Shown: piece by piece, positions 1 to 64,000 of the stretch
Position numbering within the stretch: position 1 is the stretch's first letter
How the letters are laid out: each line of letters begins with the position of its first letter
Assembly: GCA_036924285.1 (NCBI GenBank)
Contig: JAYKYS010000023.1
Location: 620,001 to 684,000 of the forward strand
Direction of reading: 5' to 3'
Length of the DNA: 64,000 nucleotides
Source of the DNA: Asterella californica
Lineage: Eukaryota > Streptophyta > Marchantiopsida > Marchantiales > Aytoniaceae
Translations under genes and position numbers: made by a program
The notes under the pieces: model-generated
The model's input: only the letters and a program-made list of their open reading frames with translations
Told to the model about the DNA's origin: nothing
Databases searched by the model: none

Positions 1-1111
1 TGACTAAGTGAACCTTCTGTAACCAGTCAAGGGTGTGGTAAACTATCACAAAGTTAAGCGAGGAGGAGTAAAGTTCCTCGAACGTATTGAGGTGCGTTCA
101 AGTAAAGTTCTGTATTGCATTGAGTGTTAGGTTCTTGCACCATACATCGTAATAGATAATGCATACAAGATGAGAGTGTTGCGATTCTTTATGAACCGTT
201 TGCCGTGTTTGGAAGAAGATGCGGGCCGGCTACGGAGCCTCGTCTAACGCCTGAAAACGTCTCCAGAGAAGCCTTGTGATTGGCTCTATAGTGCTGACTC
301 ACCGCCGGATATTCCAATGAGCCATCAACCTCACTTCATGAAGACAGATATGCTCAGAGCACTGTTGTCCTGTAATACAGCTATCAGTCAACAGCCTCAC
401 TGATAAGGCGGTATGAAAAAGAAACTCTTCCATTGATGAGTGAATACCATGAAGTCAAGGGTAAGTTGAGAAAGACCAGGAAAGTTCCCTGCTTCTGAGA
501 GGAACAAGTTGTTTCTCAATATGCTCAAAGAATGTATGTTCTAATTCTAAGTCTAATTTGCATCTTCAATTATCTAACATAGTGAGGCATCCTGTAATAT
601 GTTCTAATTCTAAGTCTAATGTGCGTCTTCAATTATCTAACATAGCGAGGCATCCTGCATCGATGGCTTGCATAACTCACAGGTCCGTGGTGATATGTAT
701 TTATCTCTCTACTGTACCAAGCGTGGAGGAGGCACAGTTGATTCCTACAACCGTGATCGTCCACCACCTGAACTGGAAGAACTTGAACTACGAGAAAACC
801 ACGAGGCTCAGCTAGCCCCCACACGTGCAGGAGTATCTAGGGCTGTACATACTTGGAGATGAGCGTCCTCCTCTGCATCAAAGCGTCCTCATAAGAACTT
901 GCTATCGATCCCCCATTCCAACCAGATTCCATTGCACGACTTGACGCCTCCTCAGTGCAAGGCATGGACGTTGTGCATTCCGGCATGTCCATGATGGTTG
1001 GAGCGCCTCACAAATTTAAAGCATGGTTTGGGCTGAGATTCAGAAAATGGGTCAAGCAGCCCCTTTCACATAGATTGTTCTCCATCTGTAGACACATCCC
1101 AGTCTACTTAG
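1..1111. other. 3' flank of the PLAC8 gene, no gene seen
   Basis: No convincing coding region on either strand. The only structure I see is a 63-bp direct duplication (listed separately). Part of this stretch probably holds the 3' untranslated region and terminator of the minus-strand PLAC8 gene that ends at 1112, but no poly(A) signal could be assigned with confidence. Confidence 0.5.
535..660. repeat. 63-bp tandem duplication, two copies
   Basis: Copy 1 spans 535-597 and copy 2 spans 598-660. They differ at only a few positions. The unit is a multiple of three, so it stays open in a short plus-strand frame, but no gene is supported there. It looks like a local duplication. Confidence 0.85.
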
Positions 1112-2918
1112 TCATTGTGGAGGAGCATGAGCTTGCATCGGTTGTGGAGGACCTTGAAAAGATTGCTGCATCGGCTGTGGAGGACCGTGATAAGATTGCT
1201 GCATCGGCTGTGGAGGACCGTGATAAGATTGCTGCATCGGTTGTGGAGGACCATAAGATTGCTGCATCGGTTGTGGAGCACCTGAAGTCTGCATTCGTGG
1301 AGGAACAGGAGCTTCCATTGCACGCTGGATGGCATCCCGTTGCAAGTCGTAACCTGCACAAAAGTAATTTGAAGGGACGATCAATGACAGATGGGCTCAC
1401 ACGATTAACATATCCGACCTGGACCGTACCTGAATGTCTTTTCTGATCCAGGTCCGTTTCTGATCTGCATTTGTTGTTTCAGAGAATCAGAGCCAAAGTT
1501 CTCCGCGCTGGAATCAAATACGTACCTAGAGCAGGATCGATGTTGCGGTACCGGAGCTCACGGTATTCTTGTGCCAGGGCACACCACTCGCACCAGAAGT
1601 GGGTGCAGAAGTCGTCTAATGGATCTTCTCGCAAATTAAATCTGAGTCGCATCTTCGTTCGGTAGGTGTAACTATACAGGCAAGGAATACCCAGAAAGAA
1701 TGCCAGAGTGTAAATGATGCCAGCAGTTTGACATCCTGCACGTACAGACATGATCGTCAAAACCAGGTAATAAATCATAGCCCCAAAGCTGACAGCTTCA
1801 CGGTTCTCATACTACCCAGCTACAGTCTCGAGGAAAACAGTACTGGTGCTGAAGTTCGTTGCTTTAAGGAGAAGCCCTTGTTGGATGGTCCGCCAACCAG
1901 AATCACCCCACAGAAGAAGATCTTAGTGCAAGAAGAAGGCGGCTGGGCTCGAGAACAGTTGGTAAGGATCTAGTTCGCCGACTTTATATACACTGAGATG
2001 CATAGCGAACACGAATGAAACTGAGACTTCGTGGGTATGATGAACTCACTGTTGTATCCAGTGTCCACGATCTCGGCGATCTGTCCAAAGGTGACACAGG
2101 GCGCAATGATGACAAGCGGACCTGTGATGAAACGAACGTTGTGCATGCAGAATATTAGCCACAGCCAAGAAGTCAGAGAAAGCAATTGCACAATTCCTCA
2201 CAAGTTTGGTTGGCGGATCCCATGATCGGGCCCTCAACGTCTGAGCAATTAACGACTCACATATTGACAGAAATAATTTGGAGAACACTCGAAAGGAGAG
2301 TCACTATCAGGAAGGTCTACTAAGCTCCAGGTTTGATTTGCACTTACAGCCGTAGCAGTCCTCAAAGAATCCGAAAAGCTCCGATGTCCATGGCACTGGT
2401 GGACCGAGTTCCGGACGAATAATTGCCTGTTGGAAGGGTACAACATTACCAGTTGTAATGAAATTACTTGGTGGTGGCCTTACTGGAGGGACAGCTTGTT
2501 GCTGGGGAGCCGGTGTGTGTGGATAACCAGCTGGAGCCGGACTAGCATTCGGTGGATACGCTGGGCCAGCTGGAGGATAAGTCGGAGGACCAGGACTGAT
2601 ATTGTTGGGAGGACGATACGCGGGATTGTAAGCAGGAGGAGTATTTCCTGCATATCCACCGTTGGGTTGGTAGTTTTGCTGGGGTGGATATGCAGCTCCT
2701 TGCTGAGGACCGTTCTGCTGAAATTCCCCGTTCATTTCTGCAGAGTTCTGTGTGCCACCACCTGGCTGTTGATTGCCAGGGTCTTGTTCAGGCCCTGAGT
2801 TGTACTGCTGATGCTCAGCGTAGCTGTGATTGTAGTCTCCCCCCGGCGCAGCTGACTGATCATGATTATGATTCTCCTCTCCAGCTGCAGCCGAACTGTC
2901 ACCATAGGCCCCGTCCAT
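1112..2918 (-). CDS. PLAC8-domain protein (cell number regulator / plant cadmium resistance type), 4 exons
   Basis: Exons on the minus strand: 2918-2348, 2121-2050, 1735-1526 and 1353-1112. All three introns are GT-AG in phase 1, and the exons sum to 1095 bp (364 residues plus stop). Residues 1-175 are Pro/Gln/Gly/Asn-rich with YPP repeats. The PLAC8 core follows: VPWTSELFGFFEDC, then CPLVIIAPCVTFGQIAEIVD across the first junction, then a hydrophobic segment (TAGIIYTLAFFLGIPCLY) and QEYREL. The family's CLxxxxCPC signature has Ala in place of its middle Cys. The tail holds about five PPQPMQQSY-type repeats. Family members are small membrane proteins linked to organ size control or metal transport; which role applies here is unknown. 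The start is the first ATG in an open exon and leaves the N-terminal region intact. It is the only intact host gene I find. Confidence 0.88.
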
Positions 2919-3086
2919 GGTGGTTTATTACCTTCGATCTCAAGAAACTCCTTCCGTTTCTGCGTTGCCTGCCTCGTCAAAGAGACTCAGCTCAAAAACA
3001 TGTGGCAGAAAAATCCCGTTCCGAAACTGCTGCGGTTGCTGCGTTCTCCCATCACTGGCTAGTGTCTCTAGATCTCCTCATGTCTC

Positions 3087-3112
3087 CTCTTATAATCAAT
3101 ATGTATATATAA
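3087..3112 (-). promoter_or_regulatory. candidate TATA region of the PLAC8 gene
   Basis: Read on the minus strand, 3112-3103 gives TTATATATAC and 3096-3087 gives ATTATAAGAG. These lie about 170-190 bp upstream of the PLAC8 ATG at 2918. Position and orientation fit a core promoter, but AT-rich words are common and no transcript start is visible. Confidence 0.3.
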
Positions 3113-3374
3113 GAAGAGAATCGGGCAATGCAATGTCCAGGATGATAACTCGTACAGATATCGATCGATAAACGCCCACTGCTAACTTTTGCACAATTCC
3201 GCTGTGCTATAGAAGTTGTGCAAGATGCTCTCACTCGGTGTGCGAGTGAGCCGAGTCCGTGTACGTCGAGTGTTTCTGATCGATGGCTGCTCAGAATCCT
3301 GCTACTCCAGTGTCTTCCAAGTTCAAACGCTTCCGAAGTCCATCTTAAGCACAGGACGGTGCACACACGAGCGC

Positions 3375-3410
3375 GCTCTCTCTCTCTCTCTCTCTTCCCT
3401 CTCTCTGTGT
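3375..3410. repeat. CT/GA microsatellite
   Basis: An almost perfect (CT)n tract on the plus strand, so (GA)n in the sense direction of the PLAC8 gene, about 460 bp upstream of its ATG. GA/CT tracts are frequent in plant promoters and 5' leaders. Whether this one has a role is unknown. Confidence 0.85.
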
Positions 3411-4123
3411 GTGCTGTTGCAAGGCCGGAACAAACCACATCTGATGATGGACTTGTTTCGCTCAGTTGATCCTTAATATTGTGGATGCTTCCCCGATACT
3501 AAAGTTCCGAAGAATAAACTAGAGTTCGCCGGGTCCGAGGACAATAAGCTCGTACATGCTGGCAATGCCAGGGTACCACTTGCACCAGTTTGACTTAGAT
3601 TGCACCGCGTGCTCGGCATCAGCTGATCCGTCGTTACACTTCGCGTTAACCCAGCATTGCGCACAATGAACGTGCGGTCAGATTAAGGGTGCATACCCAC
3701 GGTTAGCATATCATCCGTTGATCTAGACTGGAAACAACAGTTTGTTGCTGTCTTGGGCACGTGAGGTGTGTCTGGCTAACGCACAAGACAATTGGATAGA
3801 CGTGCTTTCACGCTGTGTGGGGCCACGAGCGCATGAAATGAGTCAACCCACATGTACAGCACGTCATCGCTGGTCACCGGATGGTGACCGTGGTTTAGCC
3901 AGGCGAACAAGAACGATGGAGATGGGTGCACGAAGGTGGTTCATGGCAACTTCATACCCATTTTGCGTAGTCCCTGCACTGTGTGCATCCGGAAATATGG
4001 GCTACCGCTGGTTATATCCCGGCAAAGGTTCCGGTAACAGTAAAGCGCGACATACGCGAATATCGAACGGACGGGAAGACCCCATCAAGCCGAACAAGGG
4101 AAAAGAAGGTAAAAGCAACAATA
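3411..4123. other. intergenic, no gene recognised
   Basis: Several short open frames exist on the plus strand (longest about 130 codons at 3742-4140), but none has a recognisable domain or a coherent pattern. I see nothing else here up to the inverted repeat that begins at 4124. Confidence 0.5.
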
Positions 4124-4139
4124 GGGGGTGTCAAAGTTA
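4124..4139 (+). repeat. left terminal inverted repeat of the Harbinger-like element
   Basis: GGGGGTGTCAAAGTTA, preceded by TA. Its exact reverse complement lies at 31194-31209, followed by TA. The match is 16 of 16 bases, or 18 with the flanking TA. No other copy of this word was noticed in the window. Confidence 0.75.
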
Positions 4140-4404
4140 GGGGGAATTATTCACTAACGGGCGAAGGAATATTTGCCATATTTGGGTAACTTTATGGAAG
4201 TACTACATCTTATAGTCGCGGCTAGAGAAGAGGACGTTTCAACCTTACCCGTGATATTCAAACTTACCCGTGTGCTTAAATGTACACGCTTATGCAAGTC
4301 CTCATTCAATCGATCTGAAGTAGTGGAGCGAGTGGTAACTCGATCTGAGAGTGAACGAGCGTCTTTTGAATAACTGAAGCTTTTTGAATAACAGATGCGA
4401 CACG

Positions 4405-5349
4405 ATGAGCAGTATAGGCGATGAAGTGGAATGTGATGTTGAAGTAGACTCTCTTCGCATAGCGATGGCTCCGAGAAGTTCAGAGGTGTTGAAGAAATCA
4501 CGCATCCGTTTGAATGTAAAAGATTACGAGAAGATAGTTGCGTATATAGAGGATGAAGAAAATTTTGCTGCACTGCACGGAGCTGGTCAAAAAACTAAAG
4601 TTGGTGCGGGGAAGTGCTTGAGTAAAGCCACTGCATTTGATATCATGACCGCACAACTTTCTGGGAAAAGTGGGTTTCCTGTTGTGACAGGAGTAGAATT
4701 GAAAAAGAGATTTGATAGATACGTTGACTTGTACAAGAAGGCGAAAGAGATTCAAGATAGTACGGGAGGAGGATTGACGAAAGATGAAATGTTACATGGA
4801 TTGACGTTGGAAGACAAGTTGAATGGAAAGTGTCCTCACTTTTATCGCATGAATACTATTTATGGTAGTCGTGCCAACATTGATCCTCTTGCTGTTCTTG
4901 CGTTTGGGATCCCTTCGGAAGAAGAATTTATGAGATATGATTCTCAATTTCAAGCAGAGAGTTGTCTTCCTCGGTCCGAGACCTCATTGTTGACCGAAGA
5001 AGACGATGGAGAAATGGATATTTCTCACCGCAATGAAGACGAAATGAGTCCGGGTGATGAAGAGAGAACGGTCAATGAAGGAAGAGATGGTGGACGAGAC
5101 GAGATGAATCCCGATGGAGAAGAAGATATGAGCAGAGGGGCAATACCTGAGTCCGTGCAGGAAATGTCTCGAAATCAGAGATCCAGAGTCACCAACGGCA
5201 GGGTGAATATAAAAGGAGGAGTGTTGAATCTATACGAAGAGAGTATAAGAGAGAAAGCACAATATCTGAAAGTGTTTGTTGAATACAAGATGGCCTCACT
5301 TGAAGAGAAAAAAAGATCGAGAGAAAAGTCAAGAGAAGGAACAGAGTAG
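4405..5349 (+). CDS. Myb/SANT-like transposon DNA-binding protein
   Basis: Open frame of 314 residues from the first in-frame ATG. Residues 30-160 resemble the Myb/SANT-like domain encoded next to transposases in PIF/Harbinger elements: a helix-rich segment with TGVELKKRFDRYVDLYKKAK, followed by LTLEDKLNGKCPHFYRMNTI and GSRANIDPLA. The rest is acidic and then Lys/Arg/Glu-rich. Family proteins bind DNA and help the transposase enter the nucleus; that role is inferred here. A different frame continues past the stop to about 5433 with a plausible helical end (SLFVELYKSGKSFEEIIEKL), and an A7 run near 5309 is a likely place for a one-base slip. The native C terminus may therefore be about 25 residues longer. 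Confidence 0.65.
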   Translation: MSSIGDEVECDVEVDSLRIAMAPRSSEVLKKSRIRLNVKDYEKIVAYIEDEENFAALHGAGQKTKVGAGKCLSKATAFDIMTAQLSGKSGFPVVTGVELKKRFDRYVDLYKKAKEIQDSTGGGLTKDEMLHGLTLEDKLNGKCPHFYRMNTIYGSRANIDPLAVLAFGIPSEEEFMRYDSQFQAESCLPRSETSLLTEEDDGEMDISHRNEDEMSPGDEERTVNEGRDGGRDEMNPDGEEDMSRGAIPESVQEMSRNQRSRVTNGRVNIKGGVLNLYEESIREKAQYLKVFVEYKMASLEEKKRSREKSREGTE

Positions 5350-5579
5350 GAAAAGACATACTTCTTTGTTTGTGGAATTGTATAAATCTGGAAAATCTTT
5401 CGAGGAAATTATCGAGAAGCTCGATAACATGTAACTGAGCTTTGGGAGTAAAACATTCGTTTACTTGTATTCATTTCTCTGATTCGGTTTTGTATTTCAT
5501 TAGTAAGTGCGACCATCGTTTTATTCCTGAGCTTTGTGCGTAACGTTTTAACACGATTTAGTCCGACTTAGATTTTAGG

Positions 5580-7095
5580 GTCGCACTAAGTCGACCCAAC
5601 AGTGCGATTGTAACTATTTTGACAGCGGTAGCTGAGCACTGCTATTGTGAGTCGAGGAAGCAGATCGCAGTGAGTGTGTCGCACTGAAGCAGAAGATTGC
5701 GAGTCGGAGAAGGGAAGCGGATCGCAGTGAGTCGAGGATGAGAAGGAAAGCGGATCGCAATGAGTGGGTCGCACTGAAGCAGAAGATTGCGAGTCGGGGT
5801 AGAGAAGTGGATCGCAATGAGTCGAGGATTGAGTCGGGATTGAGGTAAGGATCGCAGTGAGTCGGGGATTGAGTGGGTCGTACTGAAGCAGAAGAGTCAG
5901 GGATTGAGGTAAGTGGGTCGCACTGAAGCAGAAGATTGCGAGGATTGAGGTAAGGATCGTAGTGAGTCCGGGATTGAGTGGGTCGCACTGAAGCAGAAGA
6001 GTCGGGGATTGAGGTAAGTGGGTCGCACTGAGGCAGAAGATTGCGGAGATTGAGATAAAGATCGCAGTGAGTCGAGGATTGAGTGGGTCGCACTGAAGCA
6101 GAAGAGTCGGGGATTGAGTGGGTCGCACTGAAGCAGAAGAGTCGAGGATTGAGGTAAGTGGGTCGCACTGAAGCAGAAGATTGCGAGTCGGGGAAAGGAA
6201 GCGGATCACAGTGAGTCGGGGATTGAGTGGATCGCACTGAAGCAGAAGAGTCGGGGATTGAGTCGGGGATTGAGTGGGTCGCACTGAAGAGAAGATTGTG
6301 AGTCGGAGAAGAGAAGCGGATCGCAAGTCGGGGATTGAGATAAAGATCACAGTCGGGGATTGAGATTAAGATCGTAATGAGTCGAGGAGTGAGTCCGGGA
6401 TTGAGATTTAGCTCGCTGTGGGTAGTGAGTCAAGGATTGAGTGGGTCGCACTGAAGCAGAAGATTGTGAGTCGAGGAAGAGAAGCGGATCGCAAGTCGAA
6501 GATTGAGATAAGGATCGAAGTGAGTCGGGGATTGAGATTTGGATCGCAGTCGGGGATTGACCTGACTGATCGCTGTGGGGTAAAGATTTAGGTCTTGAGG
6601 AAGGGATCGCACTGGCCACTGAGCACTACAGATTTGGGTCTTGGATCTGAGATCGCAATGAGCACGGGGGTAAAGATTTAGGTCTTGGGGAAGAGATCGC
6701 ACTGACCACTGAGCACTACAGATTTGGGTCTTGGATCTGAGATCGCACTGAGCACGGGATAAAGATTTAGGTCTTGGGAAGGGATCGCACTGAGCACTAA
6801 AGATTTAGGTCTTGGAACTGAGATCGCACTGCGCACAGAGATAGAGATTGGCGAATCGCACTATCTCGCACTGAGCACGGGGATAGATATTGGCGAGTCG
6901 CACTGAGTCGCACTGAGTCAGAGAAGGGAGTCCAGGAAAGATCTGAGATCGCATTGAGCACGGAGATAGAGATTGGCGAATCGCACTGAGTCGCACTGAG
7001 TCGAGGAAAGGAGTCCAGGAAAGGTCTGAGATCGCACTGAGCACGGGGATAGAGATTGACGAATCGCACTGAGTCGTCAAATCGCATTGAGTCGA
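5580..7095. repeat. array 1 of GTCGCACT-based minisatellite
   Basis: About 1.5 kb of irregular tandem repeats. The left part mixes GGTCGCACTGAAGCAGAAGA with blocks such as GTCGGGGATTGAG. The right part (from about 6590) uses units with GATCGCACTGAGCAC and AAAGATTTAGGTCTTG. Long minus-strand open frames across the array are artefacts of periodicity. The array begins about 230 bp after the SANT ORF and ends at the junction with the LTR retrotransposon at 7102. The same core word recurs in the phosphatase intron and at 28.4-29.3 kb. Confidence 0.85.
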
Positions 7096-7638
7096 GTATG
7101 GTGTAGTGACGCAGGATTTCTCCTGTTGCCCATTTAGTATACAAGATATTGTTCCCACAGAGGATTTGCACAAGTAACGCTGCTCTAAGTTCTAAGATCT
7201 GTTCAAACACACAAATACACGGGTTTTGCCTAGAAATCCCGTCTTCTCACAAAACCACACAAAACCACACGTCTTCCAGACACGCCAAATGGTGCTCTAG
7301 AACTAAACAAACAACTACCAATTACAATATCACACAACTATTCACAGAGAAGCTCGAGAAGACGATCTTCCTGCTTCCGGGTTGCTTCTTCCGGTCTTCT
7401 CGATACTGTCTTCCCGAAGCGATTCTCGTCTTCTGGGGGTTCAGCTCGTCTTCTCACACCTCCAGAAGATTGTCCTGCTTCGCAGAAGTCGACTAGCAAC
7501 AGTCGTTACACCTTATTCTCACACTCACATTCCAACGGGTTAGATAAATCACAGGGTGTATGCCCCCTGTAGCCTTCCCAGGCTTCTGCCTACGGAAATA
7601 GTCTTCCTGCAACACTACAACGACATTCACCTTCACGG

Positions 7639-8920
7639 TGTCGGAGTGTGATCCGTCTACCTAGGAAAGCGCCGGGCTTCTGGCTGTGATTGTTCACTCA
7701 AGAGGTTGGCTTTCAAGTCACAATAGGGCTATAAACACTCACACAGATGTGTAAGATCTAGTAATATACCCAGAAGGTGAAATTCAGGTCTAGCTGGCAG
7801 TAATAGGATTCGGCGGTGAACTTTGACACTCACGGAGAGGAAAACTATGAAGGTTTAGACCTCTAAACTTCCCCTACATGCAAATGAGGTACTACTGAAC
7901 TCACAGACGAAATTTCAGCCTGAGATCAAATTCTGACACGGAGATATGAACAGAAAAGTTTTGAGCAAGAAAACTACGGCAATTTCTGGTACCTAGCTGG
8001 CTATTTCAACCTATAACAGGAGTTTGGCTCGATCAATTTCGAAGTTTCTTACAGGATTTGCAGTCTACAGGGTGCTGAACATCCCTGTGAAGTTGGGACT
8101 CCTGAATGTACACAGAACTGTAGATCTCCTCCTCTGAAGTCGCTGCTCTAGATTAAGAGCTTTTCAGACCCCCTCAGCTTCAGCGGCCGCCCTGAATTAC
8201 TCAGTTGCTCAATCGATATGAAACTTTTTTTGAAATCGTAGCCCTGCTGGCGGGGAACACAACCTCGAAGTTTTGAAGCAATTTCCTCAAATCTGCTGCG
8301 AGTGACACTGAAAACCCTAAATCCAACCAAAATGATTCAATTCTAGCACAATCCGAACTTCAATTGCTCATAACTCCGTCTTTATTGACTCAAATCGATC
8401 GAAATTTTCACTGGAAGTGCTTGGCATGACGAGCTCTCTCTCCCTGTGCACTCTGATTTCGAAGATCCCTCACCAAATTCTCGAACTCCACTCTAGAGCT
8501 CTGTTTCTAAATTTAGAGTTAAACTAAAGACAAAAACAGACCAATGGGAGTTCATAGCTCCACTTGGTTGTCCTTTAGTACCCTAAACTACCTGGTAACT
8601 TATCTACACTCATAGGCTACCACGTCAAGCCCCCTAGAGTGCCAACGTAAAACTTAAACTACCTAAAACGACACGCAGCCCCAAAAAATAACTTAAATCA
8701 GCTAGAAAGCGTGCATGGGCGACACGCAAATACAACCCATGAGCTTAAGCCCTATCAAAATGGTAATCAACCTACTAAGACTCAAAATAGTGTTAACACT
8801 GTATGCAAAGGTGTCAAACATATACATAAACGACTAGAAGTAATAAGAGCTAACTTCTAGAACTACTAAACCCAAGCGTCGGAGTAGAAATATAACATAT
8901 AGCCGCCAAGTAGCGCAACA
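7639..8920 (-). mobile_element. family D 3' LTR (1282 bp)
   Basis: Begins TGTCGGAG and ends GCGCAACA. It is followed by TCCACCCCCTCT, the complement of a polypurine tract, so this is the downstream LTR of a minus-strand element whose pol lies at 9122-11361. A second LTR of identical length (38568-39849) differs by only scattered substitutions. The left flank CACGG (7634-7638) is not repeated on the right, because the element is truncated there. Confidence 0.85.
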
Positions 8921-9121
8921 TCCACCCCCTCTGAACCTGCACATCCTCCGGTATGTGCCATCCAGATCAAGACTCTTCAGCTTCGGCTTCAAACTCATCT
9001 TCAACCTGCATTGAGTCTTCAGCTTCATCCTCCGTAAACTCTGCAACGTTCTGGTCCTCCCCTCTCCTCCTAAAGAGCTTGATTCTCTTTCCTGCGACTG
9101 GTATCTTGAGCACTGCACCAT

Positions 9122-10109
9122 CTAACTCTCCAAGGAGTATGTGGCATTATCATAAACTTCTAACACAACATAAGGTCCAAACCATCTCTTGGAGAACTTC
9201 CTGATAGTGCTATGCTGATTATCAAGACTACTATCATAGACTAACACCCAGTCACCTTCTTTAACTGGTTTGGGTCGTAATCTATGCGTTCTATCAAATC
9301 TGTCTTTGTTTCTCTCTCTTGCAATCTTTAATCTTTCGACAGCTTTGGCAACATCCTCAGGTCTTCGTTCTAACTGCTGGATCCTTAATGCAAGAAGATC
9401 CTCCGTACTTCTACCATCTTCCCATGGCAAAACATTCCAAGTAGGCACAACCTCCTCAATCGGCATTACAGGTCTCTGTACGGTCTGTCCATAAAGCAAA
9501 TGGTAGCAGTCTAGGCCATTCACGGATCTTACCCTTGCAAGCTTTTACCAAAGCTTTGATGATTGGCGGATGACCTCTTTCGCTCTTGTCATTCCCTTCA
9601 AGATTGTAAGCAGTGGTTAACGCCAACTTGATTCCCAATCGCTTGAAGAACTCAACTACTTCTTGTGAATCCAGCTCACCCCTATCTGCAGTGATCTTTC
9701 CCACACACCCATATCTACAAATAACATCTTCAAGTAGAAAGCGGCAGACACTAGCAGTGGTCTTCGTCCTCAAGGCACGGCCTTCAACTTGGTTAGATAG
9801 ATCTTCTCTAGCCAAGACTAGATACCTCATTTGTCCAAGCCCAAATGGCATAGTTACCAGATCCACTACCCATTTGTAATGAATGGCTAAAGGATAAGTA
9901 GGATGCAATCCATCACGATGACGTACGTTGGAATACATCTGGCAAGGTATACAGGATGAAACAAACTGTACTACATCCTTATACATACCCTTCCACCAAT
10001 ACTTCTCCTTCATCTTGGCAAATGTAGCCCAAACTCCTCTATGACCGGCCCATAGACTCTCATGAAACTCCTTGATCAGCTGTTGCTGCAATTCCAAGTC
10101 ACATACCAC
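9122..10109 (-). pseudogene. Ty3/gypsy integrase, family D, frameshifted
   Basis: Reads from 10109 leftward. The zinc-binding H-H-C-C segment is visible (LWAGHRGVWATFAKMKEKYWW, then CIPC). The core follows with YLVLAREDLS, ITADRGEL and NLEGNDKSERGH supplying the D-D-E positions. A frame change near 9500 leads into the C-terminal part (ERNKDRFDRTHRLRPKPVKE, WFGPYVVL). It ends about 200 bp before the polypurine tract, the normal 3' position of integrase in gypsy elements. Very similar in layout and sequence to the integrase at 42409-43647, so D and K are related families. Confidence 0.85.
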
Positions 10110-11361
10110 CCGTTGCGGTATACCTCTTTGTAGCTTAGGACGCTTCCATAGATGTCCTCCATGTAAAAGTAACCATAAGCTATTCTACGGATCCTCTTGA
10201 AATCTGCATCAGACCAGCCTTCTTGCCTTTCTAGTGAACTCAAATAGCGTCCAAGATCCAACCACTCGCCATCATACATAGTTTCATCAAAAAACTCCAA
10301 CGAGGCTGCAAAACAGCTTCTATCTCTTCTAGCAAGAGCACTAGAATAGAACTCTGTTCCCACATCCTCCTGATCATCTATCATTTCTTTCTCATCGTAA
10401 TACCTAGCCCTTGATAACATATCTGCCACAAGATTGTCCTTCCCTGCAATATGTCTAAACTCTGGGTTCAAGGACTTGATATATGCTATCCACCTCAACA
10501 TAGCAATATCTGGAGTTGTACAGCTAGTGATCATTCCCAAGAGAGGTAAACAATCTGTCTCCACAACCACAGGTGCTCCTATCAAGTATTCCTTGTCACT
10601 CTTCATCGCAGTAACTACTCCCCATAGTTCTCTCTTGACCTGAGGGTAGTCTCTCTGCCGTGAACTTAATACCTTAGCACCAAAACGCACCACATATCTA
10701 TTTCCATCTTGATCATCTTGCCCTACAGCCCATCCAATGCCAATAGGACTAGTATCAACAGTAAGGATAACAGATCTCCCCAACTCATATGTTACCTTCC
10801 GTAGAGTTGGTGGTGAAGACAACAGATCCTTCAACTTCTTCATAGACTCGCTCTGCTCCTCTTGCCACTGAAATCTTTGCCCCTTCCTCAGCAACTTGTA
10901 CAACGGATCTGCTACATGTGCAAAGTGTGAAATCCATATATGATAAAACACACATGCACCTAGAAATCTTCTCACCTCAGTAACCGATCCACATGTCTCC
11001 TTCATCCTTCGAATGGCATCAACCTTGTTTGGACAAGGTTTCCGACCATAAGATCCACATAGGTGCCTCACAATCAACACCTCTTGTTCTTCAAATATAG
11101 ACTTTGCTCCTGATAAAGTCAAATGAACCTCCTCCAGTCGACTCAATATCTTATCGCAGTCAACTATATGATCTGCAACAAACTTACGGCACCCCCTCTG
11201 ATCCATTATCTCATTCTTCTCCTCCTCAGCACATCCTTTGATCGGCACATCATCAAGGAATGGCATAGTTTTTTCAGGAATGAAGTCTCTCAAAACTTTG
11301 TTCATGCCATTCATCATATGCGCTACAGAATTGGTAGCACCTTGCGGCAAGGTGCACATCC
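10076..11361 (-). pseudogene. Ty3/gypsy reverse transcriptase C-terminal half and RNase H, family D
   Basis: Starts inside the reverse transcriptase at LPQGATNSVAHMMNG. The catalytic box reads FLDD rather than YxDD (TMPFLDDVPIKG), a variant I take to be normal for this lineage. Thumb and RNase H follow (VILTVDTSPIGIGWAVGQ, KRELWGVVTAMK, ETDCLPLLGMI), ending with IAGKDNLVADMLSR. Everything upstream (gag, protease, RT fingers) is missing; the frame runs at about 11361 into family B sequence. It is separated from integrase by a frameshift near 10090. D is therefore 5'-truncated and cannot move by itself. Confidence 0.85.
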
Positions 11362-12460
11362 TTAGTAGAAGGTAGAAGATGAGGAAGATGGGAAAAGATG
11401 AAGGTACATAGAAGAAGGTAAGAAGATGAGGAAGATGGGAGAAGATGGGGAAGATGAGAAAATCCAAACAAGAGGAAACAAGATGAAAAGAAGCAATTAA
11501 GATTCCGACAGGCTTCTAGTCCGGATCCTGACTAACAAGCCATCCCTGCTTGTAATAGTTTGGGGAGGAAGACAACAAACGTGAGTACTGTTGCACCGTC
11601 TTCTACTTGAGGATGTCGTCTTCTGTTGCGAGAAGAAGGCTTCTTTCTTCTTCACTTCGCTGCTCTGACTACTCTGTCTTCTGGGATCCCTTACCCATAA
11701 GACCGTTCGTACGCAGATCCCAAGTGCTCCACTGAACGAGTCAAGCTACACTTCCACAACTGTTGACATTCACCGCCACTCAAGAAGAACACTTCCCATG
11801 CATAATTGGGAGCGAATTCAAGGAACCCACCATCCAGAAGACATGGACAAAGCTTCTGCACTCAAATCCACAATCTATTCCCCGAGAAGAAGTCACAATG
11901 GCATTGGGAAGCTCACTCCCTCTACTTCCTGCGTCGACTCCTCGACACACCAGCCTAGCTAACAGGACTGCACGAGGATGCCGCTCCCTGTTCCTAGACT
12001 GTCCACTACTTCTATCTACATCTTCGAACCACTGCTGGTACGAGTATGCAGACCCCTCCTGTGTATTCCAAGACTATTCGTATGTTTCCAACAACGGGTG
12101 TAGTGCGAAGAACTACCTATCCTGTCTCTGCTCTAATGTGTCTCGTCTGCCTGCCCGTAGAATCGGTGTGTATGTTCAGTTGCTACAGAATTGGCAGAAC
12201 TCTATCTCCTACTCTGCTATCCTACTTATGTCGCTGCCGTGAGAACCAGGGGGCGACCACCAGGGAGAGAGAGGCGCTGACAGGAGGTTGTCACCTCCCA
12301 TGCAAGCGGTTCCCCTGCCTGAATTGGTCATCTGCCTTGTCTTTCCTACGCTATCTATGCTGCCACATGGTATCCTAACTAATATTACATGGAAAAACTG
12401 CCACCCTTAAGATAACATGTTCGATCTTACTATATTTGGAATTGTCAATGGAGTTACTAA

Positions 12461-14846
12461 CTACTCAGATTGCACGGAGGCAATCTCTACCTGATCTGCT
12501 CCTATCGGAGCTCCTAACGCGGCTTCTGATAAGCTAGAAAGCCCTGCAGTTACCTCGAGTGTCACTGAGGTGGCTTCCTCCTCATCATCTCTTGCTGGCC
12601 CTGCTGTCGCTGCTGCTGCGTCTTCCTCGGCTTCGGCTTCTGTTTCGGAAGACAGAAGCGTCTTCTGGGAAGCGGAGTCGACCGGTGCTTCTTCCGTCTT
12701 CTGAGCCACTGGTGCGGGACTAGAGACCGTGGAGACCTCATTGGGATCCAGGGAAGTCGCTACCTCCACGCGAAATACCTGGGAAGACGGCTCGTCTTCC
12801 TGTCTTCCAGAAGACATCTTGTCTTCCGGGGCGTCTTCTAGAGTCTTCTCGTCTTCCAACTCTGTCACCACCAAGTGCACAGCGAGATCGAACTCCTCCT
12901 TCTCCATTCCGGATCCACTCGAGGGTGCTGGAGCTTGGGAAGATGCGGTTGCAGGTGTCTGAAGCGAGGAAAGACCATAAAGTGTCTTCACTCCTTCTAT
13001 CTGTCTATCCAAGTACCTGAACATGCTATCTCTGCATTCCAATAACCTCGCCTTGGACTCGCTGTCCCATCCTCTAGCTAAGGTAAGTAACTTCCTACCC
13101 GCGGTGTAGTTGAACTTCTTCCGAAGCGCTTCCACCGACTGTGCCAACATCTTTTGTGCACGGGCCTCTGCTGCTTCCCTCTGCGTCTTCTCAACTGCAG
13201 CTCGCGCTTCTGCGGCTTCTCGCTGCGTCTTCCATATGGTCTGCTCTTCTACGAGGGCGGTGATCTTCTCCCGCACTCGGGTGACTTCCTGATTACGCTG
13301 CTGTACCCGCGCCTGCAACTCCTAGTTGCTCTTCCGAAGCTGCATCAGCTCTTTGGCAGAAGCGGCTGCTTCCGCCTTATACTTGGCTGCAAGCTTCTCC
13401 GTAGTGCGGAGACTAGCTTCCAGCGACTCCGTCTTCTGCTGGCCTTCTTCCTGTTGCAACAAGGTGCGCAGGCCGAACCCAGGTTGTAAGGACCTCTCCT
13501 GTGCCTTCGCTCTCTTCTCCAGCAACTCCATAGCTGGCCGGATCTCCTTCTGGAAGTAGACACTGAACTCCTCCATTTGTCTTCCTGCGGAAGACAAGTT
13601 CATCTCCACCACTCGCTCGGAGGTGTCGACCTTGTCTTCTAGAGGCAAGGATGCCTCTTCCACCACGACGGCCTTCATCTTCTGCGCACGAGAAGAAGCT
13701 ACTCTTCTCATCTTTTGGGGTGGAAGACTCCTCATGGCAGGAGCGGCTCTGTTCTTTGCGCTTCCTCGCATCGCAGCAGGAGCGCCCATCCATCCTTCGT
13801 CTTCTGGAGTCTTCGGACTCCCAGGCGTGACAGAAGCAGTCTTCTGCTCTGATCGGGTACTCAGCAGGTCTTCTTCCGAGTCGGACTCCGATCCTGAATG
13901 AATGAGGGAGATGGGTGTCCTCGGTACACTTCTGGGACCCATCTTCCTCATGTGGCGTGGCGTGGCGTGGCGTGGCGTCTTCCGTGGCGGTGGCGGTGGC
14001 GTCTTCCGACCCACTAGACTCGTCTTCCCTCACCAGAAACGTCTTCTGGTGAGAGCCGGGCCTCAGCTGTGACATCAGAGTGGGAGGGGACGTTGCGGCT
14101 GCCGCTCGGTCATCGTCTTTCGAGGTCTCCTCCTTCACCTCCTGTCGCTCCGTTGGCCCATACCCTGCCAGCTGATCTTCCCTAAGATCTCTCATGGCTA
14201 CATACAGGTAGCAGAGGAAGGGCGTCAAGTGTCCTCCCGCCGGGGTACCCAAGTATGCTAGCTCCGTCTGTACATAGTTGTGGATGTATGCGCCCCAATA
14301 GATGGGCACCCCGTCATCCCACACTGATTCCAGGAACTCCACGTCCTGATCTCTTAAGTACCTTGTCTTCTGCGCTTTCCCCTTGGGAAAGAGATGCAGA
14401 AACAACTTCGCCAGAAGTCGCTTCTTCGGCTCCCGGTAAGATTCGATCTTCCAACCATTCCTCCCCTGCCTGTCTTCCACGAAAAGCCAGGTGGTGCTTC
14501 TAGGCACATGCCACGAACTCACGATCCTAGGCAAGATCTTCTTCTCGTACCAATATCCTCGGTTCTCGGACTCTGGCCTGTGAAAAGCCATGCGCCACCA
14601 ATCTTCAGTCCAGGAAGACGGTCTTCCTCGAGCTACTCCTGCTTTCGCAAGTACACGGTTACGAGGTGGCAACGCTGCCCATACCTCCTCCAGAAGTCCC
14701 TGGTCTGCGAGGTTCCAATCCCACAGGAAGAAGTCGAGACCCAACTCCTTGAGGAAAGGAGTGGCCTCGGCCAATTCTGCCGCTGATAACACCAAGCCTC
14801 GCGGATGCATCGACATACTTGGAAGATCTGTTGCACTAAACCACAA
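12461..14846 (-). pseudogene. retrotransposon protein of unknown function, family B (relative of the element C LTR-encoded protein)
   Basis: About 795 codons on the minus strand, broken twice. A frame change lies near the (TGGCG)n run at 13953-13993, and an in-frame TAG at about 13327 separates two halves of one coiled coil. Residues 1-220 form a globular domain sharing ordered motifs with the ORF at 45354-47195: ELGLDFFLWDW / EMGLAFLLLPWW, GRPSSWTEDWW / GRPCNWTEAHW, and QGRNGW..PKKR / QGRNGY..PKKR. A low-complexity acidic linker follows, then a long coiled coil rich in A, E, Q, R and K, and an acidic tail. I do not recognise a named family. Its position between the B LTR (7.1-12.2 kb) and a primer-site-like sequence at about 16.81 kb fits either a U3 or an internal location. 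Confidence 0.6.
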
Positions 14847-16666
14847 GCACCTATTATGAGCTGAAGGTTCAGTTCTTCCCGAGTGCCCACAGTCTAGCTT
14901 CTACTTCTCAGAAGACGAAACTAGTCTTCCAGAAGACAGCTACTCCGTCTTCCGGAATTCTAACAGTACTTCCTAAATAGCTCTCGTCTTCCGAGCTATA
15001 TCTAAACAATTCTATCTAAGCAAGGCCTCGCATGGATTACCAAGAACACAACCCACCTTGCATTACATCCTACTTCCTATCAGAAGATACAAGATTCGCG
15101 AAACATCAAGTGCATAACAGGTTCGGAAGATGGTTGCGATCTCCTGCAGTGACAGTGGCCTCTGGGAAGACACTCGGGACAGCTTCCGATTCAATGTCTT
15201 TCTCGGAAGACCTCCCGAAGTCAGACTTCCCTTCACTGGTCTCACCTGTCTTCGTCTTCCTACATGCAATCTATCCTCACAACAGACTCAAGACAATTGC
15301 ACTCTGTTCTTCTGACGTCTCACCTCTCATACGCACTCAGAAGAAGCTTGCTGCTCAGTGGGAAGACATGACCCTTGACCATTCTCTCCAGATTCTGCCA
15401 GCAAGTCTTCTCACGACTCTTTTCTAAGTTTAGGAAGAAGAAGGGATGGCTGCTATAGGTCGGACAGAAGAGACCCGAAATGGACCCTCACGTCTTCTCG
15501 CTCATTTTGCCAGCCTTCCAGTCTTCTAGTCTCTCTAGGAAGATGTGGAGTTGAGAAGCTTGGAAGACCAGGAGGCACAGGCCTAGTTCCCGACTTCCAA
15601 CTTCTCAAAATAACAAAACAACTCACCACACCACTCAGGATTCGTACCAAGTCTCTCTAAACACAAAAGCAAAGCAAATCCACTCTTGATACGAATTGTG
15701 TTCAGTCGACTTCCGAAGACGGTCTTCCGAAGACAGTCAAGTTTAAGAAGCGTCTTCCGAAGATGTTCCCATCTTCCGAATCGTCTTCTGTTCCAGGTTT
15801 CGGGGGTAGAGAGGTAGTAGGGTAGAGAAATTGGTAGCTGGGATCATCAATTTGAGAACGGGGTGTAGGGAAGCTCGAATTGAACTTAGGAAGGAGTAGG
15901 AAGATGTCTGACAGAAATTGGGCAGCGCTTCCGCGCCCAATGTCTCAATAGAAAGAATGGGGGGTGGGGGTAATCGATCAGGCTGCCTGCACACAACCAA
16001 AGAAGCGCGGAGAATACCAGACAAAGGCGAGAAGAAGTGGGAAGGGGAAAGAACGTGGGGAAGAACCTCTACAGTCTTCTTCTGCACCCCGAGTTGCCTT
16101 CGACCTCCGCGCGCTTCTCGGCTCTGGTCCTAGCTCCAATGCGACTCCTCACGACTGCGCCTGCTGTCAATTTTTGGTCACGCCTCGATTCCACTTTCGA
16201 TTTCTACTCGCTACTCTCCAATGTCAACTTTCCAGGAGCTCACAGAAAACGCCTTCGCTCTCTGTCTCCCGTGCTCCAGCAATTCGGTCTCGCCCTTCGC
16301 CTAGCTGCCAACTGATACTCTCCTACCTCGATGTCCTCACTCGATTCCTCTCTCGAAGCTCACTTGCGAAGCTCACTCAAAATCGATCTTCTCAAGCGGA
16401 CTGTGCTGCGAGAAGTTGGAATGTGCCTAATGTGCTTCCTTACGCATCTTCCCCGCAGATTAGGGGTTCTCGACCTTAGGTGTCTTCCCCGACTTACCTA
16501 CCTATTCGATGCGACCCAGTAGGTACACCTACTGTTTTACCCGAAGACTCGTGGTTAGGCCTTCGCGATCGCTGTCTTCTGGAAGATGGTTGTCTTCCGC
16601 CGTCTTCTCATCTTCCGCCATCTTCCCGTCTTCCGAAGACAGCACCGAGAAGACGGTCGTCTTCCG
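14847..16666. other. GTCTTC/GAAGAC-rich leader of family B, no gene seen
   Basis: No ORF with a recognisable product. The stretch is full of the words GTCTTCC and GGAAGAC, often as the near-palindrome TCTTCCGAAGA (for example around 15715-15780 and 16570-16670). The same words saturate the ORF to its left, suggesting one compositional unit. It probably represents U3 or leader sequence of family B. Confidence 0.45.
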
Positions 16667-16822
16667 AAGAAGTCAACTTATTATTACAAACCGCCCTTAA
16701 GATCATCTTCCTGTTAAGGAAGACGTAACCTTAAGTAACAACGCTTCTTCAATTATACAAACGAGTTATTAATCTCAAAAATTTTAAAAATTCGTGCATC
16801 CTGTAATTTGTGGGCACCACAT
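16667..16822 (-). repeat. family B primer-site-proximal segment, diverged copy
   Basis: Resembles 18550-18712, including CTTAAGTAACAA and the terminal TGTGGGCACCACAT (against TGTGGACACCACAT). At 18.7 kb this segment ends next to the U5 end of the B LTR, so it is the primer-binding region of a minus-strand element. Here the adjoining LTR is absent, and sequence with short plus-strand ORFs follows. Confidence 0.5.
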
Positions 16823-16972
16823 ATGGCAAACACGAGAAAAGAGGAGGGACCTTTTCTTATCTCGTTCAGTACGCAAGATGATGTGCAAGATCGTATAAAG
16901 TGGCATCGGATGGATAAGCATGATATTTGGATAGCGCTGTACGGAGTAGATGAAGAGGAGGTTGAAAGTTAG
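16823..16972 (+). CDS. small ORF of unknown function (49 aa)
   Basis: ATG at 16823 gives 49 residues with protein-like composition (FLISFSTQDDVQDRIKWHRM, IWIALYGVDEEEVES). It may be the first exon or a fragment of the coding unit that continues at 17260. No family recognised; splicing between the two was not established. Translation in vivo is uncertain. Confidence 0.3.
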   Translation: MANTRKEEGPFLISFSTQDDVQDRIKWHRMDKHDIWIALYGVDEEEVES

Positions 16973-17032
16973 GGTTGTTTGATCGTTCGATTTTGCTCCT
17001 CCCGGTGTAAGAGTTTTTTCCTTTCTTCTATG

Positions 17033-17172
17033 TTTTCGTGTTGCTGTTCTTTCTTGCTGCTTAGTAATCTTGTTTCTTTTTGCTCCTTTTAGATGAGATT
17101 AATTTTCGTGTTGCTGTTCTTTCTTGCTGCTTAGTAATCTTGTTTCTTTCTGCTCCTTTTAGATGAGATTAA
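17033..17172. repeat. 70-bp tandem duplication, two copies
   Basis: Copies 17033-17102 and 17103-17172 are almost identical (TTTTCGTGTTGCTG ... GAGATTAA). The unit is T-rich and lies between the two short coding segments, so it is probably intronic or untranslated. Confidence 0.85.
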
Positions 17173-17259
17173 TGTTTCTCGATATTAACATGATGAATTG
17201 TAGGTTTGTTTGTGTAAATCTTTTTTACACACTTATAATCCCGAAACTCGGATTGCAAG

Positions 17260-17787
17260 ATGGGATCAATTGAGATCGAATTGACCCATGAACTCATCAG
17301 AGAAGCTTTCGCAATCCCTCCGGGTGTTACTCCAATGCCTTCGTTTGTGAGACATGTGCGAATTGCAGACTGGTTTCCTGAGTATGATAGAGCAGGAAAG
17401 CGTTATTTCGCGAGGGAATGTGCTTACGAGGGATAGAGAGCTGTGTTCCAGTGTCTCAATGCTATTTTTCTTGCAAGGAAAAGATCCAAAACTGTCACAA
17501 GACAATTGGCATTGTATGTCAAGTCGAAAGTGGAAAGTCTAGAGATAGATTTCGATTGGGCACAGTTGATGTTGGAGAACTTAGAAGGCAAGATTTTACA
17601 TGTTCAGAAACATGTGAAACAAGAGAAGAAAAGTGGAACTTTGGAGATTTTTTTGGAGATTGCTCTCACTCACTTGATGATCCACGTTGGAATCTCCGGA
17701 GAAATAGTGTTCGTATCCGTCCCACTTGAGCAATCGCAACCCGATGAAGCTGTTCGGCAAACCGAAGTTCCCATACAGGTTTGTTAA
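17260..17787 (+). pseudogene. unknown plant-transposon-like protein, one in-frame stop
   Basis: From ATG 17260 the frame stays open for 176 codons except for a TAG at 17434-17436. The first part contains AFAIPPGVTPMPSFVRHVRI and IADWFPEYDRAGKRYF; the second contains FQCLNAIFLARKRSKTVTRQ and FDWAQLMLENLEGKI. The helix-rich pattern is reminiscent of gag-adjacent proteins annotated in plants only as putative transposon proteins, but I cannot assign a family. It ends at CAGGTTTGT, which could be a splice donor rather than a true C terminus. Confidence 0.4.
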
Positions 17788-18549
17788 TTCGATCAATTTG
17801 AGTACCAATTTGACCACCATTTCCCTATACAATACTTTGTATATTTGTGTGGATAATTATTATCTTTTCTTTCGGTTCCACTAGAAGATAAGAAAGTAAT
17901 CTAAATAAGAATACTCGAAGTTTTCCAATGCTAGACATTACTAGTCATAGTATAAATATAAATTTGATCCAATGATTTGTTGTATAATATATCATCTTTA
18001 CTCATAAACTAATGAAGCATAAATATGTTTTGAAAATTGTTAGCGGACTTTTGTAAAGATACACATGAGTAAAGTCATCTAGTTTTGAAGTTGCAACACA
18101 TAATGAATTGAAGCTTCTCATAGTGATATGATATTAAAAATAGTACTATTATTATGAAAAATATTCTGTTTCTTATCAATACAAGTGTCTATTCTTAACC
18201 CACATGCAGCAAATGAATCTCGAATTGACAACTAAACTAATATCTTCATCTGAAAATAAGTCAAACGCATACTCAACATCGCATTCCTTTTTCCTTTATG
18301 TGGTATTTTTCTTGTTGTCCGCGTGCTTTGGGTAGGTGCCACGTCAACCCTGGTCCTTCCTACTGCTTAAGTGGCTATCATATAACACCTACTGTGTCTT
18401 CCAACTGGTACTAGGTTGGTATGACTTGTGACTTGTCTGTTTACTAGGTTGGTATAACTTGTGATGACAATAACGATACTCCCCTGGAAGACTCGCACAT
18501 TATCTTCTGGCTTTTGTCTTCCAAGAAGACACACATCTTCCAGCTTCTG
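17788..18549. other. AT-rich stretch without a recognised gene
   Basis: Long AT-rich sequence with no ORF of note. From about 18390 it regains the GTCTTCC/GAAGAC words and faint similarity to 16.45-16.67 kb, so its right part is probably family B leader. Confidence 0.4.
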
Positions 18550-18693
18550 GAAAGAAGTTGACTTTATCTAAAAATATATCTCAAGTCAATCTTCTAGCTA
18601 AGCAGATGGTAAACTTAAGTAACAAAGCTAATCCAATTATATATACACGAGGTTAATTTAAAAATTTTGGAAAAAATCCCAAAATCTGCAAAC

Positions 18694-18705
18694 TGTGGAC
18701 ACCAC
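18694..18705 (-). promoter_or_regulatory. primer-binding-site-like sequence of family B
   Basis: On the minus strand, TGGTGTCCACAG begins 15 nt after the LTR terminus (...GTCACTACA, ending at 18721). Starting with TGG is expected for pairing with the CCA end of a tRNA; the tRNA was not identified. Confidence 0.45.
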
Positions 18706-18720
18706 ATGGTTTTTTCAAAC

Positions 18721-20024
18721 TGTAGTGACGCATGATTTCTCCTTTTGTCCATTTAGTATACAAGATATCGTTCCCACATAGGATTTACGTAAGTAATCGC
18801 TGCTCTAAGTTCTAGGATCTGTTCAAACACACAAACACACGAGTTTTGTCTAAAAAGCCCGTCTTCTCACAAAACCACACAAAACCACACGTCTTCCAGA
18901 CACGCCACATGGTGCTCTGGACTAAACAAACAACTACTAACTAAAATATCACACAACTATTCACAGAGAAGCTCGGGAAGACGATCTTCCTGCTTCCAGG
19001 TAGCTTCTTCCGGTCTTCTCGATACCGTCTTCCCGAAGTGATTCTCGTCTTCTGGGGGTTCAGCTCGTCTTCTGACACCTCCAGAAGGCTGTCCTGCTTC
19101 GCAGAAGTCGACTAGTAGCGGTCGTTACACCTTATTCTCACACTCACATTCCAACGGGTTAGATTAATCACAGGGTGTATGCCCCCTGTAGCCTTCCCAG
19201 GCTTTTGCCTACGGAAATGATCTTCCTGCAGCACTACAACGACATTCACCTTCACGGAAGCTCAATATAAGTCTCGGAAGCTCACTAGAAGAAGATAAGA
19301 AGATGGGGAAGATGGGAGAAGATGGGGAAGATAAGAAAATCCAAACAAGAGAAAACAAGATGAAAAGAGTAAATTAAGATTCCGACAGGCTTCTAGTCCG
19401 GATCCTGACTAACAAGCCATCCCTGCTTGTAATAGTTTGGGGAGGAAGACAACAAACATGAGTACTGTTGCACCGTCTTCTACTTGAGGATGTCGTCTTC
19501 TGTTGCGAGAAGAAGGCTTCTTTCTTCTTCACTTCGCTGCTCTGACTACTCTGTCTTCTGGGATCCCTTACCCAGAAGGCCGTTCGTACGTAGATCCCAA
19601 GTACTCTACTGAACGAGTCAAGCTACACTTCCACAACTGCTGACAGGCACCGCCACTCAAGAAGAACACTTCCCATGCACAATTGGGAGCGAATTCAAGG
19701 AACCCACCATCCAGAAGACATGAACAAAGCTTCTGCACTCAAATCCACAATCTATTCCCCGAGAAGAAGTCACAATGGAAGCTCACTCCCTCTACTTCCT
19801 CCGTCTACTCCTCGACACACCAGTCTAGCTAACAAGACTGCATGAGGATGCCGTTCCGTGTTCCTAGACTGTCCACTACCTCTATCTACATCTTCGAACC
19901 ACTGCTGGTGCGAGTATGCAGACCCCTCTTGTGTATTCCAAGACTATTCGTATGTTTCCAACAACGGGTGTAGTGCGAAGAACTATCTATCAGGTGTCTT
20001 CTTTCTAATGTATCTAGTCTGCCT
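18721..20024 (-). mobile_element. family B LTR, copy 2 (5' LTR, U5 side)
   Basis: Starts TGTAGTGACG like copy 1 at 7102 and matches both parts of copy 1 (7102-7638 and about 11411-12157). It is cut at 20024, where the LTR of element E begins. After E the B sequence does not resume recognisably, so the U3 part of this LTR is lost or displaced. Confidence 0.7.
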
Positions 20025-20575
20025 TGTAAACCCTCCGTGGTCCTATCGATCAACTACCCCCCCCCCCTGATCTCTCAACCTCCACGATCGTCATCCACGA
20101 ATCTGCAACATGTCGGGCCTGTCTCTCACTCAGGGATCACCTCTGATGGCTTTGATGGAAGCACACCATGAACTTGAAGAGAAAATGCTGAGTTCACTCA
20201 TTCATACACCCACAAACTTATCAAAAAATCTCCTTAAACACATCAACTAAAATCCTCTATTCTAACGACGTCTCTCAAGTTCTCACATGCTAAAAATATC
20301 CCACACTCTCTATATTACTCAAGTTGTCATTACGACAATGTGAAAACAAGGATGAGGAGCTCTTCTCTACTCCTCTATTTATACATTCTAGGTTTTTACT
20401 TTGGTACCCTCCGGTAACTCAGCCGTAACTACTTTTACCGGGTTTTACTAAGATATTACTTAAGGTAAAAGCATTGATCACATGGGCTTTTAACCTTTTC
20501 ACATGGGCTTATTCCTTCAAAGTCAACAACTTCTAGAAGGATTCTGAAATATTCTCAAGGAATCTCGAATTTCCA
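20025..20575 (-). repeat. element E 3' LTR
   Basis: TGTAAACCC ... GAATTTCCA, 551 bp, followed by CCCCCCCTCT, the complement of the polypurine tract. On the minus strand it contains a TATAAATAGAG core promoter. It pairs with the LTR at 25683-26218. Confidence 0.85.
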
Positions 20576-22684
20576 CCCCCCCTCTAATGCTTCTTGTGCC
20601 TTCTGATCATGCACTATCAAGTCAAAATCAACTCCCTTCTTCATGTACATAGTCAAAGCTATTGCTTTGTTTGAGAAGGAAAAGATAAACCTACGATAAT
20701 ATCCAACCATCCCAAGAAACTGTCTCAACCTTGTCAAGTTGATTGGAAATGGAAGATCCACAATCTTCTTCATCTTCTCAGGATCTACCGCAATCCCCTT
20801 CTTGGAAATGATGTGTCCTAACAGCAGACCTTCTTCGCAGCCAAAGATGCACTTCTCTGGATTCAGAGAAGCGTTAGCTTGCTCCAACCGCTGCAGAACT
20901 TTGATCACATGATCAAAGTGGTCCTCCTTTCTTCCGTACACACAGAAATCATCAATGAAATCACGAACAAACTTTCCTATGAATGGTTCGAACACCTTGT
21001 TCATGAACCTCTGAAACGTGGCCGGAGCATTACATAGTCCGAATGGCATCACTCGAAATGCAAATGTTCCCCAAGGAGTAGTGAAAGTAGTCAACTGCTG
21101 GTACTCCTGTGCTATCTTGATCTGGTTGTATCCACTATAACCATCACCAAAGCTGTACCACTCATGACCAGCAACTTCTTCCAAAATCTCATCTATAAAT
21201 GATAGAGGATAATAATCCTTCTTGGTAACTGCATTCAGCTTCTTATAGTCTATGCACACTCGCAGCTTACCATTCTTCTTCTTGACAATCACAATGGGTG
21301 AAACCCATTCTGAGTTCTCCACCTCGTAGATGAAACTCGCCTCCCTCAACTTGTCTATCTCCTCCTTGACCATCATCGCTGTTGTAAGATTGACCCTTCT
21401 CTGCTTCTGTCGAACTAGTCTTGCGTTCTCTTCCAATTCGATTCGATGAGTCTCGAGAGTCACCTCCTTCAAATCCTTGTAGCTGAAAGCAAACACATGG
21501 ATATATTTTTGAAATATATCCAAGAATCTACTTTTCTCCTCTTGAGTGACATTGATACCAAACTTCAGGGTAGAGAGTCTTCTCACAATCTCTGCCTCAC
21601 TCAACTCTTCTTTGTCAGGATCTTTCTCCACTGCTGGTCGAGGCAACAAGTCAATAGCACTAAGCTGATGTAATGATTCATCTCGATCAAATCCTTCGTC
21701 CTCAGACGAGGATTCTTGATCGTAAGAATCTCCGGTATCTACTTCCGAGACACTCTGATCATCCTCCGTATCAGATTCCCAGTAGTCACTAGTGGGTCTA
21801 TCAGAGTCAGAAGTCACAACTCCAACACCCGAGAGAGGAACTATCACTCTATGATCTCTAGGCCCAATCCGTAAGTATCCCTTGTGTCACTTATCCGTGG
21901 TGCGCACAGCTCTCAACCAAGGCCTACCTAGGAGCAAATCATAACTAGAGTCCTTTAACACTTGAAAGGACATCAATGTTTGAACTCCCATCACAGACAC
22001 GACCACCTTCTCTAACACACCAAGAGGTCTTACCCGTTGCTTGTTAGCCATCCCCACGACAATGCTAGCCGGACGAGTTGGTTCCATCCCCAACTTCTTC
22101 ATCAACCTCTCCGATATGGCATTTACAGCCGACCCTCCATCCACCAATACGTCAGAGACGTAGTGATCATTCAACCGGACTTCAATCTTTGAAGCCCTAG
22201 TGCATACCTCTGAAGCATGCACATCCACTACACCAACTACCATAGACTTTGATGTCTTGCTCTTGGGTTTCTTCTTCTTGCTTCTCTTAGAACTCAGTCC
22301 TCCTCTGAGTTCCCTTCGTAAGCTGGGATTAAGTGCGATCAGTTGTCCAACAGTGATGTTGGCTTTCTGAGCACCCACATCTTCAACCACATCATATTCC
22401 GCTTGAGAAGATGAAATGGTGAAATCCGCCATCCCCAGCTTCCTTCTTGGCTCCCTTGGTGTACTCGAAATATTACTCGAACGAGTGCTTCTACTAGCTG
22501 ATTCCTCCATGAAAACCGGTTCATCAGAAAATCGAGTTCTTTTCCTTTCTTGAGCTAAAAGCTCCACCGGTGCATGAGAAGAGTTTGAACTCTCTCCTTT
22601 CTCGTAGATGGGATCTCGCACGACATCGATAGTAGCCACCCCCTTGTCTCGTCTTTGTGATGGATTTCCTCCACCCACATTCAT
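20576..22684 (-). pseudogene. element E protease and truncated reverse transcriptase, one in-frame stop
   Basis: One frame from 22684 to the LTR, with a TGA at about 21887-21889 between protease and RT. The protease has VLVDGGSAVNAI (DGGS in place of the usual DTG/DSG) and the flap-side motif LLLGRPWLR. The RT contains NAVTKKDYYPLSFIDEI, MPFGLCNAPATFQRFM, the catalytic FIDDF box and a LGMVGYYRRFI connection motif. It stops shortly after, at QKAQEALEGG, which is encoded by the polypurine tract itself. That abrupt end is the deletion scar removing RNase H and integrase. Confidence 0.85.
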
Positions 22685-22686
22685 TC

Positions 22687-23652
22687 TGACAGCTTCAGCA
22701 CCTCTTGCTCCGTTGTTAGGACAATTTCGCTGGAAATGAGAACCTCCACACGTCTAACAAGTGATTCCTCCAAAGTTACCTTGGTTGCCTCCAAAGTTAC
22801 CTTGATTTCCTCGGTTGGGATTGTTGTCGTAACCTCTTTGACCTCCTCCTCCACCTTTGTTCCTCCATTCTCGTAACTGCACCACGTTTATCTTGAGATC
22901 CGCAAGAGTATCGGTGATGCTCTTCAGCTCGGCATGAAAATCAGAGGTGGCAGTAGACATCGTTGTTGGGACAAACGGTCTTGGCACCACCGTTGGAGTA
23001 GGAGCCGATGTTGAAGTAATCACCAATTGTGATGGTGCAGGTGCGATCGTTGTGGCTACACCAGGAGTCGGAGTTGACACCAGAGCAGCATGATGAGGTT
23101 GGATGATATCTCCTTCATCCAAACTCTCTTTCATATTTGTCGCAATCTTGATGGCCTCCGCTTTGGTTGCTGGCTTCTCGTACCTCACTTGGGTTCGAAT
23201 TGAAGGCCTCAACCCTCTCACCAGTTCTTGGTCAACACTGCTCCAATCCCCGCCATCGTTAACTCCACATTGTCTCCACTCTTCCGTAGGACCGTCCGAA
23301 ACCGTTGCTCCAACTTATCCACCCTTTCGTCATATTGCCGAACTTTCTCGTCGTCCCGTTGCTTCAAATGAGTAAGCTCCACCATGAGCTTCTCATAACT
23401 CTCTTCTGGAAGAAATTCTTCGATGAGTGCATTACTCAACGTCTCCCATGTGTCCTCAACCGCACCAAGTGTCTGGCTCTTCACTCGGTCGTCATACCAC
23501 GTAAGAGCAAAATCTTCTAAAAACTCTAGCAGTAACAACACCCATTCTTCTTTCCTTCTCACGTTGTTTCCGGTGCAACCCCTTTTGAAGTCTCGTACAA
23601 ATGGTTCTACATCTTCATTGTCCTTCCCATGAAACACTGGTAACTTTCCCAT
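22687..23652 (-). pseudogene. element E gag (capsid and nucleocapsid), frameshifted
   Basis: The Ty3-type gag core is at 23652-23218 (PVFHGKDNEDVEPFVRDF, LALTW-like FALTWYDDRV, SYEKLMVELTHLKQRDDEKV). A frame change near 23220 leads into a Pro/Thr-rich spacer and a Gly/Asn-rich region. The latter ends in a zinc knuckle (TCGGSHFQRNC) interrupted by a TAG at about 22754. The frame then joins protease without a gap. Gag packages the RNA; this copy cannot be translated through. Confidence 0.8.
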
Positions 23653-23864
23653 CTTGTAAATATTCTTTCTACCCTTCTAATTTTGTGCAATAACTACTCG
23701 CTAAAAGAGTACAAACATCACCAATTCCATTCGCGAATAATCTACCATAGGTAAAATGAAAGGAAATGGTTGTAAAAACACCTCTTGTGCCATCTCTTCT
23801 CCCAAGGTCATCATGAGCCTGAGTCGCATCACCGTCTTCTCCACCATCCGAATGACGATCTCCA

Positions 23865-24269
23865 TCACAACTCAGCCGAGTCCTCTTTTGAAGTCGACAA
23901 CTTCTCCGTCTCAGCTCTTTGAGTCTCGTCCAACTTCTCGACTACTGACGTAAGTAGGGCGGCCACATCGACGCACTTGTGTCCTCTTGATAGATCACCC
24001 ACTCCACAACTTGGACAAGGATCTTCGCCTAGAAGATGAATTGGTACTGGTGACGATGGACCCACTCGAAGACTTAAATCAGTAAACTCCCGCTTCCCTT
24101 TAGCTCTCTCGGTTCTGATTCTAGTTGGACAATTCACTACTTTGTGTCCCAACCCTCTACAGAAATAACACCACAAGTCGGTTTCTACTCTTCTCCTCGG
24201 AGGTTCTACTTGAGATTTAGTTAGGATTTTCAAACTCGACGATAATCTCTCTCGAACTTTCTCCGACAC
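23865..24269 (-). pseudogene. element E additional zinc-finger segment upstream of gag
   Basis: About 134 codons with a clear CCHC knuckle (CYFCRGLGHKVVNCP) followed by CPSCGVGDLSRGHKC, a second metal-binding pattern. It lies upstream of the gag core in a different frame. Either gag starts here and is frameshifted, or E has a separate small nucleic-acid-binding protein. The first is simpler. Confidence 0.5.
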
Positions 24270-24477
24270 TTACTATGACATCTAAACCTTGAGGAAGGTT
24301 TCTAAGTCTAACTTTCCAATCTTTTGAATTTCCACTCATGTTGCACCTTCTCAACCATTAAGTGGACAAAGTATCATAGAGGAAAATAATTCTACATCAC
24401 TTTCTTAACTCTTCCGAGCTTTATATTAGAATTCGTGTATTATACATGCTATACACGAAATAAAATCTAATCTAAAA

Positions 24478-24795
24478 TTAACTATCGAAGATATGATCCT
24501 CCTCACCATCGTTTGTACTAATCACAACAGACATCTTGAACTCACTCTTGTAAGGATCCAACTCTACTTCACCAGGAGCATTCGTGGCCTCCACAGTGAA
24601 TGATGCTTTAAACTCGGCTTTCTTCAAATCTGTGCCAATGGTCGCGGAAGCTTCTTCGTATAGAGTAAAGAGGGCACCCCAAGTGCTATAGATGCGGGTT
24701 CGTAACTCATCTATACTTAACTTGGGCTTCTCCGTCTCTGTTCGAACTCCTAAACGTCTCTTCTTCCACCTCGTCATTCGAACTGGATTCCCCAT
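24478..24795 (-). CDS. element E leader ORF, unknown function (105 aa)
   Basis: Open frame of 105 residues from an ATG, with a basic start (MTRWKKRRLGVRTETEKPKL) and an acidic end. It lies between the primer site and the zinc-finger segment. No domain recognised; it may be the true N terminus of the element's polyprotein. Confidence 0.35.
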   Translation of the reverse strand: MGNPVRMTRWKKRRLGVRTETEKPKLSIDELRTRIYSTWGALFTLYEEASATIGTDLKKAEFKASFTVEATNAPGEVELDPYKSEFKMSVVISTNDGEEDHIFDS

Positions 24796-24951
24796 GAAGT
24801 ATCTTCAAGACCTCTTTGTATGCCGAAACGTATATCTCTTAGTTGGTAAGAGATCTCTCCAAGATTTTTGTGGTCTCCAGTAGCTCAACCTCCAAGCTAC
24901 TAAATCATGAAGTTTCAACAAAAACTTCTCTAATCAGAAGAGATGGTGATG

Positions 24952-25400
24952 ACTGTACAAATTTTCAGAGAACTGAAATTTGTATATTTTCACTTCCCTC
25001 ATGGTTGTCAACCCCCTCCAGTTTGAAAAATTCTTTCTCCCTCTTCAGACCTCATCTTCTCATGATTTCTTTTGTCCTGGATAGCTTATCAGCCACTCTA
25101 AAACACTGGAAAGTTTCTCAGGAAAATAAAATTCACAGAAAATCTGACACTGACTGTAAATTTTTTCCAGAGAACAGAATTCCTCAACTCTCACGAATAG
25201 ACTCCCTCAACTTTGAAAATTCATTGCTCTCTCTCTAGACCACCTTTTCCTATGATTTCTTTTGTCTTAGATAGGTTATCAGCCAATCTAAAACACTGGA
25301 AAGTTTCACAGGAAAATAAAATTCATAGAAAAGTTGACAGCGACTGTACAAATTTTCTAGAGAGCAGAATTTCTAAACTCACAAATTTTCTCCTCTAATA
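24952..25400. repeat. tandem repeat in the leader of element E, about 190-bp period
   Basis: The block starting CTGTACAAATTTTC (24952) recurs at about 25152 and 25342, with shared internal words GATTTCTTTTGTC and CTAAAACACTGGAAAGTTTC. Roughly two and a half diverged copies in the untranslated leader. Confidence 0.7.
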
Positions 25401-25661
25401 ACTTTTCTCTCCTCCTTTCTCTACAACTCTTGTTGCACCCTCTTTCAACTCTCCTCAAACCCTTTCTAAGTGAACAAGATGTAAAGAATGACTTCGAACG
25501 CGTCATATATCACTACGGGATACACGAAAGGTTCTAACGTTGCTAACATCGCGTTAGCTCTCTCTCCTCCCAAAGTTCTCCCCATGTGCTCTCTCATAAT
25601 CTCCTTTTGTCGAATATAGAACTGAACTCTAAACATCGTTCAACGATCCCTTCAAGTGAGG

Positions 25662-25678
25662 TCCCGGCAACGGAACCA
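25662..25678 (-). promoter_or_regulatory. primer-binding site of element E
   Basis: On the minus strand TGGTTCCGTTGCCGGGA starts 4 nt from the LTR end. It resembles the TGGCGCCGTTGCCGGGGA primer site of plant Athila/Tat gypsy elements, which matches the 3' end of tRNA-Asp; the exact tRNA here is not settled. Confidence 0.75.
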
Positions 25679-25682
25679 AAAA

Positions 25683-26218
25683 TGTAAACCCTCCGTGGTC
25701 CTATCGATCAACTACCCCCCCCATCTCTCAACCTCCACGATCGTCATCCACGAATCTGCAACATGTCGGACCTGTCTCTCACTCAGGGGTCACCTCTGAT
25801 GGCTTTGATGGAAGCACACCATGAACTTGAAGAGAAAATGCTGAGTTCACTCATTCATACACCCACAAACTTATCAAAAAATCTCCTTAAACACATTAAC
25901 TAAAATCCTCCATTCTAACGACGTCTCTCAAGTTCTCACATGCTAAAAATATCCCACATTCTCAAGTTGTCATTACGACAGTGTGAAAACAAGGATGAGG
26001 AGCTCTTCTCTACTCCTCTATTTATACATTCTAGGTTTTTACTTTGGTACCTTCCGATAACTCAGCCGTAACTACTTTTACCGGGTTTTACTAAAATATT
26101 ACTTAAGGTAAAAGCATTGATCACATGGGCTTTTTATCTTTTCGCATGGGCTTATTCCTTCAAAGTCAACAACTTCTAGAAGGATTCTGGAATATTCTCA
26201 AGGAATTTCGAATTTCCA
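25683..26218 (-). repeat. element E 5' LTR
   Basis: 536 bp, nearly identical to 20025-20575 apart from small indels including the C-run length. It is followed on the right by CCCCCTCT, which is polypurine-tract-like. That is unexpected at the outer edge of a single element and suggests a tandem or recombinant arrangement. Confidence 0.85.
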
Positions 26219-26582
26219 CCCCCTCTACACTAGGACCCACTAAAAAGGAAACATGTGGAATCTCTTCTTGTTTTTAATGCCCACAAAGTCCACACCTTTA
26301 ATCCAACCACTAATATCAAGTCAAAAAGGAGATAAGGGATACTTTCCACCCCCTTTCTACCTTTTAGACAAGATGACAAGATAGTAGTGCTCACTCTTTA
26401 GCAAATATCTGAATTCTGCCAAAAGTACAGCTAAGTTTAATCATAACTAACTTTTAGCTAGTCATGACTAACTTGATACATCCTTAAAGTACTTGGGCAG
26501 CCAATAAACATTCTCAACACTTAGTTATAACTAAACACCTTACTAATAGACAAACTTTCTATGTGTAACATAGGTCGTTACA
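26219..26582. other. right edge of the nested retrotransposon cluster
   Basis: Non-coding sequence ending GGTCGTTACA at 26582, after which the phosphatase exon begins. The terminus resembles an LTR end (complement TGTAACGACC). It is not repeated elsewhere in the window, so the insertion event that made the junction is unclear. Confidence 0.4.
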
Positions 26583-28100
26583 GATCGTCGTCACAGGAAC
26601 CGAAGTCTCGGAGGAGCAAATTCTCCCCGAAGCTGATGAATCTGACGCTGATGAATCTGACATCGGACCAACAAGTGAAAGAGAAGAAGAAGTTGCAGGT
26701 ATTGTCTCTTGTATAACTGACTGTCTCTTGCATCCCTAAGTACATTTTATATTTAGATAGAATCTGTTTAGAGTAAGTGCGACTCGACCCTGCAGGTCGC
26801 ACTGGGTGTGCACAGTGCGACTCGACGTCGCACTCAGTGCACTCCGGTCGCACTGAGTGCACCCATCGCACTGGGTGCGCACAATGCGACTCGACATCGC
26901 ACTCAATGCGCTCTGGTCGCACTGGGTGCGCACAGTGCGACTCGACATCGCACTCAGTGCGCACCTTACATTGAACATTGCACTGAGTGCGACCGGAAGC
27001 GAAGTGCTGTTATATACTTTCCTCACGTTTTTTCTCTTTTTCTCACAGGATCATCTGGCATGCATAATGCTGAGGAAGAGGTGGACATGCGTATTGCGGT
27101 GAAGAAAGAGGAGGAGAAACAAATTGACATACGACTTGCCTGGAAGAGGAAGGAAGAGGAAGAAATCAATATTCGTGTGTCGACCAAGAGGATCGAAGAA
27201 GAGGAGTTGACAGAGAAGGTGAGAGCGACAGAGGATGATTTACACGGGAGACTTCAGAGCATGGAGGAGTCGCTTCATAGGAAACGAGAGGAATTGCAAG
27301 GATTAAAGACCGAGGTCGAGCGCATACGATCTTCTAAAGTATTTTATCTTCGTTTGATCGAACCCTCGATTGTCCGACGCAAGACACTCATTTTAGATCT
27401 AAATGGAGTGTTAGTGAAGACGGGAAGGAACGATTTGGAGCTCCAGGGTGAAAAGGAAAGAGGATATAAAGTGGAAAGATGCGAGAAGAAAGATTTGTAT
27501 TACGTGGTCCGAAGAGGTGTAAAAGAATTTATGGACGCGTGTTGTCAAGATTTTCATATTCTAATTTGGACATCTCGAACTATGCGCAACTGCAATGCTC
27601 TTCTCCGATCCATAGAAGTTGGAGGGTATCTGTCTCCGGACATCGCTTGAGGCCAAGTAAGTTTTCTAATGGTTTGCATTTTATTTTGGTGATGCTTTTT
27701 ATATTTCTGAAGTGAAAATGGTTCTTAAATGTTCGAATGAATGTAGGTTTGCACTATCTTCGCACAAAACATGTGTCTTCGTTTCAAGATGGTAAGAGAA
27801 GCAGCAAGTGGGAACTACTTATAACTGAAAGATTTCTCTACACTTCATTCGTGGAATCTATGCACAAGAGATTGTCTCCTCGTAGATGATTCGCCGCAGA
27901 AGAATAGTACTAACCACACCTTTAGTGCGATTCATCCTCTAGCTTTTCGTCCAGACTCAGCAGACTTTGACAGAGACGACTACCTTGTGAACATTCTTTT
28001 GCCTTGGTTGAGAACATGGAGAATGAGTCTATCGGAAACAACAACTTTCAAACGTAGTTCTTACAAGCAAGTGTTTGGCGAGATCCTTTCGAGGGATTGA
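26583..28100 (+). pseudogene. FCP1/SCP-like (NLI-interacting factor type) phosphatase, spliced pseudogene
   Basis: Three exon segments fit together in frame. 26583-26698 is acidic and 5'-truncated by the retrotransposon junction; 27049-27656; and 27747-28100, ending in TGA. Introns are GT-AG, and the first contains a GTCGCACT array. Exon 2 begins with a charged coiled coil and then enters the HAD phosphatase fold at TLILDLNGVLV. The family signature is DxDx(T/V), so the second Asp is Asn. VRRGVKEFMDACCQ and ILIWTSRT follow. Exon 3 has CLLVDDSPQKN, the second acidic motif, and a typical C terminus (YLVNILLPWLRTW). In-frame stops at 27648 (TGA) and 27822 (TAA) break it. Family members dephosphorylate proteins such as the RNA polymerase II tail; this copy is very unlikely to be active. 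Confidence 0.75.
26777..26995. repeat. array 2 of GTCGCACT repeats, inside the phosphatase intron
   Basis: Three to four units of roughly 50-60 bp. Each contains GTCGCACT followed shortly by AGTGCGAC, for example 26796-26803 with 26814-26821. Each unit can fold as an 8-bp stem with a 10-nt loop. The same core word forms arrays 1 and 3. Confidence 0.85.
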
Positions 28101-28379
28101 GAGCTTACTGAGGCAAATTGTCGTCCGAGGACGACGAGGTGCTATTTAGGAACTGTACTCTTGCGTAGCGAGAGGGTATGAAGAAGAACATCGTCTCATA
28201 TCAATAAAGATCCAATATCAATACAGATTCATAATGTGCTTTCAAACATTTAAATATCTTTTCTCACGATTGTCTCGACTCACCTCTCACACACGATTGA
28301 AAAACCACATCGCACTACACAAGTGTTAAAATGGTAGCGCATAGATTTCAGCTTTAGATAAACTTTGCTACTGCGACCA

Positions 28380-29330
28380 AACCTTATTTGCGAGTTCTGG
28401 TTAGTGCGACCAACGCGCATTGCGCACCTTATTCTAGAGTTCTGCACCTTATTCTAGAGTTCTGGTTAGTGCGACATTCGCACTGTGCACCTTATTCTAG
28501 TGCGACATTCATCACTCCGTCTGCACTTCGCACCGAAATACTGAGATGGGCCGCACTGAGTGCGACTTTCGACACTTGGCCGCACTGAGAAAAACCTTAT
28601 TCCTCGCACCGAAATATTGAGACGGGCCGCACTGAGTGCGACCTTCGACAAAAATCTTATTCCTCGCACCGAAATACTGATGCGGGCTGCACTCAGTGCG
28701 ACCTTCGACAAAAACCTTATTCCTCGCACCGAAATACTGAGGCGGACCGCACTAAGTGTGACCTTCGACACCTGACCGCACTTCGACACTCGACCGCACT
28801 GAGAAAAACCTTATTGCTCGTGATGAGAAAAACCTTATTCCTCACACCGAAATACTGAGGCGTGCCGCACTGAGTGCGACCTTCGACACTCCCTCGCACC
28901 GAAATACTGAGGTGGGCCGCACTGAGTGTGACCTTCGACACTCGGCTGCACTGAGAAAAACCTTATTCCTCGTGAGGGTCGGACTGAGAAAATTTTATTC
29001 CTGAGTAAGGGTCGCACTGAGTGTGGTATTCAACAAAAACCTTATTCCTGAGGTCGCACTGGGTGCGGTATTCAACACTCAGTGAAATGTTCAGCACTCT
29101 CGCCGCACTGAGCACCGAAATTCTGAGTGCGGATCGCACTAAGTGAGATATTCAACACTCGGCCGCACTGAGCAAAACAAGGTCGCACTGAATGGGGTAT
29201 TCAGCAGCACTGAGCACCAACACTCTGGCCGCACTGAGCAAAACAAGATCGCACTAAATGGGTATTCAGCAGCACTGAGCACCGAAATTCAAGAGAGCGG
29301 GTCTTGAACGACACAGTGCCCGTCTATCGT
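28380..29330. repeat. array 3 of GTCGCACT/CGCACTGAGTGCG repeats
   Basis: Irregular tandem units of about 40-60 bp with GGCCGCACTGAGTGCGACCTTCGACA, CTTATTCCTCGCACCGAAATA and ACACTCGGCCGCACTGAG. It ends about 140 bp before the transposase pseudogene. CGCACTGAGTGCG is itself nearly palindromic. Confidence 0.85.
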
Positions 29331-29467
29331 AGACAGTGCGACGGCACATTATCGAATCAACATTCATCATAAAATCTTAATCTGCGACGTAGTTTTATCG
29401 AAACAACATTCAACATATCTTAATAGAAAACCAACCAATGTACAGAATGTAGTGCAGCGAACACTAT

Positions 29468-30657
29468 CTAAGATTTGAATAAGAAAGCACCCGGGTTTCT
29501 ATTATGCTCAAGACAAATTTGTAGTATTCTATTTCGGCGGAATACTCCAGTGGTAGTGTTAGGCACATTCGTTGTCCGAACTTCGTCGTCTCCATCTCGT
29601 TCGATGATCAACTCTCCATCTTTCTGCGTCCATTCGTCTCGATTCTTGGAAAGAAAATTGTGTAACATAGCACAGCATCCTACCCATCTCACTAAATGCT
29701 TATTTTCTGATCTCTTTTTCAACTGGATGCGGACTTGCTTCAAAAAATATCATCGAGATTTCAGTATACTAATACAATGCTCATTCGCGACTCTAGCATG
29801 AGCTAAACATGTACTGAAATCCTGCTTATCTTGATCTCTAGTGACCATTCGAAATGATGGAATTAGATGCCGCAGTGGCGAATACCCTGAGTCACCAAGT
29901 AAATACTGCTCTTTCTCAAATAATGGACTCTCATTGTCGTCGATGTGTTTCCACAGAGGAGATTTTTGCAAACACGTAATATCTTGGCAGCTTCTTGGCA
30001 TTCCTGCAAATAAGAAGAAAATCTGTTTCCTGTGACAACAAACCACTTGTGCGTTCATAGAATAGTTACACTTTCTGTCATAGTAAGTCTCTCCATCAAA
30101 TCGAGGCCTTTGAGACAAAGGCAATAAAGTGCCACCTATCAATCCTATACATCCCATAAACCCCTTTGAGGCAAAAACTTCAGAGATGGCTCTCCTTTTT
30201 TCACGATTTGGCCACTGAATGTATCCTCCAAGTGTAGATTCAAAAACCTGCATCACTCTCCTCGTATAAAGCACCATAGTCCCGTGTCCAATCTCCATAG
30301 AAGTAAAGAACGACCTAGAGCTGCACCGTTGCCATTATGACCAAATCGATCCAATGTAACTGCTACTTGTAAACACACAGGAGCTTGTTTCACCCGAGCT
30401 TGACTATAAAAAATAGAATGAGTTTTCACTATATCTACTAATCTAGAAAAACTCCTTCTATCCATCCTAGTTAGCTGTCTAAAAGAATCATCCGGAAGAT
30501 TTTGAAAGTAATTCTTGTAGAAATCTTTGCTCTTAAAGAAGGTGAACTGATCTTGTCTTTCTAAATATCGAGAAGAGGACAAAACTCGATACAGCTCGAT
30601 CAATTCTTCTTCCGAATCTGAATCTAACCCTCCATCATCTTCGGAAGAACTTATCAC
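29468..30657 (-). pseudogene. PIF/Harbinger-type DDE transposase
   Basis: Reads from 30657 leftward. It has an acidic start, then a helix-turn-helix-like region (FKSKDFYKNYFQNLPDDSFR, RMDRRSFSRLVDIV), then the DDE core. The first catalytic Asp, normally in a GxIDGT context, is Gly here (GLIGGTLLPLS). The second is present (YLLGDSGYSPLRHLIP) and the Glu is in VANEHCISILKSR. A frame change lies near 30298, and a TGA at 29750-29752 replaces the Trp that usually follows KGR/KSR. The last part (LVRWVGCCAMLHNFL) is typical. Family enzymes cut and paste DNA between short inverted repeats together with a Myb/SANT partner, which is present at 4405. Confidence 0.85.
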
Positions 30658-31193
30658 CTTCTCCGTATACTAGTCGTTTCTCAAGTTAGCTTCCTTCTCG
30701 ACGTCCTCGCTTTCGGTCTCACTCTCCGTATCATTTTCGGTCTCACTCTCCGTAGATTCATCCGAACTGGAAGAAGCTAACATCACTCGCATCTCCACAA
30801 TGTCCTCGATGATTTTTAATAAAAGTTTCCTTTCTGAAACTCTTGGCATATTTCAAATTTTGACAGAAAACTTCGAGGGAACAACGCTTGGAATTTTCAC
30901 TTTGACGGGAGCGTTGTTGGATCAGAGAAATTCAGCGTCGAGAAGTCTAAGCGATACCTAAAATTCCCTCTTTGAGAAGATGAGTTTTTGATTTCAAATT
31001 TAGAACGGCCCGAGGTACTGCCACGTGGTACAGCGACGTTACCATGTCACCGTGTACTGTTAAGCACTTATGTAAGTACATGTAATTTAATTCACGGTCA
31101 AGAATGTTACAGTCAGAAGGATGAGAGCCGCGACTGACATGGCCGTTGTCCGTAAATACAGCCCACGGAAACCCGAATAATCCTTACGGCCAG

Positions 31194-31209
31194 TAACTTT
31201 GACACCCCC
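31194..31209 (-). repeat. right terminal inverted repeat of the Harbinger-like element
   Basis: TAACTTTGACACCCCC, the exact reverse complement of 4124-4139, followed by TA. It lies about 540 bp beyond the transposase start, as expected for an element end. Confidence 0.75.
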
Positions 31210-32424
31210 TAATATCTCGCAGGGAAAGAGAAAATTGGGGCTAAGTATCGCTATCTCTAGCTCAGTGCTCGGGAGGATTTTTAGCCGCGTTCAATAAAAT
31301 CCCGGAAGATTACGGTAAATTTCGAAAATCTACCAAAGTGATCGGAAGATTTAGCTAACCATCGGATGCTCCCGAACCTTGCTCTAGCTCTAAAGTCTCC
31401 ATCCGCTTCTAAACTATTTTACGTTGGTAAATCATAATGATTGTATACAACTGATATACAAGAAGTGACATCGCTTAATGCAACTTCTTGTATATCAGTT
31501 CTTCTATGGACCGCATTAACTAAAGCTATGTGGATAATGAAAACAAGTAATACACTAAACAAAATAAAATGATATCTTTAACATCTATTGTGGTAGACTC
31601 TAGTACCATCTCTAATAAAATCATCTAATTCGAGGTTCACGATTTATATATCTTTACTTGTATAATAATAAATAACTTTTTATTTTATTTTATAGTTTAA
31701 GAATATATGAGTTTTAATATTTTTAAAAGTACAATTTTCTCATCGCAGTCTTTAAATGAGTCTATAGAGAACATCAGAAATTCGAACTGGTTCAAATACC
31801 ACAATCTGTTCTTCATTGACTGACTGAACCAAACCATACCATCCATGCATGGTGAAATATTCTCTCTTTTCTTTTACAAGAAAAGATTCTGTTCTATGAA
31901 ACTCGAACTGCTTGCTTACTGCTCTTCTCTCTTTGAACCTTGACTTGATGATTATTTTGTTGGAGATTTGTACTGTAAATTAGAAAATTTCTCTTCTTTC
32001 ATCGATTGTGACGTTATCTCTGGTGTTACAAAACTGAGAACTGTACTCCAAGTCATACAGAATATGAAACTCTATCTCTCACAACATAATACTACCAGCC
32101 TATTAGAACTGATAACAGATCAGCCTTTGAAAACTAATCAGAAAAAGAACTTAACACAAATATTCTAAGATGAAATGTGCACAGCTTTACTTAGACTTCA
32201 GAACTGGTACAAACAGAAAAGACCCCGGACTCATACTACTCTACAAAGACTGTGGGTTAATATACTACTGATACATAACTGTTGTCATCTCGAAAGTGAT
32301 TTACCTAACTGCTGTCAGAGTGCTTCTCACGTCAAAGTCATGTCACAAGTCACCTTTTCATATTTTTTCTTTTGTCTTTTATCTTCCCGTAGAGTTTAGA
32401 TGTGACCATCTAATATATTTAACA
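31210..32424. other. AT-rich flank, probably including a copia LTR
   Basis: No gene recognised. The right end, TTTAACA at 32424 followed by CCCTCCTTCAT, looks like an LTR end and the complement of a polypurine tract, in the right place for the minus-strand copia element at 32447-34118. The LTR's left end could not be set. A perfect hairpin lies at 31449-31500. Confidence 0.4.
31449..31500. repeat. 18-bp perfect inverted repeat (hairpin)
   Basis: AACTGATATACAAGAAGT (31449-31466) and its exact reverse complement (31483-31500), separated by 16 nt. It is not followed by a T run and is in AT-rich sequence without genes. It could be a small foldback element or a hairpin RNA source; nothing further supports either. 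Confidence 0.8.
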
Positions 32425-32446
32425 CCCTCCTTCATTAGAGCATCAC

Positions 32447-34118
32447 TTATTTCATCCGTAGTAAATCTTTAATTTGTATAAATCTTAGCTTTGGTAAGGC
32501 TTTCGTAAAAATATCAGCTAGCTGGTCTTCTGATGAACAGTATTCCAGCTTGAGTATCTTAGCTTCAATTTTCTCTCTGATGTGATGTAACCTTATCTCC
32601 AAACTTTTTGTTCTTTCTCTAATAACTCTGTTGTTAGTCAAGAACATTACACTCTGATTATCCACATGTAATACTGTAGGTCCAGATATTTTTTCTTGCA
32701 TCTCCAGCAATAAATTCTGTAACCATATCAAGGTTATAGAACCATCTCTAAGAGCAATGTATTCAGCTTCTGTTGAAGACCTTGCTACTGTTATTCTGCT
32801 TCTTGCTGCTCCAACCAATTATTTCACCTGAACATAAGTTGAAGCATGCACCTGATGTGGATTTCCTGTTGCTAGTATCTCCAGTCCAATCACTAACACT
32901 GAAACCATGAAGTTCACTTCTCTCCTCCTTAAATATAAGACCAAGATTGATAGTATATTTCAGATATCTCACAGCAACCTAATGAGACAATTTGGGCAAT
33001 GCATAAATTGACTTAGCCTCCCAACAGCATAACAAATATCAAGTCTGTGTGGATGAGATATTTGAGTTTACCAATTAATTTTCTATACAGATATTCTTCA
33101 ATGATATTTTCAGCTGTAGTCTCCTCAAAACCACTTTCTTGCTCCATAGGTGTTGCTGATGACTTGCAATCTCTCCATCTAAAACTCTCCAAGTATAGAC
33201 TTTGTGTGTGCTTGTTGAAAAAGCATAATACAGTCCTCCATCAGACATCTCAAACCTCTTGTTGGGTTCCCCTTTGAGTAGTTGCACCAACTCCTTATCA
33301 CTTCCTGAGAATAAGATATCATCCACATATATGATGAGTATGATCCTCTTTGAATTATCTTTCAAGACATAGAGGTTTGGATCCAGCTCTGATCTTCTGA
33401 GTTTATGGTTGTGTAGAGACTCATATATCTTAGAATAAACTCTTGGTGCTTGCTTTAATCCATATAAGGATTTTGTGAGAATGCACACATGATCCTTCTT
33501 CTTTTTCACTTCAAATCCTGGTGGTTGAACCATGTAAACTTCTTCCTCTAACTCTCCATGAAAGAAAGCTGACTTCACATCCATCTGATGTAGTTCTCAG
33601 TGGTGATGATCAGCAAAAGCCATTACAAGTCTGATTGAATCTCATTTTGCAACTGGTGCAAAAGTTTCTCCATAATCAATCCCTTCTTGTTGTTGAAATC
33701 CTCTTGCTACTAACCTTGCTTTCAGCTTGTCAACTGAACCATCTGATTGTAGCTTGGTTTTGTAAATCTATTTGCATTGGATGGCTCGTTTTCCTCCTGG
33801 TAACTTAACCAAATCCCATATATGATTTTTGAGTAGCATTTGGTACTCCTCTTGCATAGCTTATCTCCAACCAGGATCTTTGTTAGCTTCTTCAAATGTA
33901 AGTGGATCATCCTCCTGAATACTTTCAGCAAGTCCACAATAATCATCAAGTGTCGCTGGTGGTCTTCTAACCCTTTCTGATCTCCTTACTTGAAAAGCTG
34001 CTGCTTGTTGTAAGTCATCTCCTTCATGATTACTTGGTAACTCATATTCAGAATTTGGTTGAAATTCAACTTGCTCTTCTCTAGGATTAGTGAGAGAAGC
34101 CGATCCACGATATGACAC
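32447..34118 (-). pseudogene. Ty1/copia pol fragment (integrase-RT linker, reverse transcriptase, RNase H)
   Basis: Reads from 34118 leftward in several frames. The linker has RRSERVRRPPATLDDY and LTFEEANKDPGWR. The RT has MDVKSAFFHGELEEEVYMVQ, SLYGLKQAPR and the catalytic IIYVDDILFSG. RNase H has SDWTGDTSNRKSTSGACFNL, ARSSTEAEYIAL and HHIREKI. At least four frame changes or stops interrupt it. Gag, protease and the integrase core are not present to the right. The order and motifs are diagnostic of copia rather than gypsy elements. Confidence 0.9.
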
Positions 34119-35152
34119 AAGATGATTTGATAAATAGATTTTTGTCAGAGAAACTAGAACTACTTAATGTTTTCCGATAATGTTGTTTGGAGATGAAATG
34201 ACCTCTAATTGTGGAGCACTTAGCATTCATGCAATCTAGAAATGATTGCATTGCGACATCAATTAATGAATATATTTGTTTATTTTCCGTAGAGAGATTT
34301 TGAGAGTGAAACTTTTGAACAACAAAGATACTCTTTCACACGTTCGTTGATATTTGTTGATTTGAGAGACCTTGGTCTTTCTCAACGTATCGACAAAGCT
34401 AAAGGATCCAAAGATTTTAGATATTGGGTAGAAGAAAAGAACCTATATGCATGGATAACACCCTGAAAGCTAGGCATGAACCAAGAGGTCCAAATAATGA
34501 GCTGCTCATTACATCTTACACAGAAGAGATAAACCTTTATGCTCTCGACTGGATCACACGTGAGTTATGTGATGATTTTTTCACTAATATGACTCCAATG
34601 GAAGGTGAGAATAGACGAAAGACATTATAGTAAAAGATATCATAGGCAAGAACAAGTACCTCACGTGTTACATGTTCAATTGTTGCGTGAAGCAATTGAC
34701 ATCATGATCTATTTTTGAAGCATACTAACTTAGTATGGTAAGACAACGTCAACATTTAGTCATGATATTTGAAGATCAACTGAATCACTTGTTTGTAACA
34801 AGTCAATAGTCCAGCTTAACCTAGGGTGCAACTAACTTGAGGTCTAGCTTAACCTAGAGGGCAGCTTGTTCTAAAAACCCCTAACTACCAAATTCTTAAC
34901 TTTCTCTTGACCTTCATTTTTTCACCATAGAGATGTTTCATGACACCACAATGTTCATGTGAGTCGTACACGTATTGCGCATGAAAGCAAGTCATTTGAG
35001 ATCAAGTACGTGTGGATTTGATAGAGTTGTTGATTCTCAACTAGGAGTAGTGAGACGGTCACAATAGACGATCGGCCAAAAGATAGTCAGATTTGGACGA
35101 ACATTGTAGTACAAGATGCTGGTGAAGTCACAACTTTATTATACCATCTATC
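34119..35152. other. no recognisable gene
   Basis: A short plus-strand open stretch around 34290-34630 has protein-like composition in two frames (FVDLRDLGLSQRID, LLITSYTEEINLYAL) but no family I recognise. It may be the remnant of a mobile-element gene. The rest is AT-rich. Confidence 0.35.
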
Positions 35153-35990
35153 ATGTTGCATGAGAGTCTATACAGTGAAAGTTGGTAGCAAAAAAGAGTT
35201 TTTTTCCACTGTGTACGTAGTTGTAAAAGAAGCTGCCTAGTAGCTTGTTAAGCGAGGCAAGTGCTAAGCTAAGGCCAAGCTAGACAAGCTGCCCCTTAGC
35301 TTATATTCCAAAGGACAGCTAAGAAGTTACAAAGGTATCAGATAGAAGCTCTTCTTGATTAGAGCAGACACATGTCTTCACTTACGTGATAAGATTACAC
35401 GTAAGTGTTTACATCATTTCTAGTTTAAGAAAGTGACAGAAGAAGAAACTCTATCATTTTCTGTTGGTGACTTGGATTCATTATCTGATGACACCAACGA
35501 ATACGTGTTATTGAGTAGTATAGTTTTGGTTCTTTCGTCACTAGAAACAGAAATATATAGTGGAAGTAGCACCAGAAAAATTAGCAAAGGAGGTAAAAGT
35601 GAATTCTGTAAGTATGTGTACAAGTCTCTTTACTGTATTTAAACATAAACCGGAGCCACCTCAATGAAAGGAGCGTCTACCTAGGAAGAAGAGGTCATTG
35701 GTTCAAATCCTCATGGTTCATGTTTCTTATCTCATCATGTTGGTCTCTTGGATGGGACTCTATGTTGTATGTGTGGCTACGTCTTGCACATCTATGAGTG
35801 GGAGACTGGTATCCTTAAAGATGAGCTCCCTGGTCTAAGCCTCCACATGCAACCGAGATTATGAGTTGAGATATACTTGATACAGATATGGGAGGGTTGT
35901 AAGCCCTATGGGGTGATCTTGTAACTGTAGCCTAGGCTCTAAAATCGTGGCTTAGCTCGTAATCTGGGTTGCATCACATGAGAGTTGAGA
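35153..35990 (+). repeat. repeat family I, copy 1 (LTR-like with tRNA-like segment)
   Basis: Matches 61982-62822 along its length with moderate divergence. Shared marks are CTATACAGTGAAA near the start, AGCTGCC...TAGCTTATAT, a tRNA-like segment at about 35645-35715 (GGAGCGTCTACCTAGGA and GGTTCAAATCC, like A and B boxes), and TAAGCCCTATGGGG near the end. Boundaries are approximate. It is either an LTR or a composite containing a tRNA-derived SINE. Confidence 0.55.
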
Positions 35991-36429
35991 AATTGTTATT
36001 TACAAGAGGTTAGCTTAGCTAGGGGACTGCTTAACAAGGGGCTTGAGTTTTAGGTAAATCGACGTAAGGAGACAGTTCGAGAGAAATTACAGAGAACTGA
36101 ATTGAGAGAGAAAGAAGCGCGTGCATGAAGAGAGGAGAAGATTTGATCACTGATGACTTTGATGATGAAATTTGATACATGAATAAGGTTTCTTGAGTCT
36201 TGAAAGCTATTTGTCAGATTTGGATGTCTGATTGGCCTTGGTGAATACAAAAGATCATATCTGAGTTCTCATCCCTAGTAGCAATCTGTTTTCTTTTTTA
36301 TCGCTCTCACATCAATCATAGTCAGGAGGTCCGCTCTTCCCAAGACAGACTCTCACCAGGACATCGGGTGCTTCCATTGAGAGAAATTGAGATAACTGAT
36401 TTGGAGAATTGGTTAGATTGAGTGAGGAA

Positions 36430-37418
36430 GATGGATCATGGTGCTGCCGTCCAAGGTGTTATTGCTGCTCAGGGTGTTGTTGCTCAAAGTATTCCTGCTC
36501 AAGGGACTCTTGGTCAAGACGACTTTGGTGTTCAAGGGAGATCATTGTAGTTCCAGCAGCAAGTGCACAATCTGCTGTTGATATAGCTCAGATTCTTCAA
36601 GCATTGGCTGCTCTGATTCAATAGCAACATGAGGAAGATTTTGCTCAACTCCTGAAGGAGTTGAGCAAAATCAACAAAGGCATTACAAGTAGTTGTTGAT
36701 GGATGTGGGCGATTTGATGACAGAGGCGTCACTAAGTACCTAAGGGAGTATGTGGGTGAGATGGAATTGGTGAGAGCACCTGAAGTTGAGATAATTCTGA
36801 GCTTGAGTTGACTGTCGTTCTTGAATTGAGAGAGAAAGTGAGGAATTTAGGAGGATTGGACTCTCTTTGAACGTGCACTGAGGGAGGAGTTTCTAGAAGA
36901 AGATTCTGAGAGTTACTGGGAGGATTGGATAGAGTGTCAGCTTGGACGTACCATGGGTGTGAATGAGTTGATTCATGAGTTGAAAAGAGGTACTCGCATC
37001 TTTTTAGTATGGAAAAAGTGACATTGGATGCTAAGAAGACAGAGTTGTTCTTGGGGACTATGGATGAGTCTACAACAGACAAACTGATCGTGGAACAGAG
37101 GGGGGAGTTACATTTGATTGGAGAAGAGTGGAAGAAGCAATATCTACTCTTGCTAGACAATGTCATTGCAAGATGACAGTAGTTGGCCAACTAGAGATCT
37201 TGTCCGAACAAAGAGTGGTTCCTCAAATCCCAGTAGTTCCTCCCATAGTTTCTCAAACACCTGTAGTGGTTCCTCAAGTACATGTGGTGCCTGTCCCAGC
37301 ACAAAGAGCTCTCAGACAACAACGACTTGTTAACAATCAAAATCAACACAACTTGATTCAAAAGCTCACTCAACAGTTGAGAGATTTAAGAGTTGAGATG
37401 GCATATCTGAAAAGAGAC
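36430..37418 (+). pseudogene. Ty3/gypsy gag remnant
   Basis: Plus-strand gag in several frames. It has a Gln/Val/Ala-rich start (GVIAAQGVVAQSIPAQG), a core with VVVDGCGRFDDRGVTKYLRE and YVGEMELVRAPEVE, later LDAKKTELFLGTMDES, and a C-terminal Val/Pro-rich part and coiled coil (NLIQKLTQQLRDLRVEMAYL). Multiple stops. It is cut at about 37418 by LTR-like sequence. Confidence 0.6.
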
Positions 37419-38567
37419 TGTCACGTCAGTTTGGCACCTCGGCTAGGTTGACCGAGTGCGAAGTGGCGCATCCCGATAAGGCCGTTAGTGCCGTTAGGGC
37501 TAGTTGGTGGGAGAGCCCACTAGGGGTATACTTCGCAGGTAAGGCTTGGAGGCCTTAGTTCTTCTAGTGGAGCCTTCAAGCTCCAGGCTATGGTGGATAG
37601 TCTAGTTGAGTGTAACCCGGATTCTCTTCGTGCTTAGAGTGGATTTGGCTTGACCGTTTGTGACTAATCTTTGTTGTAGTGTTGGAGATGGTAATTTCTC
37701 TATTCAGATTACTCAAAGAACTCAGTGCAGGTCGAGATGGAGTTCAGTAAGAACCCGCTGATCTGAAATCGTCCGCTGGTATCTTCGGGCGTTGTCGTTC
37801 GTGCTTGATTGTTTGGACTTGTGATCGAGGTGTGTGTGGGCGCATGGTACCTTGCTGGTCGTAGACCGATTGCTGTGTGGGATCGAGTGGAGATTTTCTA
37901 TCATGCGGAAGCGCTGCAGAAATTTTACAGAATGTTCTTGAAGTGACTTGTTGGAGCCGGAGTGCGCGTTTGGGCGTGGCAGACGAAGTACTTGTCAATG
38001 TCAGACCGGAGTGGGCTTTTTGAAAGCGCATTGGAGAGACGATTCTAGTGCACCAAGTTTCGTGGAGTTTGGCCGAGCATCGAGGAAGTTATGGCATGTC
38101 GAAGTTCGCTGTCGTGTCACCCGAAAGTGCAAAAAGGCTAGTTACGTCAGATTTTTGTGCAATTTCGTGTGGAAACTAGAGTTTAGGAGTTTTCTTGTGT
38201 GTGTGTGTATTCGCGAAGTGTGTATGGTGCATTTGCGAATCTGTTGTAGTGGTGTTCGGGTTGGCTTTGGGCGTTCTTGCCGTTTTACGTCAGATTTTGG
38301 TTACCCATGTGTACCCGCAAGCTGTTTTTGCTGTTTTGGAGTCTCTTTTGGTGCAATCTTGTGCAATTCGAGGTGGAGCCGAGTCTCTTTTGGTGTGTTG
38401 TACCCGTTCTACTCTACTTCAAGCGGAAAGTGAGCGGGAGTGTCAAGGTGTGGAGTGCGTGTTAGGAGGCGTTTAGAGACTTCGAGGAGCAGAGGTGCGT
38501 GAATGCGAAGGCGTGAGAGCGGAGTGCGAGAGTGCGGAGGCGGAGCGGAACCTGAGCCCGAGCCCGC
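37419..38567 (+). repeat. LTR-like sequence, interrupted by a solo LTR
   Basis: Begins TGTCACGTCAG directly after the gag remnant. It is non-coding with GC-rich parts and ends where the family D LTR inserted at 38568. No second copy is seen in the window, so calling it an LTR rests on its start and context only. Confidence 0.35.
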
Positions 38568-39849
38568 TGTCGGAGTGTAATCCGTCTACCTAGGAAAGCG
38601 CCGGGCTTCTGGCTGTGGTTGTTCACTCAAGAGGTTGGCTTTCAAGTCACAATAGGGCTATAAACACTCACACAGATGTGTAAGATCTAGTAATATACCC
38701 AGAAGGTGAAATTCAGGTCTAGCTGGCAGTAATAGGATTCGGCGGTGAACTTTGACACTCACGGAGAGGAAAACTATGAAGGTTTAGACCTCTAAACTTC
38801 CCCTACATGCAAATGAGGTACTACTGAACTCACAGACGAAATTTCAGCCTGAGATCAAATTCTGACACGGAGATATGAACAGAAAAGTTTTGAGCAAGAA
38901 AACTACGGCAATTTCTGGTACCTAGCTGGCTATTTCAACCTATAACAGGAGTTTGGCTCGATCAATTTCGAAGTTTCTTACAGGATTTGCAGTCTACAGG
39001 GTGCTGAACATCCCTGTGAAGTTGGGACTCCTGAATGTACACAGAACTGTAGATCTCCTCCTCTGAAGTCGCTGCTCTAGATTAAGAGCTTTTCAGACCC
39101 CCTCAGCTTCAGCGGCCGCCCTGAATTACTCAGTTGCTCAATCGATATGAAACTTTTTTTGAAATCGTAGCCCTGCTGGCGGGGAACACAACCTCGAAGT
39201 TTTGAAGCAATTTCCTCAAATCTGCTGCGAGTGACACTGAAAACCCTAAATCCAACCAAAATGATTCAATTCTAGCACAATCCGAACTTCAATTGCTCAT
39301 AACTCCGTCTTTATTGACTCAAATTGATCGAAATTTTCACTGGAAGTGCTTGGCATGACGAGACCTCTCTCCCTGTGCTCTCAGATTTCGAAGATCTCTC
39401 ACCAAATGCTCGAACTTCACTCTAGAGCTCTGTTTCTAAATTTAGAGTTAAACTAAAGACAAAAACAGACCAATGGGAGTTCATAGCTCCACTTGGTTGT
39501 CCTTTAGTACCCTAAACCACGTGGCAACTTAGTTTTACTCATAGGCTACCACGTCAAGCCCCCTAGAGTGCCAGCGTAAAACTTAAATTACTTAAAACGA
39601 CACGCAGCCCCAAAAAATAACTTAAATCAGCTAGAAAGCGTGCATGGGCGACACGCAAATACAACCCATGAGCTTAAGCCCTATCAACATGGTAATCAAC
39701 CTACTAAGACTCAAAATAGTGTTAACACCATATGCAAAGGTGTCAAACATATACGTAAACGACTAGAAGTAATATAAGCTAACTTCTAGAACTACTAAAC
39801 TCAAGCGTCGGAGTAGAAATATAACATGTAGCCGCCAAGTAGCGCGACA
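38568..39849 (-). mobile_element. solo LTR of family D (1282 bp)
   Basis: TGTCGGAG ... GCGCGACA, the same length as 7639-8920 and nearly identical. It is flanked by CCGC on both sides (38564-38567 and 39850-39853), a short target duplication, with no internal region. This is the product expected from recombination between two LTRs. Confidence 0.85.
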
Positions 39850-40914
39850 CCGCCGTAAGTCAACTTGCTGACGTGCATGAGAGAGGTATCCAAGTTCCAG
39901 TTGTGTGAGAAGTGTAAAACCAGTTGGTCACTCATCCCAACACTATTTTTGGACTTGGACACTTAACTCTGTAGTCTTAGCTTTGGCTTTATCACTAGAT
40001 CAATAGCTCTTGGTGTCTTACAAGGATGCGTGCAAGTACTTATGGACTTGTATAAGGTAGTAGGAGACCTTCTCGCACGTTTCTAGAGGGGTGGTAGGGC
40101 GATCCCACAATATTAGGGGGAAGCTATAGTTGTGGTAGTGTTTGTCTATATCGTAGAGACGCGCATGGAGACAGTTGGTGGCAGTTGTCTTGGGTTAGCT
40201 AGTAGAGCTACCACGTAGATATTTTTGGAACTACTAGAGGTGTGGATATCTAGTTAGTGACCTTAAGTATCAAGTACGACGGTTGGTGACCATATATTGT
40301 GCATGTGGTCATCGAAGAGGAGACGTCAGTCCGGATGGGGCTGAGTTTCTCTTTATGTGAATGTTTGAGTGTGGAGGGTTATCGTTTGGACTTCTTGTGG
40401 TTGGAACCCTTCCATATTCTGCTTCCTGTTTGTGCGTCGCGTTTGCTTGTGTTGGCGCTTGATTTCCAGAGTGAGTTCACTCCAGTGTGCTGTCGGTAGT
40501 GAGACTAAAGTTGCGGACCTGTCAGACTATCTTTGTTTCTCTCACGGTGCGGTTGGAGTGACGACCAACAGACCGTGAGAGGCTACCTATGGTGATGGCA
40601 GGTACAGGTTGTCCTTACCTTGACCGTCCTAGTAGGGGATAGGTGAGTTCAGTAGGAGCGGGATTAGGCAAGTGGTGGTTACAGTGGTGATAGAGATTTC
40701 GACATTTTGATTGGAGAGTGTGTTACCGAGGTTCTCTCATCACGGAGTTCTCGGGAGGTTCTCGTGGGGACTTCTCAGACAGTGGGTATACACGGAGTGG
40801 GGTGAGGTACCGACTACCTACACCATTGCCGTCAGTTGTTCCAGAGGACGATCAAACATAGATAGCGCGTTTTTTGGTGGTGAGTCGAGTGTCATCACAC
40901 CGTTGTTGTAGGAC
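39850..40914. other. no recognisable gene
   Basis: Probably the rest of the LTR-like unit left of the solo LTR plus the leader of the gag gene that starts at 40915. No coding signal seen. Confidence 0.4.
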
Positions 40915-41062
40915 ATGGACGAGATCTATGGGATCACGAAGGGACCTCGACGTTATTCAGGTACAGTGGGTACCATCGAGCTGGATGACTTCATCCAAGA
41001 GTTTGACAGTTGGTGCGATTTGCAGCAGATACGGAACCCACAGTTGTTTACACCCTTCATGG
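40915..41062 (+). pseudogene. gag N terminus, cut by the LTR of element K
   Basis: ATG 40915 opens a frame with ITKGPRRYSGTVGTIELDDF and FDSWCDLQQIRNPQLFTPF, a gag-like beginning. It is interrupted after 49 codons by an LTR starting TGTTGTCGG at 41063. Its continuation is not visible. Its strand and type could fit the plus-strand RT fragment at 61472, but that link is unproven. Confidence 0.5.
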
Positions 41063-42362
41063 TGTTGTCGGGTTGAGAGTCTTCCTGAAAAGGGCGAACC
41101 TTCTGGCTATGATATGAGCTTGAAGGCTGTGTTCAATCTACTCAAAGAAGCGTTGGGCTTCAGGCTGTGGCTGGTTTACTCACAGGATATGCTTCAGGTC
41201 TCAAGGTGATACTGAAAACACTCATATAAGTCTCTTGGCTCTTCTGATATGTTAGAAAACAAAGTTCAGACTTAACTAGCAATGATAAGATCAGATGGTA
41301 AACTTTGACACTCAGGATTGAGAAATATGTGAAGGTTCAGACTTCAGAACTCCTCCTACATGTAAATGAGATTCTACTGGATACGCATACGAATTTTCAG
41401 CTTCAGATCAATTCAGAGCACTAAGATATGAGCAGAAATTTTCTGAGTAGAGAAATTACGGTAGTTTCTGGTACCCAGACAGCTATTTCGACCTATAACA
41501 GGGAACTGGCTCGATCACTTTGGGAAATTCAGCTTGCTGAACACTCCTGTGAAGTTGGGCCTCCTGATTCCACACAGAACTCCAGATCTCGCTCTCTGAA
41601 GTTGCTGCTCCAGATTGAGAGCTTTTCGGACCCCCTCTACTTCAGCGGTCGCCCTGAATTACTCACTCACTCAATTGACATGAAAATTTTGAGACAGTCG
41701 TAGCCCTGCTGACAGTGAACACAACCACGAAGGTTTGAAGCGATTTCCTCGATTCTGCTGCAAATGACACTCAAAACCCCAAATTCAACAGAAGTGCTGC
41801 AATTCAGACACAAATCGAACTTCAATCAGCCATAACTCCTTCTTTATTGCTTCAAATCGATCAAACTTTTCGCTGACAATGCTAAGCACAACGAGCTCTA
41901 TCTCCCTGTGCTCTCAGATTTCACAGTACTCTCACCAATTGCTCGAAATCCACTCTAGAGCTCTGTTTCTAAACTTAGAGTTTTACAAAAGACAAAAATG
42001 GACCAATGGGAGTTCATAGCTCCATTTGGTTGTCATTTTGTGCCTTAAACAACCTGGTAACTTATCTACACTCATAGGCTACCACGTCAAGCCTCCTAGA
42101 GTGCCAGCGTAAAATTTAAACTACCTAAAATGACATGCAGCCCCGAAAATTAACTTAAATCAGCTAGAAAGCGTGCATGAGCGACACGTAAATACAACCC
42201 ATGAACTTAAACCCTATCAACATGGTAATCAACCTACTAAGACTCAAAATATATAACATTTTCCAAAAATGAACTTCTCTGAGGTCTTAACTTCACTCAG
42301 AGAGACTAACGTCTGACAGAGAAATGAATCATTTATTATGTGAAATGGTTCACATCACGACA
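41063..42362 (-). repeat. element K 3' LTR, chimeric
   Basis: TGTTGTCGGG ... CATCACGACA, about 1.3 kb, followed by TCCACCCCCTCC (complement of a polypurine tract). Most of it is a diverged relative of the family D LTR. Its last ~110 bp on the plus strand (U3 start on the minus strand) instead match the start of the solo LTR at 53463 (TGTCGTGATGTGAA). Confidence 0.75.
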
Positions 42363-42408
42363 TCCACCCCCTCCAAACCTGCACATCCTCCGGCATGTGC
42401 CAACCTGT

Positions 42409-43647
42409 TCAGTCTTCTGCTTGTTCTTCTTCATCATCGCTCTCCTCCGCCTCAGTCTCTTCAGACACTGGGACATCTCCGTCTCTTGTTGACTTCAGCT
42501 CTGACTCCAGAAAGTTGAATAACTCAACTGACTCTCTGCGTCTCTTGAACAGTTTCACACGTTTGCCAGCCACAGATAGCTTCAAAGGAGTACCATCCAA
42601 CTCACGCAAACTATAAGTGACATTCTCATGCACATCTAGCACAACATAAGGCCCAAACCATCTTCGAGAGAACTTACGAAGTGTAGAATGCTGATTCTCC
42701 AATGTGCTATCATATACCAGAACCCAATCACCAACATGTATCGACTTTGGTCGTAGTCGGTGAGTCTTGTCAAAATGTTCCTTGTTTCTGACTCGAGCCA
42801 CCTTCAGCCTCTCCTGCGCATCAGCAAGATCCTCCTCCCTTTGCTCCAACTGCCTAATACGTAGAGCAAGGAGTGAAGCATGATCTATACCATCTTCCCA
42901 TAGTAGCGTAGCCCATGTAGGAAATTACTCCTCAGCAGGCATGATCGGTTTCTGCCCCAGCATAAGCTCAACTGGCATATAGCCAGTCGTAGTACAGTGT
43001 GTAGTTCTATCAGCCCACAAGGCAAATGGAAGTAGTCTCGGTCATTCTCTAGGCCTACCATCACATGCTTTCACTAAAGCATGAACAATAGAAGGGTGTC
43101 CTCGTTCACTCTTATCGATATCCTCTGGATTCATAGCAGTAGTAAGTCGAAGCGTTACTCCATAACGAGCAAAAAACTCCTTCACTTTAGCGTCTCTCAA
43201 CTCACCTCTATCTGCACGTAATCTCCCAACCGATCCATAACGACAGATGATATCTTCAAGCACAAACATGCAGATATTCTCTGTAGTCTTCGTCCGTAGT
43301 GCTCGTCCCTCCACATAGTTGGAGAGATCCTCTCGAGCCAACATCAAGTAACGCATCCCCCATAACCCCGGTGGCATCATCATACGATCAAGAACCCACT
43401 GAAAATGAATACTAGGTGGATAAGTAGGTACAAGTCCATCTCTGTAACGGACCTTAGAGTAGAATTGGCAGTGCAGACACGACCCAACAAAGTCCACCAC
43501 GTCTTGATACAAACCTTTCCACCAATAGCGCTCCTTCATCTTCGTGTAAGTAGCCCATACTCCACGGTGTCCAGCCCACAAGGTGTCATGAAACTCTTTC
43601 AGCAGATTCAGCTTCGTCGGTTGATCATCCACCACTCTAGCAAGCAT
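42409..43647 (-). pseudogene. element K integrase, frameshifted
   Basis: Reads from 43647 leftward. Zinc domain LWAGHRGVWATYTKMKERYWW with CLHC; core with YLMLAREDLSNYVEGRAL, LRADRGEL and NPEDIDKSERGHPS. A break near 42.9-43.0 kb precedes the C-terminal part (NKEHFDKTHRLRPKSIHVGD, WFGPYVVLDV), which ends in an acidic tail near the polypurine tract. It is close in sequence to the family D integrase at 9122-10109. Confidence 0.85.
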
Positions 43648-43792
43648 CCCGTCTCTTCTCTTCGGACGTTTTCACAGATAACCTTCACGTAGAAGGTAGC
43701 TATACGCCTTCCGTCTGATCTCCTTGAACTCTGTATCACTCCATCATTCTCTCCTGGATAACGAACTCAGATAAAATTCAATATCACGGAAC

Positions 43793-44452
43793 TTATCCGT
43801 GTAGAACTCCTCGTTGAACGGCAGTGCACATCCGCCTATCCGTGTAGTTGCCATACATATCCTTCTTGACTGACATAACTGTGGCAGATGCATACTCTCC
43901 ATGCGACATCTCCACCAACCCAACCTCCAACAAGTCTTGAGTCCTACTCTGGATCAAGGCTCTCTTCATGTCACTGTACCTATAAGGACGTCGAAAGATT
44001 GGCGTGTCATTAGCCAAGTCGATCCGTATACTTGGTCCCTTCAAGGTACCCAAATCCTTCATACTGAAGGCAAAACAATTCTTGTAGCTCTTCAAGAATC
44101 TTTGAACTCTTCGTCTCTCCTCTTCTATAAGCTTGGGTCCAATCTCTGACTTCCAAGTATCCTCTGTTACCATGTTAGAGGTAGAAGACGAAGTTGTTGA
44201 CTGCTATCTTGCAGTCTCTGGAGCAGTTTCCTTCTGCTCACCACCAACAACCTCCACCGCTACTGTGCGAAAAACTTCTATAGTTCTAGCTGCAAGCTCC
44301 ACACTCTCTCTTACGACATCCCATGATGTCCAAGGATGACGAACTCCACGTGCCTCGCCCCTAGCCTTTGCCTCCACCGACCCGGTAGGCAAAGAGCTCA
44401 AGAGTGCCCGAGCTGTAACACCCGTCGATCTCATCCGACGCTGCTCAGCCAA
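43793..44452 (-). pseudogene. element K reverse transcriptase N-terminal part, internal deletion
   Basis: One frame from 44452 with a TAG near 44204. Upstream linker, then RT fingers (RIDLANDTPIFRRPYRYSDM, LEVGLVEMSHGEYASATVMS). After KKDMYGNY the expected palm and RNase H are missing, and the sequence passes within about 100 bp to the segment that precedes integrase. K therefore lost the catalytic RT and RNase H. Confidence 0.75.
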
Positions 44453-44473
44453 TCCAAGACTAACAATTCAAGG

Positions 44474-44794
44474 CTAACAATCCATGTCAAGCAATTCAAA
44501 GTCCATTGCTTGACCCAATACTTGATGACGTGAAGCCTCTGACACTGAAGCTATTGCTGTCGTACTTGTCAGGAAATCCATCGCTCGCTCTCGCTCATCG
44601 ACATTGAGCTCCACCAACTACCGTAATTGAGCATCCCACACAAGCCCAAGTCCTCCATCTCTGTAAGCATGTGACGCTGGAAAGCTTACCAAAGTGGGTA
44701 ACGCTACCATGGACCGTCCCACTAGGTTCACCACTCCCATGGGTGACTTATCGACGACTCTCACTACTTGAGATCGTCCTCCTACATCCAAGAT
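44474..44794 (-). pseudogene. C-terminal part of a retrotransposon-borne cytosine-5 DNA methyltransferase
   Basis: Open for 107 codons apart from one TAG. Contains ALPTLVSFPASHAYRDGG, LGLVWDAQLR and DERERAMDFLTSTTAIASVS, then RHQVLGQAMDF. These fit the end of C5 methyltransferases, where motif IX-X regions read like LGxA. It begins at the target duplication of element C (GCTAT, 44795-44799). The N-terminal part lies on the other side of C at 59552-60767, and the two meet in frame when C and one GCTAT are disregarded. Confidence 0.65.
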
Positions 44795-45353
44795 GCTATT
44801 GTGAAGCTTTGATTTTTTGTTTTGTTAATTAATTGATTAGTTGTAAAGTAAATAAGAAGAATAGAAGATAAAAGATAAAAGATATGAGTAGAATAGTGTT
44901 AATTAGAAGTTTAGTGAAGAATCTATGTTCTGGGGGAATTTATGAATCTATGGAGAAACTTGAGAGATGACTTCCTCATAGTTGAATTCCTCGGGCGAAG
45001 AGCTTTCTAACGATATATTGTGTGAGGCAATCGGAGACCAAATGGCGAAGTTACAGCAGGCTGAAGAATGTCACTCGTGAAGAGGAAACCCTAACTTCGG
45101 CACGTGCGGAAAAACCTATCGCTAGATATAAGCCAAATAAACAAAGTCATTTGTCTTATTGTCTTACTATCTCCAGAGCTATAGCAGGAGCACAGCGCGC
45201 CGCATTCTCCGATTGCCGAAGTACCTCTGCTTCGCCGAAGTCAGTTACTAGCGAAGAAGCCAATTAGAGGAAAAGAACTCAGTTATAGGCGAGGAAGCGA
45301 ATTGCAACGAAGAATCTGTCTTCGAAGAAGCCTGTGGCAGCGATCTTCGATAA

Positions 45354-47195
45354 ATGCGAGGGATGCAGACGTATAAGCCACCGAGGCTCCGAGCATTGGA
45401 GGTCAATCGAGCAGCTCTTTGTCGCTATGAGAAGGAGCTCGAGGAGATGGGTTTGGCGTTCCTCTTACTTCCTTGGTGGGGGATGGTGTCGTCGAAGCTG
45501 GTGAACAAGTTGAGGATCTGTAAACACCATCCATCGGACGATTCTTATGGGCGACCTTGCAATTGGACCGAAGCGCACTGGTCCTTTGTCTTGGGGATTA
45601 ACGATGCAAGCAAGGAGGGCGATCTTCTCTTTGACAGTGTTTCAGCTGCAGCATCGTCCGAAGCAGTGAAGAACTTCCCCAAGCTCTTCAAGGAATTGCC
45701 TCAGGGGAGGAACGGTTACGGGACGAGCGATTATTTTAATCCGAAGAAGAGAGAGGTTGCTGATGCGATCAAGGCGATCTTCCGGTCACGAAGAACGACT
45801 TACATGTCAAACTGGCAGATCAACTTTATCGAGCAGCTCTTCGCCGAGAAAAGAGCTCATTGGATGAGGATCTTTTATCTTCATGTGCAGAAGCTCTGTG
45901 AGGCAGAAGACATGGTTTACATCGGAGCATTTGTCTCGGTGTTCTACATGAGGATGAAACTTATATCGGCCGAAGATCAGAAGAGATTAGGCTTCACAGC
46001 AGCCGAAGAAGACGAGTTCGAGGTCGCGCAAACTCCAGCCAGAGATGCACAACTCGAAAAGTTCTTCGACGAAGTCATCGCCGAAGGAGCAGCGACCGGA
46101 GAAGCAGCGACCGAAGTAGCGGCCGAGACAGTGCAAAGACAAGACGCGTCGACTTCAGCAGCAGTTCTAGAGAAGGCAACCGAGGAGGTGAATCCGAACG
46201 AGGATGAAGATGTGGTCGAGGTATCTCCTCCGGTCCGAAAAAGTGGAAGGAAGAAGCCTTTAGAAGAGACACCGAGATCCGCACAGAAGTCAAGGAAGAA
46301 GATGAAGATGACCAAGACAGTCTGTGTCGATGGGGAAGCAGCGAACGAAGAGACGACTGAGAAAACCGAAGAAAGGGACACTCCTCGGATGGTGAAGAAC
46401 GATAGTGCACCAAAGACTGTCCTTCTCTTATCGACAATAGGAGAGATAGAACAACTTGCTTCTTTGGCGAAGTACATCCCGGAGGTAGTTATGCCACTGC
46501 TACACAGCTTAGAAGGCAACCGAGGGACGTACGAGGAAGTTATCGGTCGGAAGCTGAATTTAGCGGAGTTAGTGCATATGATGCACTTCGGCCGAGATAA
46601 CTGGCAAGAGGAGAAGGAGAACTTACGAGCAACTCTCCTCATGGCACAGAAGGAGACCAAAGCGAAGACCGAAGAACTCAAGAATGTGACTTCGGAGAAA
46701 GAAGAACTTCTTCAGCAGAAGTTGGATCGAGAGGGAGAACATAAGAAGGTTCTTTCTCTAACGAAGAAGGAATTGGAGGAGATGCGCGCGCAGCGGAACA
46801 GGAACCAAGACATCGTCGCTGAGATGACGAAGGAGATCGAGGACTTAAAGCGCCCTATCATCAAGGCCGAGGAGCTGAGCGCTCAACTTCAGAGTAGGGT
46901 TGAACCGACGTTGAAGAACTACTTCGTCACCGATTTGGATACCTCAGAGCTAGACTTTCTTCCGCAGATACGAGAGGAGTTCATCGCCGCAGATGTAGAG
47001 GATGTGTCGTCGAAGAACCGAGTAGCTAGACTAGGACAATGGGTAGTTAGAGAGCTTAGGGAGGTTAGAGCGACCGTTGAGTTCTCAGTTAGTGAGATAG
47101 GTAGAGAGTTAGCGATAGGAAGTGGTGTCGTTCCTAGTGTCGTTTCAAGCACAGGACCTTCATCCGACGGACCAGAAGTACTCCCGACTTCTTAG
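45354..47195 (+). CDS. LTR (U3)-encoded protein of unknown function, 613 aa
   Basis: Uninterrupted frame inside the 5' LTR, upstream of the TATA box. Residues 1-210 are globular, with EMGLAFLLLPWWGMVSS, GRPCNWTEAHWSFV, LPQGRNGY, NPKKREVADAIKAIF and WQINFIEQLFAEKR. Residues 220-350 are an acidic/Ala/Lys-rich linker with basic clusters (KKMKMTK) that could act as nuclear signals. About 400-520 is a heptad-rich coiled coil (EELKNVTSEKEELLQQKLDR). I know no family for it. A decayed copy sits in the 3' LTR (57001-58948) and a diverged relative in family B (12461-14846). Possible roles are a regulator, a structural protein or a host-gene capture; none is shown. The alternative of a host gene is excluded by its presence in both LTRs. 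Confidence 0.8.
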   Translation: MRGMQTYKPPRLRALEVNRAALCRYEKELEEMGLAFLLLPWWGMVSSKLVNKLRICKHHPSDDSYGRPCNWTEAHWSFVLGINDASKEGDLLFDSVSAAASSEAVKNFPKLFKELPQGRNGYGTSDYFNPKKREVADAIKAIFRSRRTTYMSNWQINFIEQLFAEKRAHWMRIFYLHVQKLCEAEDMVYIGAFVSVFYMRMKLISAEDQKRLGFTAAEEDEFEVAQTPARDAQLEKFFDEVIAEGAATGEAATEVAAETVQRQDASTSAAVLEKATEEVNPNEDEDVVEVSPPVRKSGRKKPLEETPRSAQKSRKKMKMTKTVCVDGEAANEETTEKTEERDTPRMVKNDSAPKTVLLLSTIGEIEQLASLAKYIPEVVMPLLHSLEGNRGTYEEVIGRKLNLAELVHMMHFGRDNWQEEKENLRATLLMAQKETKAKTEELKNVTSEKEELLQQKLDREGEHKKVLSLTKKELEEMRAQRNRNQDIVAEMTKEIEDLKRPIIKAEELSAQLQSRVEPTLKNYFVTDLDTSELDFLPQIREEFIAADVEDVSSKNRVARLGQWVVRELREVRATVEFSVSEIGRELAIGSGVVPSVVSSTGPSSDGPEVLPTS

Positions 47196-47226
47196 GAAGA
47201 AGATCTGTCATCTTCGGAAAAAACTG

Positions 47227-47234
47227 TATATAAG
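47227..47234 (+). promoter_or_regulatory. TATA box of element C 5' LTR
   Basis: TATATAAG, 32 bp after the stop codon of the U3 ORF. A start site about 30 bp on would put the ORF entirely in U3. The matching stretch of the 3' LTR is deleted (junction at about 58834). Confidence 0.6.
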
Positions 47235-47998
47235 CGCTGTGTTGTTCGTGCTCAGTACGTCTATGTGTTTTATCATTTTTGGATTTTCTATTTCCTGAGT
47301 TTGTGGAGCCATTGTGTTTGTCAGCTTCGGGGATTTACCTACGAAGTATCGTAGTTTGCTGTGATAGGAATTAGTCTGGGTGCCGAAGGATTTGCTGTCG
47401 ACATTTGAAATCAGAGTAAGACGTTTACAGTAAGGACTGAGAATAGACTAGCATCTGCGAGGTTAGTTTGCTACGAAGACGTTTTTGGGCGAAGTTGACT
47501 TCGGAGAGAGTTGTTCTTTGGTGAGAACATTTTGGAAGAAGTTGAACCTGGTACTTCGACGGAAGAAGAGTCTTCTTCGCCAGAGTTTTCCGAGGGCAGT
47601 AGTAGTGAAAGTAACTTAGTGTGAAGACACTTAGCGTTTATGATGATGAAAGCTACCTAGTAGCACTTCAGCAGTACTTCCTCGTTTGACATTTACCTCC
47701 GTGGCTCTGTTTCTCTGTTATTTATCTATTTCTTGAGGTCCCTGACCTGTTTTGTATTTGTTACTTTGTTTGTCAGGATTATCAACTCTGTCTTGTTGGA
47801 TAGACCTGAGTTTGATCTCTACCGGGACTTATTTCTGCCCGTGAGAATAAAAGACAACCATAAAAAATCACCTTTATTACACGTTTACTACTTTTGGATG
47901 ATCTTTACTTGCATCTATGTGGGTTTGATCCTTAAATTACTACTTTCGAGCATCTTTTGGTTTTCTGGTGTGTTATATATATAAGACTGAATAAATTT

Positions 47999-48018
47999 TG
48001 GCACCGCTGACGGGGATG
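47999..48018 (+). promoter_or_regulatory. primer-binding site of element C
   Basis: TGGCACCGCTGACGGGGA starts 21 nt after the LTR end. It resembles the TGGCGCCGTTGCCGGGGA site of plant Athila/Tat elements (tRNA-Asp type) with several substitutions. The spacer is longer than the usual 0-5 nt. Confidence 0.7.
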
Positions 48019-48289
48019 CGAATGCTGAAATTATCCAAGATCAGTGAACAGAAGTCCAGAGACATGTATGTCGACGGGCAAGCCTGATCCTCCTGGAAAC
48101 GTGCAATCTGAGAGAGACAGGAGGCGAGAAAGACGAACAGAATATCGAGAATAGATTCTGGAAGAAGCTCGTCGATTAAAAGAAGAGCATAAGAAGAGAG
48201 AATGAGGTTGGAGAACACCTAACTCAAAAGAATGGAAGAGGAAGGAACCAAGCCTTGGTGAATCAAGTTCACCCCGGACACCAAAGTCA

Positions 48290-49836
48290 GTGCCTCCAAC
48301 TCCTCTCGAATCTGCTCAGAGAGAACTTGACTTCGAAGAAGTTACCACTCGGCTAAGTGCTGAGACCGAACATCCAGAAAGTGAAGTAGGGTGGAAACCT
48401 TTCCCCGAAGTCAATACTGTTTTATATCCGCAGTTGTTTACTCCTGACTCGGAGGTAGGAAGTACTTCTGCAGATCAAGATCAGTTTACTTCTTCGAATG
48501 AAGAAGCAGCAACTAAAGCAGTAGAAGCTGTTACTACCTTAGTGGAACTTTTACAGGCACATGAACTTATTCCTCAAGCATTGGTACGGGAACTCCTTCC
48601 GTTAACTCCAGTAGCTCAGAAGGACAGCGCTGCTCCTTACTTACAGCCAACCACAGGACCGTCTATATTCAAGAAGAGACAAGCTCAAGCAGCTGCTGCT
48701 GCAAGTATTGTCTCTGCTGTCCTTGTCAAGCTGCAGCACCAGCGCCGATTCCAGCTCCTGCCAAGATGGCAACTCAAGTTCCAAGAGCTCCATCCGTTCG
48801 AAGTATGGCAGGCCAACCCATCACGAAACATGGTTACCCAAAGTTCAGAGGAGGATCTTCAGATGACGATGAGGATGCAGATGCTTACATTAAGCTGTTT
48901 GAATCTGTATCTGTCACTAATAAGGAAGATGCTGAACCATATCGTTTGCGGATCTTTCCAAGTCTTCTCAGGAAGAGAACGCGCAGCTGGTACAATCATG
49001 CAAACAGAGTACCAAGAGACATCGATACTTGGGACAAGCTGAAGACGAAATTCTTAGAGCGGTTCCGGGAAATTGGGTACAATGGTCAAGTGTTGGGAAA
49101 ATTGACCAGACTGGTCAGAGGGAAGAAAGAAAGCTTAAAAGATTAGGTCCAAAGATTCTACAATCTACTGGATAGAATTCCGAGGATGGGTACAGCCAAG
49201 CCATACTTTATGGATCAAGCTACAGAATGGCTAGTTACAGGCTTACCGATTGAAATGGAGATTTGGTGCCGGCGAGGAAAGATGGACGCCATTGAAGAGG
49301 TTGTTGCTTCAGCAGAAGCATTCAAAGCATCCACCCTCGGAAGTAAAGGAGGATGGATAAAAAAGAAGAAGAAGAGAAAGAAAGAAAAGAAGGAGAAGAA
49401 GGAAGAGAAGACGACTCGAAGGAAGAAGCACAAGAAAAGTCGTAGAGAACCTTCTTCCTCCGAGGAATCGTCTGACGATGAGTCCTCTTCGGCCAAAGCC
49501 GAAGAATCTTCATCGGCGAGCTCATCTTCTTCGAGCGAAGAAGAATGAAGAATGAAACGAAGTTCTTCGTCTAAGGAAAAGAAGAGTTCGAAAGAGAAGA
49601 AAGGTAAGGTAAAAGGGGATACTAATCAACTTATGGAAGAGATGATCAAAGGATTCGCAGACCTGAAAGTGCAGATGGTACGATCTCCTGAAAGCAGAAA
49701 ATCACCTGCTACATCCCGTCCAAGTTTATGGTGTACGACGTGTGGTAAGCCAAGACATGCTAATACAGAATGTAACAACAATAGAACATTTCAGGCACAG
49801 TCACTCGAATGGGCGCCAGCATTCGAATCATATTAA
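48290..49836 (+). pseudogene. element C gag
   Basis: Starts at MPPTPLESAQRELDFEEV. A frame change near 48735 leads into the capsid core (YPKFRGGSSDDDEDADAYIK, RKRTRSWYNHANRV, LKTKFLERFREIGY). TAG at 49144 and TGA at 49546 interrupt it. The middle is Lys-rich, then Ser/Glu-rich. It ends with a CCHC knuckle (CTTCGKPRHANTEC). Gag coats the RNA genome; three lesions make this copy non-functional. Confidence 0.85.
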
Positions 49837-49980
49837 CTCTTTCTTTGTAGAAACTCCGGATGAAGTATATGGAGTACAGACGAATACACCCCCACCACAA
49901 CCAGCAATCACCCCAATTCAACCCATACCGATTCAAAGGTTTGCACCAAGAGAGAGAGCCATAAATGTATCTCAAAAACG

Positions 49981-50817
49981 TTGATGAGTCCGCCAAGAGC
50001 AAATAAACCACCACCCCATGGGTCTTATTTTAATTGTGGCAGTTTGGAACATTGGTCATCAAACTGTCCTCATCCAAAGAAATCATTGGGATATGTAGCA
50101 CTTTGTGGAAAGTGTCATCAACCAAGACATGCCACAGCAGACTGTACTAACCCACCCGCAGAGAAAAGAGGGGTTCGCTTTGATCCCAAAACAGAACGTC
50201 CTGCCGAAGCACAGCTGCACAAGGTGGACTTGGAAGAATGGAAAGCCGCTGGAGATGAAGGATGGCCACCAGAAGAAACTTGGGTTTGCAAAGTGGACAC
50301 CAGAAGCTCTTTCAAGACAAAGAGGAAGACGGAAGAAGCACCTTTAAAGACGCAATCGAAGAAAGAGTTGAAGAAGCAGAAAAAGGCACATGAGAAAGCG
50401 AAGAAGAAGAAAGTTGAGGAGGATATAGAGGAAGAGGAAGAAGAATTACTGAAGAGTGTAAACCCTCCGAGACTACCAGTTGACATTACGGACGAAGTCC
50501 GTGAACTCCTGAAGAAGGAGTTACTAAGAGCAGGTACTTCGGCAAAGGAAGCTGATACAACTTCTGCCGAAGTCCCAGAACGATCATCTTCGCTCGCACC
50601 AAAGATTTTCCGTACTTCGCCCACTGAAGTCAGAACCTCGACGAAGAACGAGGAGGTTCCGAAGAAGCACAGTCGACCGGAACCTGTGAAGAAAGAACTT
50701 GTGGCAACACCACACTATGATGTGGTAGCTGATCTAGAAACACAGAAGGCTAACATAAGTTTCAAGCAACTGATTGAAGATAACAAAATTTGCAGGAAAT
50801 TGTACTTCAAGCACTGA
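49981..50817 (+). CDS. element C nucleocapsid/linker segment with two zinc knuckles
   Basis: 278-codon open stretch. It starts with FNCGSLEHWSSNC (the first Cys of the knuckle is lost to Tyr or Phe) and CGKCHQPRHATADC (complete CX2CX4HX4C). A Lys/Glu-rich region follows, with KKQKKAHEKAKKKK and a run of acidic residues, then ADLETQKANISFKQLI. It is part of the gag-pol polyprotein rather than a separate gene; a frameshift near 50800 separates it from protease. With the knuckle at 49730 this gives three. Confidence 0.6.
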   Translation: MMSPPRANKPPPHGSYFNCGSLEHWSSNCPHPKKSLGYVALCGKCHQPRHATADCTNPPAEKRGVRFDPKTERPAEAQLHKVDLEEWKAAGDEGWPPEETWVCKVDTRSSFKTKRKTEEAPLKTQSKKELKKQKKAHEKAKKKKVEEDIEEEEEELLKSVNPPRLPVDITDEVRELLKKELLRAGTSAKEADTTSAEVPERSSSLAPKIFRTSPTEVRTSTKNEEVPKKHSRPEPVKKELVATPHYDVVADLETQKANISFKQLIEDNKICRKLYFKH

Positions 50818-51440
50818 AGAAACCCACTAAAATGAGAAGATCAAAGTTACCTTCTCTGTTTCACATCGAAGCAGAAGACATGGGGTCTCCAGAAGTGGAA
50901 GTGGAGGTTGCAGGCTGTGTGATTAGGAAAGTGCCAATTGACTCCGGATCAGGAATCAACATAATGACGGAAGACACAGCGCACGCGTTGGGTTTCAGCA
51001 AGTTTGAAGAAACTCAGCGAGTGTTACGACTGGCAGACCAGACGAGAAGACGACCATTGGGGTTACTGTGCAACATTCTCACCTTGATAGACGGAATTTC
51101 TTTTAACCTCACTTATGTTGTACTACGCCCTTTGGTTAAGTCTGGTTATCAAATTTTGATTGGGAGGTCATGGTTGTATGGTGCCAAGGTACTAACGGAT
51201 TGACACCGGCACCGTTTACAGTTCAAAGATCCACAGAAACCAACTGATAAAGCGGTGATGGTTTCTTGGAAGAAGATAACACATCAGGGCGAAACAGATT
51301 CGACTGATGCTGGTTATACTTCAAGATCAGATTCATCAACGAGCAGTGCAGGTGAAAGGAAAGGAGACCCTTACTCGATGGTCAACTATCTACAGTGTTA
51401 TGAAATTGATGAAGAAGAAGAGATGAACGAGACCGAATAG
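50790..51440 (+). pseudogene. element C aspartic protease
   Basis: Active-site loop VPIDSGSGINIMTEDTA (DSG) and C-terminal ILIGRSWLYGAKV. A TGA at 51201 interrupts the frame, which continues to 51440 as an acidic linker (GETDSTDAGYTSRSDSSTSS). Retroviral-type proteases act as dimers to cut the polyprotein. Upstream and downstream frames differ, so at least two shifts separate it from gag and RT. Confidence 0.85.
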
Positions 51441-51511
51441 CAATCATAGCTAGGTCACGGGAGTGCAGAGACAAGTCATACCGTGTCCTTCCAGGAGCAT
51501 CCCAGGACCTA

Positions 51512-52918
51512 GTGATAAGTGAAGGTAAGAGCCTAAAGATTTCTGTTGTAGTACAAGGAGAAGAGTTGGAAGTGTATCGTCAGGTGCTGATCCATTACCA
51601 AGATGTCTTCGTCTGGATTGTGGAGGACATGAAGGGGATACATGCACAGTGGAGAGAACATCGTATCGATCTCATTGAAGGATCAGTACTTGTACGACAG
51701 CGACAATATCGACTCAACCCAAAATACTCGTTAATGGTTAAAGACGAGATAGATAAGTACTTGAAGGCATGTATTATTTTTCCTGTGTTAAGCTGTGAAT
51801 GGGTAGCACCCATAGTAGTGGTACCTAAGAAGCAAACAGGAAAGATAAGAGTATGTCAAGATTTCAGAAAGCTTCACGCAGCAACAAAGAAAGATCATCA
51901 CCCTTTACCTTTTACTGATACCATTTTGGATCATGTATCTGAAAAGGAATGTTACAGCTTTCTGGATGGGTTTTCAGGGTACAACCAAGTGTCCATTAGA
52001 GAGCAAGACAAGGACAAAACTACATTTACTACAGACTGAGGCACTTATGCTTATCACAAGATGCCTTTTGGACTATGCAATGCACCAGCTACCTTTCAGA
52101 GGATGATGACCTCAATTTTTCAGGATTATTTGCAAAAATGTTTAGAGATTTTTATAGATGACTTTTGTGTTTTTGACACACGTGAAGAACATGCAGCGTG
52201 TTTAGCCAAAACCTTTCAGAAGTGTAGGGAAGCCAGACTTGCATTACACCATGAGAAGTGTTTCTTCGTGATGACTGAAGGAATACTTCTTGGACATAGA
52301 GTATCAGGTCGAGGCATAGAAGTAGATGTAGAGAAAGTTAGAGTAATACTCTCCTTACAACCCCCTACTGACATCAGCGAGTTGAGAGCCTTCCTAGGAC
52401 ATGTTGGATATTACAGAAGGTTCATCAAAGACTACGTCATACTTGTTGCGCCACTGACAGAACTACTGAAGAAGACGATAGAGTATCATTGGCACGAGAA
52501 GCAGCATGAGGCGTTTGAGACGCTGAAGAAGAAGTTGGCAGAAGCACCTGTCATGCGACCACCAGATTGGGAGAGACCTTTTCAAGTGTATGTAGACACT
52601 TCTGCGTTTGCTATTGGAGTAGTACTCAGTCAGAAAGATAATGAGAAGAGAGACCATCCAATCTACTATGCGAGTAGGCAACTTTCAGCAGCAGAAAAGA
52701 ACTACACCACTACTGAACGTGAAGCATTAGGAATGGTGTACTCAGTAACGAAGTTTAGACATTACCTCCTTGGCTATGAGTTTTGTCTTTCATGTGGATC
52801 ATTATGCGTTGAAGCATCTGGTACACAAGTCAGACTTGTCAGGACGGATAGCAAGATGGATGTTGTTACTTCAGGAGTTTACGTTCACAGTTTAGACCAG
52901 ACAAGGAATTCATCATGA
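51512..52918 (+). pseudogene. element C reverse transcriptase and RNase H
   Basis: RT fingers and palm (EWVAPIVVVPKKQTGKIRVC, CYSFLDGFSGYNQV), then a TGA at 52037 in place of the Trp normally in TxWGTY. MPFGLCNAPATFQRMM and the catalytic FIDDF box follow. Connection LGHVGYYRRFIKDY; RNase H with VYVDTSAFAIGVVLSQ and TTEREALGMVYSV. Near 52790 a frame change sends the end of RNase H into another frame (HVDHYALKHLVHKSD reads there). Confidence 0.9.
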
Positions 52919-52958
52919 GAATGCTAATTACTTGTCTTGACTGAGGACGGGAGAACGA

Positions 52959-53462
52959 GTGGATACAATGGCAGATGATTTTCCAGATGAGGAACTGTTT
53001 CAGCTGACAGTAGCACCTGCTACAAAGTACTATGATCTGTACAAATATTTACAGACTCTGCAGTGCCCAGAAGAAATGGATGCTGAACAGCAAACAATCT
53101 TCATACATCAGGCGGGACGCTACGAGCTGAAGAATGAGATACTGTTCAAAAGAGGACCTGATGAAGAACTTCGAAGATGTCTGGAAGTGCATGAAATACC
53201 ACAAGTGGTAGGTGCACTACACTCGGAACCTGAAGGAGGACACTATGCTCTGAGGAACACTGTGAAGAAGATCCTCTCAGCTGGATACTGGTGGCCAACG
53301 ATGTACAAGGATGTTCATTAGATCATCAAGAAGTGTGATAACTGTCAACGAGTGGGTAAACCTACGCCAACCACTCAACGGCCGTTACACCCGATACTTC
53401 CATTAGCACCATTGGAGAAGTGGGGAATTGATTTTGTAGGACCTATACAACCTGCAACACGC
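52959..53462 (+). pseudogene. element C integrase, N-terminal part
   Basis: Zinc domain: HYALRNTVKKILSAGYWWPT, a TAG at 53319, then KKCDNCQRVGKPTPTTQRPL giving the H-H-C-C set. The core begins with WGIDFVGPI (first catalytic Asp) and is interrupted at 53463 by a solo LTR. Confidence 0.85.
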
Positions 53463-55665
53463 TGTCGTGATGTGAATTATTTCACATAGTGAATATTTCA
53501 CCTCTCAGTTAAAAGTTAGTCTCTCTTAGCGAAGTTGAGACCTCAGAGAAGTCGATTCTGGAGGAAGTGAGCATTCGAAAATCTGAAAATACCACGGCGT
53601 AGGTCTCGTTGCGCTGATCACCGTGGTATGTTCAAAAGTTGCAAACAGAGTTGCAGGCGAAAAGTTACTTGGAGTTCTTCTATAAGATTTCTGATGTCGG
53701 GAAATTTACCATAAATCAGAGTGAGTTCGAAAAATACTTTTTAAATTTTTCTCATGTAGATTGTAGTATGCAGTATTTGTTTAAAATTCGGAATGTACAA
53801 AAAGAGCATGTCTAGAGAAAGTTATGGCACTTCGTGTTAGGAAAGGAAAGACGAAATACCGCAGCTTTCTAGCATATTAGCTTAGAAACTGGTCTTCAAA
53901 ACCAGTTGTGAGATCAGCTTCCATGGTGTAGCTGAGAAACTTGTAGGGAGGAGGTCTCCGGATCAAATCCCTTCAGACTCACAACCGGCTTGGAGTAGGC
54001 TGGCCTCTTCGGGGGAATATGAGGGGCACCAAGTTGCCTAGGGGCGGGACACTAGATGTCCCTTAAACATACCGTGAATGCGAGACGCCTCTGTCTACCC
54101 CTGCACTAGTGCAGTCACCTAGTGTGGATGCTAGAGGGAGATTACCACCGGGTTTCGAAATGGATCTCTCACCTTCGGGTTGGCGGGGTAATTAGTACGA
54201 ATTCGGTTGCGGCCCTCTAAGTCCTGGGGTAGCGAGATGGCATCAAAGATACTCCAAGTCGGTATCAATTCTTTTGAAGAAAAATGTAGAGTTCGAAATA
54301 TTATTCACTTGGGTCGAAAAATCAAGTGAAACTGATACCTGAGGCAATACTTACGGCACTTCGAAGTTTAAGGGGGCCGGGAAACGACAATGATGATAAC
54401 TCGGGCTCCACGTGTCAGAACGAGGTGATTTCGGTGGCCAAAGGTAGCCGTGGTGGAGTTACTTCGAGTGGAGGTGGCAAATGCTGACTGTACGACCGAC
54501 TCAGCGGCCGTCCGTACAGATGAACATGCGAAGCTTAGTGAAATAGTCTTCTTACGTGTAGATTTTTTATCAGTGATTTATTTTTCTGCTGCCATCTGTT
54601 TAGGGCGTCTTTTACACCGGGTTTCGAAATGGACCTCTCACCTTCGAGTTGACGGGGTAATTAGTACGAATTCGGTTGCGGCCCTCTAAGTCCTGGGGTA
54701 GCGAGATGGCATCAAAGATACTCCAAGTCGGTATCAATTCTTTTGTAGAAAAATGTAGAGTCCGAAATATTATTCACTTGGGTCGAAAAATCAAGTGAAA
54801 CTGATACCTGAGGCAATACTTACGGCACTTCAAAGTTTAAGGGGGTCGAGAAACGACAATGATGATAACTCGGGCTCCACGTGTCAGAACGAGGTGATTT
54901 CGGTGGCCAGAGGTAGCCGTGGTGGAGTTACTTCGAGTGGAGGTGGCAAATGCTGACTGTACGACCGACTCAGCGGCCGTCCGTACAGATGAACCTGCGA
55001 AGCTTAGTGAAATAGTCTTCTTACGTGTAGATTTTTTATCAGTGATTTATTTTTCTGCTGCAATCTGTTTAGGGCATCTTTTACCCCTGCCAGGTGACAT
55101 TGAAGGTTACGTAGGGTGGAGGAAAACCCAGAGGGGTGTACTCCGGAGAGAGAGATTTCTCAATTCATTATCGCATTATCGGAGTTTTGTCGATCATCGA
55201 GCAGTGTAGAGTTTACCGTGCAGAGACTATCGAGTAGAGGGAATCAAAGAGCTAGGAGAAGATTTTACAGAGGTTACGTCTGAAGAGATTTTCTGACTGA
55301 TGTGAGTTTTGATATCGAGAGATTGAGCTTAGTAGAAAAATTCGAATAGAGAGGAGACCTACAACTTGTACGCATACTTTTCTGAAAAGAAAAACGGGAA
55401 GCTTCTAGGTGAACGCGCTGGTGTTCACAGGAGCAGTTTTCTGATATTCTGAGTCCTTGAGCGTGAGCTTTTCAATCTGCAAGATCTGGAGTTGAAGATC
55501 TACTTGCACGTCGTGTGTTTTATCTTGGCCGGATCAAAATCGTGGTGGTGTGTTCTCTTACGGTCCGTATTCCGTGTGTGGTTTTCGCCCTCCTCTTCAC
55601 AATCGTATCACAGCTAGAAGGTTCACCCTTCCCAGGAAACTCTCGCCTCGACATACAATCTAACA
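53463..55665 (+). mobile_element. solo LTR (family H) inserted in the integrase of element C
   Basis: TGTCGTGATG ... CTAACA, about 2.2 kb, no coding internal region. CACGC stands at 53458-53462 and again at 55664-55668, overlapping the last two bases of the LTR, so the duplication is almost but not perfectly placed. Integrase reading resumes in frame after it. Its first ~100 bp match the U3 start of the element K LTR. It contains a 469-bp tandem duplication. Confidence 0.75.
54147..55084. repeat. 469-bp tandem duplication within the solo LTR
   Basis: Copies 54147-54615 and 54616-55084 begin ACCGGGTTTCGAAATGG and end TTTTAC. They differ at only a handful of sites, so the duplication is recent relative to the other repeats here. 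Confidence 0.9.
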
Positions 55666-56469
55666 CGCCGCACTAGAAGAAGGTACATACTAATAGCTAC
55701 TAATTATGCAACGAAGATGGTTGAAGCAGCAACTACCAAGAAAGATGACGCAGCTACTGTGGCTGAGTTTTTGTACACACAAATCATTACTCGATATGGA
55801 TGCCCACTGGAGTTGGTGAGTGACAGAGATACACATTTTTTTAACAAGATGATAGAGGAACTGACAGACTACTTTGGTATAAAACACCGGAAGACAACAC
55901 CGTACAATCCAAAAGCTAATGGATTGACGGAGAAGTCTAATGGAGTGTTGTGCAAGATTCTGAACAAGATTCTGTATGATTGGGATACAAAGTTACCAGC
56001 TGTCTTGTGGGCGTTTCGAAATGCAGAGAAGATAACGACCCGTCAGACACTCTTTTTCCTAACATATGGTATGACACCGATCATGCGAGTTGAATTTGAT
56101 GTACCTACTTACAGAATCTTGTATGAAGATAGGTTGTCAGTGGAGGAGAGCCAACTATTACGACTCAAGAGTCTGATGACACTTGAGGAGGATCGTGAAG
56201 AGTCCAAACGACTAACAGAGATCATTCAAATGAAGCGGAAAGAGAAGCACGATAAGAAGATTCGCAAGGTGGACATCAAAGATGGAGATTTAGTGCTGCT
56301 GTATGACAGTAGGTACACAAAATTTCCAGGAAAGTTACACTTACGTTGGATGGGCCTTTATAAAGTAACGTGTCGTTATAGTAATAGTTTTATTCAGTTG
56401 GAGGAACTCGATGGAACATTGTTAGCCACCCGAGTCAATGGGTGGAGAATCAAGAGATACTACTCTTAA
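55666..56469 (+). CDS. element C integrase, catalytic core and C terminus
   Basis: Open to the natural stop TAA at 56469. Contains YILIATNYATK, LVSDRDTHFFNKMIEELTDY (second Asp) and TTPYNPKANGLTEKSNGVL (Glu region). The C-terminal DNA-binding part has VDIKDGDLVLLYDSRYTKFP and LHLRWMGLYKV, then NGWRIKRYYS. No chromodomain. The first catalytic Asp lies before the solo LTR at about 53435, so the enzyme is split. Confidence 0.8.
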   Translation, partial: RRTRRRYILIATNYATKMVEAATTKKDDAATVAEFLYTQIITRYGCPLELVSDRDTHFFNKMIEELTDYFGIKHRKTTPYNPKANGLTEKSNGVLCKILNKILYDWDTKLPAVLWAFRNAEKITTRQTLFFLTYGMTPIMRVEFDVPTYRILYEDRLSVEESQLLRLKSLMTLEEDREESKRLTEIIQMKRKEKHDKKIRKVDIKDGDLVLLYDSRYTKFPGKLHLRWMGLYKVTCRYSNSFIQLEELDGTLLATRVNGWRIKRYYS

Positions 56470-56491
56470 GTGTTCGCGGGGTCGCTTCACA

Positions 56492-56507
56492 ATTGAGAGG
56501 GGGAGTA
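56492..56507 (+). promoter_or_regulatory. polypurine tract of element C
   Basis: ATTGAGAGGGGGAGTA directly precedes the 3' LTR (TGTGAAGCC at 56508), the expected site for priming of the second DNA strand. Confidence 0.8.
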
Positions 56508-59500
56508 TGTGAAGCCTTGATTTTTCGTTTTGTTAATTAATTGATTAGTTGTAAAGTTAATAAGAAGAATAGATGATAGAAGATAGAAGATATGAGTAGA
56601 ATAGTGTTAATTAGAAGTTTAGTGAAGAATCTATGTTCCGGGGCGAAGAGCTTTCTAACGATATATTGTGTGAGACAATCGGAGACCAAATGACAAAGTA
56701 CAACAGGCTAAGGAATGTCAGTCGTGAAGAGGAAACCCTAACTTCGGCACATGCGGGAAAACCTATCGCTAGATATAAGCCAAGTAAACAAAGCCATTTG
56801 TCTTATTGTTTTACTATCTCCAGAGCGATAGCAGGAGCGCAGCGCGCCGCATTCTCTGATCGCCGAAGTACCTCTGCTTCGCCGAAGTCAGTTACTAGCG
56901 AAGAAGCCAATTAGAGAAAAAGAACTCAGTTATAGGCGAGGAAGCAAATTGCAACGAAGAATCTGTCTTCGAAGAAGCCTGTGGCAGCGATCTTCGATAA
57001 ATGCGAGGGATGCAGACGTATAAGCCACTGAGGCTCCGAGCATTGGAGGTCAATCGAGCAGCTCTTTGTCGCTATGAGAAGGAGCTCGAGGAGATGGGTT
57101 TGGCGTTCCTCTTACTTCCTTGGTGGGGGATGGTGTCGTCGAAGCTGGTGAACAAGTTGAGGATCTGTAAACACCATCCATCAGATGATTCCTATGGGCG
57201 ACCTTGCAATTGGACCGAAGCGCATTGGTCCTTTGTCTTGGGGATTGACGATGCAGGCAAGGAGGGCGATCTTCTCTTTGATAGTGTTTCAGCTGCAGCA
57301 TCGTCCGAAGCAGTGAAGAACTTCCCCAAGCTCTTCAAGAAATTACCTCAGGGGAGGAACGGTTACAAGACGAGCGATTATTGTAATCCGAAGAAGAGAG
57401 AGGTTGCTGATGCGATCATGGCGATCTTCCGGTCACGAAGAACGACTTATATCTCGAACTGGCAGATCAACTTTATCGAGCAGCTCTTCGTCGAGAAAAG
57501 AGCTCATCGGACGAGGATCTTTTATCTTCATGTGCAGAAGCTCTGGGAGGCAGAAGCATCGGAGCATTTGTCTCGGTGTTTTACATGGGGATGAAACTTA
57601 TATCGGCCGAAGATCAGAAGAGATTAGGCTTCACAGCAGCCGAAGAAGACGAGTTCGAGGTCGCGCAGACTCCAGCCAGAGATCACAACTCGAGAAGTTC
57701 TTTGACGAAGTCATCGCCGAAGAAGCAGCGACCGAAGTAGCGACCGAGACAGCGCAAAGGCAAGACGCGTCGACTTCAGTAGCAGTTCCAGAGAAGGCAA
57801 CCGAGGAGGTGAATCCGAACGAGGATGAAGATGTGGTCGAGGTATCTCCTCCGGTCCGAAGAAGTGGAAGGAAGAAGCCTTTAGAAGAGACACCGGGATC
57901 CGCACAGAAGTCGAGGAAGAAGATGAAGATGACCAATACAGTTTGTGTCGATGGGGAAGCAGCGGACGAAGAGGCTACTAAGGAAACTGAAGAAGAGGAC
58001 ACTCCTCGGATGGAGAAGAACGATAGTGCACCAAAGACTGTCCTTCCCTTATCGGCAATAGGAGAGATAGAACAACTCTCTTCTTCGGCGAAGTACATCT
58101 AGGAGGTAGTTGTGCCACTGCTACAGAGCTTAGAAGGCAACCGAAGGACGTACGAAGAAGTTAGCGGTCGGAAGCTAAATTTAGCGGAGTTAGTGCATAC
58201 GATGCACTTCGGTCGAGGTAACTGACAAGAGGAGAAGGAGAACTTACGAGCAGCTCTCCTCATGGCACAGAAGGAGACCAAAGCAAAGACCGAAGAACTC
58301 AAGAATGTGACTTCGGAGAAAGAAGAACTTCTTCAGCAGAAGTTGGATCGGGAGGGAGAACATAAGAAGGTTCTTTCTCTAACGAAGAAGGAATTGGAAG
58401 AGATGCGCGCGCAGCGGAACAGGAACCAAGACATCGTCGCTGAGATGACAAAGGAAGTCGAGGACTTAAAGCGCCCTATCATCAAGGCTGAGGAGCTGAG
58501 CGTTCAACTTCGGAGTAGGGTTGAACCGACGTTGAAGAACTACTTCGCCACCGATTTGGATACCTCAGAGTTAGACTTTCTTCGACAGATACGAGAGGAG
58601 TTCATCGCTGCAGATGTAGAGGATGCGTCGGCAAAGAACCGAGTAGCTAGGCTAGGACAACGGGTAGTTAGAGAGCTTAAGGAGGTTAGAGCGAGTGTTG
58701 AGTTGTCAGTTAGTGAGATAGGTAGAGAGTTAGCGATAGGAATTGGTGTCGTTCTTAGTGTTGTTTCAGGCACAGGATCTTCATCCGATGGACCAGAAGT
58801 ACTCTCGACTTCTTCGGGAAGATCTGTCATCTTCTATGTGTTTTATCATTTTTTGGATTTTCTATTTCCTGAGTTTGCGGAGCCATTGTGTTTGTCAACT
58901 TCGGGGATTTACCTACGAAGTATCGTAGTTTGCTGTGGTAAGAATTAGTCTGGGTGCCGAAAGATTTGCTGTCGACATTTGAAATCAGAGTAAGACGTTT
59001 ATAGTGAGGACTAAGAATAGACCAGCATCTGCGAGGTTAGTTTGCTACGAAGACGTTTTTGGGCGAAGTTGACTTCGGAGAGAGTTGTTCTTTGGTGAGA
59101 ACATTTTGGAAGAAGTTGAACCTGGTACTTCGGCGGAAGAAGAGTCTTCTTCGTCAGAGATTTCCGAGGGCAGTAGTAGTGAAAGTAACTTAGTGTGAAG
59201 ACACTTAGCGTTTATGGTGATGAAAGCTACCTAATAGCACTTCAGCAGTACTTCCTCGTTTGACATTTACCTCCGTGGCTCTGTTTCTCTGTTGTTTATC
59301 TATTTCTTGAGGTCCCTGACCTATTTTGTATCTGTTACTTTGTTTGTCAGGATTATCAACTCTGTCTTGTTGGATAGACATGAGTTTGATCTCTACCGGG
59401 ACTTATTTCTGTCCGTGAGAATAAAAGACAACCATAAAGAATCACCTTTATTACACGTTTACTACTTTTGGATGATTTTTACTTGCATCTCCGTGGGTTC

Positions 59501-59551
59501 GATCCTTAAATTACTACTTTCAAGCATCTTTTGGTTTTCTGGTGTGTTACA
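56508..59551 (+). repeat. element C 3' LTR (3044 bp)
   Basis: TGTGAAGC ... GTGTTACA. Compared with the 5' LTR it lacks about 60 bp near its start and about 46 bp containing the TATA box at 58834, besides small indels and substitutions. Confidence 0.93.
57001..58948 (+). pseudogene. decayed copy of the U3-encoded protein in the 3' LTR
   Basis: Same protein as at 45354, broken by a 10-bp deletion near 57554, a one-base loss near 57684, a TAG at about 58099 and a TGA at about 58223 (TGG in the 5' copy). The TATA-region deletion removes the normal stop, so the frame runs on to 58948. Long stretches of coiled coil stay open between lesions. Confidence 0.85.
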
Positions 59552-60767
59552 GCTATCAACCGTGAGATGCGTTGATCGTCTCACTCCATCGTGTGTGCGC
59601 TTAAGCACCTCTCTCGATAACAAGTTCGTCTATCACAACCGTGGACGATGTGCACGAGATCATACTCTCGCTGCATCCAACAACACTGCTGGTCCAACCC
59701 AAGACCGCACTTGGTGCACACTCGTCATCATTTGTGTACGAGCATCACCCAACAAAGAAACGTTCTCCAAGATGTACGCTGGAGAATCCACTTGATGCAT
59801 TTGGAGATGTCGTAAGATCTGTAACATCTCCCAAAACATCCTAGATCGCGGGTCATGTAAACCCTGACCTCTCTCAGCATGTGTGTGACATTGACATGGC
59901 CATCCGGCTATCATCAAGTGAATGGTGCCAACAAACGTCAGATCCTGTGCCCTCAGCAGCGAAATATCTGACGGTAATGCTTGCTGGTATCCTCTAACAG
60001 CTGATATGGGCAACAACTCAGGATATCTCTGCCCCAGACGTGCCACATGTCGCAATGAGATTGCGTCTCGCAATCTCATCTCTCTCCACATACAAGTATC
60101 GTTGTACTTGTATGCCTGCCTGCAATACCGCAGCCAAACCTGTGCTGATCTCTCCAAACAGCTCGAGCACATATACACCCTCCTCTGGATACTGCCACAC
60201 AATGAGAGTCGTATCCAACGGTGATAAGATCACAGGGCCAGTAGCAGGAACAACCATTTGTTCCTCTACTGATGGTATAAAGGCTTCACTCCAAGCCTGC
60301 TGCACCAACTGATCAGCGTACTGCTACAACCCTCCACTCGAACTCCAGAGTGGAACATCCAAGGCAGATGGTACTAACGTAGACATGCTAGACATGTCCT
60401 CCACGTCCTCAAAGACCGGAGCATCCTCCGCATGGGCATTGTCCTCCAACAACTCGTCCGGCCAAGTGATGACCGAACTGAACCCTGCAACGGATGTCAT
60501 CGTCCCTGGTGTAGGCTCCGTCGTCCCAACTCTAGCACTGAACCGCACTGGTAAGCAGCTCACTCGTCCCTCATCGGACTGCCAATCTGGTCTATAAGAT
60601 GCTGTCTCTGCCCAATAGTCGATCACGAACCCCATAAGGTATAACACAGCACCTCCAACCAATACATCATAAGACTCTGCGGCTGTAACGATGGCCTTGG
60701 CCCTCATCATAGAGTCATCCGTGAGGTGATCTGACCGAACTCTCATCGTCAACATCTCACGTGTCAT
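59552..60767 (-). pseudogene. N-terminal and catalytic part of a retrotransposon-borne cytosine-5 DNA methyltransferase
   Basis: Reads from 60767 leftward. An upstream segment (AAESYDVLVGGAVLYLMGF, DYWAETASYRPDWQSDEGR) is followed, after a TAG at about 60318, by motif I (YVLELFGEISTGLAAVLQAG; usual FGG is FGE) and YLYVERDEIARR. A frameshift at a 10-bp palindrome (60056-60078) leads to the catalytic motif IV (MIAGWPCQCHTHA), then DDPRS-like HDPRSRMFWEML and motif VI YILENV. Further lesions precede the junction with element C at 59556. C5 methyltransferases place methyl groups on DNA cytosines; LTR-element copies are known from several eukaryotic lineages. The C-terminal end lies at 44474-44794. 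Confidence 0.75.
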
Positions 60768-60768
60768 G

Positions 60769-61240
60769 TGTAGAGTCGTAACTCCTGATCCTCCTAGAGA
60801 TGTCTGTGACTCTCAAGCGTGCTACCGGTCCTGTCTCTCACCCAGGGTAAACCTCTGATGGCCTTTGGTGAGGCGCATCATAGAACTAGGAGGCCTCTGC
60901 TAAATCCAACTCTCGACATTCTCATATCTCTTTCTCACTGGGAACGAGAACTCTCATGAAGACGCAGAGATGAAAAACACACCCTTTATAGATATGGCCT
61001 AACGGCTCCCAAATGCAAAGCAAAGGGAGGATGAGAGGTCACTCCACAACCCCTCTATTTATACTACTGCAGATTTACCATGGTAACTACTTGTAAATCT
61101 GATTTACTGCAATTTACCGAGACCAAGTCAAAGGTAAAAGTCCTAAGTCAAGAGTAGATTTCTCCTCCTTTGACTCTACTCTAATAATTAGGATCCTTCT
61201 AGAAGTATAAAGGAATCTTTGAAAGAAATCTCGGATTGCT
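60769..61240 (-). repeat. LTR fragment related to element E
   Basis: Shares CCTGTCTCTCACCCAGGGTAAACC-type sequence, CTCTATTTATAC (minus-strand TATAAATAG) and CTTCTAGAAG near the end with the E LTRs, in the same orientation, but is clearly diverged. It abuts the methyltransferase reading frame on its left. Whether it is the 5' LTR of that element or a separate insertion is open. Confidence 0.5.
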
Positions 61241-61471
61241 CCTTATAAGACAAAATACTAACACATAATTGAGCCAAAAAGGTCAACAACCCTCTTGATT
61301 GTTTGACCCTTAAGTCTCTACAACCAATAAAAATCAGTCACGCATAAGACAAGAGTGTATTATTCACATCTTTGTCATTTTATGCACAACCAAACAAAAT
61401 AGTAGTTCTCACATTTTAGAATATTCTAATATTCTGTCCTCAAATACCTCCAACTCTAACTACTATTTTGT

Positions 61472-61980
61472 TTGGACTACCGTCTTATCAATCGACAGAT
61501 GAAGTCCGATAAGTATGTCATGCCGACACCTGAAGAGATCTTTGATGCAGTGGGGCATGTGAAGGTCTTCAGTACTTTGGATCTTCGAGCAAGGTATCAT
61601 CAGTTGTCAATGAGAGAAGAAGATAAGTCCAAGACAGCATTCTGGAGAATTGACTCTCACGGCAAGGATTGTTTGTATCAGTGGCAGTTCTTACCATTTG
61701 GGTTGAAGAACGCCACTGCTGAGTTTCAGAGGGTGATGGATAGGATCCTAGCTGGATTGGATTTTGTCAAATGTTATATTGACGACATCTTAATCTATAG
61801 TGCTATTGTGGAGGAGCACGAGAGACATTTACGAGATGTGTTCGAGCGATTGAGAGCTCATGGGTTGAAGTTACACCCTGGGAAGTGTAAATTCTTCAAG
61901 AGTTGGTAAAGTTATCTGGACCACACCATCTATCCAGGTGGGTTGGGTGTTCAACAGACGAAGGTTGAGGCTATTGCACG
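61472..61980 (+). pseudogene. Ty3/gypsy reverse transcriptase fragment
   Basis: Begins DYRLINRQMKSDKYVMPTPE, then FSTLDLRARYHQLSMREEDK, LPFGLKNATAEFQRVMDRIL, and the catalytic YIDDILIYS. A TAA at 61907 and the start of repeat family I at about 61982 end it. It is a different lineage from elements C and E (YIDD rather than FIDD), on the opposite strand to the methyltransferase. Confidence 0.9.
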
Positions 61981-61981
61981 T

Positions 61982-62822
61982 TGTCGTATTATACGTAGGT
62001 CTGTACAGTGAAAAGTATTGTAGAGAGATTTTTTTTCTTCTATATTGTATAAAGGAAGCTGCCCTGTAGCTTAACAAGCTAGGCAGGAGCTAAGCTGGGG
62101 TTATGCTTGGCAAGCTGCCCCCTAGCTTAGACTGAAATATCACCCTGAAAGAGATCAAAAGGCATCAGAATGCAGAGCTCGACGAGGAGAGCGACTTCAT
62201 GCTTCCAGTCTTGACAGAAAGTACTTTAAGTAATAGTTAGCACGGGTTTTAGACTGAGAAATATGTGAAAGAGAGAAATTCGTCGATTCTAGCTCGTGAC
62301 TCGAACTCAGAATCTGATAGTGTGAGCGTGTAGGTGTTCACAAATACTTGAGTTTTGACTCCTTGTTCATTAAAAACAGAGTTGGATAGAGAAGTTAGTG
62401 TAGGAAAGACTAGTAAAGATTTTACAAGAAAATTTCTTCAGGAAAACATATGTACAAAAATTTTTACCTTCTTGAACGGAACCAAAGGCCATCCCAATGA
62501 TAGGGCGCCTGCCTAGGAGGGAAGTCGTCTTAGGATCAATCCCCCCTGGCCTCTGATTCCTATTCCGGCATGTTGGCCTCCTGGAAGGGAGTCTATGTTG
62601 GATATGCAGCCACGTCCTGCATATCTAGGGACGAGAGACCGATATCTTCTTTAATCGTGAGCTTCCTGGCCTAAGCCTCCGCATGCCATCCTGAATATAC
62701 TATGGGAGATACCTGGTGCGCATATGGGGGGGCTATAAGCCCTGTGGGGCAGCCTCATAAGTTTGGGGCTTCGGTCTACATTGGATGGTTTGTAGTATAT
62801 TCAGGGTGGCATCAAGATGACA
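61982..62822 (+). repeat. repeat family I, copy 2 (LTR-like with tRNA-like segment)
   Basis: Inserted in the RT fragment. It matches 35153-35990, including CTGTACAGTGAAA, AGCTGCCC...TAGCTTA, a tRNA-like segment at about 62490-62555 (AGGGCGCCTGCCTAGGAGGG and GGATCAATCC) and TAAGCCCTGTGGGG. Ends are approximate. Confidence 0.55.
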
Positions 62823-62876
62823 CGGGAAACTTTTGCTGATTATTATGTACGCATAAGGACAGCAGGGGACCAGCTT

Positions 62877-63005
62877 AAGCTGGAAGATTACAACGGGAGC
62901 GGAAGATTACAGCGGAAGCTTGAAGCGGAAGATGACAACGAGAGCGGAAGATGACAGCGGAAGCTTGAAGCGGAAGATTACAGCGGAAGCGGAAGATTAC
63001 AGCGG
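62877..63005. repeat. GCGGAAGATTACA minisatellite
   Basis: Alternating short units AGCGGAAGATTACA, AGCGGAAGATGACA and AGCGGAAGCTTGA. Imperfect, non-coding. Confidence 0.8.
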
Positions 63006-63674
63006 TGTCGTGTGACGTGCTTTCTTATCTGGGAATACACCGAGTATCTAGCTGTAGAGAGTACGTGTCGCACTCCGTGACTCAGAACCAGCAACCACCC
63101 AAACCTCTCTCTGACCTCCAAGTACACTCTGAACTTATCTCGGTACGATATCCTCACGCCCTCTCGGCAGATCTCTCTCTTACTCGACTAGGAATAGAAC
63201 CGGGGTAACAAGCACGGGCAACCTGTTCCTGCCATCACCGCAAGCACTCTTGGGTCTGCTGGTCATCACTCCAGTCTCACCACAAGAGAAATACCAGCAC
63301 TCCTAATAGAAAAGAAACTAAGCGCAACGCCCGCACACAAATCCAAACCAAACCAACTGGGCGTACAAACAGGCATGCGAGTATGGAGAGGATCCAAACA
63401 CAGGAAATACAGTCAACAACTCTCCATACCCATGATCAAGTGCTCTGAAGCACCGGCAAAACCTCCAGGCCGACCTGTTCTCCAAAGAATCTTAACTCTT
63501 GCGCCTTTCGGAGCAAGAACCTCTCAACTTTACCCCGCTGTCATTCCTCAACCACAGCTCAGAATGAGATGAAACCAAGGCCAGCAGATAGCCTGTAGAA
63601 TAATCTCTCTATTAAGGTATTACATGCAGAGAGATCATCTCTGAGTTGGCATCTATGCCCTTCCAAAGTTCACT
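63006..63674. other. no recognisable gene
   Basis: Short open frames only, none with a recognisable product. Confidence 0.4.
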
Positions 63675-64000
63675 GTTTCTATAACACGATACTAATTCAA
63701 CAGAACTTTGCTGTTCGATTCCTCACAAACCACTAGATCAAAACAGCTCAAACTTCTCAGGAAGCTAATGTGTTACCATCATTACCACTCTGTAAAATTT
63801 CACCAGCAGATCTTCAACCAAACTCTCGGAACGATCAAGCCCTTATCGCTGTTTTTATAACATGATACTATTTCGACAGAACTTTGCTGTTCGACTCCTC
63901 ACAAACCGCTCGATCAAAACGGCTCAAACTTCTCAGGAAGCTAATGAGTCACCATCACTACCACTCTGTAAAGTTTCACCAGCAGATCCTCAACCAAACT
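63675..64000. repeat. 176-bp tandem repeat at the window edge
   Basis: The unit beginning GTTTCTATAACACGATAC (63675) recurs at 63851 as GTTTTTATAACATGATAC, with shared ACTTTGCTGTTCGA and CAGGAAGCTAATG. The second copy runs to or past the window end. A satellite-like length; copy number beyond the window is unknown. Confidence 0.75.

Follow-up and report, generated by a model that had tools for sequence, protein, structure and literature searches.

The 64,000-nt window (the whole stretch of DNA that was analyzed) contains a Ty3/gypsy retrotransposon whose 5′ LTR encloses an open reading frame for a protein of 613 amino acids, running over 613 codons from ATG to TAG (positions 45354 to 47195, forward strand). 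The placement of this ORF inside an LTR is confirmed and lies beyond chance, as the frame, its ATG, and its position in the LTR recur genome-wide with codon-level constraint. It is probable, in our judgment, that an accessory protein gene of this Ty3/gypsy family resides in U3 of the LTR and is expressed as an LTR-contained mRNA from a promoter of its own. The upstream LTR promoter, composed of a G-box and a GATATAA motif, would direct transcription of an mRNA of about 2.7 kb from within U3 to the LTR poly(A) signal, with translation beginning at its first AUG, and a TATATAAGC box just past the stop codon would start the genomic RNA. Every LTR, solo LTRs included, would then represent a complete gene. 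More weakly, the protein may be nuclear (through a bipartite basic stretch) and may form oligomers via a coiled coil; it might regulate the element, most likely its own LTR, and be supplied in trans.

The LTR-encoded frame and its genomic copies

The two LTRs of the window element (5′ LTR, 44800 to 47977; 3′ LTR, 56508 to 59551; both forward strand) are flanked by the target-site duplication GCTAT at 44795 to 44799 and 59552 to 59556. A primer binding site-like sequence, TGGCACCGCTGACGGGGA (47999 to 48016, forward strand), which we take to be tRNA-Asp-like, follows the 5′ LTR at a distance of 21 nt, and a polypurine tract, AGAGGGGGAGTA (56493 to 56507, forward strand), ends directly before the 3′ LTR. 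The internal region holds a broken gag-pol (48068 to 56469, forward strand), including a tandem duplication at 54146 to 55084 with two 469-bp copies that are 97% identical. The element has the LTR features of Ty3/gypsy elements (TG..CA ends, target duplication, primer binding site, and polypurine tract; the window 5′ LTR terminus is a mutated TATA, and ten other 5′-LTR copies have TACA), with gag, reverse transcriptase, and RNase H preceding integrase. Pfam matches to Retrotrans_gag, RVT_1, and RT_RNaseH exceed their cut-offs, and rve scores 27.1 bits, below its cut-off of 32.6. The element presumably resembles the OTA (Ogre/Tat/Athila) clade, and we assume that its pol proteins resemble those of plant elements.

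The preliminary description of this DNA had placed the ORF inside the LTR, and this holds both for the window pair, with its GCTAT duplication, primer binding site, and polypurine tract, and for nine solo LTRs with exact 5-bp duplications, whose limits match those of the window 5′ LTR. Its statement that the window ORF is intact, in contrast to the broken 3′ copy and internal genes, is likewise correct: the ORF copy in the 3′ LTR is split into frames of 197, 232, and 228 codons, and no open forward frame in 48001 to 56500 is longer than 317 codons. Alignment of the two LTRs gave 145 mismatches over 3,043 aligned bases (K2P 0.050), and the LTR limits agree in other genomic copies. The two ORF copies of the window are spaced 11,647 bp apart; several other pairs in the genome are spaced 9,551 bp apart.

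A protein search of the source genome (516.7 Mb, 773 contigs) scored 72 of 8,558 candidates, and all 72 matched, the window included. Forty of the other 71 matches were fetched with 2 kb of upstream and 2.5 kb of downstream sequence; these were hand-picked, mostly from the top ranks, and the intact share among them is thus biased to high scorers and is not a genome estimate. If a copy counts as intact when it has the ATG at the common site and no fewer than 580 codons, the ORF is intact in 14 of 41 copies (the window plus the 40 fetched), or in 13 of 40 without the window. The remaining 27 fetched copies fail this rule, among them one (L009) with 603 codons from a later ATG, so the intactness of the window copy is partly luck.

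Patterns located both LTR ends in 28 of the 40 fetched copies and missed one or both in 12. These 28 comprise nine solo LTRs flanked by exact 5-bp duplications, eight 5′ LTRs with the primer binding site region behind them, eight 3′ LTRs with the polypurine tract before them, and three unclassified copies (L028, with a variant polypurine tract; L033, with four of five duplication bases equal; and L034, whose start was misplaced by the pattern). The ORF match falls between the LTR ends in all 28, and a solo LTR measures 3.2 kb including the ORF. Intact ORFs were found in five of the nine solo LTRs, two of the eight 5′ LTRs, and three of the eight 3′ LTRs. On one contig (G000:C92:911929-932860), three ORF copies at 9,551-bp spacing look like an LTR-internal-LTR-internal-LTR array, and pairs of copies 9.5 kb apart are also present on other contigs.

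Selection was measured on eight of the 14 intact copies, avoiding near-identical ones, in all 28 pairs. The mean dN was 0.090 and the mean dS 0.585, with a dN/dS of 0.15 (range, 0.10 to 0.20), far from the value near 1 that had been named beforehand as evidence against a functional frame. The ratio is similar along the protein (0.13 for residues 1 to 215, 0.17 for 216 to 370, and 0.16 for the remainder) and lies between 0.11 and 0.25 in five pairs of closer copies. As controls, the other two frames of the ORF gave 1.20 and 1.48, and the non-coding LTR behind the ORF gave 0.79, 0.64, and 0.57 in its three frames, so this method assigns neutral sequence a ratio below 1. Variable sites at codon positions 1, 2, and 3 number 177, 144, and 388 of 611. 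When broken copies were included and stops skipped, integrase and the ORF both gave 0.16 in seven 3′-LTR copies (21 pairs), and the ORF gave 0.18 and the first part of gag 0.33 in eleven 5′-LTR copies (55 pairs). These comparisons show that purifying selection keeps the protein sequence, about as strongly as it acts on integrase. Between the 5′ and 3′ LTRs of the window, the dN/dS of the ORF is 0.42, which fits relaxation after insertion.

LTR anatomy and routes of expression

Motifs were counted in 42 copies (both window copies and the 40 fetched loci), which share ancestry, so the counts are not independent. TATATA is present 31 to 34 nt past the ORF end in 37 of the 42, in the form TATATAAGC in 31 of these 37; the five exceptions are the window 3′ LTR and the copies L015, L018, L026, and L028. 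In the window 5′ LTR, the TATATAAGC box (47227 to 47235, forward strand) is the candidate promoter of the genomic RNA (P2) and marks the end of U3. Close to the end of R, about 650 nt behind the ORF, lies AATAAA (47846 to 47851, forward strand), a candidate poly(A) signal; AATAAA is found behind the ORF in 38 of 42 copies and at 630 to 690 nt in 35 of 42. The TATATAAGC-type box behind the stop codon and the AATAAA about 650 nt further on place the whole ORF in U3, with R at approximately 47258 to 47870 and U5 behind it, both R ends and the start of the genomic RNA being predicted from these motifs. In its position within the LTR and before the TATATAAGC-type box, the ORF agrees with a Sag-like organization.

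Upstream of the ORF, the G-box CACGTG (45101 to 45106, forward strand) is the candidate for a second promoter (P1), with GATATAA (45125 to 45131, forward strand) as its candidate TATA box. Of the 42 copies, 36 have CACGTG no more than 330 nt before the ORF and six lack it as searched; GATATAA is likewise found upstream of the ORF in 36 copies and absent in six. The 31 copies with both motifs have them 23 to 24 nt apart without exception. A leader of about 200 nt with a predicted start (45155 to 45353, forward strand), taken from 30 nt behind the GATATAA start to the ORF, is free of ATG. Such leaders lack an ATG in 32 of 36 copies (mean, 0.11 ATG; four have one), compared with a mean of 4.8 ATG and no ATG-free case among 34 in the 190 nt just upstream of GATATAA, and a mean of 1.15 ATG and four ATG-free cases among 40 in the 190 nt behind the putative genomic RNA start. 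In simulated sequence of like composition, the probability that a single leader lacks an ATG was 0.13 to 0.24 (five leaders), so the leader argument draws its strength from repetition across diverged, related copies. Together, the G-box, GATATAA, and ATG-free leader suggest a second promoter, which is new here. With a second promoter in U3, as in the case of MMTV Sag, the LTR would be a gene complete in itself.

The earlier placement of the ORF in U3, based on a TATA box behind it, is thus borne out by the 37 copies with TATATA. The accompanying proposal, that the message is carried at the 3′ end of the genomic RNA as for Nef or Sag, fares differently: the anatomy favors a transcript that stays within the LTR and has a promoter of its own, perhaps made in addition to the genomic RNA. 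The corresponding alternative is a Nef-like route, in which translation of the ORF depends solely on the 3′ end of the genomic RNA, via a spliced subgenomic RNA from the TATATAAGC box, and the upstream motifs are no promoter. In its favor, 37 of 42 copies have the TATATAAGC-type box at a suitable position for a TATA, and barley Bagy2 is reported to splice its RNA to an env-like message (PMC7264820), but this route does not lead one to expect the G-box, the GATATAA, or the drop in ATG from 4.8 in 190 nt to about 0.1 in 200 nt; we consider it unlikely, if by no means negligible.

The protein constraint and the intact ORF in five of nine solo LTRs would be explained if the LTRs carried or retained a host gene, or a protein of use to the host rather than to the element. 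This is improbable in view of the 16 LTRs joined to internal element sequence among the 28 copies sorted by class, and of a homologue (ORF-B, see below) in another retroelement. Decay or chance would explain why 27 of the 40 fetched copies fail the intactness rule and why the window LTR pair has a dN/dS of 0.42; nevertheless, the value of 0.15 is confined to the one frame and the same ATG is used in diverged copies, which makes an open frame without function very improbable. Misplaced LTR limits, which would leave the ORF internal, are scarcely conceivable, as solo LTRs with duplications, the primer binding site region after, and the polypurine tract before all indicate the same limits, and nothing in favor of an internal ORF came to light. 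We retain the LTR-contained mRNA from its own promoter as the preferred reading.

The Nef ORF of HIV, an accessory ORF, reaches into the 3′ LTR and overlaps U3 only; in the present family, unlike HIV, the LTR encloses the ORF completely, leader included, and the ORF is therefore present in both LTRs. Solo LTRs are usually treated as non-coding remnants. With a selected protein wholly inside the LTR, both LTRs and the solo LTR each become a possible gene, in a plant-type parallel to MMTV Sag, and it becomes testable why such genes settle in U3 and whether the protein regulates its own LTR. In MMTV, a U3 ORF codes for Sag and Naf, and Sag expression in B cells is reported to be driven from P2, a promoter in U3 (PMC9412291). 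The present family is like MMTV in having the ORF inside the LTR U3, and it differs from this mouse betaretrovirus in that its second promoter is predicted from sequence motifs.

Extra ORFs described in plant Ty3/gypsy elements include Grande gene23, Retand TRP28, the Ogre plant mobile domain, and Athila ORF-1, reported as having an unknown role, with a regulatory one proposed (PMC7264820, PMC11963269, PMC6317226). Additional ORFs are reported mostly between pol and the 3′ LTR, sense or antisense (PMC7264820); unlike them, the ORF here is sense and inside the LTR. Retand TRP28 (PF04195) is antisense and between pol and the 3′ LTR, whereas our ORF is sense, in the LTR, and without a PF04195 match in its 14 members; nor is a match to PF10536, the plant mobile domain, listed for these members. 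PF04195, PF10536, and PF03078 were all absent among the 14 Pfam families matched by any of the 14 members (E up to 10, a range in which HMMER filters drop most weak matches). The titles and abstract openings retrieved from the open-access literature on ORFs in LTRs mention no plant element with an LTR-encoded protein, and the phrases “in the LTR,” “within the LTR,” and “inside the LTR” are absent from the main text of one review as retrieved (PMC7264820). A Fie2 gene within an LTR retrotransposon has been reported (PMC1560396).

Divergence of the leader and ORF

Along 32 LTRs, mean divergence is 0.03 at the LTR start, climbs to 0.18 by position 45100, and ranges from 0.115 to 0.22 through the ORF; it drops to 0.086 at 47050, about 50 codons before the stop, and is 0.04 to 0.11 beyond, with 0.13 in the last bin at the LTR end. 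Between elements, the leader and ORF are 2 to 5 times more divergent than the rest, and in eleven elements the mean divergence was 0.168 for this block and 0.065 for the backbone. Synonymous divergence (dS) is higher in the ORF than in gag in all 55 pairs (means, 0.552 versus 0.107) and higher than in integrase in all 21 (means, 0.596 versus 0.161). A locally higher mutation rate was rejected, since the window LTR pair differs by 4.8% in the block and 4.3% behind it (p 0.63). Block and backbone trees of the eleven elements have the main split in common and differ in small clades; each alignment rejects the tree of the other (AU p 0.0002 and 0.0025), and the Mantel distance correlation is 0.63. 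Taken together, these trees and distances do not establish recombination as the sole source of the divergent block. Our reading is that old cassettes may sit on a backbone partly homogenized by recombination; alternatively, faster change in the replicating lineage may have produced the divergent block.

A comparable pattern is reported for crapaud of Podospora anserina, whose subfamilies differ in the 5′ half of the LTR and have conserved R and U5 (PMC10787394). Unlike the present family, crapaud is drawn with two ORFs, gag and pol (PMC10787394). We tentatively offer the idea, which we hold as possible yet doubtful, that leader and protein co-diversify as a cassette in a mobile two-promoter LTR gene, the protein being tuned to its own upstream LTR, the rest being homogenized by recombination, and solo LTRs still acting as protein sources. 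If this were true, loss of the internal region would not end the influence of the family on the genome, because solo LTRs would continue to supply the protein.

Protein relatives and other features of the window

The protein consists of an N domain (residues 1 to 215), an acidic linker with a bipartite NLS-like stretch (216 to 370), and a coiled-coil-like C part. Thirteen of the 14 intact copies have the basic bipartite stretch, and a heptad-like hydrophobic period is seen in the C part of the three copies examined. AlphaFold2 modeling of the N domain from three window sequences gave an unusable model (mean pLDDT, 36.6), so the proposed role draws on crude sequence features. In a large protein collection, no relative was found with the 613-aa ORF (ORF-A) alone at an E value of ≤0.001 (7,992 candidates scored), with the 14-member alignment at ≤0.1 (7,993 scored), or with ORF-B at ≤0.1 (7,996 scored). 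The sole PDB profile match, ferritin (E value of 0.046 over the coiled-coil part), and the weak Pfam matches of the protein family (best E value, 0.023) were taken as chance.

ORF-B, a distant homologue, is located in a second retroelement of the window (12461 to 14846, reverse strand) and is broken into frames of 477, 230, and 285 aa (BLASTP E value, 1e-07; tblastn, 1.3e-08). The N domain of the 613-aa protein recurs in it, and GRPxxWTE, QGRNG, and PKKR are common to both. A GATATA lies 186 nt before the likely ATG of ORF-B, with no ATG between. The second retroelement has LTR-like repeats at 18721 to 20024 and at 7102 to 7638 plus 11409 to 12152. An internal position of ORF-B, which would imply LTR capture of a 3′ ORF, was considered and withdrawn, the other LTR copy being cut at 20024 by a third element.

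This third element, also Ty3/gypsy (20025 to 26226, reverse strand), interrupts the LTR of the second; it has a primer binding site-like TGGTTCCGTTGCCGGGA behind its 5′ LTR, and no clear target duplication was seen at its flanks. Related repeats at 7636 to 8920, 38565 to 39849, and 41262 to 42251 (97.7% and 78 to 81% identical) are perhaps LTR parts of another family. Searches of the 64,000-nt window with Rfam at gathering scores and for tRNAs gave no match, and Pfam gave a match to DDE_Tnp_4 and one to Plant_tran that is below its cut-off. These two matches, with the presumed likeness of the pol proteins to plant elements, suggest a plant-type host. A proline-rich frame at 2307 to 2918 (reverse strand) has no Pfam match at E values up to 0.1; it resembles the start of a PLAC8-type host gene. 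Two tandem arrays, at 5651 to 7114 and 26797 to 29283, have TCGCACTGA-like words in common despite their distance from each other.
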